A stretch of 64,000 nucleotides of DNA from Hydnum rufescens UP504 (lineage: Eukaryota; Basidiomycota; Agaricomycetes; Cantharellales; Hydnaceae). The DNA lies in NCBI GenBank assembly GCA_014904985.1, contig MU128941.1, positions 10,883 through 74,882 on the forward strand, in the 5' to 3' direction. The notes under the pieces are model-generated. The model did not search any database and had not been told where the DNA came from. It saw nothing but the letters and a program-made list of their open reading frames with translations. A program made the position numbers and the translations under genes. Shown here in pieces: positions 1-64,000 of this stretch. Each line of letters opens with the position of its first letter. The stretch's first letter is position 1.

Positions 1-392
1 GAGATTATGTAATATGAATATGGAATACATGAAGGCTGACCTGTAGTCCGGAGTAACAGCGGAAATCCTGAGAGACCAAAGCTGGGGTCTCTGGACTTCG
101 CTCTCGGACTACTTATACATGATGACTATACTACAGGGGAGTGATCACTAATCAGGTTTAAACCTGGTTTCAGACTGGTTTTTGGATTCAGGGCAAGGGC
201 AAAACCTGAACCTGACCTGAAGAAAATGAAATGAAACCTGACCCCAATGGAACCTGACCTGGGTCAGGTTCAGGTTTAAACTCAGGTTCCACAGGTTTAA
301 ACCTGAACCACAGCATCCATATGCACAGCAGTCAATAGCAGCAGCCCCCAAATGCATGCAATGACAAATGAAACATGGCACAACACACCCGC
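1..392 (+). repeat. Low-complexity exon-like segment of the left hairpin array
   Basis: No gene is visible. Positions about 160-310 are rich in interspersed AACCTGACC and its reverse complement CAGGTT, so the strand can fold back on itself. The last 80 bases (AAATGAAACATGGCACAACACACCCGC) match the exon ends of the array at 56-60 kb, which run ATGAAATG..CACCACACACCCGC. This places the segment in the same repeat family, as an exon whose terminal hairpin was split by the repeat inserted at 393. Around 133-150, CTACAGGGGAGTGAT resembles the outer edge of the LTR at 55,384. Confidence 0.45.
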
Positions 393-1848
393 TGTGGAAG
401 ATAAAAACATCCAGTATCAGAAAATGCGAATATCCATTGATCCCAGCCTATGGAACAATCATGTGACCAATTACAAAATTAATTATGGCTATGCATGAAA
501 ACAGAATTCATTCAATTACTCCACCAGTTTTGATTGGAGAGGTACGCCCATGTAACGCTTGGAAAGCCACGATTCACACCTTTTGAATGGTACCAAACAA
601 AAGTTGAAAGGACCAAAACTGCACTCTCTAGACCAATATTACTATCAAAATCTGGACTTTCCAATAAAAAATGAATTTCTCCATCAGTTCACATCCAATC
701 CTCTCGGAACAACTGCACCTAGAAAGATATAGAAAATTCGCATCCAACGATACTGAGCACGCAAAGAACAGATCAAAACTGAACTCTACAGAATGATGTT
801 ACTATCAGAATCAACACCCATCAGTATTTTACAGATTTCTCTATCAGTTCACATCCAATCTGCTCGAAACCACCGCGCCCAGAAAGATGTTAGAAATCCG
901 CATCGAATGATATTAAGAACGTCTATTACGAATGCAAACTGTTGTTTCTGCATCAAATCCCATCCCATGCACTTGTCCCCATTATCAACCAGCTACAAAA
1001 ACATCTTAACCACTGGACTACAAACAAATTAATCTCCAAGGACTCAGAAATATCCTTTTATTTCGTCTCCCATTGCCACAAATAACTCCTAGAACTTTAC
1101 AGATAAGAAAGATAACACCTCCTTAGTAACCCTTTTGTTCTGTTTATGAATGACTCACCTTCCTTCACAACCCTATTGTTCTCACATATGACTCACCTAG
1201 GAATGAGTCATATTCTTTAAACACAGCCACCTTCAGAAAGGTATAAAAGCTGGTAGACTTCCTGTATCCCCCCCATCTACTCACTACTGGAATATACTAC
1301 TGCCTACAAATCTGCTTACATCTGAAGAGAGTACTGATCTAAAGCCATCTGGAGCTAAGTCATATACAAGGTTGTTAAGACTAAGTCACTGGAAGCCCTC
1401 TACACAAAATAGTAAGCCAAGGATAGTTGCAGGACCTAAGGTTAGAGTTGCTGGACATCCAAGGAAAGGTGAGTGATAACAAAGTCAAGTCAGAAGAAGA
1501 GAGAAACACATTGACACACTAAATCAAGCTTAAACTAGTCTAGAGCCCTCTTTAGAATCCGCATTTTGACCAGGAGGACACAAACAGGTACACACAAATA
1601 GCAGTAAACAGTTCAATACAACACATATAAGCCTTCCACAAGCATCCCATGATATATCATTGACTATAGCTAGTCCATACCACAATCTCATCCTCCACTG
1701 AATACCATACACAACTTGTTAGAGAGTGATCAACCATCAGAGCGAACCAGCCCATTGAATAAAAACAGAAATACAGTCTCCCATCTACACACTGGCTGAA
1801 CCAGAGTTTGATTTGACAGTCATCAGAGCTCCCAATCCTTCTTCTATA
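393..1848 (+). mobile_element. Solo LTR-like repeat, copy 1 (1.46 kb)
   Basis: The segment begins TGTGGAAGATAAAAACATCC and ends CCTTCTTCTATA. It is repeated in reverse orientation at 29,636-31,156 and, truncated, at 5,845-6,978. It has no internal coding domain, which fits a solo LTR, or a non-autonomous element of unknown class. It interrupts a conserved stem-loop (ACACCCGC on the left, CTGCTGTGG on the right), giving a possible 4-bp target duplication CCGC/CTGC. Internally it has two to three degenerate 110-bp direct repeats (about 590-920), a cluster of TGACTCA motifs and a TATA box. The ends are TG..TA rather than TG..CA, so the class assignment is an inference. Confidence 0.6.
1151..1248 (+). 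promoter_or_regulatory. Gcn4/AP-1-like motif cluster and TATA box in the LTR-like repeat
   Basis: TGACTCA occurs at 1,151-1,157 and 1,189-1,195, and its complement TGAGTCA at 1,204-1,210. A good TATA box (GTATAAAAGC, 1,241-1,250) follows about 35 bp downstream. TGASTCA is the known site of bZIP factors such as Gcn4/AP-1. Similar motifs recur before the TATA box in the other two copies of this repeat, with more of them in the copy at 30,280-30,420. That this is the element's promoter is inferred from layout. Confidence 0.5.
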
Positions 1849-1877
1849 CTGCTGTGGTGGCTGTGCAGTGATTTAAG

Positions 1878-1982
1878 GTAAGTATTTTCTCCACTAGGCC
1901 CTATTGTGCAAGAAGAGCTGCTGCTGCTGCTGCTCTTCTTGCACCTTTGTAAATTGTCACTGACTTAGGTGTTCTATTCTAG
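1878..1982 (+). other. Spliceosomal-type intron carrying a stem-loop (left array 1)
   Basis: Donor GTAAGTA at 1,878 and acceptor TTCTAG ending at 1,982, 105 bp. It contains a stem-loop at 1,906-1,944 with a 13-bp stem (GTGCAAGAAGAGC and complement) and a CTG-repeat loop. The donor directly follows ATTTAAG, as in other units. Confidence 0.6.
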
Positions 1983-2170
1983 GTCCTGACTGCCCACCCA
2001 AGCAAGAAGACCTGTGAATGTCAAGGAGAACCCATGCAACCATGGGATCATGCAAACAAACACCTGTGCAAGAGTGGGGATGAAATTCCCCATGAACAAT
2101 GCCCACATGAGTACCCAGAGGACAATGAGGGACCATACACCCACCACAGTGGGTGTATGGTCATTTTAAG

Positions 2171-2275
2171 GTAAGTATTGTATCCTTAGATACTTTCATG
2201 CCAGAAGAGCAGCCTATGGCTGCTCTTCTTGTGATGTGTATATTCTTTAACTAACATATTATTTATTTTTTCTAG
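2171..2275 (+). other. Spliceosomal-type intron carrying a stem-loop (left array 2)
   Basis: Donor GTAAGTA at 2,171, CTAAC branch-site-like motif near 2,250 and acceptor TTTTTCTAG ending at 2,275. It is 105 bp, the same length as the preceding intron. The mid-intron stem-loop is at 2,203-2,229. Confidence 0.62.
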
Positions 2276-2582
2276 ATCTCAGACTTGAACCTGCACAAAC
2301 CCCCAATCCCAAGACCACCAAATGAAGACCCACTGAGCCAAACCCTGTGAGCCCAAACCTGCCAAATGAAGACCCCATGACCCCAAATCCGGATGAAGAC
2401 CTGCCAAGCCAAACCCCGCAAGCCCAAACCTGCCAAATGAAGACCCTGCAACCCCAAATCTGAACAAAGACCCACCAAGCCAAACCCCACAACCCCAAAT
2501 CTGAACAAAGACCTGCTGAGCCAAACTCCATGACCCCAAACCTGCTAAATGAAGACCTACTGAGCCAACCCCCTGCACCAAG
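2276..2582 (+). repeat. Exon-like block of degenerate CCCCAAACCTGCCAAATGAAGACC repeats
   Basis: About eight imperfect copies of a 30-40 bp unit centred on CCCAAACCTG..AATGAAGACC. Related text occurs in the exons at 59,935-60,100. Several overlapping Leu/Gly/Trp-rich frames on the minus strand are a by-product of the repeat. Flanked by splice acceptor and donor, so it behaves as an exon, but the 307-bp length and changing frame argue against a conserved protein. Confidence 0.5.
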
Positions 2583-2868
2583 GTAAGTATACTTCTTTAA
2601 CTACTTAAGAAGAGCAGCCTCTGGCTGCTCTTCTTGGGCACAGGGTGAGCCCCACTGGGTGACTATGTATATTACTAATATAGTAATAATAATAATATAT
2701 TAATAAATAATGCATCATTTGGCAGGGGCCCCTGGCTGCTTGGGGGGGCCCCTTGATTGTATTGCAGGGGCCCCCAGGGGCCCCCTGGTGTAAACATCTA
2801 GTTAGATATAATAAATGCAAGGCTCATTATATCTAATATGATGCAGAAAAGTGGCTGACCAGCCTGTT

Positions 2869-3830
2869 GGTTTCCCACTTGTTACTTCCAAGTCTCTCAT
2901 GATATTCATCAGAAACACATGTACATAGTAAGATTGTTTTTTCCTGCTGTGGCAAATGCCGATGTTGAGTCTGCCACTATTCTGCTTGTACTCCCATTCA
3001 CCCCAGCTGAATTGTTTGCCCCAACAGCTGAAATCTTGGCTGAACCCATAATTGGGCAAATGGCACTGACAGGGACTGGCAGTTTTGACATCATTCTGGA
3101 CATGCTCAAATACATCGTTGATCATTGCCTTCCAATTCAAAACATACTAGCTGCTCACACTGGTTATGGAGTTGCTATGCCAGGGAGCATGATGCCATAC
3201 AATCCTAGCTCACCTATGTACAATGAGGCATTCAAAGGCAGTGCTGTGGCATTCTTGCCACTTGCTTGGAGTGGTGAAGATAATCCTGCTGGCTTTGCTT
3301 CATACCTGCCAGGCTTCAGTCAGAGTCCATTTGGAGCTGGGTCAGGCTCTGCGTCATCTGGGGCATCTTCCTGCAGCTCCAGTTCCCCAGGGAATCACTC
3401 ATCTACCTCACCTTACACACCCACTTCATTTCGTGGACCTGCAACTTCACCTTTTCACACTCTGCCCTTTGCAACCTCACCTTTCTTCAGTCGATCTCAT
3501 GGTGCCAGAACATTACCAACATCACCAATGCTCAATCTGGCGCTGCTGGTGAATCCTCACTACACCCTCACTTCTCTGACCTTCACCCCAACAAGCCCAC
3601 AGTACAGCCCTCAGTCCTGTCCTTCAGCCCTACATCATAACGATACTCACCTACTAGCCCATCCTTCAGTCCCACCACCCCTCAATATTCCCCTACTAGT
3701 CCATCTTTCAGCCCTGCATCTCCACAATGCTCACCAACATCTCCTGCAGAAGGATCTCCAATACCACCCAAGTACAAGTCACACCCATTGCAAATCACTC
3801 AACAGATCCTTCTCCACCTCTGTGTTGAGC
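2869..3830 (+). pseudogene. RPB1: RPB1 C-terminus and CTD fragment, copy I (RNA polymerase II largest subunit)
   Basis: The frame from about 2,990 reads through the segment that precedes the RPB1 C-terminal domain: IGQMALTGTG, the LDMLKYIVDHCLPIQNMLA-like stretch, SPMYNEAFKG, and GFASYLPGFSQSPFGAGSGS. It then enters heptads ([24 protein letters not shown]). In the real gene this tail is phosphorylated to couple transcription to RNA processing. Here there is no catalytic core, the 5' side is cut by the element ending at 2,868, and a one-base loss after CCTCAGTCC (about 3,611-3,620) throws the heptads out of frame. The same shift exists in copy II at 22,0xx. Interpreted as a captured and amplified host-gene fragment. 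Confidence 0.85.
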
Positions 3831-5844
3831 AGATCTGCTCTCCCCCGCAATGTGCTTGCTCATGGTCAAAGCCGACTGACCATCACTGCTGGATGCCAAA
3901 GCGGTGATCAAGAAAGAATATGTAGGCACTGGAAAATCCTGGAGATAGCAAGGTTTCTCATGTATGTATCATCTGAAATTCTCTTGGAACTGTGTGACTG
4001 ATATGAACATCAAGATTCTCAGCAGGGCATTGCAAAAGCCCAAGCCTTTTTTCACTTAATGGCTCAATTTCTGATTCATGAGAGTCTCATAATATCATGG
4101 TAGCTCAGAGGCACTTTTCCACCATGGCCTTCACAAGCACTATTCATCTTCCACCTAGCAAACCAACAACCCCATCTTTGCAAACAGAATTTAATCAGGG
4201 CAGTTCACTTGTTCTGGACATTGGGCCTTCTCAGGACCGTCCTCTAGGTCCTAGTATGGCAATATTGAAACCCTCATCTTCTTCCCACTTGCAGATGTGC
4301 TTGTCATCTTCTGTCATTATGGCATGCAGCCAAAGCATGAAAGAGGTCAATCCTCAAAGTAGCCCACTTATCCCTCCTGCATTCCCTCTCCCTCCAATGC
4401 CCCAGTTCATGCAGTCTGTTGTGCCACATGCCTGATCTTACTCAGATTCAACATCTTTCATTACACCCAAATCAAAGAAGTCTTCAATTGAGACATTCAA
4501 GATTGATGCATGGTCTGCACAGATGCTGCCCACCTTTCCCCCTGATGTCCATGTCAGATCCAATATCACTGTGCAGGATGAACAGCAGGAGAGTTTCTCT
4601 ACTCGCAAGAATGCATTGTTCTCATCTCCCAAAGTTCATTCCACTCCAAAGTGATGTCAATACTCTAAGAAGCATTTCAGCCCCCCTCTGTGAGTGAATT
4701 TCTGGTCATTTGACTATGTCACTAACTGATTCCATGACAGATTGAATATTCAAAAGAGTCAAATGTGGAAGGATGAGATCACACTTGCTCTAGAAGAGCT
4801 TGGCATCTTAACCACGGAGGGAGATGATGGACAGCTGAAGATGGCCTACTGCAGTGAGACCCCACCCTGGCCAACAGTCAATTCTTCCACTCAAGATAGT
4901 TCTGCCTCAGGAGCTTTCAGCAGTGGGAGAAGAGTGCCTCCTTCTCTCAACCTCCCACCAATTGACACACACTTCAAAGCTTTGGGAAGTATTCAGAACC
5001 TCATTGCTGAAAACACCAACTCCCATGCCATTATGCGCAACTTCATAGTGCCTCATCCAGATGGCACACCTCTCACCATGGCTGTCCCACAACCTATGAC
5101 TTACAGTTCCCCTAATGTATTCCACCCCCCAGGTTACATTCAAAATCAACAGCAACAACAGTGACCCCAGCTGCATTGCTCAAGTATCATGTATATAACC
5201 TTGAATCTGATCGCTGTTTATTGAGACTCCCTTGTCCCTAGCACCAACAACACCAATACCCAAGGCAGTAGTGCTGCCGTAGCATCAGCTCTTCCTTCAC
5301 ACTTTCGTCCTCCTCTGAATGCTCAGCCTCTCAACCTGGCCACTTTTGCATGAGCCACAGAGCAGGCCATGTCTTCCTTTACCACCTTTCATCGAGGCAC
5401 CTCAGTATTTCCTAATTGAACCTGAGTCCCAGACCTGCAGAGCAGAATGCTCCAGTTGTACAGCATTCTACACCTCTTTGACCCCAGAATCTCTTGCAAG
5501 GCTGGAACTCCAACACACCCAAGGACTTTGCCATGATACAACCGCTTGCAACACCCAGGTGGCCACACACAATGCCTAGATGATTGACCATGCCGTTGTC
5601 AAATGGTAAGACAGTAGAGAAGATGAGACAAGGTGAGGCAGGTGGGTTCCAAGATGAGAACCAAACATTACCTAGCACACCCGGTCCTGGCTCGAGGCCC
5701 CTCAAGTTTGTGTGGTCCCCAACAATCCATATTTATGGGATGATATCCATAATCTGATCCTGTACTTTAGACCTAGAGGAACCCTAAGGAGCAGCCTTGC
5801 TCTAGGCTAATGTACATACTATAACTAAACTATGTCTGAGATGG
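3831..5844 (+). pseudogene. Unidentified host-like coding segment downstream of RPB1 copy I
   Basis: I do not recognise the protein. Open stretches at 4,097-4,435 (Ser/Pro/Thr-rich, with PPSKPTTPSLQTEFN), 4,440-4,650 (SKKSSIETFKIDAWSAQMLP in one frame) and 4,742-5,164 (140 codons, ELGILTTEGDDGQLKMA, SGRRVPPSLNLPPIDT, ending in a Gln run) have clear counterparts on the minus strand at 19,820-21,135. Composition resembles a fungal transcriptional regulator, but no domain is evident. Conservation between copies continues to about 5,840, where the sequence is cut by the LTR-like repeat. Frames change several times, so it is annotated as broken. It may be the natural neighbour of RPB1 or a second captured gene. 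Confidence 0.5.
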
Positions 5845-6978
5845 TATAGAAGAAGGGTTGGGAGCTCTGATGACTGTCAAATCAAAATCTGGTTCAGCCA
5901 GTGTGTAGATGGGAGACTGTATTTCTGTTGTTATTCATTGGGTTGGATCACTTCAATGGTTGATCACACTCTGCAAGATGTGTATGGTGTTCAGTGGAGA
6001 ATAGGATGGGGTATGGACTAGCTGTAGTCAATGATATATCATCTGGGATGCTTGTGGAAAGGCTTATATGTAGGGGATGTTTGTAGGAAGGCTTATACAT
6101 CATGTGGGATGCTTATGGAAAGGCTTATATGTCTGGGATGCTTGTAGAAAGGCTTATACATTGTTCATGTTGTGTTGGTTCATTTACTGATATTTGTGTA
6201 TTCTTGTTTATGTTCTCCTGGTCAAAATGTGGATATCTGTGAGTTACAAACTGGTCAGTGCTTGGTTAGTCTTGTTAGTATGTTTCTTCCTTCTTTCTTC
6301 AAAACCTGATTCATATTTCATTATGCTTACTTTTCCTTGGATGTCCAGCAACTCTAACCTTAGGTCCTGCAACTATCCTTGGCTTTAGTGATTTGCATAG
6401 AAGGCTTCCAGTGGCTTTGTCTCAACAACCTTGAAGATGACTTAGCTCCAGATGGCTTATAGATAGACTGTTCTTTAGAGGCAAGCAGAAAAGTTGACAG
6501 TGGTTGACAGTGATGATTTCCAGAGAGGAGATGATTATGGGGGGATACAGGAAATCTACCAGCTTTTATACCTTTCTGGAGGTGGCTGTGTTTAAAGAAA
6601 ATGACTCCCTCACGGGTGAGTCATATGTGAGTCATAGGTGAGAACAAAAGAAAAGTGAAGATATGAGTCATAGGTGAGTCATTCATAAAGAGAACAAAAG
6701 AAATCATGGAAGGGTGATGTCATAGTGATGTCATTCATAAAGAGAACAAAAGAAATCATGGAAGGGGTGATGTCACCAATTTGCTGAGCATGTGGAATAC
6801 TTGGAGCATGAGGTCACTGACCATGTGGAGCATTCTGGGAGGCGAAATGAAAGGATATCTCCGGGTTCTGGAGATTAATTTGAGCATAGTCCAATGGTTA
6901 AGGTGTTTTGTTGCTGGTTGATAATGGGGACATGTGCATGGGATGGGATTCGATGCAGAAACAGTAGTTTGCATCTGT
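5845..6978 (-). mobile_element. LTR-like repeat, copy 2, truncated by element B
   Basis: Starts TATAGAAGAAGG and follows the 29,636-31,156 copy in the same orientation, with the TGAGTCA cluster (about 6,600-6,690) and TATA (minus strand near 6,570). It stops after GTTTGCATCTGT, where the 5' LTR of element B begins. The missing part is not found on the other side of element B, so this junction is not a simple insertion. A tandem AAAGGCTTATA(C/T)AT motif at 6,055-6,160 is specific to this copy. Confidence 0.6.
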
Positions 6979-8345
6979 TGTTGGAGGGATAAAACCCTAC
7001 TATGTATATTCCGCTTCAGGACCCAACTACCTGCTCAAATGAATCCAAATTATTCAATTCCAATCCTTCAAATACCTACCATTCCTTTGATTGCCATACA
7101 ACGTGGATTTCAATTCTCCAAGACCCATTTTATTTCTCTTTGCTCCACCTTGTACATGAGACATTTATTTGTCCATCTCCAAGTCTTCAACAGACTACCT
7201 CAAATTGTAGTTACTTCAAGCCCAGCCAACTGTGGCTCAGGCAATTCAACTTGCCCTGTTTGTTTGGTACCCAATCCATTGTGCATTGCTCATTGCCTCA
7301 GTGGGGATATATGAGTCCTAATTATATAATCAAGATTGCCTAATCCTTTGGATCCAACTTGCGGATTAGTCACATGTTAAATAGGGGCTATTCCCATACT
7401 CTCAAGGAGTATTTCGCGAATATCTCCCTCATTTTTGATCAGATCGACTCGGCAAGATGGCGCCCAGAAAGCTACGATCAATACCTATCCAACAGTATCA
7501 CATACGCGTTTATCGGATGCGAACTGCACCCTCCAGGTCGATTTTACTTCATGCTCCACACTATCCTTCAGTATTTCGCGAATATCACCACCAGTTTTGA
7601 TCCGATTCGTTAGTAACGACCACCCCTGGAAAGACGCTGAAAATCCGCATCGAATGGTACCAAGGGCAAAACGAGCGGATTAGAACTCGGATTTCTGCAA
7701 TTTAGTCTCCCCATGTCTCATTTCACTTTTACCTCCGCTTTTCTGATTATTAAAGGCAATTATGGTTCCGGCACCCTATGTCCGATGGAGGGTACATCCA
7801 GGGCGACCAGTTCCATCTTTCCCTAAGGGATTCTGTTCAGTAGGAGAGGAGGGATACCTTGGTTAAGCCATATTCCCCCATTCTGACTTGTTAATTGAAT
7901 ATCTCCTTCAGTTTTGAAGCCTTTGACTCAATCTCTTTTTCATCATTTTCGCCTTAACCCCACCTTTCTGCCGGTTACCATGGAATTATTCCAAGATGTA
8001 TATTAAGTGCAGGGGATGCGAATTTTGATTGATTTCCCCCTCACCCTCAGTCTCTAAAGTCTTGAAGGACAGCTGTTGGCACCAGGGTGATTTCCAGACC
8101 ATATCTAGTATTTTTCACGCTTTGGATAGGCCCTCAAGAGGAGAGCCATCAGTGTGATTTCTGAATCAAATCATCCATTCATTCATTGTTAGAGCAAGCC
8201 CGCCCTAGCAAGACAAATTCTCAACCTCAAGGCCTTTCATTCAATCGGACCTTAACCTACGGATTGACTCCGTGGCCCTCTCCTTTCATCCTTGATTCAA
8301 CAATCTTGGACTGTGGCATAGTCTCTTAGGGGATTCCTGCTTACA
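6979..8345 (+). repeat. 5' LTR of element B
   Basis: 1,367 bp, TG..CA. Compared with the 3' LTR it differs by scattered substitutions and a roughly 12-bp indel (TTTGGATAGGCC, near 8,115). About half of the substitutions I could align are CpG transitions. It contains the module GATCNGATCGACTCGGCAAG..GCATCGAATGGTACC, also found in the solo LTR at 27,466 and, diverged, in the 1.5-kb LTR-like repeats. Confidence 0.88.
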
Positions 8346-8515
8346 AATCTGGTGGTCCTTACAGGGGGTCACAAATCCTCAATCCGTACCAATCAATTCA
8401 ATCTATCCTATAACTCAAGACCACAAGCATGTCAACTACTACCTACGCCTGCATGCTGGGACCACGTTCAAGAGACGCTCCATGATTCAAAGGAAAAAGG
8501 ATTTTACGCTTCCTT

Positions 8516-10513
8516 GTGGAGTACGAGTTCTGCGCAACTGCAGCTCATCTCACTTCAACTCAAACAATCTGTCAAATAACTCGTTATTGTGATACCAAGT
8601 CTGAGAGGTTTATTGAGTCACTACACGAGTACTATGAAGAAGACTGGGACAATTTCAAGTCACGCTTATTGGAATTTTATCCCTCCGAAGAAGAAAAACC
8701 TTACTATAAGGTCGATCATTTAATTAAGCTCGTTTGAAAAGATTGAAAGCTCTCCTCTATTGAGAAGTTCGACAACTATATTCACAAGTTTACTGTTATT
8801 GCTATGGTGCTTGAAGAGAGAAAGGCGCTATCGGAAACAGACAAGTACAACTATTTTTGGCGGGGAGTCAAGCCCATGTTGTTTTGCGACGAAATAGGCA
8901 ACGTTTTAAGGAACTCTAAACAGTGGACCAATTTGACTAATCCCCCACCAATGGAGGAAGCCACTCGGGCTATCAAGCTACAACTCAAGAGGGATTTATA
9001 TCGAGTTCCTGACGACGAGACAATGCACACAGTTTTGGACGATGAGGGTTCTTCCAGCACAACAGATTCCGATGAGAGCTCAGACTCGGAAGACTCGGAT
9101 GAAGAGCCTAAACAAGCCAAGAACAAGAAGGGTCAGTTGAAGCCCGAGAATAAGCAAAAGAAGGATGAAGTTACTACACCTAAGCCCGCTGAACTATCCA
9201 AGGTGCAGGAATCCATCGATCTGATGAAATCTAACATCGATGATCTCGCAGAGAAGATCGGCCGGTTAACTCTGGTGTTGGGCCAACTAGATCCAGATAA
9301 GGTCGTGTGACATCCAGGAAAGTTTGGCATGTCGTCAATAAAGTGCTTTATGTGCAGAGAAGAGGGGCACTCACTTAAGGATTGCCTGGAAACCAAGGCT
9401 TTCATCGCGAAAAAGGTCTTGAAGCTTTCCAATGAAGGAAGATTGGTGCAACTCGACGGAAGCGATCTTCCCCGTGGCGATATTAACAACGGAGGCGTTG
9501 CTCACATCCTGCGTGATCAATTAGCAAATGCCTCTAATGTGGAAATGGAGCACTTACGTAGTTTCGAGCTCTTGAACCAAGAGTTTGCCACGTTTGGCAA
9601 GTACAAATATGAAGTTTTTCCGGCAGAGCGAAAGCAAGAAGAGGTGCAACTGAAGCGAAACGAACCATATACGAAGGACGAACCTAAGGGAAAAAGAGCA
9701 GAACACCCGAACAAGGCATATGTCGAGATACCCCAACGGCCCGTTAGACAAGATCAACCATCAAGTACTAAGCCACCTACCATTCTGAAGCGGGAGAGTT
9801 GTACCGCGGATCCCATGCCAGCTTTGCCAAATGAGGACATTGAAATGAAGGACGCAACAATGGGCAAACCTGAAACCCGCAAACAGTCAATTCCGAGCAT
9901 GGGAAAGGATTTGCCATTGCCTAAAGCAAAACCCAAAACTAGGACAACGTTAGACGACATTGTGGTACACGGGAAAGACGATCACATCAAAAAGAGAGCC
10001 TCCCCTGCTTACCGGTTTGCCAGTGAATTGCAAGAAAGAGTCGATGTAGACACGCTATTCAACTCCCTTATGGACAAAGAAGTGACGGTGCGGCTCGGAG
10101 ATGTGATCGGGTCGTCATATGAACTCTGCAAGAGGCTCCAGATTGCAACGAAGACGCAACATGTACCAGTCAAACCGGAAGCTGCCAGATCAAACAACGT
10201 CAAGGCCACAATCAGTTCTATAGAACGTATCTATGGATCTCTGCTCTTGGAGTCTCCTAGTCCTCAATATACTATGATTCAAGATTTGTCTAAGCTGGAT
10301 CATCCCTCAATGCAAACCCATAATCTTGAACCTCTGAATCTGAAGCCGGGTAGAAAGCCAAAGCGACTGCTCATAAACCGCCCACCTAAGAAGCCGCTTG
10401 ATCGGCAAATTAATGCTGTAGCTTTTGAACTGGATGACGACGAGTCTGAAGACAACTATGGATCAGATAGTGAAGTCAATACTGACGATCTTGCAGAGGA
10501 ATACTATAGGTGA
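8516..10513 (+). pseudogene. gag: Element B gag with CCHC zinc knuckle
   Basis: A single frame from 8,516 to 10,513 and beyond, interrupted only by TGA at 8,735, 8,744, 9,308 and 10,511. The N-terminal part (IESLHEYYEEDWDNFKSRL, EKFDNYIHKF) resembles retroviral-type capsid regions of fungal Gypsy gag. It is followed by an acidic Ser/Asp/Glu tract, a coiled-coil-like SKVQESIDLMKSNIDDLAEKI stretch and one zinc knuckle, CFMCREEGHSLKDC (about 9,343-9,384). The product would assemble the virus-like particle and bind element RNA. The start codon is not certain because TGAs break the N-terminus. The Lys-rich, low-complexity linker from 9,620 to 10,510 joins it to the protease. Confidence 0.8.
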
Positions 10514-10588
10514 CAACTTGAATGGGAACACAAGCGAATCTTCAACTTAAGGGAAACAGATTATTCCTTTCGCCCATCATTTCTTGCT

Positions 10589-11353
10589 ATGGTTACAGCC
10601 AAAATTCAGGGCACAATAATGGGACAGCCTTGTACCATGTTGATTGATAGTGGCAGTGAGTTAAATATGATGGTTCTGTCGACTCAAGCTAAACTTGAGT
10701 TACCCATGGACCCCTCAGGCAAGGACTGGATTCTCCGTGGAGTATCCGGGCATCAGGTCAATCTAGTGGGTCTATGTCATGACGTCCCAATCCAAGTCGG
10801 AGGAGTTCCTTTACCGCACAACTTCTTCATCACATCGGACAACATCGGCCAAAAGGACATTATTCTAGGCCAGCCTTGGCTGTTCTCATACTCTGCAAGA
10901 ATTGAATACGCGCATGGAGAAGGCATGAACCTTCAAGTTTGGAAGGACGGCGACCGTGAAGGACGATCCGTCTGCGTTACTTTGCCCATCATGTCAGCAC
11001 CGCGGAACGTCTTCCCTATCAAAGCAACCAAGCGATGCACAGGAACCATCAACTCTGCTCATCTCACCATATCTAGCAAGGCTCCAGAATTCCTCTCTAG
11101 CATTTCGTCAATCATGTCTAATAAGGAGTTCAACTCAAAAAGGCTGGGGCCTAGTGTCAAGGCTTCAGAAATGCTCTTATTTGGAATGCAATCTCACGCA
11201 ATCCGAGAAGCCTTGTACCGAGGTTTTTATTCGCAGAATATCATACACAAAAATGAACTCGAGCAACGGTTCACCAAGATGTTCATTCAAGACGGGTATT
11301 CCTATCACCAAGCCGTGCATGTCAGGATCAAATTGACATTTGCTTCCGCCTAA
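10589..11353 (+). pseudogene. Element B aspartic protease region
   Basis: In frame with gag. The retropepsin-type active-site motif MLIDSGSELNMM lies near the N-terminus (DSG), and the flap-and-core pattern IILGQPWLF (about 10,860) matches the second conserved protease block. The protease would process the Gag-Pol polyprotein. The frame closes with TAA at 11,351. This and the TAA at 11,771 are the only non-TGA stops I noticed in the long frame of B, and both border an atypical segment that separates the protease from the RT. Confidence 0.8.
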
Positions 11354-12143
11354 GGACTTACCTGTCAGAGTATCATTCTTCATCGACTCTATCATATGGC
11401 GCCTACTTCCTCAAATGCTCTTGTCTCCTCTCTCCCTCCATTCACTATGGGGGTTATTGTCATCCTTGCCATTATTGGCATTTCTCTTATTATTATTGCC
11501 CTTGTTCTATCAGGCCTCGGCCAGCGGGCTATGGGCTGGGTAGTCAACCAGTGGCAGCATTGGCACCCTTGTCAGCACCTGTCGTTCCCTCGCTCCCCAC
11601 GTGAGTCCATGGAGTTGCCAATCCAGACTCCCCCTCCTCCTCCTCTACCCCCAGTCCCTGAATCCACATCACCTGTCCCAATCTGTACTCCATCCACATC
11701 ATTACAGTCATTTGACACTTTGGACACCTTTGGAGTACCCAGGTGTACACTGCCTTGGAAGTACATATGCTAAGGGGGATACATATGGAAGTTGGGGCAT
11801 AGCCATGTGGAGGTGTGCACAGGATTCGTAACATGGCTGCGTCAGCTTAGTGAGGCTTAGTGATGGTGGCTGTGGAGGCTGACTGATGGGCTGTGGAGCT
11901 GGCATTCTAGGAGGATCCGGAAGGTTATGGAAGACAGCGGAAGGCTCTGGAAGGTTGGAGGCTGTGTGCAGGAAATAGTATTTATAGCCCTTTGCAGTTG
12001 GGGGATCACCAGTTTTGATCTCTCAGGATTCCCACTGCAATAGGTGCGAGACTTGTGTGTCCCTTGTTGTGTGGTGTATACTCAGGATTCCCACTGCAAT
12101 AGTGTGTGGTTAATTAATCTCTTTCCTCTTTCTGTTTGTGGCT
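11354..12143 (+). other. Atypical segment between protease and RT of element B, with a small membrane-type ORF
   Basis: This 0.8-kb stretch sits where related Gypsy elements run straight on from protease to RT linker. It holds a 125-codon frame (11,396-11,773) with one strongly hydrophobic segment (MGVIVILAIIGISLIIIALV), followed by a Pro-rich tail (PPPPPLPPVP). Downstream lie a purine tract AAGGGGGATA (11,773-11,782), a TATA-like GTATTTATAGCC (about 11,978-11,990) and a 22-bp direct repeat TCAGGATTCCCACTGCAATAG (about 12,025 and 12,081). It looks like inserted LTR-derived DNA. Element B coding resumes near 12,144 in the same frame as before. Confidence 0.45.
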
Positions 12144-14293
12144 TCGACGGCAGTGTCGCCCTGACAGTGCAAGGTACCGAAACCGTTGGAAGATTCATCT
12201 TCGGCAATCGAAAATACAAACCGGTGGGCACAAAGGTCCATCCAGTCGCATCTTACAATCCGGATTCGTGGCCTTTAGTGTTCAAAACCTTGAACGTAGG
12301 AGAATTACCTCCACTACCAACAAATCCGACACAGCTTGAGGATTTGACCTTCACTGAGCGCATTATGAAGGAACGAATGACTTTCATGCTCAGAAAGATT
12401 CCACCTGGCTTCTTGTCAAAACCCAAGGTAGAGCTTCTGGCCTACCTAATCCTCAAGCATCAAGACACCTTTGCGTTTGAAGAACATGAAAGAGGAACAT
12501 TCAACACCAATTACTTCCCGCCTTACGAGATGCCAACAGTACCTCACGAACCCTGGATGAAGAAGAATATTCATATCCCACTCGGCTGAATGGATGAAGT
12601 CCTCAAGCTCTTACAAGAACAATTCAATAGCAGCAAATACAAATGATCCGCATCTTCCTACTGTTCTGCAATTTTCGCTGTAGAAAAGAAGTCCAGATTT
12701 CTTCGACTGGTTCACAACTTCCAACCCCTCAATGCAGTCACTATTAGGGATGCTGGACTTCCACCCCATATTGATGAAATGATCAATCAATTTATGGGCA
12801 GGACGTGCTATTGCATTTGTGACCTCAAAAGTGGATACGATAGCTACTTATTAGCTGAGAAGTCCAGAGACTTAACAACTTTTCATGGCTATGGGCTTGG
12901 TCTGCTTAGGCTTACTCGACTACCTCAAGGATACACCAACTCAATGCAGGTGTTTTGCCGAGCGACCTCTCATATGATCGGGTCAATGGCACCCGATCGT
13001 GCTAACGTCTTTGTCGATGATTGCACAGGGATGGGACCTTGTTCTGATTACAATCAAGCCACTATACCGGATAATAGCCAAATCCATGTGTTTGTATTCA
13101 AGTTTGCTACAATGCTACAAGAGCTTTTAGCCCGAATTAAGGAGTCAGGTGCTACAATCGCCGGCCAGAAAACAATTATCGCAATGCCATGTTTGGCACT
13201 ACTTGGGGCAGTCGTTTCGAAAGAGGGGGCTCATGTCTCTCATGAAATCAATGCCAAGTTAGCAAAATGGCCGTATTGTAAGAATTCAACAGATGTATGA
13301 GGCTTCCTCAGAATGATGGGAGTGGTCCGCCGATGGATCAAGAATTTTGCCATTATTGCAAAACCTTTAACCTTGCTAACTCGAAAGATGGCGCCAAGTG
13401 AATTCGGGTGGACAGATGAAGCACAACAGGCAATGGATCACCTTAAACATCTAGCGTCAACAGCAGTCCCGATTAAGACTATAGACTACCATCTAGCATG
13501 CGGAGTCACCATGAAGTCACAACGAGAATCCGATTACGGTCTAGTATCCATTGCAGTCGACTCATTGCCTATCGGCTGTGGTTGGATAGTCAGTCAACAA
13601 CTTGACGACGCAGAGTATCCGATTATATTTAGATCACTTACCTTCAACAAGGTGGAAAGCAGATACTCGCAGCCTAAGCTCGAGTTGTATGGAGTTTTTC
13701 GAGCGTTAAATGCGGAGCAATATCGACTTCACAGAATTCACTTCCGTCTGATCCTAGATGCAAGCTACATAGGGAAAATGATCAATAATCTGGGTTTACC
13801 CAATGCAGCGATGACAAGATGGATAACGTACATTTTGCTTTTTGATTTTGAAATCCAGCATAGGAGCACTACCAAGCATCAAGGTCCAGATGGTCTATCA
13901 CGTCATCACACAGCAGAAGAGGACTCCAACGATTCGAGTGTCGAGTCTGATGACGACGAGAGAATCAAACTTCTCAAGATACCTAAGACTCAAAGTCAAG
14001 ATGAACAGGAAGATTATAACAATAGGGTCGAAACCGCACTAAATCGTTCAACCAGCGAGTGTCTACCATTGGAAGTCGAATGGACGCAGCCTATGGTAAT
14101 TGAAGGAGATGAGTATGAGTCAAGTTTATTATTCAAAACCTTCGAAGGTGAGGCTATTGTACCAGATGATGAAGTCAAGCTAGACAAACTAGATCACAAG
14201 CATAAGAGGTATGACCACGACTCTCCTGAACACTGGGATGAGATCTTGGCATACCTTTCGAACCTCAAGCTACCCGAGGACCGCAAACGCTGA
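12144..14293 (+). pseudogene. pol: Element B reverse transcriptase and RNase H
   Basis: Linker sequence (TVGRFIFGNRKYKPVGTKVH, then a TVPHEPWMKKNIHIPLG block) leads into the RT. Visible are the finger motif PLNAVTIRDAGLPP, palm CDLKSGYDSYLL, RLTRLPQGYTNS, and the catalytic FVDD (about 13,010-13,021; V replaces the more usual I of YIDD). RNase H follows (VESRYSQPKLELYGVFRAL, the DASY-type Asp, and a TTKHQGPDGLSRH tail). In-frame TGAs lie at 12,587, 12,644, 13,298 and 14,291. The one at 13,298 replaces the Arg of the conserved VRGFLG motif, so it is a clear CGA-to-TGA change. Confidence 0.82.
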
Positions 14294-17084
14294 GTACAGA
14301 TAGCCAATTGTGCTAGGCTCTTTCTTTTATTCGAAAATATGCTTTGGAGACATAATGGAGACAAGTCTCCTCTTCAAGTCGTCTTGAGTATGGAAATTTG
14401 AACAAGAATATGCAAAGACGCGCATGACGAATCAGGACATCGGGGATGAGATCCAACATTCAGGAAAATCTGCGACTCGTACTGGTGGCCGAACATGTAC
14501 AATTTTGTAGCCCAATACTGCCAGACTTGTCATGAATGTCAAATCCGTTTGACTTACAGGAACAAAATCCCTATACAACCTCAATACACTTGAACGCTCC
14601 TTAGACGGTTCAATATGGATTCTGTAAACATGCCTAAAGGGAAACACAGATATAAGTACATTGTGGACCTTGTAGACAACCTTACCGGGGTTCCTCAAAG
14701 CGATGAAGCTGCGCAATATATCTTCAGACAAGGTTGCTGACTTTCTGTTTGATGTGATGTGTCGATATGGCTGCATCTTCAAGCTCACGATTGACAATGG
14801 GTCGGAATTCAAAGGGACAGTTCAAGCATTAATGGACAAGTACAAAGTCCCTGTTGTGCGAGTCTTGCCATACAATCCACAGGCAAATGGCAAGTTGGAA
14901 TGTGGCCATGCTGTGTGGATCACTGTGCTATGGAAGATACCTAGCATCCGAATATACGATTGGCCAGACTACTTGGGATATGCGATTTGGGCTGATCGCA
15001 TTACTGTCAAGCGCAATACCGGATATACGCCCTATTACCTATTATATGGTCAACACCCGCTCATGCCATATGATGTGAAAGACAGGACATTTCACTCATT
15101 GGATTGGCCTGCTGTCAAAACTACCGAGGATCTTCTTGCCCTGCGCATCCTACAGCTAAGCAAACATGAAGAGCTACTTGAAGAAGTGGTTCTAGCAAAT
15201 GAAAAATCACGTCGAAAGGCCGCAGATGCCTTCAATAGAAAACATGCAGCCTGTATGGCAGCCAGCAAATACTTGCCCAGCGAGTGGGTAATTGTCTATA
15301 ATGAGGGACTTGATAATCAACACAGATCTAAAGGAGTCACTAAATGGTTTGGCCCATTCATAATCATCCAACGACAGCCATCAGGCACATATGTTGTACA
15401 ACAGCCAGACAGAGTCGTATTACGTAGGCCGATTGCCTGGAAGCGACTCAAGCTATACCATTTTAGGGAAAGCCAAGAGCCAATTATACGCACACCTATA
15501 TGGGATTCCCATGAGGAAGATATGAATGTAGCTGCCATCACGCAAAAGCAACAACCGGCACAAATGTCACAACCATGGAATTTGCAAGACGAAGATGATC
15601 TCAAGAGATATTGGACCTCAAAATACGAGTCCTGGAAGCGTCGAGTACTAGGTCTTGATCCTCAACAAGAACCACGTGACGAGATGGATCCTGATGTCGA
15701 GAACAATCGCGAGTTATGGGACTACCATCACAATCATCCCAATGCAGGGCATGATCCATCGTGCTTTCCTTATGGTGCAAAATTTGTTCCTAAGCTATTC
15801 AACTGGCTGCCGTGGGGCTCAAGAGTCCAAGTAATTGATGGAATGAAGATGTTGAACCGCAAAATCAATGTTAGCAATCTAACCATCTTGGGAATAGAGG
15901 AGGAACATACCAATGCTTTCCATATTGAATCTGCTGGGGCTAAACAAGACCATGTGGTACAAATCAATATATCCGTTGAGGATTTGGATGAGGGAGAACC
16001 TCTTACCTTCACGTGCAATATGACAGACATTCAGATGGCCCACTACTCCGATTCAGACAACGATACTGAGGCTAATCACGAAAGTCCTCATCAATTGAAT
16101 CGCAAACCGCAGAAGAATGACGAAAGGCGGACCAGCACTGTGCCGGCAAAATGGCAATCGGGTACAAAAGGGAGTGCCAGGACAGGCATCTCCAGTTCTC
16201 CTGGCAACCATTGTGAAGCGAATGAGGGTCCAAAGGCTGGTGTGAAGCATACAAAACTGTTGGAGCTCTTGAAAGAACTCAGCGATGCAGGCGAGATCAA
16301 TCTTGATCAGCCTGACTCATCTTCCCAAGGAGAATCGGAAACTACAATGGCACTTACAACTTCGTCCACTCAACCACACGCACGCAGACCGTTCATCAGT
16401 GTATCTGATGAAGTAATGGAGAACATCGACAAGATGTCCACTCAACTCCTTACATATGAAAGCGAATGTCATGATTTGCAGAAGAATCACAAGAGGGAGT
16501 TTGAACTGTCCCGATGAGAATTTGAGCGTATCCATGAACATGCCACATTGTTTACCAAGCAAACCAAGGAGCTGTTAAAGCACTTCAAGATGTCAACTTC
16601 TGCAATGTATAGACACTTTGATTTGATGGATCTCCAGCAGCAACATGCCATGGATTCAGCACGTGTGCTTAAGGACGTCCTTCTTCGTATCCACAATGAT
16701 TTATTTTCCCTGGACGACTATTACCTCGTGATTAACAAACTCCTTAGAGGCGTACTTACCTCTTTCGTCACCCATTTCAACAAAACGGATACCTGTTTGA
16801 TCGCTTTCAAGAGCGATATGGAAGGCATGTTTCGTCATTGGAATTCTTTGGCACCGAGCCCTCTTCATGAAGGCATGTGGATGGCCGAGTTGACAAGCAT
16901 CATTGCACGCACAAAGGAAGACAAATGCAAGGAAGAACAGCACACCGATGTCGCAGTAGCACAGAATGTGTCTGGCCAAGCTGACACCGGGAGTTCCAAG
17001 TCATGTTTGAAGGGCAAAGAAGTAGCAGGAAGGAAGCCATCCAGATCCGGCAATCGCCATTCAACACAATTGCGCTGCAAATGA
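14294..17084 (+). pseudogene. pol: Element B integrase with a long C-terminal extension
   Basis: The zinc-binding part (YWWPNMYNFVAQYCQTCHEC) and catalytic core are visible: D in IVDLVDNLTG, D in LTIDNGSEF, E in PQANGKLECGH. TGAs lie at 14,399, 14,447 and 14,591, and a frameshift near 14,700 separates the first Asp from the rest. After the core come about 500 residues with no recognised domain: a GVTKWFGPFIII-type SH3-like block, acidic and Ser-rich stretches, and a C-terminal helical region (TLFTKQTKELLKHFKMS) broken by TGA at 16,515 and ending at 17,084. No chromodomain motif was found. The extension is much longer than a usual Gypsy integrase tail. Confidence 0.78.
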
Positions 17085-17159
17085 ATGACTGTGGCCTATC
17101 AAATAAATAATTATTTTGGACTTGTCACAAGGGACCATGACGTAGCTGGGGCCTAAATA

Positions 17160-18515
17160 TGTTGGAGGGATAAAACCCTACTATGTATATTCCGCTTCAG
17201 GACCCAACTACCTGCTCAAATGAATCCAAATTATTCAATTCCAATCCTTCAAATACCTACCATTCCTTTGATTGCCATACAACGTGGATTTCAATTCTCC
17301 AAGACCCATTTTATTTCTCTTTCCTCCACCTTGTACATGAGACATTTATTTGTCCATCTCCAAGTCTTCAACAGACTACCTCAAATTGTAGTTACTTCAA
17401 GCCCAGCCAACTGTGGCTCAGGCAATTCAACTTGCCCTGTTTGTTTGGTACCCAATCCATTGTGCATTGCTCATTGCCTCAGCGGGGATATACGAGTCCT
17501 AATTATATAATCAAGATTGCCTAATCCTTTGGATCCAACTTGCGGATTAGTCACATGTTAAATAGGGGCTATTCCCATACTCTCAAGGAGTATTTCGCGA
17601 ATATCTCCCTCATTTTTGATTAGATCGACTCGGCAAGATGGCTCCCAGAAATCTACGATCAATACCTATCCAACAGTATCACATACGCGTTTATCGGATG
17701 CGAACTGCACCCTCCAGGTTGATTTTACTTCATGCTCCACACTATCCTTCAGTATTTCGCGAATATCACCACCAGTTTTGATCCGATTCGTTTGTAACGA
17801 CCACCCCTGGAATGACGCTAAAAATCCGCATCGAATGGTACCAAGGGCAAAATGAGCGGATTAGAACTCGGATTTCTGCAATTTAGTCTCCCCATGTCTC
17901 ATTTCACTTTTACCTCCGCTTTTCTGATTATTAAAGGCCATTATGGTTCCGGCACCCTATGTCCGATGGAGGGTACATCCAGGGCGACCAGTTCCATCTT
18001 TCCCCAAGGGATTCTGTTCAGTAGGAGAGGAGGGATACCTTGGTTAAGCCATATTCCCCCATTCTGACTTGTTAATTGAATATCTCCTTCAGTTTTGAAG
18101 CCTTTGACTCAATCTCTTTTTCATCATTTTCGCCTTAACCCCACCTTTCTGCCGGTTACCATGGAATTATTCCAAGATGTATATTAAGTGCAGGGGATGT
18201 GAATTTTGATTGATTTCCCCCTCACCCTCAGTCTCTAAAGTCTTGAAGGACAGCTGTTGGCACCAGGGTGATTTCCAGACCATATCTAGTATTGTTCATG
18301 CTCTCAAGAGGAGAGCCATCAGTGTGATTTCTGAATCAAATCATCCATTCATTCATTGTTAGAGCAAGCCCGCCCTAGCAAGACAAATTCTCAACCTCAA
18401 GGCCTTTCATTCAATCGGACCTTAACCTACGGATTGACTCCATGGCCCTCTCCTTTTGTCCTTGATTCAACAATCTTGGACTGTGGCATAGTCTCTTAGG
18501 GGATTCCTGCTTACA
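17160..18515 (+). repeat. 3' LTR of element B
   Basis: 1,356 bp, TGTTGGAGGG..TTACA. The preceding AGCTGGGGCCTAAATA (17,144-17,159) is the probable purine-rich primer site. The next base pairs belong to a different element (gag relative of element C, minus strand), not to the repeat found left of the 5' LTR. Confidence 0.88.
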
Positions 18516-18989
18516 ACGTGGATCATGCCATGCCTTATGTAGGCATTCCTTTAGCTTGGGTGTAGGGGGAAGTGAGTCTTTGGAGGCTGTAGGCATGGAC
18601 AGGCTCTCTCCCTGGTGTAGCTTTTTCAACTTATAGAGCTGTGTGAAGGTCAGTTCGACCTGGAGCCTCAGGAGTTTATCGGCCATCTTTAGCTCCTCAA
18701 TATGCTTGGACATCCATAGTTGTTCTGCTAATTTTCCCTCACAGTCTATTACAAATCTGTGGTCCTCACTCCCTACTATAGTTATGACGTCGGAAATGAT
18801 GTTCTGTAGCCTTTCTATGCCCGTCTGAACTGTAATAAGGAGTTCCTGGTCCATGTGCCACTCCTGTAGTTCCTCCTCATATACGAAGTATGTCGTGTTA
18901 TATTGTGCTGGGGCGAACTTCGTCCATACCATGAGGAATTGGTACATAGTGACAGGGGCTGATGAGAATGGGTCCGTATACTCGTTCAC
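18516..18989 (-). pseudogene. Truncated gag-like fragment related to element C ORF1
   Basis: The minus-strand translation (192-codon frame whose 3' end runs into the LTR of element B) aligns with residues about 70-220 of the element C gag: MYQFLMVWTKFAPAQY versus LYQFLTAWAKFSPSTY, then EELKMADKLLRLQVELTFTQ versus EELRTADKLLKLRVELTLAH, and LKKLHQG in both. It is a different, diverged subfamily rather than a recent copy. Everything after about residue 160 is missing because element B begins there. It continues on its 5' side into a leader and primer-binding region at 18,990-19,270. Confidence 0.8.
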
Positions 18990-19340
18990 TGGCTCATCCA
19001 GTCATCGTGTGATCTCTCAATAACACTCCATTGAGTGTAACCAGGGTGGGATTGCCACACATTCGTGTGTAGTAGCATGATAGAGCACGTCATCATGCTG
19101 GGACGACAGGACATGGTGGGGGATTGCCATATGTGGGTTTAGCTTGGGTGTCTTCACTCATTTACTCATTTCGTGGGACAAGGAAGGGGGACAGAGAGTG
19201 GACTGGGAGTTGCGGGATGTGGAGGGTGAAGTTGGTTCGACCGCCTTGTCGGCTAGAGGGAACCAATGTAATATTGCGTTATTCGACTTCGAATATACGT
19301 GGGGGTCATTGTTAGATGAGGTGGAGTTGACGTTCCTGTA
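18990..19340 (-). mobile_element. Leader, primer-binding site and LTR edge of the element C relative
   Basis: GTCGGCTAGAGGGAACCA (about 19,250-19,266) is the reverse complement of the sequence just inside the 5' LTR of element C (TGGTTCCCTCTAGCCGAC, 39,279-39,296). The adjoining TGTAATA matches its LTR terminus. So the LTR of this relative begins at about 19,267 and continues rightward for an undetermined distance. The outer LTR end was not found. Confidence 0.65.
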
Positions 19341-19739
19341 AACAGAGGAGAGAGGGTAATCCTCCCACTCTAGGCACTGGCTTCAAGCGTACAGGCCATC
19401 ACCTGATGCTGTAGCCTTTTTGCATTAGAAACGGTAAGTTACCGTCAGAGCTTTGCAAAGATTATGGTAAGTTACCGTTACCATAGTTGATGCATCAATC
19501 CTGGCTGTTGCATCAAGCTATGTTAACCTCTATTATTCCAATATTGTCCAAGGGTTCAGTTGGGTACTTGAAAGGTTTGAATCCAATTATATCCTATTTA
19601 GGATGGTTTCCATATTGGGTCGATATCTGTACTGGGTCAATATCCATATTGGGTTGATTTCTATAATTTCTATATTTGGGATACAATAGTGGCAACAAAG
19701 CAATCCCTGACTCTAAAGCTGGGTATCACTGTGGTACAC
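19341..19739. other. No gene seen; palindromic and tandem motifs
   Basis: Contains two perfect 11-bp palindromes GGTAAGTTACC (about 19,433 and 19,470) and three degenerate copies of CCATATTGGGTCGATATC (19,600-19,665). AT-rich, with no coding frame worth reporting. The left part is probably remaining LTR of the element C relative. Confidence 0.4.
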
Positions 19740-21145
19740 TTTAGCCCCCGTCTGACCCCACACCAGTGTCTCAGACATGGGTTAAATACAAACACACTTC
19801 AGCACATACATTAGCCTAAAGTGAGACTGTTCCTTATCATTCTCACAGGTCTAAACATCATGGACACGGGTAAAGAAACAGCGCGCGCTGCAGTTCGTGC
19901 AAAAGCAACCACGTTGGTGGGCCAAGTCCTCAGAGGATGAAGGCGTAAAGGAAGAGATAATACTGCTGCAGGGCCACTGCCCTGAGTATCGGCATTGTTG
20001 GGTGCTAGGGACAAGGGAGTCGAGATAGGCAGAGATAAGATCCGGATGTTATATACTGTGATACTTGAACAACGCGGCTAGCTGCAGTTGCAGTTCGTTT
20101 TGAACGTAAGTCAGCTGGTGGAATTCGTTAGAGGCACTGTAAGTCGTAGGTTGTGGGACAGCCGACGGTGAGTGACCCATTAGCAGATTCAACCTGTCAC
20201 GGAATCGGGTTAGAGATGAAGTGGGCAAATGACTGGAAATCCACTTACAAAGAGAGACACTTTTGAGATTGGAATGAACCTCGGGAGATAAGAATGACAC
20301 ATTCTCGGGAATAGTCATCATCTTGACTGTTTGGACTTAGGGGTTGGCAATGGAGCAGAACCGTCAATAATAATGCCTTCTCCCTCTGCTTCATCCACAG
20401 CACGGAACACCCCTGAGCACCCTGAGCTAGTCTTGTACTCACAACTAGAGAGATTATTCTGCCATTCATCCCACATGATATCGGATCCAACATGGACGTC
20501 AGGGGAAAGGTGGACAGCATCTGTGCAGAGACGGTGTCAATCCCGAATGTCTGAATCAAACAGTTCTTTGAATTGGGTCTGACAAGAGATGTTGAATCCG
20601 AGTAGGAACGGCCATGCTGTATGACGAACCACGTGGGCTTAGGCATTAGAGGGAGAGGGAATGCAGGAGCAGAGGTGAGTGGGCTATTACGAGTGTTGGC
20701 ATCTTTCATGCAGTGCGTGCATGCCATAATGACAGAAGACGAGGAGTGTGTCCGCAAGTGGGGAGAAGATGACACATTGCACATCAAAATTGCCATAGTA
20801 GAGGCTAGCGCACAGTCCTGAGAAGGCTCAACGTCTGGAACAAGCGAATTACCCCAGTTGAATTCTGTTTGCAAAGATGGGGTTGTTGGTTTGCTAGGTG
20901 GAAGACAGATGGTACGCATGGGAACCTTGGTGGAGAAGTGCCTTTTTGATTCAAGATGTGCGCGTTCAGCCTTTTGAGATGTGGGTTTCGTGAGGATCTC
21001 GCAGGCAGACATGATAGTTGGAAATGTAAATGATTTTCGTTCCAGGGTAGGGTTCATCAATGGACGAGATTCTCGTGAACCAGGAAGTGAAGAAAAACTT
21101 GGGCTTTGGCAATGCCAAGCCAAGAATCTTGACATTTATGAATCA
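19740..21145 (-). pseudogene. Unidentified host-like coding segment downstream of RPB1 copy II
   Basis: Inverted counterpart of 3,831-5,844. The longest open stretch (21,135 to 20,245, 296 codons) starts at a Met and carries KRHFSTKVPMRTICLPPSKP and SYSDSTSLVRPNSK, collinear with copy I. A later frame has MGHSPSAVPQPTTYSASNEF and an LQLQLAALFKYHS tail, matching the Gln-rich end of copy I but lacking about 90 residues present there. Ser/Pro-rich, no recognised domain. It lies about 170 bp downstream of the RPB1 tail on the same strand in both copies, so the two units travelled together. Confidence 0.5.
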
Positions 21146-22800
21146 GTTACAGTCCCAAGAGAATTTGGGACAATACATACAAGAGAAACCTTGCTGTCAC
21201 CAGCATCTTCCGATGCATACATATCCCTTCTCTATTTTGAGCATGAGCAACCACATTGTGGGGGAGAGATCCACTCGACACTCTGGTGGAGAAGGATCCA
21301 TTGAGTGATTCACAACGGGTGTGACTTATACTTGGGTGACATTGGAGATCCTTGTGCAGGAGATGTCGGTGAGTATTGTGGAGACACGGTGCTGAAAGAT
21401 GGACTAGTAGGGGAATATTGGGGGGAAGTGGGACTGAAGGATGGGGTAGTAGGCAAGTATCGTGGAGATGCAGAGCTGAAAGATGGACTAGTAGGGGAAT
21501 ACCAGGGGGATGCACTAGTTGGCGAACATCATGTAGATGCAGGGCTGAAAGATGGACTAGTAGGGGAATATCGGGGGGATGCGCTAGTTGGCAAACATCA
21601 TGCAGACACAGGGCTGAAAGATGGACTAGTAGGGGAATATCGGGGGGAAGTGGGACTGAAGGATGGGATAGTTGGTGAGTATTGTGGAGACGCAGGGCTG
21701 AAAGATGGACTAGTAGGGAGATATCGGGGGGATGGGCTAGTCGGCGAGCATCATGCAGATGCAGGGCTGAAAGATGGACTAGTAGGGGAATATCGGGGGG
21801 AAGTGGGACTGAAGGATGGGGTAGTAGGCGAGTATCGTGGAGATGTGGGGCTGAAAGATGGACTAGTAGGGGAATATTGGGGGGAAGTGGGACTGAAGGA
21901 TGGGGTAGTAGGCGAGTATTGTGGAGACACGGGGCTGAAAGATGGACTAGTAGGGGAATCCCGGGGGGATGCACTAGTCGGCGAGTATCATGCTGATGTG
22001 GGGCTGAAGGATGGGACCGAGGGCTGTACCGTGGGCTTGTTGGGGAGAAGGATGGAGAAGTGAGGGAGTAGTGAGGACAAGCTGGCGACATCAGATTGAG
22101 CATAGGTGATGTTGGCAAGTATGTAGGTGACATTCCGGCACCACGAGAACGATCAAAGGAAGGTAAGGTTGTAAAAGGCGAAGTGCCCGAAGGCAGTGTG
22201 CCAAATGGTGAGGTAGGTGCCGGGGATGCAGAACCAGACCCAGCTCCAAATGGACTCTGACCAAAGCCCGGCAGGTACGAAGCGAAGCCGGTAGGATCAT
22301 CTTCGTCACTCTGGTCCAGTGACGAGAATGCCACAGCATCACCTTTGGATGCCTCGTCATACATATGTGAGCTAGAATCGTATTGCATCATGGTCCTGGG
22401 AGTAGCAACCCCATCACCAGTGTGAGTAGCTAGCATGTTTTGAACTGGAAGGTGATGATCGACAACAATATCTTGGAGCATGTCCATATCCAGAGCAATA
22501 TCAAAGGTAGTTCCCATTGGTGCCATTTGCCCAATTGTGGCTTTGGCCAAGGTTTCAGCCATGGGGGCAAACAATTTGGCTGGGGTGAATGGGACCGGAG
22601 ACAAGATATGAACATGGATAGCCAGGATGAGAGAAGTGTGCGTAACACTAATGTGAGGGGAATAGTCATGTTACTTGACTGGCAGACTCAACGTCGGCAT
22701 TTGCCATAGTGGGACAAAACAATCTTTGCTCAAGCTCTATGTACAAGTGTTTCCAATGAATATGATCAGAGAGACTTGGGAAACCAAGGGATACAATGAA
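21146..22800 (-). pseudogene. RPB1: RPB1 C-terminus and CTD fragment, copy II
   Basis: From about 22,600 the minus strand reads IGQMAPMGTTFDIALDMDML, VVDHHLPVQNMLATHTGDGV, YDEASKGDAVAFS, GFASYLPGFGQSPFGAGSGS, SFDRSRGAGMSPTYLPTSP and [15 protein letters not shown], the pre-CTD and first heptads of RPB1. A base loss near 22,010 (same place as copy I) shifts frame. The remaining dozen or so heptad pairs ([12 protein letters not shown] type) between 22,000 and 21,350 lie in the new frame, ending in a [17 protein letters not shown] tail near 21,315. The segment begins some 45 bp after the end of a KDZ transposase on the same strand, suggesting it travelled with that element. Confidence 0.87.
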
Positions 22801-22842
22801 AATGAACAAGAAAGGGAATGTATGGAGAGAAAAAACCGGGCC

Positions 22843-25800
22843 TCAATCACCATCAGAGCTATCATCATGATCTTCAAGCTCCAACCACAAAGGATTGTTC
22901 ACTGATATCTCTTGGGGAGTTTTGGAGAGGGCCGGAGGATCTGAAGAAGTAGTAGCAGAGGTATACCAGAGACCATGGAAAAAGTCAATTCGGCGTTGCA
23001 GAATTTGAGCTTGTTTGATAGCGTAGGCTCGAATCCCTTTGGCGAGTTCGGCAACATGTGTTGATTGCATAGAGGCACAAGAGTCCCAGACCTTGGCTCG
23101 GTGTTCGAGGGAGATGAGAACTTGCCACATCTCCTCCTGAATGATCAGGACCTCTTCCAGCCACCTCTCTTTCCGTGCTCGACTTTTTGACCACTCCACC
23201 CATAGAGCTGTCAAGTTAATACATAAGGAGCGCAGTAACAAGAAAATAGCATGTCACATTACCTTCATGCATTTCCAAATTACCATCATCGCTTACACCA
23301 TGTGCCATCCAAATCCATGACACTCATCGGTGACCTTCGCGAGGTCTGCTTTGTGTGTTGTGTCCACCGCCCTCATCCTCCATCATTACACGGACGTCAC
23401 CTTGTTCCAAATTCTTGAGAGTGTTCTCCCATTCACTGGAGCCAACGAGCTGAAGATACACTTGTCGCGCACAGTGATATCTCTGTGCAGCTAACTTGGT
23501 TTTTCCATCTGCCTTATCTAGAAGTGTGCGGGCTCAGGTGTTTGGATGCTGGCCTTGAACTTCTTGATGTTTATAGCTGAGGAGGTGAGAAAACACACAT
23601 AGAGAGCGCCAGACTTCAGCAAGAGAATCAAGAGCTTGTGCAAAGCGAAGCTTTGCACTCATTTCAGTGAGACTTTTGGCAAGGGGAGAAATCCACAACT
23701 TGGGTTTGAGAGCATGTGGAAGAAAAAGTGGAGACGATTCCAGAGACAAGGGGGTGTCCATGATTATATCGACAGTGATGAGCGAGGCCATTTCAGGCAT
23801 GTATACCTGTTGGATAGAACGAAAGGCAGCTATGCAATTAGACAGTGCAAGTTGATGGCTTTGAACATTGGCAGATTGAGTACTCATGGGTAGCGATCCA
23901 ACTGCAGCGACGTCCCTTGCTAGCCGCCGCCTCCACAAGAAGTCAGACTAAAAAATCTAAATGAGATATAGTTATGGATATGCACTGTGCCTCCTCAATC
24001 TCCAGACCAACACACAGAAACAATGTGGCACTCGTATCGTGGATGGCATGGCCACCAGTCAATGACAAGTGGGCCTGCTTGGATTCCAGCAGTTCCAGCC
24101 TGACATCCACTTGGGTTTTAGCTAACCACAATAGAATAGTGAGCTCCCAGGTGCAGAGGCATTGGTACATGGAAAGTATCACTTACATGAAGACATAACA
24201 CTGTAGGGATTCAGCTTGGAATGATCCACTTCCCATGCCAATATCATATTCTTGTACTCTTGAACCATTGCTGGGTCCAGTCCACCTGTAAATGACTCAA
24301 ATTGTTCAACATGCTTTGCACTCTCAACTTGGGCAGTCTTCAACTTTGTAAGAAGAGATTTCCCTGTATAGAATGACACAGCATCAGCAAAAAAAAACAC
24401 GTAAGATGACGAGCAAACCCCCACCCAACCCAATTTCCTTCCGGAAGTTCTTGTCACCAAGAAGATCGTCTAATGTATCATGATGTGAACCCTCGCTCAT
24501 CTCCTTTGTACTGTTTGCAGTGATATTAATCTCTGCCCATTCCTGTTCAATACCTTCACCATCTGTGCAACTGACACCAGGGGTGAAGTTAAGGGAATAT
24601 AAGATGCTACATTTGGATTTATGGGCAAGCACATGGAGCTTGGGAAGAAAGAGTTTGATGGAAAGTGGGTCCAAATCACGTCGCAGTTCAGGAGGGAGAT
24701 GGGGCATGCGTTGCCTGATTTTCGTCCAGTATTGGCAGATGAGATCGTACGAAAGCATGAGCGATGGGGGGGAATAGCCTTGGAGTGCAGAAAATATGAT
24801 ATAATCCATGTTAGAAAACCTGGAATCATAGAATCATATTTAACCTATCATGGACTGTGTATGGAAAATTCAATCGATGTACTGTTCACCCTTCTGGAGG
24901 TCACTGATTCTGAGAGGGCGAAGAAACCTGTGACATATGCAGATTGAAGCTCCCACCCCTGTAACACGGAGGCCCTTAGAATTCTTTGTATTCATGTGAT
25001 CAATAGCAGTGAGGCCACTGCAAGTCGACATCTATGTAAACTGGTTAATAGTGAAGAAGACATGGCTCGGATAGGGCTCACCTCAGTCTGGGCACCTTAC
25101 TGTGCAAGAAATTGCTTGTAAGGCTCATTCTTGACAAAATATGACCATCCAGTCCTGAGATCAACGTCGATAACAGTGTTTAAGCAATTTTTCAAACAAA
25201 AATTTGCATCATTTGCCTGAAAGTACATGTATAGATATCTGCCCAAGATAATAAGCTAAATCATTCCAGTGTCCTAGACGTTATCAACTCACTGAAGTTC
25301 CCGAGGAAATTTCTCCCAATTGGGTGGGAGGTTTATATCTGGATTGGGGCATGCAGGACATGTAAGTGTGAGTTCGCCCGGTTTCATGCCATCAGTGCCG
25401 CTTGGGTCATGCACATGTCCGCCGCACTTCAATAATTTGAGATTTCGCCATTCACGAACAATGCGAAGGAAGGAAACATATCATGTCTATGAGGGATGTA
25501 ATTTAGTGCTGGGTGATGACTGCATGAGTGTGAAATTACCTGCAGGTTTGACAAACCAGTGTTGTCAGTTTCCCTTTTGAGTGCACAGTAGAACTGGTGT
25601 GCAGATAATTTGGACTGAAGACTGAGGAGATGGAAGTGATGGAGTACGTCGAAAGTAGCACATGTTTGTGGCGAAACAACAGTCGCCAGGAACCAGCCAG
25701 AATGGAGAAGTTGGACATGCGTATGAGGGGCAGTAGAGCAATCACAAAAATAGACGGCAACTTTGTGAAGCCCATTTGTGTCAATTACATTGAATGATGA

Positions 25801-26615
25801 TGGGCCTTTCTTTGGATTTGGGCAGGGACGGTTACCATGGCCAAGTTGTACCATGAGGCCTAACTCAAAAAGGGTAGTGTGTTCAAAGCAGCTGCTGTCC
25901 CATTTCTTTGTGTCAGAGAGTGTTAGAGAAGTCAAAATATGAACAAATACATGGGCATACCTCAACTCGATGCAGAGGGAGGCAGCAATGATGATTAACA
26001 CAACAATTCTGACACAGTAGACCTCCGTTGAAGCATTGTCAACACTGATAAATAGCCTGTACATCATTATCACAGCATTCTTCACACAATCCAGATGAGA
26101 AACCTTGTCTGCCATCACGGAACAGCAAGGCATCAAGGTACTTGTCTCGTAGGGGTTTCCACTGTTTCAGGGGCTCATCCTAGGCGTTATTTGAATATGT
26201 GAAAGTCACACAGTAGAGAAAAACATACTGTATTGGCATAATGCTTGCATGGGGCGGGACCTGGCAAATAGTGCACAGTGCCAAGGTCTTCGTTATCATC
26301 TGGAATATCCTGACCGAAATCTGGACCTGAAATTGGGGACACGTGTGAATAATTGGGCCTGGGAGGTTTATCAGGAGTTGCTGGGACAATGATACAATTG
26401 AAGGAGGAGAGGACAGGTCTAGATGAGGTAGTGGCAATATGTTGGACAACAGCTTGACTTTGGAGTTCAAAGTCACGAGTGAAAACAAGTTTGGCCTTCT
26501 TCTTAGCTGGCTGACATGTCCCACTCATGGAGCACTGACTGAGCAACTCAATACCGGAACTAGCTGTTCCAAACATTGTAAGGTTGCCCATGGCTAGTCT
26601 CATAACCAGACCCAC
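22843..26615 (-). pseudogene. KDZ (Kyakuja-Dileera-Zisupton) transposase with CxC2 cysteine cluster
   Basis: Multi-exon gene read 26,615 to 22,843. Exon 1 is joined by a 49-bp intron (26,180-26,228, GTATGT..CCTAG) to the cysteine cluster (GLCEECCDNDVQAIYQC, FNGGLLCQNCCVNHH). Then come LGLMVQLGHGNRPCPNP, HVQLLHSGWFLATVVSPQTC, HFHLLSLQSKLSAHQFYCAL, CPACPNPDINLPPNWEKFP, MSTCSGLTAIDHMNTKNSKG and the core MLSYDLICQYW and TDGEGIEQEWAEIN (presumed catalytic Glu). The C-terminus AKGIRAYAIKQAQILQRRID is typical of CxC2 proteins. It would cut and move a KDZ element. In-frame TGA (26,039-26,041) and TAA (25,097-25,099) break it. At least seven introns are needed. Confidence 0.87.
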
Positions 26616-26646
26616 TTAATAAGAGGTTCTGGTTGTGAGACTAGCC
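26592..26646. repeat. Inverted repeat at the 5' end of the CxC2 KDZ gene
   Basis: Arms GGCTAGTCTCATAACCAGA (26,592-26,610) and TCTGGTTGTGAGACTAGCC (26,628-26,646), 18 of 19 pairing, 17-bp loop. A related GGCCAGGTCTGGGGTTCATAACC follows. It overlaps the presumed start codon region, so it may be promoter structure or an element terminus. Confidence 0.5.
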
Positions 26647-27209
26647 TGTGGCCAGGTCTGGGGTTCATAACCAAAAAAAAATCCCTAAACAGTGGTTGAA
26701 CAAAGCCCACATTATCCCTTGGATTTTTTTTAAAGTGTAGTGCAGGATATATTGTCTATGGACCTGGGATCAGTCTGTCTGAAAACAAGGATTAACTATA
26801 TATCCTTTACATTAGAGGGTTTGATGGTCCTCAGATCTTTCTCAAATATTGTTCAAATGGCTGCCAAATAGTACAGATTCCACAGTGATTTAAAAGCACT
26901 TGGGCAGCTCCAAATCTGTTTTCAAATTGCTCTCAAATTACTTTTTGTGAAACTCTTAAATGAACAGGATTGGAGAAATATTTGAGGACTATGAAATCCC
27001 CTATTAAGATAAAACAACCTTATATGCTCTTATTCTTCTAATTAAACTATTGGTTCAGGGGGTCAAAGTTGTGCCACAGACTCACCAATGAAACTTAGTT
27101 CCAAACCCCAGTTCCAATGGAGATGCTGCTGGACATCAGATTGATAGTGGAGAAGGTTTGTATCCTATTGAGGAGTAGCCAATTGGGTGGGGCTAGTTGC
27201 TGTGACTTG
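26647..27209. other. No gene seen
   Basis: AT-rich sequence with TCAAATTGCTCTCAAATTA-type degenerate repeats (26,850-26,960). No coding frame, hairpin or terminal repeat I can support. Confidence 0.5.
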
Positions 27210-27465
27210 CAACTCGTGCTGACCCAAGTCACAAGTCGAGTTGCCAGAAGTCATTCTGAAGTCGAGTCAAGTCAAGTCGTTCCTACGACTCCATAGCAAT
27301 GATGTGTGGCCCAAGCCGACTCAAGTTGCAAGTCAAGTCACCAGTCGAGTCGCCGGAAGTCGTTCCAAAGTCAAGTCAAGTCGACTCACTCCTATGACTC
27401 CAGAGCAATGATGTGCGGCTCGAGCTGACTCAAGTCGCAAGTCAAGTCGCCAGTCAAGTCGCCGG
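27210..27465. repeat. AAGTC/AGTCG pentamer-based tandem repeat
   Basis: Two and a half copies of a roughly 110-bp unit (CAAGTCGCAAGTCAAGTCGCCAG..GGAAGTCGTTCC..GACTCC(A)(T/G)AGCAATGATGTG), itself built from AAGTC and GAGTC pentamers. The array is split by the solo LTR at 27,466. The last piece, GGAAGTCGCTCCGAAGTCGAGTCGAG, lies at 28,844-28,870. Confidence 0.75.
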
Positions 27466-28841
27466 TGTAAGCGGGAAACGAAAGGGGGGAATCCAGCCAC
27501 AGTCCACAATGTGGAATCGAGAATGAAAAGAGGGGACCATGGGATCAATCTGAATGTTAAGGCTCGAAGGAAGGAAGGTCTTTGGTGATAGAAATCTAAT
27601 GCTGTAAGCAACACCTGCTCAAGCAATAGAATAGAGAATGAATATGGGTCACAAAACCACACCCTAAGGCTCTCCTCTTGAGGCCCTAGACAAAGTGTAG
27701 TAGTCTTGGTGGAATTCACCCAAAGAACCAGCAGCAATACATCAGTGCCTCAAAACTGGGGAGGGGAAAACTGTAGAAATTCGCATCTCCTGCACTTAAT
27801 ATACAGCACAGAAAAATGCTATGGTAACCGGCAGAAAGGTGGGGTTAAGGCGAAAAGGATGAAAAAGAAATCAAGTCAAAAGCTTCAAAACTGAAGGAGA
27901 TATTCCAAAATCAAGTCAGAATAGGGGAATATGGCTTAACCAAGCTATTCCTCCTCTCCTACTGCACAGAATCCCTTGGGGAATGGTGGAACTGGTCGTC
28001 CTAGACGTACCCTTGATCGGATATAAGAGGGGCAGAGAATAATTGCCATTAATAATCAAAAAGCGGAGGCAATAATGGAATGAGACATGGGGGAGTTAAA
28101 TTGTAGAGAGCCGAGTTTTAATCCGCTCGTTTTTCCCTCGGTACCATTGGATGCGGACTGTCAACAGCTTTCTAGGCGTGCTGGTCCGAACGAATTGGAT
28201 CAAAACTGACTGAGAAAATTGAAAAATACTGAAGGGATATATGAAACACATAGTAAAATCGACCTGGAGGGTGCAGTTTTGATTCATTCGGCTCGTGTTT
28301 GGTATCTTATGAAAGGTGTGAATCGTAGCTTTCTGGGTGCTATCTTGCCGAGTCGATCCGATCAAAACTGAGGGAGATATTCCACGTTTACTCCTTGAGA
28401 GCACCACATTAGCCCCTATTTGTCATGTGACAAGTCCGCAAGTCGGAATCAAGGCTTGGGGTGTGTAATCTGTTGTGTTACATAATCACAATTCATTAGA
28501 GTCGCCCTTGAGGCAACAGGAAGCGTGTATCAGAAGTGGGATTGATTGAAGATCAAACAAAGCAAGCAAGTTGAATTGCTGTTGCCACATTGAGGTACGG
28601 CATAAAAAGGTGGAATTTAGGGTGGCCTGTTGAAGTGCTGCAGATGAACAATAAATTGGCTTGTGTATAGGTAAAGGAATGACCCGGATTCGTGGGTATT
28701 AGACGTATGGGATTCAGGCTTGTTCTCAAATGAATGACGGTGTGGGAATTGATGTCTGGATTGACATAGAAATTGGTTCATTTATTTGGAAAATCATCCT
28801 CGGATGGGGTTTGCACGTAGTAGGGATTTGTCCCTCCAACA
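27466..28841 (-). mobile_element. Solo LTR related to the element B LTR
   Basis: On the minus strand it begins TGTTGGAGGGACAAATCCCTAC (28,841) and ends GCTTACA (27,466), 1,376 bp. It is collinear with but clearly diverged from the element B LTRs, including the GATCGACTCGGCAAGAT and GCATCCAATGGTACC module. Flanks CCGG and CTGG within the pentamer repeat are consistent with a 4-5 bp target duplication carrying one CpG transition. No internal region is present. Confidence 0.82.
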
Positions 28842-29635
28842 CTGGAAGTCGCTCCGAAGTCGAGTCGAGTCACGGCAACACTACATTTAGGGGGGGGGGG
28901 GCTTTCATAGCTAGGAAATGTGGCATAATGCCTTGAAAATTAAATTGAGATCACAGGATAGGATTAAAAGGGCTCATGAGTGCTCCAGGGAACCCAGAAC
29001 AGTGAGAAATGCTGCTTCACATTTTTAGTGTCACACATCACAGAGAACCCCTTTTTTTCATTGGTGAATGCCAGCGTCACATCATGAAATCACTTTCAGA
29101 GACTTATGATGCATACAGTACATGCACCATGTCACACTGAACCGCAATGAAAGTTTCTAAAGAAATTAGTGCCACATACATGTTGGGCAAATAGAAAACT
29201 GTACCTTTGGAGGGTGTGTACATAGGTTATCATTGGAGAAGTATCCGTACTAGTGTATACCACATATTATGCATTTATACATGACTGAGTATGTTATTAG
29301 TTGCATTAGTGCAGGTCTGTAACGGATCCATATCTAACATCATATTCCTTACAGTCCCTGGAACCTTTGGATATTGACCATGCCAGCTAGGCACCACCTA
29401 CTACCATTTCCTCAACATATATCTCCAATTTGGGAACAGCCTCTATATAAACAGGATCCTGGGGGTGTCATTTTCATGCAAAGAGCAGTGGGGAATGTGA
29501 CTGAAACCACACACAGTGTCAGTTTGTTTTACTCAGGACTGGAAATCCCACATACCGTCTGTGTACGACAGAGGATGACCGAGAGCCTTCCTATAAGTTA
29601 TTAATATGTTGCTGAGCGGATCCTCGCCTAGCCGG
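28842..29635. other. End of the pentamer repeat, then no supported gene
   Basis: After the pentamer remnant there is a run of 12 G (about 28,889-28,901). From about 29,340, after an ACAG acceptor-like site, the sequence resembles 31,460-31,740 (GGAAATCCCACATACC..GAGGATGACCGAGAG), the 5' part of the degenerate tandem repeat described next. Nothing else in 28,900-29,340 is recognisable. Confidence 0.4.
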
Positions 29636-31156
29636 TATAGAAGAAGGATTGGGAGCTCCGATGACTGTCAAATCAAACTCTGGTTCAGCCAGTGTGTAGA
29701 TGGGAGACTGTATTTCTGTTTTTATTCAATGGGCTGGTTCACTCTGATGGTTGATCACTCTCTAACAAGTTAGGTATGGTATTCAGTGGAGGATAAGATT
29801 GTGGTATGGACTAGCTATAGTCAATGATATATCATGGGATGCTTGTGAAAGGCTTATACGTGTTGTATTGAACTGTTTACTGCTATTTGTGGGTACCTAT
29901 TTGTGTCCTCCTGGTCAAAATGCGGATTCTAAAGAGGACTCTAGACTAGTTTAAGCTTGATTTAGTATGTCAATGTGTTTCTTTCTTCTTCTGACCTAAC
30001 TTTGTTTTTACTCACCTTTCCTTGGATGTCCAGCAACTCTAACCTTAGGTCCTGCAACTATCCTTGGCTCAGTATTTCACGTAGAGGGCTTCCAGTGACT
30101 TAGTCTTAACAACCTTGTATATGACTTAGCTCCAGATGGCTTTAGATCAGTACTCTCTTAAGATGCAAGCAGATTTGTAGACAGTAGTATATTCCAGTAG
30201 TGAGAAGATGATGGGGGGATACAGGAAAATCTACCAGCTTTTATACCTTTCTGAAGGTGGCTGTGTTTAAAGAATATGACTCACTCCTAGGTGAGTCATA
30301 TGTGAGAACAATAGGGTTGTCAAGGAGGGTGATTCATTCATAAAGTGGTTGCATGATAGGTGAGTCATTCATAAAGTGGTTGCAAGATAGGTGAGTCATT
30401 CATAAACAGAACAAAAGGGTAGTCAAGGGAGTGTTATCTTTCTTATCTGTGAGGTTCTAGAAGTTATTTGTGGCAATGGGAGATGAAATCAAAGGATATT
30501 TCCGAGTTCTTGGAGATTAATTTGTTTGTAGTCCAGTGGTTAAGATGTTTTTGTTGCTGGTTGATAATGGGGACAAGTGCATGGGATGGGATTTGATGCA
30601 GAAACAACAGTTTATATCCGTAATAGACGTTCTTGGTATCATTCGATGCGGATTTTTAACAGCTTTCTGGGCGCGGTGGTTCCAAGCAGATCCGGTGTAA
30701 ACTGACAGAGAAATTCGTTTTTTACTGATGGGTGTTGATTCTGATAGTAATATTGTTCTGTAGAGTTCAGTTTTGATCTGTTCTTCGCGTGCTCAGTACC
30801 GTTGGATGCGGATTTTTTATATCTTTCCAGGCGCGGTTGTTCCGAGAGGATTGGATGCGAACTGACAGAGAAACTCGTTTTTTACTGAAAATCCCGGATT
30901 TTGACAGTAATATTGGTCTGGAGAGTGCATTTCTGGTCCATTCGACTTGTGTTTGGTACCATTTGAAAGGTATGAATCGTGGCTTTCTGAGAGTTATATG
31001 GGCGTACCTCTCCGATCAAAACTGACGGAGTTATAGAACGAATTCAATTTCTGTGCATAGCCGTAATTGATTTCATAATAGGTCACATGATCATTCCAAT
31101 GGCTGGGATCAATGGATATTCGCATTTTCTGATACTGGATGTTTTTATCTTCCACA
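29636..31156 (-). mobile_element. Solo LTR-like repeat, copy 3 (1.52 kb)
   Basis: Full-length inverted counterpart of 393-1,848: TATAGAAGAAGG on the left, TCTTCCACA on the right. The left flank CCGG (TA) at 29,632 and right flank CCGG at 31,157 give a 4-6 bp target duplication. The neighbouring tandem copy at 31,728 (TAGCCAGTACATC) shows the uninterrupted target. TATA (minus strand, near 30,240) is preceded by five or more TGASTCA motifs at 30,280-30,410, two of them in a 35-bp duplicated block. Confidence 0.72.
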
Positions 31157-32110
31157 CCGGTACGTCTCTCCACAACCGGGGTTGCAACAATCAATGTAGT
31201 ATTGCATGTATTGCAAGAGAAATTTGTCGGTGCGATTGATATTGATGGTACATCAGATGGTGATCTTGTGATCGACAGTAGAGATCCAACCGCACAAAAG
31301 ATCGTATCACATGATGAGAGCGTCCTGTTCAACCAAGTTCCAAGAGATGTCAAAGTGGCGAACCTTCAGAGGCTCAAAGACAGATGGAATACTGCTGATG
31401 TAAGGGTCATCATGTTTGTGGTTAACAGCAATCAGACTTGGATTACTTGAATGTTGGATTTCTTGTTATTTGTGGTATGCGCTCCTCCCGCAGGTCAAGG
31501 TCAAGATAGAGCAACAATGGAAAAATCCCGACTAGTCATCCATACCCTGCAACAACAGTATCTAACCAAGCTTGGCTTCGTCCGAGACACCCAGGGGATT
31601 CAAAAGTCAGACCAAGGAGCAATACACCATCAGAACATGAAGGTCTATCCCCAGCAGGAAACCGCACACACCATCTTGTACAATGGAGGATGACTGAGAA
31701 CCTCCCTTCAATAAGTTGCTGACCAGATTCCTTGCCTAGCCAGTACATCTCTCTACGATTGGGCTTGGAACAATCAACGTAGTGTTGCATGCATTCCAAG
31801 ATGGATTCATCAGCATGATTGATATTGGCAATACATCGGGCAGTGATCCCACGATCGAGAGTAGAAATATGACTGTGCGAAATGTCATACCACATGATGA
31901 GTGTCCCGTCGAACCTAGTTCCAAGAGATGCCAAAGTGGTAAGCATTCAGAGGTTCAAACACGGGGTGAACACCACTGGTGTAGGGGTCACCATGCTCAC
32001 AGATTGCTTGAATGTTGTATTTCTTGTTATTCATAGTACATGCTCCTTCTCGCTGCTGAGATTGAGATAGCGCAGCAATGGCGAAATTCCAGAGACTTAG
32101 AGGTCTGACA
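31157..32110. repeat. Degenerate tandem repeat (unit about 550 bp) of an unidentified gene-like sequence
   Basis: 31,160-31,460 and 31,735-32,050 are alignable (ACAATCAANGTAGTNTTGCATGCATT.., CATGATGAGNGTCC, AAGTTCCAAGAGATG), as are 31,465-31,740 and 32,040-32,115. A 103-codon plus-strand frame (31,139-31,450) includes TINVVLHVLQEKFVGAIDI and aligns to TINVVLHAFQDGFISMIDI in the second copy, with mostly conservative changes before the frame breaks. The minus strand is also open. I do not recognise the source protein. The first copy is split by the LTR-like repeat at 29,636. Confidence 0.5.
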
Positions 32111-33006
32111 GCAGACCAAGGAGAGATACACCGTCGGAGGGCAATGATTCATATCCCCAGGTCTTAGTAAGATGGGCTTTAGTGGTGTCAGATTAAAGTC
32201 ACCTGGCATCTTACCTCCAATGGGGCCAGAGATCAGGCCAGCAGTGCGCTTGCCGAGAACACCAGAATAGCCAGTGCTAAGTGATGATTCAAGAGTAGGG
32301 CCTCAGCTGTTTGCTTCAATTCCAACAAAGGGTGTAGGATTCGTATCTGGGGTGCCTGGACGTGAACCTCCCCGTGCTGCTGTAGATGCACCAACAGATG
32401 GTGTGTTCAGATCTTGCTGGCTAACTAATCTCTCACCCAGCAATGCCTGCCCATACACTTCCACCAGAGGCTGGAGGTGCCGAGGGGTGCAGCACACAGG
32501 AATTGCATAAAGACCGGCTCTGGTGGTGTAGATGCAGCTAGATCAATAGAAGCGGATGGCCACAAAGATGGATGGGTGCCTGTAACAAACTCAAGATTGA
32601 AATTACCGAGAATTTCATTTTGAAGAGTTGAATTCCCGCCTATGAAATTTTTTTAATAGACTTCAAGAGAGGAGTCTCCTCGACCATCTTAAGTTTCTGG
32701 GTGATAATGATGCGAAGGGTATCGGGAGCTTTGAGGGGGCTTGTCCACGATGGAATGCCGCCTAATAATAGATGATAGCCAAAAGGAACAATGATCTCAA
32801 AAGTGGTTAACACAGTTGTAGTTTTAATGTGTGTGTGAAGGGCTCACAGATAGGAGTTCTCCATTGCTCCTGTCATGGTGGACATGCCTGACATCTAATT
32901 TGATCATGGGAGGACTATCTGGTGCACCCATCCCGTCTGCATGCGAGCGAGTCCTCTCCCAGTAAAATTCACCTCATCCTAAGTCCCACATTTTCGATCT
33001 ATCGAG
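32111..33006 (-). pseudogene. Possible gene remnant, unidentified
   Basis: On the minus strand, 32,500 to 32,150 is nearly continuously open (LNTPSVGASTAARGGSRPGT, PDTNPTPFVG, STGYSGVLGKRTAGLISGPI), and 32,660 to 32,520 reads FIGGNSTLQNEILGNFNLEF. The composition is protein-like, but frames change and no domain is recognised. It could continue the tandem gene-like repeat upstream. Weak call. Confidence 0.3.
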
Positions 33007-33279
33007 ATGCCTCTACAGACCTGGGCTGCTTTGACTAGTCGTAAAGCCTTCATGGATAGCTACAGCAATGAATTCATTCGGTCTCACCAACTTGGCAAGA
33101 AGGTGAAGGACGAATTTTTCTGCAAATTTTTCCGCAACTACTTTGAGAAGTACCACTGGAGTTTAAGCAACAAAGATGAACTGTCACCCGATTCCACATA
33201 TATTGAGCCAGAGACTCAAGAGGGAGTAAATGCGAAGGAAAAATTGATTCATGACAAGAAGGAGGTGCATGCTTACTAG
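33007..33279 (+). CDS. Hypothetical protein, 90 residues
   Basis: Complete ATG-to-TAG frame with a sensible charged, helical composition: TSRKAFMDSYSNEFIRSHQL, then a K/F-rich KKVKDEFFCKFFRNYFEKYH stretch and an acidic tail. Aromatic-basic patterns of this kind occur at the N-terminus of many uncharacterised agaricomycete proteins found near transposons. I recall this only as a general resemblance. It stands alone, about 85 bp upstream of the foldback element at 33,365. It is probably the first exon of a truncated gene. Confidence 0.4.
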   Translation: MPLQTWAALTSRKAFMDSYSNEFIRSHQLGKKVKDEFFCKFFRNYFEKYHWSLSNKDELSPDSTYIEPETQEGVNAKEKLIHDKKEVHAY

Positions 33280-33364
33280 TGTGGCCTTGAGGTAAACCAG
33301 CTAATTGGCCTTAGGTGATACGGTGGTGGTTCCTGTGGCAATGGGGTCCCAATCAGGCCAGGCT

Positions 33365-34818
33365 GGTCAGCCACTTTTTATACCTATCTTAGGTACCAAT
33401 CTGGGGCAGATTTGATACCTATGGAGGTCTGTATATAGTTGGGCCCAACTCTGCCCCAAACAATTGATTAGCCTGCAAGATGTGGGCCCAAATTTGGGCC
33501 CAACTTGGGCCCAGTTTGGGCCCAACTGGCCCTAACCATAAATAGTAACATAATGTATTATATAATCAATATTATATAAGCACCCATAAAAGGTAATATA
33601 CCATAAGTAGTTGCATAAGTAATCAATTTCCATATTTAGTATATTACATAATCAATTTCCATATTTAGGTATATTACATAATCAATTTCCATATTTGGAA
33701 ATATTACATAATCATTTCCATATATGGTCATATTACATAAGCATTTCTATATTTGGTCATATTACATAATTGATTTCCATATTTGGGTATTACCTAATCA
33801 ACTTCCATATTTAGAAGGATTACATAAGAATAGATTACCTCAAGCTATATTACTTAAACAATTATATAAGCAAAAATGCGGAAAAAGAGGGGGGCCCTGG
33901 GGGAGATTTGTTGAAAGCCTTGAGCCTTATATGTTCCTCAGAATGTCTGTGTGCAAGGCTGATCCCCAGTTGTGGGATGTTTAAGTGTCACTTAATATGT
34001 CAGTGACATATTAAGTGACACTTAAACGTCCCACAACTGGGGATCAGCCTTGCACACAGACATTCTGAGGAACATATAAGGCTCAAGGCTTTCAACAAAT
34101 CTCCCTCAGGGCCCCCCCTCTTTTTCCGCATTTTTGCTTATATAATTGTTTAAGTAATATAGCTTAGGTAATCTATTCTTATGTAATCCTTCTAAATATG
34201 GAAGTTGATTAGGTAATACCCAAATATGGAAATCAATTATGTAATATGACCAAATATATAAATGCTTATGTAATATGACCATATATGGAAATGATTATGT
34301 AATATTTCCAAATATGGAAGTTGATTATGTAATATACCTAACTAGGGAAGTTGATTATGTAATATGACCAAATATGGAAATTGATTATGTAATGTATCTA
34401 AATATGGAAATTGATTATGTAATGTATCCAACTATGCAAACTGATTATGTAATTGATCAAACCCTGACCCTAACCTCACTGGACATAGGGGTAGACATTC
34501 CAAACCACACTCCAGACAATCCCAACCCTAACCACCAGACTCCAACCCCCAACCCTAACCACCAACTCCAACCACCAACTCACCCCCAACCCTAACCACC
34601 AACTGTCCCCAACCGCCAACATAATTACTATATTTGGCATACTACAGCATGAGGTGAAGTTGGGCCCAAGGTAGGCACAAATGGGCCCAAAGACTATAAG
34701 ACCCTGGGTATCAAAGTGCTCAGGTTGGGCCCAATTGGGTTCTTATTGGATTGGGCCTCTTAGGTAGAAAAAATGCCTCATTTTTCCACCTAAGGTAGGT
34801 GAAAAAGTGGCAGACCAA
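33365..34818. mobile_element. Foldback element with 440-bp palindrome arms
   Basis: Outer ends are inverted and similar: GGCTGGTCAGCCACTTTTTA..CTTAGGT on the left, and CCACCTAAGGTAGGTGAAAAAGTGGCAGACCAAG on the right. TTGGGCCC repeats lie on both sides (33,440-33,530 and 34,655-34,760). The inner part is a long inverted repeat, arms about 33,560-34,002 and 34,004-34,446, with an axis at 34,003 and almost no loop. The innermost 100 bp are near-perfect and the outer parts have several mismatches and a few indels. Arms consist of degenerate CATAATCAATTTCCATATTTGG units. No transposase is encoded. Confidence 0.75.
34490..34620. repeat. CCAACCCTAACCACCAACT minisatellite
   Basis: Five or six imperfect copies of a 17-20 bp unit rich in CCCTAACC. 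It contains the telomere-like CCCTAA hexamer but never in uninterrupted tandem, so it is a simple repeat inside the right part of the foldback element. Confidence 0.6.
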
Positions 34819-35697
34819 GGTGTTTTCTCATTCCATATACTTATATATACCACTACTGCTCATATAGTTGCACAAGACAGAGCCTCTCCAAGTTGTGAAA
34901 TACTGTACCAATTTCAGCACAACCATGTGAATACTACCCTATATTTTGACCATAGTGTCACAAGAATTCAAGTCAAAATAGTTGAGCACCCATAGCTAAT
35001 GATGCCACAGTTTGGAGGATAAACCTCCTAATGATGGTCTCATCACCCAGGAACTTAACAGCTTGTATTATTTAAGGCAGTCTTCAATTGCAATTAAAAA
35101 AGACTTGACCTAATTCAGTAGAGCCAACTATCTGATGATCCAATCCAAAAGCAATGTCTCCATATGGATCTCTGAATATTGAGTTGTGCACTTGCATCAA
35201 ACAGTTTGATGCCTCCAGAATCACTGGGTCACCACATGATGAGCATTTGCTCTACAGTATTTTGTTTGGCATAGAATCACTCAATTAATGACATAGGGAT
35301 TGATGATTAGCTTCCAGAAATTAAATGCAATGTGAATCCAGGAACAGGCAGTCCAGTTAATCCGAGAGCAGAAAAGTTGATGTCATATGGTATGCTTCCT
35401 TCTTAGCAATATCAAATCCTCCTGAAATCGCTGTGGGATGAACTCCCTCAGATATATAGCGATCAGCTTTCAAAAGCTCTCCAACAAAGGAGCACTATGT
35501 GGTACCAATCTCCAACCTGCCCATCCTGGGCACTGCTGTCTGAGCAATCACAGCCACAGTGGGGTTCTTGAGATATGATATGAGCTCTGAGCACAATATA
35601 GAGCTGACTCAAATGTACATAGCATACTTTGAATTTGCATCTCAGATGAAATATTTTGAAGATGTGAAGCGAGTCTTTTTCTGTGATCATGGGCCCT
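34819..35697 (-). pseudogene. CCT6: CCT6 (chaperonin TCP-1 zeta) fragment, tandem copy a
   Basis: On the minus strand, 35,600 to 35,370 encodes in pieces KNPTVAV, AQDGQVGD, LLVGELLK-like sequence, DRYISEGVHPT and GGFDIAKKEA, the conserved ATP-binding apical entry of the CCT zeta subunit (family pattern AVAQDxxVGDGTT..ELLKQADRYISEGVHP). The cytosolic chaperonin folds actin and tubulin. Only about 60 residues are present, with single-base indels. Downstream text (FGLDHQIVGST region) is not recognised. The block is bounded on both sides by the same element-terminus sequence (CTTAGGTAGAAAAA..CCACCTAAGGTAGGTG), consistent with capture between element ends. Confidence 0.65.
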
Positions 35698-36640
35698 CTT
35701 AGGTAGAAAAATGCTCCATTTTTTCCACCTAAGGTAGGTGGAAAAAAGTGCGACCAAGGGTTTTCTCCATTCCATATACTTATATAAGTACACTACTGCT
35801 CATATAAGTTCGCAGCAACAGAGCGCTCTCCAGGTTGTGAAATACTGTACCCGAATTTCAGCACAACCGATAGTGAATACTACCTATATTTGACCATAGT
35901 GTGCACAGAATCAAGTCAAAATATTTGAGCCACTCATAAGCTAATGATGCCACAGTTTGGAGATAAACTCCTAATGATGGTCTCATCACCCAGGAACTTA
36001 ATGGCTTGTATTATTTAAGGCAGTCTTCAATGCAATTAAAAAAGACTCGACCTAATTCAGTAGAGCCAACTATCTGATGATCCAATCCAAAAGCAATGTC
36101 TCCATATGGATCTCTGAATATTGAGTTGTGCACTTGCATCAAACAGTTTGATGCCTCCAGAATCACTGGGTCACCGCATGATGAGCATTTGCTCTACAGT
36201 ATTTTGTTTGGCGTAGAATCATCAATTAATGACATAGGGATTGACGATCTAGCTTCCGGAAATTAAATGCAATGTGAATCCAGGAACAGGCAGTCCAGTT
36301 AATCCGAGAGCAGAAAAGTTGATGTCATACGGTATTAGCAATATCAAATCCTCCTGCAATCGCTGTGGGATGAACTCCCTCGGATATATAGCGATCAGCT
36401 TTCAAAAGCTCTCCAACAAGGAGCACTATGTGGTACCATCTCCAACCTGCCGTCCTGGGCCACTGCTGTCTGAGCAATCACAGCCACAGTGGGGTTCTTG
36501 AGATATGATATGAGCTCTGAGCACAATATAGAGCCGACTCAAATGTACATAGCATACTTGAATTTGCATCTCAGATGAAATATTTTGAAGATGTGAAGCG
36601 AGTCTTTTTTGTTGATTTTATAGTACAAAGTTTTTCCAAA
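35698..36640 (-). pseudogene. CCT6: CCT6 fragment, tandem copy b
   Basis: Direct repeat of 34,780-35,697. The 3' two-thirds are about 97% alike, while the first 250 bp differ by many one-base insertions and deletions. The conserved peptide pieces are KNPTVAVIAQTAVAQDG, then LLKADRYISEGVHPTAIAGG and FDIA (minus strand 36,500-36,340). An 11-bp stretch encoding KKEA in copy a is deleted here. Same orientation and same flanking element terminus as copy a. The indel-rich difference could be real divergence or assembly of two low-quality alleles. Confidence 0.62.
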
Positions 36641-36847
36641 TAAAGTCCAGACAGAGTAAGGCCTGTATTTACAAGTGTACATTGGTTTCCCTCCATTTTA
36701 GACCGTAATCCTTGTTACTACTGCAAATTCCAAGATCTGGTCAAGATGCCTTGCCCAGCATGCAGGGGGATTTGTTGATATGGCACATGAGAATCTGATG
36801 ACGCAAGATGTGCCACTCAGAACCTTTCAATGAGATGCATTTGCAAA

Positions 36848-36925
36848 GGCATACCTTTGCAAGCGTGGGTTCAAAGTCTTCCTGAGTGACGTGTTGTCGT
36901 CTCTCTCTCAGAGCGGGTACATTGC
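36848..36925 (-). pseudogene. 26S proteasome ATPase (RPT6-like) exon fragment
   Basis: The minus strand reads ALRERRQHVTQEDFEPTLAKV (36,912-36,855), followed by a GTATGC donor-like site. LRERRxHVTQEDFExAVAKV is the C-terminal signature of proteasome regulatory ATPases, closest in my recollection to RPT6. Immediately upstream AMYP in a shifted frame corresponds to the AGMY that precedes it in the family, so there is a small frameshift. Only this one exon is identifiable. Confidence 0.6.
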
Positions 36926-37480
36926 TTGATTGGAGGGGAATCTTATAAAATCAACCACGGCTCAATAATGGATTGAGATCGAATCTTACCCTCTTTGTTC
37001 TTGCCCATGACTTTGATAATTTCGTCGATGCATGAACCTGTCAATAAATAGCGTCAGCAAGAATTTCTGGAGGATCCACTTAGTGCACTACCTTCGTCCA
37101 TTAGAGACATTATACCGACCTTCCCCATAGCAAGACCACAGCCAAACCTGCATGGCATCATAGATATGGTGCGAACCACTGATCCTGCCGTCGTTGTCGA
37201 TGCGAAAGGACATATGACTGTACGGTTGTACTTCATGCCGAAGATGTGTGTTTCTGAACGTCACTTCTCCCCAGACGGGAGAACAAGACCGTGACCAGCC
37301 TCGAGAGGGTCCATACTCGGGCTTCGTGACCGCAACCATGAGACTCCGGATGCAAACTGTGGCGTATCTCATCCATATCGCAAAATCTGTGGACAGACAT
37401 TCCACTTGGTCTGTACGTTCCAGATTTAGGCGATTTACCAACTTCTTGATTTTCTGCTGCCTCCCACTCTGTCGAAGCAC
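36926..37480 (-). pseudogene. Unidentified exon fragments on the minus strand
   Basis: Two exon-like pieces, GCGLAMGKVGIMSLMDEG and SCIDEIIKVMGKNKEG, are joined in frame across a GTAGTG..TTGACAG intron (about 37,041-37,092). An acceptable GTAAGAT donor follows (36,990). Farther upstream a 130-codon frame (37,480-37,088) has ordinary protein composition. I cannot name the source. Proximity to the RPT and CCT6 pieces suggests another captured host fragment. Confidence 0.35.
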
Positions 37481-38470
37481 GTTTTCGCCTATCTTCGTTA
37501 TCGTAAAACCTGCGGGTGGTCGTTCTACCTAATCTGTGAGCCCCAGTTTTAGACAGCTTATCAGTTTCTCAACATCTTGCTACCCACAACATCAAGCCAG
37601 TGGTTTCACACTCATCTCCAACCAGTGTTTTCGCAACTCATCCCCTCATTCTCCATATCGTAAAACCTGTGGACGGACATTCCACTCGGTCTGTGCATTC
37701 CAGATTTAGGTGATCCATCTACATCTCGCTACTCTCGTCACTTACCTATTGGTTGAGGCGTGTTTTTTCAACTTGCCTTATCTTCGTTATCATAAAACCT
37801 GCGGGGTGGTTGCCCTGTGAGTCCTAGGGTTAGGCAGTCTATCAGTTTCTCAACATCCTGCCGCTCAACAGCATCGAACTGGTGTTTCAACACTCGTCTC
37901 CAACAAGTGTTTTTGCAACCCATCCCCTCATCCATATCGTAAAATCTGTGGACGGACATTCCGCTCAGTCTGTGCATTCCAGATTTGGGCGATCCATCTA
38001 CTTCTGGACATCTCGCTACTCTCGTCACTTACCTATTGGTTGAGGCGCATTTTTTCAGCTTGCCTTATCTTCATTATCATAAAACCTGTGGGGTGGTTGC
38101 CCTGTGAGTCCTAGGGTTAGTCAGTCTATCAGTTTCTCAACATCCTGCCGCCCAACAGCATCGAACTGGTGTTTTCACACTCGTCTCCAACAAGTGTTTT
38201 TGCAACCCATCCCCTCATCCATATTGTAAAATCTGTGGACGGACATTCCGCTCGGTCTGTGCATTCCAGATTTGGGCGATTTATTGACTTCTGGACTCCT
38301 TGCTACTTTACTGGACCGAAATGGCGTGTCTGCTCTCGCAAGATCCAGGTTTAGGCGATCTCTTGATTTATTCCGCTACCTTCCACTGTGTTTGTTGTCG
38401 TAAAACCTGTGGATGAACATTCTACCCAGTCTGTACGTTCCAGGTTTAGGCGGTTCACACGTCTGTGGCA
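37370..38470 (+). repeat. Tandem repeats upstream of the CxC1 KDZ gene
   Basis: CRTAAAACCTGTGGACGGACATTCC..GTCTGTGCATTCCAGATTTAGGCG recurs at about 37,380, 37,500, 37,655, 37,930, 38,225 and 38,400. From 37,779 to 38,240 it is part of a near-perfect 295-bp tandem unit that also contains TAGGGTTAGNCAGTCTATCAGTTTCTC. No long frame follows the repeat. Position just 5' of the KDZ coding start suggests subterminal or promoter repeats of that element. Confidence 0.6.
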
Positions 38471-38550
38471 TTTCGCTTGATTGTCTTCTCTGCTTCCATC
38501 TCATTGTGAGTATTCATCATTGTTATCACCCTCTTGTGGCGGGTTATTGA

Positions 38551-38729
38551 ATGCCACTTCTCAGGCTTGCAACTGGCATTATACAAAACCACACCCAACT
38601 GTTGTCTCTATCCATGCCCTTGAAATCCTCTGATATCCACTCGCCCCATCAAGGGAATAGCTCCCAATGCTCTCGCAAGCGTAAACGACATTCGAGCCCA
38701 CCGGGAACATCACCCTCCCTATCACCATC
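38551..38729 (+). pseudogene. KDZ transposase (CxC1 type), N-terminal part, before element C insertion
   Basis: ATG at 38,551 opens a Ser/Pro/Arg-rich N-terminus (KRKRHSSPPGTSPSLSPS). It is interrupted at 38,729 by the 5' LTR of element C. The reading frame, allowing for element plus duplicated CCATC, continues exactly in phase at 50,437, so the retrotransposon entered the coding sequence of this transposase. The basic, Ser-rich start is common in CxC1 KDZ proteins. The start codon choice is tentative, because upstream repeats carry no frame. Confidence 0.6.
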
Positions 38730-39277
38730 TGTAGTATAGCGATTATGTAATAGTAGTGTACATACGTTGCGCGACGTTAGGGAGCTGCCACGGCGAACCT
38801 GCGGCTTCTCCCGTTGAATTCTACGTTGTTTTTACTCCCCAGTGCGAGTCGAAGTAACACGCCGTTCGTAGGAACGCGAGAATACGAGAGCCGAGCAGTG
38901 AGTACTCACTATTGGCTAAGCTACTAACAAATCACCATTCCAGGTAACCCTCTGCCTTCTTCCGTCGCCCATCCACTCCACTTCCACGTGAGGCCAGGCC
39001 AAACAGGAAGTGAGATTACTACCTAGCCAGGCTAGGTAGGATCTTCGAGTCGGTCGAACTGAGGACGCACTACGAAGCGCACCCCTTGCTACGCCCTCCT
39101 CGAACTCGCATGACCGCGCTCATTCGAGCCGCTCATATCGCCCGCTTTGCCCATTTCCTTTGTATCCTACCTCCTTGCTTTTCCCTTTCGTATCTCCCTA
39201 CGCACTCCCTAGGCTATGTGTTCAACTACCCTCAGTTCACGACGGTTTACTCGTCCAATCTATAGTACTTTATTACA
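38730..39277 (+). repeat. 5' LTR of element C
   Basis: 548 bp. Differs from the 3' LTR by about fifteen transitions, nearly all at CpG (for example GCGCGACGTT versus GCGTGACATT), plus indels of 4, 1 and 1 bp. Confidence 0.93.
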
Positions 39278-39300
39278 CTGGTTCCCTCTAGCCGACTGAG
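39278..39300 (+). promoter_or_regulatory. Probable primer-binding site of element C
   Basis: CTGGTTCCCTCTAGCCGACT begins one base after the LTR end. The same sequence is found next to the LTR edge of the minus-strand relative at 19,250. The matching tRNA was not determined. Confidence 0.6.
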
Positions 39301-39317
39301 AGTTTGAACCGATCACT

Positions 39318-42290
39318 ATGGGTCCTAACCAACCCGCCACTCGAAGCGCCTCTAAATTCCAGACTCTACATGTCGTGGTTGATCCCAACGACCCCGGAAT
39401 CGAATACCACCCCACGATGCGAGAATGTCTCGCTATCCCCGCACATCTGTGGATGCCAGGTCATCTGCAGGAGGTTATCAATCGCCTGGATGCCCCATTG
39501 GGTGAATATTGTCTCCCAGACACAGATGTGCCCATCACGCTCTACCAATTTCTCACGGCGTGGGCGAAGTTCTCCCCATCCACGTATTATGGCGAGTATT
39601 TCCAGCAGGATGAGGACACTGGGGCTTGGGCCATTGATCAGGAGATGAGAGCTCTGGTCCAGATGGGAGTAGAAGTGTTACAAGCTGTAATTACAGACTC
39701 CATACGTCTAATGGGAGAAGAGAGGTATCCCTTCTACATTGACAAAGAGCACGTCCTCAGCGAGAAGCTATGGACATCGACTATGATCGAGGAACTGCGT
39801 ACAGCAGATAAACTGCTGAAGCTACGGGTAGAATTGACGCTCGCGCACCTAAAGAAACTGAAAAATCTACATCAAGGAATGCTACTGGCTACCCCTATGG
39901 CATCCCTCACCTCCCTCCCTCCTACTCCTGACCTACCTAAGCGCCTAAAAGAACTGTGGGAGGACAAACGCCTCCCCATACGCAAGGTCGCCCGCCGAGC
40001 GGTTATGGTAGGGTGGGAGACCCTACAACGCGAAATCCAGCAAGGGGAAGAGGTCCCATATTCGCGACACCACCCGTTCCTGGGCGTGTACACGAAAAAG
40101 CTCGATGCGTACGACACAGAGCTAGATGACCATCTTAACCTCCAGCCCCTTCCACGTATATACACTGAGCCGTATGGCCTGGGGCTTTTCATACCTCCCA
40201 AGGAGGAAGCTACCCCTCCAGCCACTAATAAGGGCAAAGGGAGGGCAGTAGCTCTCAAGCGAGGACTCAGATTAGGATTTGGGAGCCCGTCAATGCCAAC
40301 TCCCCCCACTGAGCCCTCTCCGTCGCTCTCGGCAGTGCGGTATCGCGCCTCGTCAGTGGATTGGGACGCCACACCATCCCCTCCATCTAGTTGGAAGGAC
40401 ATCCCCTTGGACGAAGGCCCGTCACCTTCAGGGTCTACTCCCGAAGGACTCCTCCAACAGACGCCCTCGTTAGCAATATGACGATTGGCAGGATGGTCCC
40501 AACGGGTCTCCACCATGGGGGAAGGGCTACTGAGTGCCATGTGGACCCCTACTAAAGCCCATTCCACATCACTGCAGACCCAAGGACAAGAACCACCCCG
40601 GACCCCTGCATTACAGCAGATTGCCCGGTCTCCCCCAGGGGGAGGCCATCAGGCTATGGCCCCTGAAGAGGTGGCTCCGAGTACGCCGCGTACAGACTTT
40701 TTCATCGCGAAAGCTAACAACGAGTACGCGGACGTCAACGACTACCTCTATAGGGACGCTCCCTTCCTCCCCACTACCCAACGTCTCCCTCGAGCCCACC
40801 ACCGTTTCGCCTGCCTAATGGAGGAATCCATCACCCCCATGGCTATACTAAAGGCCCCGGGCCCTGTCCTACCTTCGGAGCCCACGATACGCATCCTCCC
40901 AAGGGAGCTAATGAGCAAAACGGTGCCCGCATCATCTCCGGGCTCGGGACGCGTGGGGACAAGTCCTAGTCCTCCCCACGTCTCGACACCCAGCCCCCGA
41001 GGATTGAAGGGTGATTCTGGAAAGCCCGACAGCCCAGGAGGAGGGGAAGAACTGGATAACCTACCAGGTGGGAGCAGGGGACCCCCACCCCTGCCAGAGC
41101 CCCCGAGTGGTGACCCGGGGCCTGGAAGGGGACCGGACCCAGGGCCACAAGACCCTAGAGGGCCACCTGTACCCCCCAGACCCCCAGGGCTGCCAGGGCC
41201 ACCAGGGCCACCAGGGCCACCGGGGCCTCCAGGAGGTGCTGGTGGTTTCTTTCAGCAGCCGCAAGGGCTTATATGGGATAACAAACTCAAGTGGTCAGTC
41301 GTTCCAGAATGGGATGGGGACCTGGAGACGGCCCTAGAGTGGATCCTAGCCTGCGACAACCTCGCTAACTTTGGCCCGGAAGTCGCGAGACTTCTCCCCC
41401 TGATAGCGTCGTCTTGATTTAGAGGCGCTGTAGCCTCGGCATGGCGAGCTCACTCTCGTCCAATCCGCACTCCCATATTACAATCCTGGCATAAGCTAGA
41501 GGATTGGGTGCTCAAACACTACCTAGGTGATTCCTGGGTTACGGCGCAGTGCCTAATGTACAGTCAAGAGACCTTCTGAGGTGCAGCGCATCCCTACGAA
41601 TCCCCGGCCCAATACATCCAGCGACGTATCCTCCGCGCCCGTCTCTTCTATTGATTCCTGGTCAATAGTGCTGAAGAGACGGCGTCGATCATGGAGAACG
41701 CCCCTCTCCCTTGGAACCACGTACTGCGCTGGAGTGAGAGGCCTCCCATCGAAGACGTGCTCGCTCTAGCTAAGCAGTACGAAGACATGCTAGTACAAGA
41801 TTGGGAGGACGAATGACACCAACAGAGGAGACGCGAATGGAGGCAGCACAAGCAAGCAAACCTCGCGGACATCGGAAGTCCCTCCTCTAGTAGCTCAGAT
41901 TCCCTCCATTCAGAGTGGGAGAACGACGAGGAGGGCGCCTACGAGTACTCCAATGCAGATACGACGCGTGAGGTTACTTCAAGAGCCCACAATGCGAACA
42001 AACGCTCATTCAAGCCCAGGAATAGAGATCAATTGGGAAAGCCACGGCTAGATCGTACAGCGGCAAGCACAGAGAAGACGTATCCGTACCCCCGCAATGA
42101 TTCAGTCGTCAGCCACCATAAACCGGGGCAACGTTGCTTCGCCTGCGGAAGTGAGAAACACTGGCTGCGTGAATGTCCCCACTACGGGGAATTCTCCAGC
42201 CGGTTGGACCGCAAAACGCTGCAGAAAGAGCATAGACGCTACGAATCTCCGCAATACAAGGCCGCATACGCGGCATATGTCGACAAATGA
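39318..42290 (+). pseudogene. gag: Element C gag with collagen-like and CCHC segments
   Basis: One frame of 990 codons broken only by TGA at 40,479, 41,415, 41,577, 41,652 and 41,814. The N-terminal domain (LYQFLTAWAKFSPSTYYGEY, EELRTADKLLKLRVELTLAH) defines the subfamily shared with 18,516. A Pro/Gly tract with [14 protein letters not shown] (about 41,190-41,235) precedes the capsid-like part (LKWSVVPEWDGDLETALEWI). A single zinc knuckle CFACGSEKHWLRECP lies near 42,139-42,183. The stop TGA (42,288-42,290) overlaps an ATG in another frame (ATGA), which could allow reinitiation into pol. Gag would form the particle and bind RNA. Confidence 0.85.
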
Positions 42291-43632
42291 ATGAACAGGC
42301 AGTCTTTTCAGTAGAGGAGCGGGGGACAATCACTCCACCACCTGTCTCCAGTGTAATTAAGAAGGAGCCTACATTCGTGGAGACACGTCCCGATCTGCTA
42401 TATAATGTAAATACGACGGCAGGGACATTTTGGAAGGTTCCTCCAGCTACTCGAGCGCCCCGAGGCCGAAGAAGCCACCGGACAAAGGGGAGGGAGATGA
42501 CCAAACTGCAAGGACTGGATCAAGCGTTGAGGCAAGGGAGGCCCCCAGGGGGCCGCAGCTGCCAGCAACGACAGGCGGAACAGCCTGCTCACAGAGGACG
42601 TGCGACCTGCAGAGCGAGCTGGCCGAAGGACAAACTGATCCCACCCCTGAGAGCAAATTCGCGCACTCACTGGGCCGGAAAGGAACCCCCGTTCCCCGGG
42701 GCCTGAAGGAGGAGAGGTTTTCCCCAGGAACGGGCCCAGTCCGGTGTGTAAAGGCACGCTCGATGCCTCAGGGTAGATCTGCCCTGGGCATAACAGCCTT
42801 CAGCGTTCTTGACGGCCGCCTAGGAAACATGGAAGGACCGGCAACACAGTTGCGCTTAGATTCAGGAGCAGATATTACGCTGCTGTCGGAAGAATGCTAC
42901 CATGCCCTTCCCTCACGACCCAAGCTCCAGAAGGGGATGAAGCTAAATCTATTCGAGCTTACTAGTCAAGCGCGAATACTAGGCTTCATCAACCTTACCT
43001 TCTTGATGCGCTCAAAGGAAGGCCAATGGCTGGAATTTACGGAAGAAGCATACATCATCCCAGGGATGAACGTACCAGTTCTTCTAGGGGAGGATTTCCA
43101 AGTCAACTATGAAGTCTCAGTCCTGCGCACGGCTCAACAGTCTACGTTGTCTATTCGCCAGCCCCAAGGTGTATTTACAGTACAAGCCCACTCAACTCTG
43201 CCACCTGCCTTGAATGTTGAGGTGAAACCCAGACATCCAGAAGGAATACGAGACAGGAACGCGTACTTGGCAGCTATGTGGCGGGGCAGAACTCTGAGAC
43301 CACGTCCCGCCCCTACCACGAAAAGAGACCGCCTCGTAAAGGCCGCCAAAGACGTCCGTATTCCCCCGGGACACTCAGCGAAGATACGGTTACGAGGTCA
43401 ATTCCAGGGGCAAGAGGAATGGCTCATCGAGAAGATCATACTTCCTTCAAAGGATGGGTACTTCTTGGCCTCTCCTTCCTGTCTGATACGATCCGATGAC
43501 CCATTCCTCCCGGTCTCCAACCCCTCCCCTTGGCCGAAATGGATACGGGCCGGAGATACGCTGGGAATCCTCCATGATCCAGGCGAGTATTTTGACAGTG
43601 AGCTGGACGAGATGCAGTCCAGGAGATTATGA
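42287..43632 (+). pseudogene. pol: Element C pol N-terminus: aspartic protease
   Basis: An ATG overlapping the gag stop (42,287) opens 139 codons. The protease-bearing frame is another one, open from before 42,430 to TGA at 43,630, so a frameshift lies between. The active-site motif LRLDSGADITLLSEECYHAL (about 42,850-42,905) and PVLLGEDFQVNYE (about 43,075) are the two conserved blocks of a retropepsin-like protease. An arginine-rich linker leads towards the RT. It processes Gag-Pol in functional relatives. Confidence 0.82.
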
Positions 43633-45558
43633 GCCTATGCATTAGTGGTCCAGAAGATTGCCAAGGGTTCCCTAGGCGAACAGGATTTGGCAGAAAGACC
43701 AGCCAGGCAAACAGAAACCGACGAGACCATACAGGAGCCTGAGGAGCCCAATGAATTGTGGGGCCCCAAGACGTCAGAGCCCCCAGATCCTACAACATAT
43801 CGAGAAGAAGACCTGGAAGCAATCGTCGATATCTCCCCCGAGGCGCCCCCGGAAATCCGGAAGCGGACCTTTGCCTTGATCCGCAGACGTATTAAAGCGT
43901 TCGGCTTCAACGACCGTCTGGGAACGCTAGAGACGATAGCCAAAATCCGCTTGAAGGAGGGAGTGGACCCTATTTCTCTGCCTATGTATGGAGGGTCCCC
44001 AGCAAAAAGGAAGGTGATCAACGAGCAGATGGAGAAGTGGATCAGGCAGGAAGTCGTAGAGTCTTCCAAGAGTCCGTGGGGCACGCCAGTAGTCATAGCG
44101 TACAGGAATGGGAAACCTAGGTTCTGTGTAGACTACCGCAAGTTGAATGCGCAGACCATCCCCGATGAATTCCCAATCCCCCGCCAGAAAGAGATCCTCC
44201 AGGCGCTATCGGGGGCACAAGTACTATCAGCAGTGGACGCACTGAGCGGATTTCACCAGATGAACATGGAAGACGAAGATAAAGAGAAGACGGCCTTCCG
44301 CTCTCATTGGGGACTGTGGCAGTTCAAAAGAATGCCGTTCGGACTGCACAACGGTCCCCCCATCTTCCAAAGGCTCATGCAGTCAATCCTATCGCCATAC
44401 CTATGGATATTTACCCTGGTCTACATTGATGATATAGTTATCTACTTGAAATCATATGAAGATCATCTGGAGCACCTGGACGTCGTACTTCAGGCATGTG
44501 AGGAAGCCCACTTGACGCTCGCACCAAAGAAATGCCACTTCATGTATACGTCGATACTGCTGTTGGGGCAGAAAGTGTCGCGGTTGGGCTTGTCTACACA
44601 CAAGGAGAAAGTCTGCGCGGTGGTCGACCTAGCTCGCCCCTCCACCCGTTCGACCTTACAAACGTTTCTCGGGATGGCGGTCTATTTTTCGCACTATATC
44701 CCATTCTACTCCAATCGAGCAGCCCCTTTATTTGACCTACTCAAGAAAGATAGACCTTGGGCATGGGAAGCCGAGCAAGAGCGAGCCTTCCAGGATATTA
44801 AGGAAGCGTTGACTCAAGCCCCAGTCCTTGGCCACCCAATGCAAGGGCTCCCCTATCGTATATACTCAGACACTTCGGACATAGCAATAGGAGCCAGTCT
44901 ACAGCAGGTGCAGCCTTTAGAGCTTAAAGACCTGAAGGGTACAAAACTCTATGAACGAATAAAACTTGCTTATCAGAAAGGGGAGCCCATACCCAAGCTA
45001 GTACGTCAAGCCTCAAAAGCCACGAACGATGTCCCAGACCCAGGGTCTTGGGCTAGCGAATTCGAGAAGACGATCGTTTTCGTCGAACGAGTCATAGCAT
45101 ACTGGAGCCGCTCACTAAAGAGCGCTGAGAGAAACTACTCAGCGACGGAACGAGAAGCCCTGGGAGTCAAAGAAGCCCTCGTCCGCTTCCAGCCGTTTGT
45201 AGAAGGAGAGAAAAATATAATCATCACAGATCACTCAGCACTACAATGGGTGTGAACGTATGAGAACACCAACAGATGACTGGCGGCGTGGGGGGCGGTG
45301 TTTGGTGCATTCCCGGGACTCGAAATCGTACATCAAGCAGGAGTGACTCATTCGAATGTTGACCCCCTGTCAAGGCTAAGCAGAATTCCGCCACACCAGT
45401 CGCCTGTGGAGGATTCAACGCTGTCTCTACCAGCTCCACTGCCTGACCAGCTCCTGCAGGCATGGGAAGCGAACCTGGAACGAATGCCGGCGCAGAAAGC
45501 AGCCTTCTTAATGACGAGGGCACAGTCCAGGACTGTACCCGAATCGAAGGAAGTGTGA
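43633..45558 (+). pseudogene. pol: Element C reverse transcriptase and RNase H
   Basis: In phase with the protease. Palm and fingers are complete: RFCVDYRKLNAQTIPDEFPI, AVDALSGFHQMNMEDEDKEK, FKRMPFGLHNGPPIFQRLM, catalytic YIDD (44,422-44,433), and LGQKVSRLGLSTHKEKV (thumb side). The RNase H block starts IYSDTSDIAIGASLQQ and runs to RNYSATEREALGVKEALVRF and ITDHSALQWV. TGAs at 43,630, 45,253, 45,277 and 45,556 are each explained by CGA to TGA. The polymerase core itself has no stop over 536 codons (43,645-45,255), so it is well preserved. Confidence 0.9.
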
Positions 45559-47232
45559 GAGGGTAAACGAAGCTCCATGACCACAGAAGAAAGGCTAGAG
45601 AAGGAAATGTCTCGAGCCACGCGGGAAAGGAGCAGGAAGGCCAACCCTCCAGGAGGGGAATGGCTTCCTCGCGGCCTATCTATCAACATAAGCCCCGGAG
45701 ACTCCTAGCTTTTGTGAAGGGCTATAAGGAGGATCCGAGCTTCAGCCGGGCCTGGGGGGCTGCGGAGCCAGAGGGAGCAGAAGTCTCGGCCGCCAATGGT
45801 TCTATAAGTCATCAGAAGGACTGCTCACCTTCCGCGACGCAGATTGGGTAGCAAGGCTATGTGTCCCAAGATCAGAAGTCCAGCGCCTGCTGCGCGAGAC
45901 CCACAATAGCCCATGGGAGAGTGCCCATGCGGGCTGGTCCCGCCTCTACCACCACCTAGCCGCCCGATTTTACTGGCCCAGGATGTGGGCCGACATCGTC
46001 CAGTTCACGAGAACCTGCGACATATGCCAGAAGACAAAGCCAGATAAGCGGGGCCTAACAGCAAGCTGCTGCCCCACTCGATCCCATTACTACCTTTCGA
46101 AGTCGTCTTGCTAGACCTTATCACAGGTCTTCCCAAATCGTTAGGCCACGATGCAGTACTCGTGATCGTGGATAAGCTCACGAAATACGTACAATACATC
46201 CCTACGGTCTCGACACTGAAGCAGGAGGGCTTCGCCAGATTATTCATCGACCATGTGGTCTACAAGTATGGCATACCCAAACGAATGATCGCTGACAGGG
46301 ATGCGCGGTGGGCCAAAGCCTTCTGGGCTTCGGTAGCTAAACACCTGGACCTAAACCTCCTGCTCTTGACTTCCCATCACCCTCAAACCGACGGGCAGAC
46401 AGAGAAAGCCAACGATACCCTGGAGGTGGCGCTCAGAGCGTACGTTGCGGGTAATAGGGGAAACTGGGCACAGTGGCTGGGACCTCTGGCATCCGCCTAT
46501 AACTCCACCCCCCACTCCTCCATGGGATACTCGCCAGCCTTTCTATTGATGGGCTATTCCCCTCGCACAGGCGCACAAGCCATTGACCCCGTTCCCCGAG
46601 GGATACAGCGACTCTTTACTCACAGCGCAGCTGCAACACCCTTCATTGAAGAGTTGGAAGTCCATCGAACTAAGGCAAGAGACGCGTTGGTGCGAGCGCA
46701 AGCCAGGCAAGTGTGAGCGTACGACGCGAAGAGAAGAGAAGAGGAATTCAAGGAAGGGGATGAGGTCCTCCTCAACCCTCACTCATTAGAGCTGGTGGAT
46801 GTTAAAGGCACGGGACGCAAGCTCCTGCAGCGACGCATAGGGCCTTTTACAGTCACCGAAAAAATAAACCCGGTCGTCTATCGTTTAAACATTCCGCCAG
46901 AATATAAGCTGCATCCCATCATTAACATACAGCACTTGACAAAATATTACAGAGCCCCCGATGAGAGCGAGCACGTGAAATTGCCCGACTTAAGAGAACT
47001 AGCAGCTGAGGAAGAGTACGAGATAGAAAAAATAGTGGGACATTGCTATAACGCTAGCCGGAGGCGTAAAGAATACCTAGTGCCTTGGAAAGGGTACGGC
47101 CCTGAACATGACACGTTCGAACCTGAAAGTGCTCTCCGCAACGCGTTTTCGAGACTAAGGGAATACAAAGGAAACGTGGCCGCCGGGAGCCCTGGCGAAG
47201 CCGCAGGCAGAGATCCTGGAGCGGAGATATAA
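45559..47232 (+). pseudogene. pol: Element C integrase with C-terminal chromodomain
   Basis: The zinc-binding part (LRETHNSPWESAHAGWSRLY, FTRTCDICQKTKPDK; about 45,860-46,050) lies in a different frame from its surroundings, bounded by two compensating frameshifts. The catalytic core follows from 46,108: LDLITGLPKS, VDKLTKYVQY, MIADRDARW, HPQTDGQTEKAND (third acidic residue). TGA at 46,714 is a single break. The C-terminal EYEIEKIVGHCYNASRRRKE, YLVPWKGYGPEHDTFEPES (47,018-47,130) is a chromodomain, which in chromoviruses guides integration to heterochromatin. The frame ends with TAA at 47,230, 50 bp before the next ORF. Confidence 0.88.
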
Positions 47233-47282
47233 GCCATGAGTATACAACGAGGCGACGCTCACCTATCCTAGCTAACCCCACT

Positions 47283-49847
47283 ATGTCATCTGAGCAGGAG
47301 TCGCAACGACACTTGGGAATTTGGGAGGGTCGCCGCTATGCGATGCCAGGGAAGAACACTGACCATGACGATTACGACCATGAGCAATACGTGGATTGGC
47401 TGGACAATCCCGCCCAAAGACCAGGCGATAGCCCAAGCCTCCCACGTTCTGCCCGGTTCTTCGACTACGAAATATGCACTCTTAACCTCCCAGGCCCTCT
47501 CCTGAGAGTGCAAGGACTTCCGCCGTACCACAGCAATCCGTATGGCTATAGCTGGGCGGACTTGGACGAATGGGGGCGTTTGGGGAAGTTCGACTGGACG
47601 ATGAGAACCCAGCTTCTCCCGACAAGCAGCCCTTTCCCCATCCACCGAGCCTGTATCCCGCTCAATCTTCATTCCTTCGACTTTGACCCGCGTTTACACC
47701 TCATTGCATCTACCGGCCCCAGGCCTGATCTTTTCACGTTAGCCGCAGGCCGCGTCCAATACCTGCGTATGTCAGGTTCAATCGTACTAACGAACATGAT
47801 GAAGCTCGAGAGCTCGGTCAGGGAAAACGCCCTTACCTTACCTTCTTTGCGGGACCCCGATTGGCACTTCAGACAGTCGTGGTTCACTCTACTGGGACAG
47901 GCCATCCAGCCTGCCCCTCCTTGGAGGATCGCGCAAATTGCACAGGAGCTGTGCTGGCGACTCATGGACAGCCTGGGATTCCTAACCTTGGGAATCCGAT
48001 TCCTCCTGTATTTCAGGCTATACCGGGGACGGTTTCACCCCCCGACCTTCCACTCTACGGTACACCAAACGGGGCTAATGGTCAGGGTCAGCGATGCGCG
48101 CTCGAGGCTCATCGGTGAAAGTCTAGCCAAGCTGGGAGTGCCAGTGTGGACCGTCCACGAGGCTAACTCCCAGCCACCCATGGAGCTCTTCCCTCGAGGC
48201 TCAGCGGAAGAATCACCCCTCTGGGCACGAGCCCGGGCCCACGCTGAGGAGCACTTCCCTTTGTGCCAGTTCGGCGAAGGGTTCACACGGGAGAAGACGT
48301 GGGTGCAATTCCATAGGGAATTGGGCCGGGCTATCACAACACAGGAGGTACTGAGACCGATGGATGTTTGGGTGGTATGCCCAGGGCATGCCACTGAAGC
48401 ACCAGCGCCGGGCCCCCACCATCGCTTCCATGGAGCCAATTACAGGTGGCCCAGGGGAGAAAAGGACGAGGTCTATGTGGCACGGATGATCCACTGGCTG
48501 ATGAGCACAAAGGAGCCTAATACCACGGCGGTCCTCCGGGAGATGCAGGAGGCGTTAGGGAAGGAGACCGTCTCCCTTAAAGAGCTTGCGGATCGGAAAC
48601 GCTATGAACCCCTGCTACCGCTATTCCATGAAAACTACGGGACCTGCAAGAGGTGGGCTGAGCGAAACCAAGGGAACTGGATTGCTCCCCCGACGTTCCC
48701 CGCTTTCCTCCACACTGCCCCTCTGCGCCAGTGGTTAGTGGACCCGTACGCCCGCCCTTACGGGGCCCCACCGGACCTGCTAGAACGTATTGAAGCAGAT
48801 CCCTTATACCCTTCAGCCCCACGGAACACGCCACGCCCTCCTCCTCCACTGATCCCAGCCGCACCTACGGCCGAGGATCCCCCGTCCTTCGAAGACGTGA
48901 ATCCCCCGTCTTCCGAGGACGTGAATCTCCCGCCCTTTGAAGACTTTTCAGCACCCCAGGAGTCCCGGGAGGAGGTCCCATTGCCGTTGGGGGCGGAGCC
49001 GGGCTCATCGACCATTGGAACCGAGGCCGATTGGGACGACAAATGCATGCGCGCAGGGACTTTCCCAGTACACCTCGCTCCTTTCCTCTATTTCGGGTCC
49101 GAGGACGAACTGGAACATGAACTATTCGAGAAGTACAGCCCCTACATACACTCGTGGCTCCGTCTCCTACGAACGACTATTATCGCTTACAAGGATCGGG
49201 ACCGGGCCCTCCTAGCAGTTCAGAACCAAAGAGCGGTGTTTCTCCAATACCCTGCCGAACCCTTGGCTGCAGGGATACACCCCAGCGCGATTCCTGGCAC
49301 TCTGCGAGAGTTCAGCCCTAGAGCTAAGGCCGAAGTCATACAGAGGATACGAGTGAGAGGCAGGGAACGCCTTGAAAGCTTCCCAATCCCCTTGGACCCC
49401 CAAGGGAATCCCTTGCACCCCATCCCTCACTTTCAGCGGGAAGAATTGATCCTTCTATTACATGGAGTGACGAGCCTCCCACCCAGGGTGCGGGGCTCTA
49501 GCTCCCGACTAATGTCGCGGTACACGCTCTCGCCGGCCTTCCTTATCGAACGGATTCATCAATTCCGCGCTCTGGGGCCAACGTCCTCAGCCTCGCAGCG
49601 AAATCAAGCTGCGGATTTAGAGGCCCTCCTTCGTAAGCATCTCTCCTACGTCTCCCCTTTGGGTTTCTCGGTCCCTTTGGACTCCACCAGCGTCATCCGT
49701 AAATTGCTGGCCTCCGCTGCGCATACCTCACCCCTGGTCTCCCCCACATCACTACTAGCCCGCGGCACTTACAACACGGAATACTTCAGATGGGTAAGCG
49801 CTCGGGAGGTCTACGAAATTGTATTGGACGAAATATCGACGGACTAG
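47283..49847 (+). CDS. Element C third ORF, 854 residues, unknown function
   Basis: Uninterrupted ATG-to-TAG frame between integrase and the 3' LTR, in the position where env lies in retroviruses. I do not see a signal peptide, a membrane anchor or a fusion-type segment, so it is not a convincing env. Features: charged N-terminus, a well-folded-looking middle (RACIPLNLHSFDFDPRLHLI, LTNMMKLESSVRENALTLPS, TVHQTGLMVRVSDARSRLIG, RPMDVWVVCPGHATEAPAPG), a Pro-rich region near residues 515-570 (PPSFEDVNPP repeats) and a basic-hydrophobic C-terminus. It retains CGA codons yet has no TGA, unlike gag and pol in the same element. It may be under constraint or simply lucky. Confidence 0.75.
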   Translation: MSSEQESQRHLGIWEGRRYAMPGKNTDHDDYDHEQYVDWLDNPAQRPGDSPSLPRSARFFDYEICTLNLPGPLLRVQGLPPYHSNPYGYSWADLDEWGRLGKFDWTMRTQLLPTSSPFPIHRACIPLNLHSFDFDPRLHLIASTGPRPDLFTLAAGRVQYLRMSGSIVLTNMMKLESSVRENALTLPSLRDPDWHFRQSWFTLLGQAIQPAPPWRIAQIAQELCWRLMDSLGFLTLGIRFLLYFRLYRGRFHPPTFHSTVHQTGLMVRVSDARSRLIGESLAKLGVPVWTVHEANSQPPMELFPRGSAEESPLWARARAHAEEHFPLCQFGEGFTREKTWVQFHRELGRAITTQEVLRPMDVWVVCPGHATEAPAPGPHHRFHGANYRWPRGEKDEVYVARMIHWLMSTKEPNTTAVLREMQEALGKETVSLKELADRKRYEPLLPLFHENYGTCKRWAERNQGNWIAPPTFPAFLHTAPLRQWLVDPYARPYGAPPDLLERIEADPLYPSAPRNTPRPPPPLIPAAPTAEDPPSFEDVNPPSSEDVNLPPFEDFSAPQESREEVPLPLGAEPGSSTIGTEADWDDKCMRAGTFPVHLAPFLYFGSEDELEHELFEKYSPYIHSWLRLLRTTIIAYKDRDRALLAVQNQRAVFLQYPAEPLAAGIHPSAIPGTLREFSPRAKAEVIQRIRVRGRERLESFPIPLDPQGNPLHPIPHFQREELILLLHGVTSLPPRVRGSSSRLMSRYTLSPAFLIERIHQFRALGPTSSASQRNQAADLEALLRKHLSYVSPLGFSVPLDSTSVIRKLLASAAHTSPLVSPTSLLARGTYNTEYFRWVSAREVYEIVLDEISTD

Positions 49848-49865
49848 CCGTCGCGCTTAGTATAT

Positions 49866-49877
49866 ACAGGGGGGCAC
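49866..49877 (+). promoter_or_regulatory. Polypurine tract of element C
   Basis: ACAGGGGGGCAC immediately before the 3' LTR TGTAG, as expected for plus-strand priming. Confidence 0.65.
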
Positions 49878-50431
49878 TGTAGTATAGCGATTATGTAATA
49901 GTAGTGTACATACGTTGCGTGACATTAGGGAGCTGCCGCGGCGAACCCGCGGCTTCTCCCGTCGAATTCTACGTTGTTTTTACTCCCCAGTGCGAGTCGA
50001 AGTAACACGCTGTTCGTAGGAACGCGAGAATACAAGAGCCGAGCAGTGAGTACTCACTATCGGCTAAGCTACTAACAAATCACCATTCCAGGTAACCCTC
50101 TGCCTTCTTCCGTCGCCCATCCACTCCACTTCCACGTGAGGCCAGGCCAAACAGGAAGTGAGATTACTACCTAGCCAGGCTAGCTAGGTAGGATCTTCGA
50201 GTCGGTCGAACTGAGGACGCACTACGAAGCGCACCCCTTGCTACGCCCTCCTCAAACTCGCACGACCACGCTCATTCGAGCCGCTCATATCGCCCCGCTT
50301 TGCCCATTTCCTTCGTATCCTACCTCCTTGCTTTTCCCTTTCGTATCTCCCTACGCACTCCCTAGGCTACATGTTCAACTACCCTCAGTTCACGATGGTT
50401 TTACTCGTCCAATCTATAGTACTTTATTACA
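49878..50431 (+). repeat. 3' LTR of element C
   Basis: 554 bp, TGTAGTATAGCG..TTATTACA, directly followed by the duplicated CCATC. Confidence 0.93.
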
Positions 50432-53400
50432 CCATCCACCATGTACTCGAGTACACTTGACAAAAGCATGAAGATGTTTAAAGCTGTGATGGATTCTGTT
50501 TCAAGCGTAAAGGAAACTGCTTCTGCCTGCAAGACCCCAAAGGCCCAGGAGAGTACCAGCCGCACTGCCTACCAAGACTACCGTCAACGTCTATGCCCTC
50601 GCAAGACACTCGTTCTCAATCCGGCATGCAGCACAGAGCGTCTGCACCGGGCTCAACTTGGAAGTTGGACAGAAATACTGGTACATTTGTGGCAGTTGTG
50701 CCAACAGTGCGAAGTACCGAGACATCCCAATCAGCACCCCGTGCCAGTATCTCTAAGCCCTGTTACCAACCGAAATAAGCAGCCTTCCGAGGCCTCTCAT
50801 AGTGCCCATCCTAGTCCATCTATGTTTTCTGGGATTATCGAAGAGGGCTCGGGAACAGGTGGCAGCAATGTTGGCTTGTCCCTAGGGGTGACTGAGCAGC
50901 CATTTGTCATTCGATATCCGATCCATGCAGGGAAGGTCAGAATGAACACTCTGTTGAGAAGAAGCTGTCTCGCCATGTGCGTCAGCGGGCTGCTGCGGCA
51001 CATCGTTGGGATCGGGATGTCATACCTGCCTTGATTCATCCATACATGGAATACATGCGCGAATCACAGCGAGGGCAGGTGCCTTTGGACTCTCCATCAA
51101 TCCATTGCTCTTGTACTGGTCATACAGTGTTGAAACAGGTGATTGCCGTATATATGGATCATGAGTACATGGTATATACTTGCTTGGACCAGAACTGACC
51201 ACCTTTGACTTAGGCCTAGACTATATTGAACTCTGCATTTGCCCCTGCGCACCTGCCCCTGTGCAGCTGGTGAAGTGGGGTCTATTTCCCTGCTCACCAG
51301 TCCATCCAGCCCTTGCTGTAAGCCTTGAAATGCTGGAGTTCGTGTCCGAATTATTCGTGCATTTGGCTCCAAATGAGGCAGCATGGGCAGATACGCTAGT
51401 GAAGTTCTTAGCCAGGTGGGGCCATGTATTCAAAGCCCAGGATTCGCTCTGTCGATGATTTGGTTCTGCTCTAGCCCAATACCAGGTCTTAGTGCACGTT
51501 GTTGATGCTGAAATCAACAAGCAGATCAGTGTTGCTTGCCATGAGGTCCTATCTCATGATCCTGCTGACTGGGACAACGTTGCTCCGGAGACGATAGTGC
51601 TGCCCAAGCTTGATGAATCCACACCTATAACAGCTCGATTGTATGTCAGTGCACGTACTGATGGCCATTCCATTTGGGAGCCCACCACTTCTACAATGAA
51701 TGATCTCATTGAAGGAAGTGCAAATGAACCCACCACGTCATCACTACCCTTAGGCTCATGTAGTGGTCCCAACCCTTGTGTTACTCCATCTGACTATCTT
51801 CGCTCACATTGCCCGCTATGCTTTGGAGCACGTAACAAAGCTGGGGACAGCAAACTGTGAGTAATGCATAATATATTCTTATGCTTGTCTTACTGATATA
51901 CTGGTTATGTCTTTTAGTCCAGAGTTCTTCTTGTGCCTTGATGCATGCTTTGCCATCCGACGAAACAAGGACTATGATCGTCGTCCAGGCTGCAAAAAGC
52001 AACCAGGCAGCCAAGATCCTTGTATTATTCTGCCAGGAACTCGTGAACTACCCCGGAGCTTCCTGGAAGCATGGAAAGCAAGGGTGGAGGCAGCACGCCC
52101 TGTCAAGTCACACAACCGTCATACTACGCGTGTGTCTAAGAAGGCGAGTATGCAGCCGATGTTGCAGATACTGAGGATGACCATGTTGAGCTGGGGTTGC
52201 ATGTCCCAAACTCGTACCTTGATAGCTGTGGCGAGTCTTTCGTGGCTGCTGATGGAGGGAGAGTGAAGACTCCTGGGGGGCACTTCTGGACACTGGTGTG
52301 ATGGCAGGTGTTTGTCGTCATGACCGAGTCATTGTCTGGGGCAATATGTGGACACCCGGTGAGCAGCAGTTCTATGCACTGGCCATAATTGACTTTGTTA
52401 TGGCCCAGCTGCCTGTAGACTGGCGAGTTGGCATTCTCTATGATGTCGGCTGTCAAATTCACCGAAGTGCTCTCAAGTGGAACCTGGTACCATGCTGGAT
52501 ACCCTGAATCGATATTTGGGATTAGTGTATTCCATGCATATGGCCATCAGTGGGTATGCCAACTGTGGTATCATCCTCAGGAAAAGTGACGGCTGGGGTC
52601 TCACTGATGGAGAGGGTTGTGAGCGTCTTTGGAGTGATCTCTGGCGCCTCATTCCGAACCTCCGTGTTGCTGGTTTTCATCGCCGATTGTTCCTCTTGGA
52701 CGTCCAGATTGAACACCTGGACCATTCAAAGATGTGTGAAGCTGGTGTCTGGTTGGAGAAACGAGTTAAAGCAACGAAGGCATCGGCTTGCTCTTGTTGA
52801 GGAGAAAAGAGCTAGGATCCACTACAGCAACGAGTATCTGCAGCTGCAGTTCAAGGAACAACGGGCCTATCAGAGCCGACCCCTGGAGCGACAATCAAAG
52901 AAGAAAGGCTTCCACGCTGTTGAGAAGATTCTATCTGTCCGTCACCGTCTATACGTAGCTCAAGATCTTGTTGATGTTCTTCAGAAGCAACTACTGTCTG
53001 TACCAGTATCGGACACTGTTGCCAGCCGGAATGAAATTGCGGAGATTACATCTGCACTTGTTGAGCAGGAGAAAGTTGTTGTTCGGCTGTCAAAACAAGA
53101 TGACGATTTGACGGCAGTCCTCAAGCTGGGAGACCCCATGTCATACGACAATCTTATGAAAATGAAGGAGCACCCTTGGTTTGAACACCAGCTCAATATG
53201 TGTGCTCTGAAGGCACGTATCATTGCCAAGGCCTGCCAGAAGAATTTCGAGATGGACAATCTCACTGGTGCCTTCAGGAGCAAAGCCGTCAGTGAGCAAC
53301 CTATACTAGGTAGAAAGCTTATAATATTTTACTAATTAGCGTTGTTATTTTAGACCACAATACAATGGAACATACCAGCAAGGCCTTGAAACGGCGCTAT

Positions 53401-54234
53401 CGCTCTGTCAAAAGCCTTGTTGTGGATTACAATAAATGTCGTCAGAGCATGATCAAACTCCGTGGCCGGCGAGGGATTCCTCAGAATGCAGTCATCCCTC
53501 CCCCCATCGACATCAAGGGTCTTTTCAACCTTGATGTGGACAATGACATCTGGCAGGATGTTGGGCTTGTGGATGACGAGTTTGAGGGGAAGGTGCCGCC
53601 TTGGCTTGGTGATGAAGATGTCCAAAACAGCATCCGATTTGTTCAAGAACTCACAAATTGTCGTGATGAGCTTTCTCTCTGTGAACGGGAGCTGTACTCA
53701 TTGCAGCTTTGGTTTGAGGAAGAATCTGCGGCACTCATGGCAGCTTTGGGGGCTTGCAAAGGTGAGGAATTGATATTTCCATTTGTTGAATAATCTGCTG
53801 ACATGGCCTGTCCTATAGGGGACCCTGATGTACATTTCCTCATGCTAGAGCGTGTCCAGTGGCTTACAGACTTGGGCAGGAGGTGGGAACGCTCAATTAA
53901 TACTTTGTGCCCAACAGATGTATCGGACGGACTGGATGCACCTGATGCACAGAACACCCTCAGCAAACCTCAGTTGGATCGCATGACTGTTTTAGCAGAA
54001 CATGCTGGGATCCAACAACAGACAAGGCAACCTCTAGATGTTCTCCACAACCCGGATGCTGAGGAGAGTGTGGACAGCTCTGATGATGAGGAAGACTTTG
54101 AGCTGGAACCCGCTCCCATACCCGGGGATTCTGCCCTCATTGCTGCCATGGACTTGGTTGATAAGAATTGTTCAAGTGATGGAGGGAATGAGGTAGATAG
54201 CAGTGATGAAGAGGAATCTTCTAATGAGTTATAA
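50432..54234 (+). pseudogene. KDZ transposase (CxC1 type), main part
   Basis: Continues 38,551-38,729. In order: VIPALIHPYMEYMRES, the cysteine cluster (CSCTGH.., LCICPCAPAPVQLVKWGLFP), MLEFVSELFVHLAPNEAAWA, CPLCFGARNK joined by a 61-bp intron (51,857-51,917) to FLCLDACFAIRRNKDYDRRP (first Asp), GVCRHDRVIVWGNMWTPGEQ, GILYDVGCQIHRSALKWN (Asp), VFHAYGHQW, GWGLTDGEGCERLWSDLWRL (Glu). The C-terminal half has two short introns (53,310-53,353; 53,762-53,818) and ends in an acidic tail. Frameshifts near 50,965, 51,180, 52,285, 52,490 and 52,585 make it a pseudogene, in addition to the retrotransposon insertion. Confidence 0.88.
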
Positions 54235-54450
54235 GTTTTTGTAGTACCTACAGGTTTGTACATGACCTTGGAAAATAATTATTGGTTTGAAGTTATTTTC
54301 CTAAGTTATTTTCTGGGGCCCCTAGCGGTGAACTTACAAAATGTATGGCCTTTGAAGTTGGTTCCGAGGGGCCCCAGGCCTATATATCTAACTAGATGGT
54401 TTGAATGCAACTCTCATTGTATCTAGTTAGACATAGATAATTGGCTGACC
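54235..54450 (+). repeat. 3' end of the CxC1 KDZ element
   Basis: Contains GGGGCCCC segments, an inverted repeat TATCTAACTAGATGG..CATTGTATCTAGTTAGA (54,380-54,425) and GGCTGACCAGCCTG (54,437-54,450). The same succession closes the left hairpin array at 2,725-2,868, and GGCTGGTCAGCC opens the foldback element at 33,365. Taken as a shared terminal module. Confidence 0.6.
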
Positions 54451-55049
54451 AGCCTGATGCAGTCTGGGAATGGTGGAAGAACTGGGAATGCCTGAAAGCC
54501 ACCGGAAAGGATGACCTAAGACAAAACTAAAAGTCTGTACCAGCCCTACCTCCTCTTTCTTGGCAACAGGGACTTCATCAAGGGAGATTGAGGATCTGAT
54601 TTACGAGCCAAACGAATCAGCGCAGAAATGAACAGACCTGGAAGTTGCCACAACATGAGAAGGCACCCTTGCCCACTTGGAACTTGTAGGATCTTGAGTG
54701 ATCAAAAGCCAGAAAACACTCAACAACCACACAGGCAGTCTAAGGAGAGTTGACACAAGCCCCCTAGACTATTAGATCTGTTAAAATCATCACCTCTGAT
54801 CTCCTGGCTGCGGTTTCTACAGAAATTCATGCCCATGATAGATACAAGACTCATTCACACTCAGGCATCCCCATTGCCACTCAACAAGCCCCTATCAGCA
54901 TGGCATAGATCCCTCCTGATGCTCAGAATGATCAGGAAGGTTCTAAATACACTAGGAAGATATAAAGGTGTTGTCTGTGCCCAAGAACCATCAAACAGCA
55001 CAACCGAAATAACTCCTCATTTGTCCAAACAGACCACTACCACATAACC
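54451..55049. other. No gene seen; TATA box near the right end
   Basis: No frame of note. AAGATATAAAGG (about 54,956-54,967) with a C/A-rich stretch (AACAGACCACTACCACATAACC) before the ATG at 55,050 resembles an LTR or promoter leader. Confidence 0.35.
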
Positions 55050-55328
55050 ATGCCTTCCTCCAAATCCACCTCCAACTCCTACATCATGGCTGGCCCATTC
55101 CAATCCCATCCCCCAAACTCCTCCATTTCCACCGGCTCCAATCTCAGTGACCTCACAATGTCCAACAAATCTATTGTTCCTTATGACCTGGCTACTACAC
55201 ACCTTAGTGACTTGGCTCCAAATATCCTTCTTGGACCAGTCTTGGGTCCCTCTGGCAATGGAAGCCCTAATAGTAATGACCATTTCCAGCCCTTAGTGGC
55301 ATTATGGCACCTTTTGCAGTGGACTTGA
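55050..55328 (+). CDS. Hypothetical protein, 92 residues, possibly a truncated gag start
   Basis: The complete frame starts in a good context (ACC before ATG) about 85 bp after a TATA box. It is Ser/Pro/Asn-rich (MPSSKSTSNSYIMAGPF, IVPYDLATTHLSDLAPNILL), with no domain recognised. The next feature is a Copia-like LTR on the opposite strand. It may be the first codons of an element whose body is lost. Confidence 0.35.
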   Translation: MPSSKSTSNSYIMAGPFQSHPPNSSISTGSNLSDLTMSNKSIVPYDLATTHLSDLAPNILLGPVLGPSGNGSPNSNDHFQPLVALWHLLQWT

Positions 55329-55383
55329 GACCCTTGCCATACTAAGCCAGATAGTGTTAAGGGTCATTCCTAGTACAGGGGAG

Positions 55384-55715
55384 TGATTATGTAATCAGGC
55401 CAAGTAGGAATGGGAAACCCTTAATATATCTGACGAGTGGATTCGCAAAGCGAATGATTACATAATGTCATGGAAGACAAGAACACAGAGACTAGAGCAA
55501 AAGGACTGAATTCCCAAGAGACTTGAGACAAGAGAGAATGAACAAAGAGAGAGTCAGGTACAGACATATATTCTCGATCTTTCTAAGGAGCTAGAGTAAT
55601 GGAGATAGCTACTTATATAGAGATCAAGGACAATAAGGGAGGAAATACAATAAGGTGAGGGGGATGAGGTCATGTGATGGGGTTATGTAAGAGGTTGTGA
55701 GTACAACTCGTAACA
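55384..55715 (-). mobile_element. Solo or terminal LTR, probably Ty1/Copia type
   Basis: On the minus strand it runs TGTTACGAGTTGTACTC (55,715) to TAATCA (55,384), 332 bp. AAAGGGGGGGTAC lies directly upstream as a polypurine tract, and TATATAAG (about 55,612-55,619, minus) is a promoter. No matching second LTR or target duplication was found. It contains the inverted pair ATTATGTAATC/GATTACATAAT (55,387-55,397; 55,456-55,466). The orientation is inferred from the purine tract and TATA box. Confidence 0.5.
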
Positions 55716-56049
55716 GTACCCCCCCTTTAAAGCATGGAGCCCTTGGAGTGCCTTATTTAAGGGGTTGAAAGTGAAAGAAGAAATAGGAGAGAATGAGGAA
55801 TCCCCAAGAGGGCACCTCAGTCAGCCACTTAGAGGGGCCTTAATAGGTATGTCAAACTGCATCAAATCAAAAGCTTAAGAGGCATCAAAATCCTTTGATA
55901 TCAAATAATTTCAAGAGGGTGACCTTAGGTCAATCCATAAGTCTGCCCATAGGCATTTTGATATTAAACTCATATTTGGCTGGGGGTATTGGGGTAGGTC
56001 CCAGCAAGCCCGGGAATGCCCCCAAGTGGGTCAACGGGCTATATGGGCT
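55716..56049. other. No gene seen
   Basis: The first 15 bp are the purine tract of the LTR (minus strand). The rest has TTTGATATCAAAT-type short palindromes (55,890-55,980) resembling 60,490-60,620, on the other side of the hairpin array. The similarity suggests the array sits inside a repeated host sequence. Confidence 0.35.
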
Positions 56050-56329
56050 TATCAGCAGCTAAATTATCTTATTGTTTATTCTCATCAATAATTATTAATA
56101 TTATACATATTTCCCCCTGCCTACAAGGGGGGGTTGCACCCAGCAGGGCCATGCCCCATCTGGTGGCCACACCCTTCATTTTACCCACGCATTTCATCTG
56201 GGGGCCATTCTTGCAGGTGTTTGGTCGGCGGGGTTGCGGGTTGCTTCGTTCAGAGTCATGGGGGTTGCTTCGTTTGGGGTTGCGTGTTTTGGTTGGCCAA
56301 GAGTTGGGGATGGCGCAGGTAGTGGGCAC

Positions 56330-56442
56330 CTACGTTAAATAAAGTACTACCTTAGTAAAAATAAAAATAAAAGAAAACCAATGCAAAAGGAGCAGCCTAT
56401 GCTGCTCCTTTTGCATGGTCAGACATGTACATATATACTTAC
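56330..56442 (-). other. Hairpin intron, left arm 8
   Basis: Donor GTAAGT (minus) at 56,442, acceptor GTAG at 56,330. Stem ATGCAAAAGGAGCAGC, loop CTAT, 56,381-56,416, perfect 16-bp pairing. Confidence 0.62.
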
Positions 56443-56645
56443 TTTCAAGATTACCACACACCCACAGTAGCAGGTGTGTGGCTCTTTATTTCCTCTGCAG
56501 CTTCATGTGTGCGTCCTCATTCCTTCACCCATTTTCATTCTCATGGCAGTACATGTTCGTACACAGGCTTTTGTTGGCAAGTGGAGGGTGAGCAGGTTTG
56601 GGCTCATGGTTCTGTGGTTCACACATTGGGGTGGGGCATCTTGGC

Positions 56646-56743
56646 CTAGAATAAAAGATAAGTTAGTTTAAAAAAACTTGCGCAAAAAGAGCAGCGACTG
56701 CTGCTCTTTTTGCACATTTGTAGCTATTGACAAAATACATACT
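56646..56743 (-). other. Hairpin intron, left arm 7
   Basis: Donor GTATGT, CTAAC box, acceptor TTCTAG. Stem-loop at about 56,679-56,714 (GCAAAAAGAGCAGC, loop GACT). Confidence 0.62.
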
Positions 56744-56935
56744 TTATGTGGCCACACTCCCGCTGCAGCAGGTGTGTGGCTCCCTCATTTTCCCTGTGGC
56801 TTCAGGCATGCATTGTCCTTCGTTCATTGGTGTGTTCATGCGTAATGGGGTGTGGGGCTTCGTGGGGTCTTGGTGGGTCTGCGGGTTTGGGTTTGTGGCT
56901 GCGTGACTTCGCGCATTGGGGTGGGATATGTTGAC

Positions 56936-57037
56936 CTAGAATAATATATGTTAGTTGGAATCAAAGGAAGCAGTGCCAGAAGAGCAGCAGTTGCTGCTCT
57001 TCTGGCATGGTTGTACATCTTATAATAAGAAACTTAC
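56936..57037 (-). other. Hairpin intron, left arm 6
   Basis: Donor GTAAGT, CTAAC box, acceptor TTCTAG. Stem-loop 56,974-57,007 (TGCCAGAAGAGCAGC, loop AGTT). Confidence 0.65.
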
Positions 57038-57199
57038 AAGGTATTACCACACACCTGCTGTGGTGGGTGTATGGTATGAGATTTTGTCGATAGTTGTATT
57101 CGGGGCCGGGTACTTGGGGCTTGGGCGGCTGTGTGTTGAGTTCCATGCTGGGGGCTCGGCCATGTCCTCATCAGGCAGGTTTTCATGTAGGGAAGGCAC

Positions 57200-57308
57200 C
57201 TAGAACAGTGAAGAATAATACATCAATAAAAAAAAAGTAACAGAGGGGTGCCAAAAGAGCAGCTTCTGCTGCTCTTTTGGCACCGGTGGGATTAGATGTA
57301 CCCGATAC
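57200..57308 (-). other. Hairpin intron, left arm 5
   Basis: Acceptor TTCTAG. The donor is less certain (GTATCG). Stem-loop 57,247-57,284, 17-bp perfect stem GGTGCCAAAAGAGCAGC. Confidence 0.55.
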
Positions 57309-57468
57309 TACCACACACCCGCTGAAGGGGTGTGTGGCACTGTATTCGATTCGTTGTCACATAGGTTTTGAGGGTGGGGGTCTTCCGTAGCTGCATGCAT
57401 GCCCGTATTTCGCCCTGGGCCTTGTCGGTGCATTCCTTGGGCAGGGGTTTGGCAGAGGGGGAAAGAGT

Positions 57469-57575
57469 CTAGAATAATAAGATGTTAGTAAAAAAAATAA
57501 CACAAACAATGCCAAAAGAGCAGCTAGTGCTGCTCTTTTGGTGTCGTGGTACACCGCGTAATGAAGGAAACTCAC
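57469..57575 (-). other. Hairpin intron, left arm 4
   Basis: Donor GTGAGT, CTAAC box, acceptor TTCTAG. Stem-loop 57,511-57,542. Confidence 0.63.
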
Positions 57576-57754
57576 CTGATAGTGCCACACACCCACTGAA
57601 GCGGGCATGTGGCACCGTATTCGATTGGTCATTGTGTAGGTTGTGGATACTTGAGGGTCAGGGTCTTGGGTGGCTGTGCACGTGCCCGTATTTCATTCTG
57701 GGCCTTGTTTATGTATTCTTCAGGTGGGTGGGGTTTTGCGGTGGGAGAAAGGAT

Positions 57755-57851
57755 CTAGAATAATAAGCATGTTAATAAAAAAAAGAATCCCAGCAACGCC
57801 AAAAGAGCAGCTGGTGCTGCTCTTTTGGCGTTGTAGTAATAGAAAACTCAC
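57755..57851 (-). other. Hairpin intron, left arm 3
   Basis: Donor GTGAGT, TTAAC box, acceptor TTCTAG. Perfect 18-bp stem (CAACGCCAAAAGAGCAGC) at 57,794-57,833. Confidence 0.63.
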
Positions 57852-57999
57852 CTACACACCTGCCGGAGCGGGTGTGTGGTATCGTATTGGTGGTTGTGGT
57901 GGTTGCGGGCGTTCCAAGGCTGGGCTTTCGGGTGCCAGCATATATCGGTATTTCACCTCGGGCCTCATCTGTGGTGGCTTCAGGGGGGGGTTCACACAC

Positions 58000-58090
58000 C
58001 TAGAATATTAGCAAAAGAAAAAAAAACACCAAAAGAGCAGCTAGTGCTGCTCTTTTGGCATGTCTGAAACCATTAAAAAACAATACATAC
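58000..58090 (-). other. Hairpin intron, left arm 2
   Basis: Donor GTATGT, acceptor TTCTAG, 91 bp, the shortest of the arm. Stem-loop at about 58,029-58,059. Confidence 0.62.
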
Positions 58091-58256
58091 CTTATATGGC
58101 CACACACCTGCTGAAGCAGGTGTGTAGCTCTCTGTTTTCCCACTCTTCGTCATGGCTTCCTGTGGGTGTTGTTGTTGTTCATTCGTTTGCTCATTTGCTC
58201 ATTCATGTGCTTCCGTTCATGTGGTCATGTGCGGGGCATGGGTGGGACAGCTTGAC

Positions 58257-58369
58257 CTAGAATAGTAAATAAAAGCATTAGTAAAAAAATTAAAACCTGC
58301 ACAAAAAGAGCAGCTTTTGCTGCTCTTTTTGCGCTGATGTAGTGACTAGGAATTTTTTTTAAAACTCAC
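58257..58369 (-). other. Hairpin intron, left arm 1 (nearest the palindrome)
   Basis: Donor GTGAGT, CTAAT box, acceptor TTCTAG. Stem-loop 58,299-58,333 (GCACAAAAAGAGCAGC, loop TTTT). Confidence 0.63.
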
Positions 58370-58458
58370 CTCGTATGACCACACACCCACTGCAGCAGGT
58401 GTGCGGTTGTTTACTTGCCTTCTAGGCAGCTGTCTGCTCCTCGTTCGGTGGGTCATTG

Positions 58459-59144
58459 CATAGTTGCTAAGTGAGGCAACTTAATGCCAGCAATTGCCAG
58501 GATCCAAAAAGCACCCAAATGCTTGGTGCCACGAGTGCTGTATGAATTAGAAGCAAGTAACTAGGTGTATAATAAATAATAAATAAATCATATTTCCCAA
58601 AAAAATAAAGAAGACCATGACAATACTCAGAGTTCAATAAGGCATGATATGCTGCATTGAAAAGTGGATTGGGCAATTTGTACGGTTCAGAATCAGCCCA
58701 AATTTGAATATATTGCTGGCATACATGACCCCCTACATGGGCAATTAATTATTTCGGACACTCCCTTCATTTTTCAATTTTTTGTGCCCTCAATTCCCTA
58801 TTTAGGGAATTGAAGGCACAAAAAATTGAAAAATGAAGGGAGTGTCCGAAATAATTAATTGCCCATGTAGGGGGTCATGTATGCCAGCAATATATTCAAA
58901 TTTGGGCTGATTCTGAACCGTACAAATTGCCCAATCCACTTTTCAATGCAGCATATCATGCCTTATTGAACTCTGAGTATTGTCATGGTCTTCTTCATTT
59001 TTTTTGAGAAAATATGATTTATTTATTATTTATTATACACCTAGCTACTTGCTTCTGATTCATACAGCACTCATGGCGCCAGGCATTTGGGCACTTTTTG
59101 GATCCCGGCAATTGCCAGCATTGAGTTGCGTTACAACTACGCAG
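58459..59144. repeat. Central palindrome (foldback) of the divergent array
   Basis: Inverted repeat with arms of about 342 bp and a 2-bp loop at 58,801-58,802 (CAATTCCCTA TT TAGGGAATTG). The inner 200 bp are almost perfect; the outer 100 bp have scattered mismatches. Both ends carry GCAATTGCC(A/G)GGATCC-type sequence. No transposase frame is present. The left array is in minus orientation and the right array in plus, so both transcripts would start in or beside this palindrome. AT-rich TTATTTATTATTTATTATA on each arm could serve as a bidirectional core promoter (inference). Confidence 0.75.
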
Positions 59145-59205
59145 CCACTGCCCAACAAGGAAATAGACGACCACACACCCGCCGCTGCGGGTGTGTGGTC
59201 ACTAG

Positions 59206-59305
59206 GTGAGTTTTCTTGTAGTAGCTACAACAGCGCAAAAAGAGCAGCAAAAGCTGCTCTTTTTGTGCTGCTTTGAACTTATTTACTTACACACCCTGGT
59301 CCTAG
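59206..59305 (+). other. Hairpin intron, right arm 1
   Basis: Donor GTGAGT at 59,206, acceptor CCTAG ending 59,305. Stem-loop GCGCAAAAAGAGCAGC..GCTGCTCTTTTTGTGC at 59,234-59,269. Confidence 0.6.
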
Positions 59306-59816
59306 GTACCAGTTGACAACCAGCCAAACAATGAGGGCCCCAATGGGACCATGTCAGACAAAGAAAACCACGGCAACATGATGAACACAACGACCGCAAT
59401 GACCACAACGAACGCAACGACCACAGCAAATGTGACGAATGCGACGAATGCGACGAACATGGCGAATGCGACGACAACAGACGACAATGGGCCCAGTGAG
59501 CGACAGCATGAACCACACACCTGCCATAGCGGGTGTGTGGTTCTCTATATGAGATGAGTCCTCCCCCCCCCCAATGTCCCCAACCGCACAAAAAGAGCAG
59601 CAAAGGCTGCTCTTTTTGTGCTGGTTTTAATTTTAATTAATCTTATCTTTTATTGTACATGATCAAGGTAAAAACTCACCCAGTGACAACCCGGGGATAC
59701 GCCCAACAACAACCCAGCCCCAGAACACATACAAAGGACAACCCGTGACACGGACAAAACAAAAATGTGGAAACCCCATGCACCACACACGCTGAGGCAG
59801 GTGTGGTGATTTTGAA

Positions 59817-59934
59817 GTAAGTACTCTGGCTACCGGTACTGTCACACAAAAGGAGCAGCACCAGCTGCTCCTTTTGTGTGACTTTCCTCTTGTTTTATTT
59901 ATTTTTTCATTAACTAACACTGTTATTTTTCTAG
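59817..59934 (+). other. Hairpin intron, right arm 3
   Basis: Donor GTAAGT at 59,817, CTAAC box near 59,915, acceptor TTTTTCTAG ending 59,934. Perfect stem TCACACAAAAGGAGCAGC..GCTGCTCCTTTTGTGTGA at about 59,841-59,881. Very similar to the left-array intron at 2,171-2,275. Confidence 0.65.
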
Positions 59935-60434
59935 ATCTGCCCACAACGCCAGACCTGCCGCCCAAAACCCCGCAATCCCAAACCTGCCGAGTGAAACCCC
60001 GCGACCCCAAGCCGCTGTGGGAACAATGACCCACAAAACAGATGAAATGAAAGTGCGGGAACTCCACCACACACCCGCCTTAGCGGGTGTGTGGTGATTT
60101 AAAGGTAAGTACTTTTTTTCTTTTTCTTTTTTCACTAATGCTTTGTTATCCGAGCCCAGAACCAGTGACAATCCCCCAACTTGAAACTCACATGAACCAC
60201 GAACCGAAGGTCCACTGAACGAAATACAATGCCCAGGAATAACAACCCACGAAACAGATGAAATGAAAACACAGGAAGCCTGTGCACCACACCCACCTTA
60301 ATGGTGTAAGATAAGGTCTTTTTTATTGTTGTAGATACACTCGCACAGAAGGAGTAGCTGTGGCTACTCTTTCTGTGCCCTGTGGATGTATGTAAATAAT
60401 ATAGATAGTAATAAATAAATAAATAAATAACAGG

Positions 60435-61879
60435 CTGGTCAGACACTTCCATTGATCTCAAAAGGCATGTCATTTTGATGTTTGTATAGGACCTAATAGG
60501 CCTGTGTTCTCTTTGATATCAAATATTGATCAAAAGGGGCCTTTATATCGAACAAGTGCAGTTTTGACATAGTTTTGACATCAATTTGAGATCAAAGTAC
60601 GGACTTGAACTTTTACTAGGCTTTATTTGAGATCAAAGTACAGACTTGAGAATTCTGTTAGGCTTTATGCAAGTTTGGCCATCTGTCATTCATCCAATCA
60701 ATCAAAAAATTCGCAATGTTTCCTCAATTAATTTATCTTATATCCACATCGATCACCAGATTCTTAGAATATATAAAGTTTTGCACAATACAACTACTAT
60801 ATTTTCTGGCGTCTATTCATGAACATTATGTTAGATGAGCTATGGATTGATGGATCCACAGAGACGAATTATGCAGTAGTCATGACTAGGTTTATAGCAC
60901 TGAAAGCATGTCCAACAAGAGCCACACAGTAACTTAGATCGTGCAGCCGCGTCCATCACAGAGATCGAGCACCGCACGGTCTATCGAGTGCAGGTCAGAG
61001 GTTCGTGGTGCGCCGGAGGCGAGGGAATGTCAGAGTTCATATGGGTCCTCATTAGTGGCTGCTGAGGCGCTGCGCTAGCTCTGGCCCCTCATGATCTTTG
61101 GTCGCTCGGATCGAACTTACTTCTCTGTTCGGTGTAGCCAGATATGTTATGTCGCTTCACCCTGTGATGTACTTTCTTCCCTGGTGGCTTCCTTCCTCCC
61201 GCCCTGCTTTTGCCTGCTTTCTCACCATGGGCCTTGGTCCTTTTGGGTCCTCTGCGCTTGCTTGCCTGGTCCCCTCGTTGCACGCCCCCCTTCTGGCTCT
61301 CCGCTTCCTGCGGCGCTCGCTCCCGCCAGCCCCCGACGGTTGCGCTGGATTAACCTTTCTCCCTCTTGACAGCTTAATTCAGCAGCAGACTGTCTGTCGA
61401 ACAAACACCACTCGATAAACGCGTCAGCTCATCAGTCTTCTTTTCCTTGATAGTACCCTCCAAGCGCTGGAATACAATAAAGCCATCCCTCACGCTGGAC
61501 TCTCTTCTTTGCCCTTCTGCACATTGTACCAAAATTGCTTGCTGTAGACATACCCCTTACAATACAAATATCCTATATCCACATCACTCGAAAAATAAGC
61601 AGTCCTTCAGATTCTCTTTCTGAGATTAAGGGTTGCAGTCAGGATATGATCCTTTCAATTGCTGTGGCACCTTATGGTCTGAGAATGGTCGTGAACAACA
61701 TCGCTGCCTATGGTATACCTCATCATTCTGTCCACCCTTAACACTGGTCCAGTAAACTAACTCGATAGAAAAAAGCGAATTCCACCAGCTTCATTTCAGC
61801 CTCTCGACATACGTCTTTGTGCTTGACCTCAAGTCAGTCCTGGAGCCACTTCCCATTCCTACTTGCTTTTACCTGATCA
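60435..61879. other. No confident gene
   Basis: 60,580-60,660 has two copies of GAGATCAAAGTACNGACTTGA. A GC-rich block (60,940-61,420) carries overlapping open frames on both strands (92-106 codons) with Pro/Leu/Arg-rich content and no recognised domain. 61,440-61,880 is AT-richer, with no frame I can support. It may be the decayed downstream part of the KDZ fragment that follows. Confidence 0.4.
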
Positions 61880-62783
61880 ATATGTCCATCGAAGGTCAAG
61901 CACATAGAAGAGACGTCCAGTGATAACCTGACCTGCAGCCAGGATAAGTCGGCAAAGTTGGCTCCCAAAATCGTCCAAATCCTTCACCATCGTGGAGACC
62001 CCAATGCTCTGATTTACGTGATGGTACAGAGCTGGCATGCCACTGATGACATATGCATGGATATAGAAAGCCCCCGCACTCAAAGCGAGGCACTAGCCAT
62101 CTCTGGCTGAACTTCCAACTCTCTCAACTTTGATCCATCTGACAGTCCAACTAATCAATACGAAAACTAAAAGAGTCATCCAAGCCCTATCCAAACGGAA
62201 CCAAAGTAAACCAGTGAAAAATAACGTCACTAAGACAACCCGTCATCAGAGGATAGAGGCGATCAAACGCCACCAACTATAGAACCTGGCTTCTCGCCCG
62301 GAGTCACAATGCTTGCTACTGCAAGTGGCAAATCATGCAGCACAAAGAGAGCCATGACCCCAGTGTCTCAAAAAACTGTGTTGATGCCTTAACCCGATCT
62401 CCATCAGCTGCAATGAATGACTCCCTACATGCATCATATGCTGAGTTCGGTGCATGGAGACCTGGTTCAACCTTATCAACCTCAGAGGGATCTCCATCAA
62501 AATCGTGAGTGTCTGCTTTCCGCTTCTGGCCAGCATGTGATGATCTGGCAGGTCGCATCTCTGACATTCTCCTCTCCCACTGCTCAAGGTACCCCCTTGC
62601 TAAAACAATTGTCCCAGGGGCAATAATCGGAGGATGTGATTCCGCTCCCCCTTCATGTCCAGCTCGTCGATCTCTATCACGGATCCATTTGAGTTGGAAG
62701 TTTCCATCAATACAAACAATTGCCTGGACTCTGTAGGTTCCAATACAATTAGATTAGATATCACATCAATGCCATCGATAATA
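61880..62783 (-). pseudogene. KDZ transposase (CxC1 type), central fragment
   Basis: Minus strand from the sequencing gap leftwards: VQAIVCIDGNFQLKWIRDRD (first Asp block; compare CLDACFAIRRNKDYDRR at 51,940), IIAPGTIVLARGYLEQWERR, a KRKADTHDF linker, then HAPNSAYDACRESFIAADGD, RVKASTQFFETLG, and after a break FLYPCICHQWHA and LHDGEGFGRFWEPTLPT (Glu block, GEG retained). The order agrees with the 51.9-52.7 kb copy. The segment between the FFETLG block and CICHQWHA is degraded, and no C-terminus follows. The 5' side is lost in the run of N. Confidence 0.8.
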
Positions 62784-62808
62784 NNNNNNNNNNNNNNNNN
62801 NNNNNNNN
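62784..62808. other. Assembly gap (25 N)
   Basis: Fixed-size N run of unknown true length between two KDZ fragments whose order is inconsistent with one gene. Confidence 0.99.
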
Positions 62809-62851
62809 AATAACAACTAAAGAATTATTACTAGGAAAATGAATCATAATC

Positions 62852-63720
62852 CTAGGCTTCTTCTACACTAGCTTGATCCATAGCAACTATCAACTGGCCT
62901 CCTGTGGCTTGAAGGATCTCCAACTCTCCACCCTCTGTATCATCAGAACTTGCATCAGAATCATAGTCTGCAGATGATCTCTCATTCCTTCGAGTAGTCA
63001 GGGGAGGCTGGAGATCTGATATGGCAAGTAGCATCAAAATCCTTTCATGTTGAACCTGAGTCCAAACAGCATGGTGTTCTTGCAGTGGCAAGGCCTGCAA
63101 TATTATCCCAAGAAGGAGCACCAGATGAGATAGGAACCTGGACCATGTCCTTTTTCCAAGCTGTCATCCACTCATACAGCTGGTTTGCCTGGTGAAGTGC
63201 AAAATATGATACATCTTCATCTTCAGACCCCATGAATACCTCCAATCACACGAGAATGACTCCCTCCACAGAACAAGCTTGAAGATTGCATTGCTTCAGC
63301 CTTGCATTATCAAGCTCCTGGCGGCAGTTGGCTATCCCTTGTGAGAGCCGGATACCTCTTTGACTGAAGGCGTCACCCCAGCCTGGGGGCAGCAACCATA
63401 GGAAAATCTGTGATATCACCGTCTTGAATCCTCCCAAATATCCTGAACCACATCAAGTTGGTAGGTCCTCCATTTGTGAGCATAGGAGGAACATATGCCC
63501 CCCTCCGAATACCTTCCTTTCCCCCGAGTGCCACCAGTCCTTCAACTTTGATTGTATTTCTTAACTGTGGCTTCAATTCCTCCAAGACTGCTTTTGACTC
63601 TTTCTCAACATGGGCCTTGGTCTTTTGGTCCAATATGCGACTTGAATTTGCACGGTCCAAAGTTTCAAGCTCAAACTTCCCTGGCTTTTTTTTTCCTTCC
63701 AGCTTTTCCCTTGGAGGAAG
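62852..63720 (-). pseudogene. KDZ transposase, C-terminal fragment of another copy
   Basis: Minus strand from 63,720: KFELETLDRANSSRILDQKT, then RNTIKVEGLVALGGKEGIRR, GIRLSQGIANCRQELDNARL and SEDEDVSYFALHQANQLYEW, ending in an acidic tail (SSADYDSDASSDDTEGGELE, near 62,930-63,000). These match, in order, the C-terminal third of the CxC1 KDZ at 53,230-54,234 (NFEMDNL.., RGRRGIP.., LTNCRDELSLCERELY, GDPDVHFLMLERVQWL). Frames are shifted several times. Because a C-terminus lies upstream of a central region across the gap, this is a second copy or a misjoin. Confidence 0.68.
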
Positions 63721-64000
63721 CTGCTTCCCCCCAAAGGGAAGCAAAACAAAAAAAAACGAAAGGTTCTTTTTTTTTTGAAGCTGGAACAAAATTTTAAAAC
63801 CCAATTTTTTTTAAAATCCCCCTTCCTTTTTTGAAAGCCGGCTTTTTTTTTTTAAAATTTTTTCAAGCAAAAGCAGATTGTCCCCAAAAAAAAGGTTTCC
63901 CAAGATACCCGTAAGCTTTTTTCCAAAATGAAAGGGTCTTTCCCCCTTTTCTTTAGATTGGGGTTACCCTATTCCCAAACGCCTGAATTTTTTAAGCCCC
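63721..64000. other. Low-quality contig end
   Basis: Homopolymers of every base are stretched (TTTTTTTTTTTT, AAAAAAAA, CCCCC, GGGG) and no frame persists. This resembles the unreliable tail of a sequencing read. Nothing should be annotated here. Confidence 0.7.

Follow-up and report, generated by a model that had tools for sequence, protein, structure and literature searches.

An element made up of arrays of hairpin-bearing, intron-like units is dispersed through the genome of Hydnum rufescens UP504, and the region described here is one broken copy of it, lying within a stretch of 64,000 nucleotides of contig MU128941.1 (the window). Judged from its sequence, it is fairly probable that this element is mobile and non-autonomous and bears a divergent pair of predicted genes for spliced, structured non-coding RNAs, with the hairpins guiding splicing. 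More tentatively, it may represent a class of element the cargo of which would be wholly bidirectional spliced structured non-coding RNA of tetraloop-capped hairpin introns, with a recurrent AT-AG subset and several thousand introns in this one genome; no description of such a hairpin-intron array was found in the literature searched. The element would be a large cut-and-paste DNA transposon, most likely mobilised in trans by a transposase of the KDZ family, and its two non-coding RNA genes would diverge from a palindrome at the centre, each being a tandem array of one duplicated exon-intron module. In the proposed module an A/C-rich exon closes in a GC-rich hairpin, for which loops of UNCG type are preferred, and the donor mostly lies 7-11 nt past this hairpin. 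The intron that follows is rich in T and some 104 nt long; it has a hairpin in its middle, with a preference for GNRA-type loops, and then a branch site and TAG.

A previous reading of the window from its letters (the sequence-only reading) had described an array of short introns that each contain a stem-loop, with a second stem-loop at most exon ends, and both are borne out, a repeat search finding 12 hairpins within introns and about 12 at the ends of exons between 56376 and 60390. The strict intron-hairpin pattern matches 11 times in the window against none in 100 shuffles, and the strict exon-hairpin pattern also 11 times against a shuffle mean of 0.06, with 10 of these matches inside the array and one at 2133. 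Eleven copies of the exon-end hairpin are in register, the twelfth, near 57311-57337, being assigned to another repeat family. The short segments with fungal splice signals are directed away from the palindrome at 58801 in both arms (Table 1). Their GT-type donors, TAG acceptors and CTAAC or CTAAT boxes are as that reading described them, and the three introns that it placed at 56442/56330, 58369/58257 and 59206/59305 agree with the introns as re-read here; the exceptions are AT for GT at 59554, a putative intron without a hairpin (60105-60159) and a degenerate last unit (60343-60378). The repeat search also shows that whole units resemble tandem duplicates of each other.

The copy in the window starts at 55813 and breaks at 60430, where another terminus begins, which belongs to a related element, adjoining or nested, or else stems from a rearrangement. 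For the left end the best 40 of 124 candidates genome-wide were scored. By inference the central palindrome contains both first exons, and the promoters may be placed there too; a pattern for the centre has 27 matches in the window and the loci examined, of which 24, the window copy included, were used, two having been set aside as chance-like and one as lying at a locus edge. In the second unit of the right arm the acceptor side is degenerate, and AT donors are found at the equivalent place in other copies.

Table 1. Features of the element copy and its surroundings, in window positions
Feature	Position	Strand	Remarks
Left terminus of element, CACCTCAGTCAGCCACTTAGAGGGGCC...	55813..55850	+	C34, C41, C455, C101, C17 and C188 share the sequence, flanks differ
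Intron GTAAGT...TAG	56330..56442	-	Intron hairpin 56381-56416; exon-end hairpin 56454-56481
Intron GTATGT, CTAAC, TAG	56646..56742	-	Hairpin 56682-56713; exon-end hairpin 56752-56779
Intron GTAAGT, CTAAC, TAG	56936..57037	-	Hairpin 56974-57007; exon-end hairpin 57047-57074; RNA fold z -6.0
Intron GTACAT...TAG	57200..57301	-	Hairpin 57247-57284; exon-end hairpin about 57311-57337; donor set by eye
Intron GTGAGT, CTAAC, TAG	57469..57575	-	Hairpin 57512-57541; exon-end hairpin 57585-57612; fold z -4.7
Intron GTGAGT, TTAAC, TAG	57755..57851	-	Hairpin 57794-57833; exon-end hairpin 57852-57879, adjoining donor directly
Intron GTATGT, CTAAT, TAG	58000..58090	-	Hairpin 58029-58058; exon-end hairpin 58100-58127
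Left arm, first intron GTGAGT, CTAAT, TAG	58257..58369	-	Hairpin 58302-58331; exon-end hairpin 58379-58406; fold z -4.6
Central palindrome, centre 58801, CAATTCCCTATTTAGGGAATTG	58471..59134	.	Inverted repeats I1, I2; arrays point outwards
Right arm, first unit, exon-end hairpin	59171..59198	+	Stem mean major-allele frequency 0.94, 47 arms
Right arm, first intron GTGAGT...CTAG	59206..59305	+	Hairpin 59231-59270; fold z -5.6; donor region 0.976, 47 arms
Right arm, second unit	59513..59683 (end approximate)	+	Exon-end hairpin 59513-59540; ATGAGT donor 59554; intron hairpin 59586-59621
Intron GTAAGT, CTAAC, TAG	59817..59934	+	Hairpin 59841-59882; exon-end hairpin about 59782-59808; fold z -6.9
Exon-end hairpin 60067-60094, then putative short hairpin-less intron 60105-60159	60067..60159	+	Intron set by eye
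Degenerate last unit	60287..60430	+	Intron hairpin 60343-60378; ends at 60430 in AATA microsatellite; other copies continue
Right-end-type terminus CAGGCTGGTCAGACACT..., inverted orientation	60431..60595	+	75.8% to right end of C41 copy, 165 bases

That the same units might be sought in the rest of the genome had already been suggested, and under the strict patterns the 63-Mb genome holds 4306 intron hairpins and 3539 exon hairpins with none in the reversed controls, these units sharing descent so that their counts are not independent. An intact copy of 7219 bp (C33:110352-117570) has a perfect 8-bp target duplication, ACCACAAC, and a second duplication, GGAAGAAA, was found by eye at the copy on C244, these two copies fixing the borders of the element. 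Among seven end pairs, two have perfect 8-bp duplications and five have no matching 8-mer. In the ends listed the termini are 5'-CA..TG-3', with left ends beginning CACC and right ends closing CCTG, and the right-terminal 36-mer, allowing up to 3 mismatches, occurs in at least 58 places against none in the reversed control.

The right terminus is what links the element to the KDZ (Kyakuja-Dileera-Zisupton) transposons of fungi. At least 10 of the 58 right ends listed have a KDZ-domain match some 1.5-1.6 kb further in, each of these matches being oriented toward the terminus, and the right ~195 bp of the array element matches loci that encode KDZ transposase; at one of these (L056, on C232) an open frame of 455 codons stops near base 1368, the stretch homologous to the array element starts at 1431 and the element ends at about 1625. 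The common homology was observed at the right end only, and with a query from ~150-350 bp inside the element the ten KDZ loci are absent among the best 40 matches. In excerpts of one source, 8-bp target duplications are described for Zisupton and Dileera and 5'-CA..TG-3' ends for Kyakuja (PMC12730594). The array element is like the KDZ transposons in its 8-bp duplications, its CA..TG ends and a right terminus common to KDZ-encoding loci, but the intact array element has no transposase and its body consists of two outward hairpin-intron arrays around a palindrome. As no stop-free run exceeds 149 codons in the intact copy or 214 codons in three other copies, it can be at most a non-autonomous member, and judged by its ends it is probably a KDZ-type transposon of this non-autonomous kind. 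An origin from hAT elements is less favoured: these also generate 8-bp duplications and hAT domains exist in the genome, but one of the 58 right ends listed (C292) has a hAT-domain match, at the different distance of 0.8 kb inside, against ten with KDZ.

Splice signals of U2 type are found in order around the hairpins (GTRNGT donor, CTRAY-type branch site, YAG acceptor) and they are confined to one strand. If the GTGTG motifs of the exon hairpin are left out as donors, the full set of donor, branch site and acceptor is found on a single strand at 155 of 261 intron hairpins, on both strands at none and on neither at 106, the last including units with AT donors; counting these motifs as donors raises the one-strand number to 218. 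At random positions 321 of 4000 have such signals on one strand only, a fraction of 8% against 59% at the hairpins (GTGTG left out). The median intron length is 104 nt with GTGTG left out, and was 110 in the first count. Amongst 216 hairpin pairs a GT donor is found in 154 (140 with branch site and acceptor), an AT donor in 38 (34) and a CT donor in one (1), and 23 have no donor-like sequence, 18 of these having an acceptor; a simple account of efficient splicing is unsuited to such a set, given its AT donors and its units without any donor-like sequence. Across 47 arms the mean major-allele frequency is 0.976 for the donor, 0.94 for the exon stem and 0.91 for the intron stem, against 0.83 for the two linkers and 0.62 and 0.54 for exon sequence, with the poorly aligned stretch from hairpin to acceptor at 0.705. 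The linkers adjacent to the donor are conserved just somewhat below the stems, an observation that counts against the preferred reading.

The loops follow the same strand. GNRA loops are found in 76 of 230 intron hairpins on the splice strand and in 1 on the other strand, which points to structure at the RNA level, and when the hairpins are grouped into 58 clusters the figures are 16 against 1, with a purine-first modal loop in 54 of the 58. In the left arm of the intact copy 4 of 5 loops have the plus-strand sequence TTTC, which reads GAAA along the splice strand, the right-arm loops being GAAA once and AAGA four times; no intron hairpin of the window copy has a GNRA loop. Exon hairpins have UNCG loops in 25 of 150 cases in sense and 4 in antisense. 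RNA folding gives z of -4.6 to -6.9 for 6 introns.

The sequence-only reading had further described intron stems that drift by compensating changes and an equally conserved stem-loop at exon ends; compensating change is borne out for the intron stem and fails for the exon hairpin. In the intron stem three pairs that vary strongly show covariation above that of every one of 200 shuffles, pairs -11 and +6 being not above shuffles, and its changes show almost no intermediates, a scarcity that is also expected from few ancestral variants or from palindrome-templated correction. In the exon hairpin double-decayed CpG pairs are compensated in 21 cases, double wobble in 10 and double mismatch in 13, and as this is near the 2:1:1 of independent CpG decay compensation there is rejected; the variation fits neutral CpG decay, with wobble over mismatch (37 against 22) at most slightly in excess.

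It could be that the hairpins act as DNA, as binding or cruciform sites for a transposase or for a replication or chromatin protein, with the splice-like signals a by-product. This is unlikely, for whilst perfect palindromes with few intermediate states, arrays within a DNA transposon and so slight a wobble excess would suit such sites, the loop preference is strand-specific and tracks the splice strand, the splice signals are strand-exclusive and the donor is conserved above the stems; a binder of hairpins in single-strand DNA could still read one strand. A shade less probable is that the introns have no function, one ancestral hairpin intron having been multiplied by tandem duplication and transposition. 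The likeness of the units to tandem duplicates, the CpG decay in the copies and the few intermediates of the intron stem agree with a neutral module of this kind, but donor and stems are conserved above the exons, and branch site and acceptor are kept about equally in AT and GT units.

The modular exon-intron structure might also be that of a decayed protein-coding gene with tandemly duplicated exons, and the joined exons, which are T-poor, do remain stop-free for 93-142 codons in ten arrays. This is very improbable and coding exons were rejected, as exon lengths break the frame (35, 33 and 45 of 113 exons in the loci examined have lengths of 0, 1 and 2 mod 3, in keeping with what had been noted for the window), open frames per exon number 0.47, compared with 0.39 after shuffling and 1.12 for the reverse strand, and the intact copy has no longer open run than that given above. 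No family in Rfam reached its gathering score and no tRNA was found by a tRNA search. The prediction of a spliced non-coding RNA made from the window gains support from the strand-specific splice signals and tetraloops, the conserved donor and the lack of a coding signal.

The other suggestion of that reading, a mirtron-like source of small RNAs, is weakened. Here intron hairpins, or long double-stranded RNA from the palindrome, would feed Dicer to yield mirtron- or milRNA-like small RNAs, and there are thousands of copies with perfect stems, 8 matches to pieces of Piwi-domain (Argonaute) genes in the genome, and a central palindrome whose read-through would yield a long hairpin. The window stems are just 13-19 bp with 4-nt loops, shorter than those of usual Dicer or mirtron substrates. 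In a mirtron the ends of the hairpin lie at the splice sites; the array element resembles one in having a short intron that contains a hairpin, but the stem is short and does not span the intron, sitting away from its ends at a median of 27 nt from the donor and 38 nt from the acceptor (174 units). At E values up to 1 Rfam gives 32 matches, all under their gathering scores; most of them are to miRNA models and fall on the palindrome, a result to be expected of any perfect hairpin. A small-RNA source is improbable, to about the same degree as the DNA-level sites.

Under the preferred reading of a spliced, structured RNA, the hairpins most likely organise splicing in the nascent transcript. The intron hairpin would loop out the middle of the intron and bring donor and branch site close together, and the exon hairpin would mask a donor-like sequence, GUGUGU, within its 3' arm, while the true donor would lie free immediately beyond it. 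Splicing would then yield an RNA composed of capped hairpins joined by A/C-rich linkers. As for the benefit, regular and well-marked introns could let the transcripts of the element be taken for host RNA and escape RNAi that is coupled to splicing.

Introners and introner-like elements are comparable in that repeated introns are linked to a non-autonomous DNA transposon, and excerpts of one study describe introners with TSDs or TIRs in some families and insertion into many genes (PMC9860276). As far as those excerpts describe them they differ from the present case, where whole exon-intron modules stand in tandem within a single mobile element, and the contrast already drawn between a tandem array and single introns in unrelated genes holds for the sequence examined. 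Foldback-type elements have their inverted repeats located at the ends. Those such as Galileo share with the array element large inverted repeats and tandem repeats (PMC4168063), but the palindrome of the array element is central and its repeats bear splice signals and RNA-type loops.

Should the introns prove to be spliced, more than 4000 natural versions of the same intron, with stems, loops and donors already defined, would be present in a single genome, and the influence of RNA structure on the fungal spliceosome could be studied directly on them. The recurrent AT donors, if used, would amount to an exceptionally large collection of AT-AG introns. The element would then also be a transposon by which introns are multiplied independently of host genes, and this would bear on the origin of new introns and on the encounters of transposons with splicing-coupled RNAi.

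A scan of IMG/VR with the strict intron-hairpin pattern gave 6 stretches with a match in one place each, thought to be unrelated to the element. In the window and the loci examined, isolated hairpins (more than 1500 bases from any other) occur only at 1915 in the window and at L036:1989.

The repeated short introns with hairpins described in the sequence-only reading are borne out in the window, where mechanical repeat finding recovers the intron hairpin 12 times and the exon-end hairpin, in register, 11 times. The strict intron-hairpin pattern matches 11 times in the window against none in 100 shuffles and the strict exon-hairpin pattern 11 times against 0.06 expected, one of the latter, at 2133, falling outside the array. 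To the left of 58801 the minus strand carries the splice signals and to the right the plus strand, with the arms of the central palindrome flanked on the outside by a further pair that is 88% complementary. The proposed search of the rest of the genome for the same units found them in abundance, with strict intron hairpins at 4306 and strict exon hairpins at 3539 places and none in the reversed control of either; both patterns are palindromic, therefore each place is displayed on both strands and these numbers are counts of places. The intron-hairpin pattern is also exact at one place in each of six IMG/VR viral contigs (L050-L055), where it is perhaps a terminator.

The genome searched, in which the window is C33:10883-74882, comprises 63,185,524 bases in 539 contigs and belongs to an ectomycorrhizal mushroom of the Cantharellales whose sequencing is reported in PMC7550596. 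Window ORF 39318-40481 matched nine proteins in a protein search, six of them from Hydnum rufescens UP504 at 41-46% identity. With the first right-arm unit as query the best 40 of 2091 candidates were scored as matches. Six further copies, when compared, share their left border with the window copy at 55813; their right part is missing from the window copy because the latter ends in a microsatellite at 60430. The element begins with CACCT and ends with CAGCCTG, with perfect 8-bp duplications at two of seven end pairs, ACCACAAC at the intact copy (C33:110352-117570) and GGAAGAAA on C244, and no matching duplication at the other five when the pairs (C33, C244, C188, C73, C34, C41, C357) were compared by eye, that of C33 also by script. 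The intact copy is 7219 bp long with about five intron hairpins each side of the palindrome, its longest stop-free run being 149 codons. A second palindrome is present in other copies (C34, C41, C28) and one extra hairpin unit lies near the right end in C41 and C188, a query with this unit giving 179 candidates of which the best 40 were scored as matches. Overall, the array is real, has RNA-like features and belongs to a dispersed mobile element.

If up to three mismatches are allowed, a 36-base pattern from the right terminus occurs at 58 places genome-wide and at none in the reversed control. Transposase domains of the Kyakuja-Dileera-Zisupton (KDZ) family are abundant, the 150 scored among 584 candidates giving at least 154 matches, and when the two lists are compared at least ten of the 58 right ends have a KDZ match about 1.5-1.6 kb inside, oriented toward the end, the termini carrying two mismatches in nine of the ten and three in C221. 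Among the matches listed, no KDZ match falls within 2.5 kb inside any of the 21 ends that are exact and of array type; one of the 58 ends, on C292, has a hAT-domain match 0.8 kb inside. Read directly, the C232 stretch has an open frame that stops near base 1368, becomes homologous to the array element only at base 1431 and contains no hairpin units, and its terminal 123 bases are 98% identical to those of the array element within a common part of about 195 bp. When sequence lying about 150-350 bp inward from the array-element end served as query, the best 40 of 113 candidates included none of the ten KDZ loci. The two kinds of element thus share right termini and differ in their bodies, as autonomous elements and their non-autonomous relatives usually do. 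According to PMC12730594, Zisupton and Dileera make 8-bp duplications, and Kyakuja makes 7-bp ones and has CA..TG ends without TIRs. Most likely the array element is a non-autonomous transposon of KDZ type whose cargo is structured, spliced and non-coding; its KDZ membership, as compared at the right ends of KDZ loci, is likely but not complete. Another KDZ element probably lies directly left of the array, judging by an ORF in the window (table).

Coordinates of the array, its relatives and neighbouring features (window positions unless a contig is named)
Feature	Position	Strand	Remarks
Intron and exon-end hairpins in register	56376-60390		repeat finding
Central palindrome	arms 58590-58800 and 58803-59013		97% complementary; repeat finding
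Second fragment of same array kind	1700-2866		hairpins ~1906-1940, ~2202-2232; exon hairpin 2133-2160
Terminus CAGGCTGGTCAGCCACT	2850	minus	near fragment 1700-2866
Exact terminus core CAGGCTGGTCAGCCACT	33359	plus
Pfam RVT_1 + RT_RNaseH	43645-45255		retrotransposon domains (reverse transcriptase, RNase H)
ORF like C-terminal part of C232 KDZ transposase	52550-54456		31.6% over 174 aa, E 2e-17
Terminus-like sequence	54440	minus	beside KDZ-like ORF
Second large palindrome, longer copies	centred near C41:152419 (L009)		arms ~970 bp; right of array
Right ends with KDZ match	C2, C87, C111, C120, C135, C143, C157, C221, C232, C373		reading toward end

The loops suggest that the cargo is structured at the RNA level, hairpin strand being assigned independently of them. 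A GNRA loop is on the splice strand in 76 of 230 oriented intron hairpins and on the other strand in one, and if A is allowed at the CpG-prone first loop position the numbers are 126 and 3. Grouped at 70% identity across at least 110 bases, the units form 58 clusters with sense GNRA in 16, antisense in 1 and a purine as modal first loop base in 54; a 150-base threshold gives 72 clusters (20 sense, 1 antisense). Four of five left-arm loops of the intact copy are TTTC on the plus strand and hence GAAA when read along the splice strand, and of its right-arm loops one is GAAA and four are AAGA; among the nine oriented hairpins of the window all loops start with A and none is GNRA. UNCG is sense in 25 of 150 exon hairpins and antisense in 4, or 71 against 37 with CpG decay allowed, and six introns fold at z -4.6 to -6.9.

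Compensatory change, noted from the sequence for the intron stem, holds there and not in the exon hairpin. In the intron stem whole-pair changes with few intermediates exceed all 200 shuffles at three positions (of 214 unique hairpins, 38 and 26 have G-C for A-T at two of them and 25 have C-G for A-T at the third), pairs -11 and +6 being not above the 200 shuffles; this supports structure, with few ancestral variants or templated correction also possible as sources. The variable pairs of the exon hairpin are CpG sites, and its double decays (21 compensated, 10 double-wobble, 13 double-mismatch) are near the 2:1:1 of independent decay, with single decays giving 37 wobbles against 22 mismatches. 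In an alignment of 47 arms, taken from 24 centres, mean major-allele frequency is 0.976 in the donor, 0.94 in the exon stem, 0.91 in the intron stem, 0.87 in the conserved part of exon 1, 0.84 in the central arm, 0.83 in both donor-side linkers, 0.705 from hairpin to acceptor, 0.62 in variable exon 1 and 0.54 in exon 2, the low values being partly due to alignment failure. The two arms of one copy are 70-96% alike (24 centres).

Coding exons can be rejected, and exon lengths keep no reading frame, as had been noted from the sequence: the 113 internal exons divide 35, 33 and 45 by length modulo 3, and have on average 0.47 open frames each, shuffled exons having 0.39 and the reverse strand 1.12. 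Their composition is A 0.33, C 0.32, G 0.22 and T 0.13.

Intron signals were scored on 261 intron hairpins from the window and loci L009-L041. Counting GTGTG motifs as donors, full signals are on exactly one strand in 218, on both in 4 and on neither in 39, with 77 of the 218 donors being GTGTGT or GTGTGC inside the exon hairpin; excluding them, the numbers are 155, 0 and 106, and at random positions 321 of 4000 have full signals on one strand only. Branch site and acceptor alone are on one strand in 217, both in 17 and neither in 27. Anchored on the exon hairpin, 216 hairpin pairs have 154 GT donors, 38 AT, one CT and 23 without donor-like sequence, the donor mostly starting 7, 9 or 11 nt past the exon hairpin; medians over 174 units are 104 nt for the intron, 27 from donor to stem and 38 from stem to acceptor. 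AT units are found again at matching positions in copies that have diverged, and they retain branch site and acceptor no less often than GT units do (34/38 and 140/154). They are possible AT-AG introns or weak donors. Examples are ATGAGT and ATAAGT (L019:4268-4285, L026:2874-2891, window 59554), with branch site and TAG/CAG mostly intact. The acceptor is still present in 18 of the 23 donor-less units, which argues against a strict rule.

We favour transcription outward from the central palindrome, with both hairpins helping splicing. Because a donor-like GUGUGU sits in the 3' arm of the exon hairpin, the closed hairpin would mask it, the real donor lying just beyond, and the intron hairpin would reduce the distance between donor and branch site. 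In Cryptococcus, as PMC7763443 describes, spliceosomes stall on transcripts whose splice signals are suboptimal, and these transcripts feed RNAi; pieces of Piwi-domain genes are present in this genome. Well-marked introns could be a transposon's defence against such splicing-coupled RNAi; the AT donors argue against its simple form.
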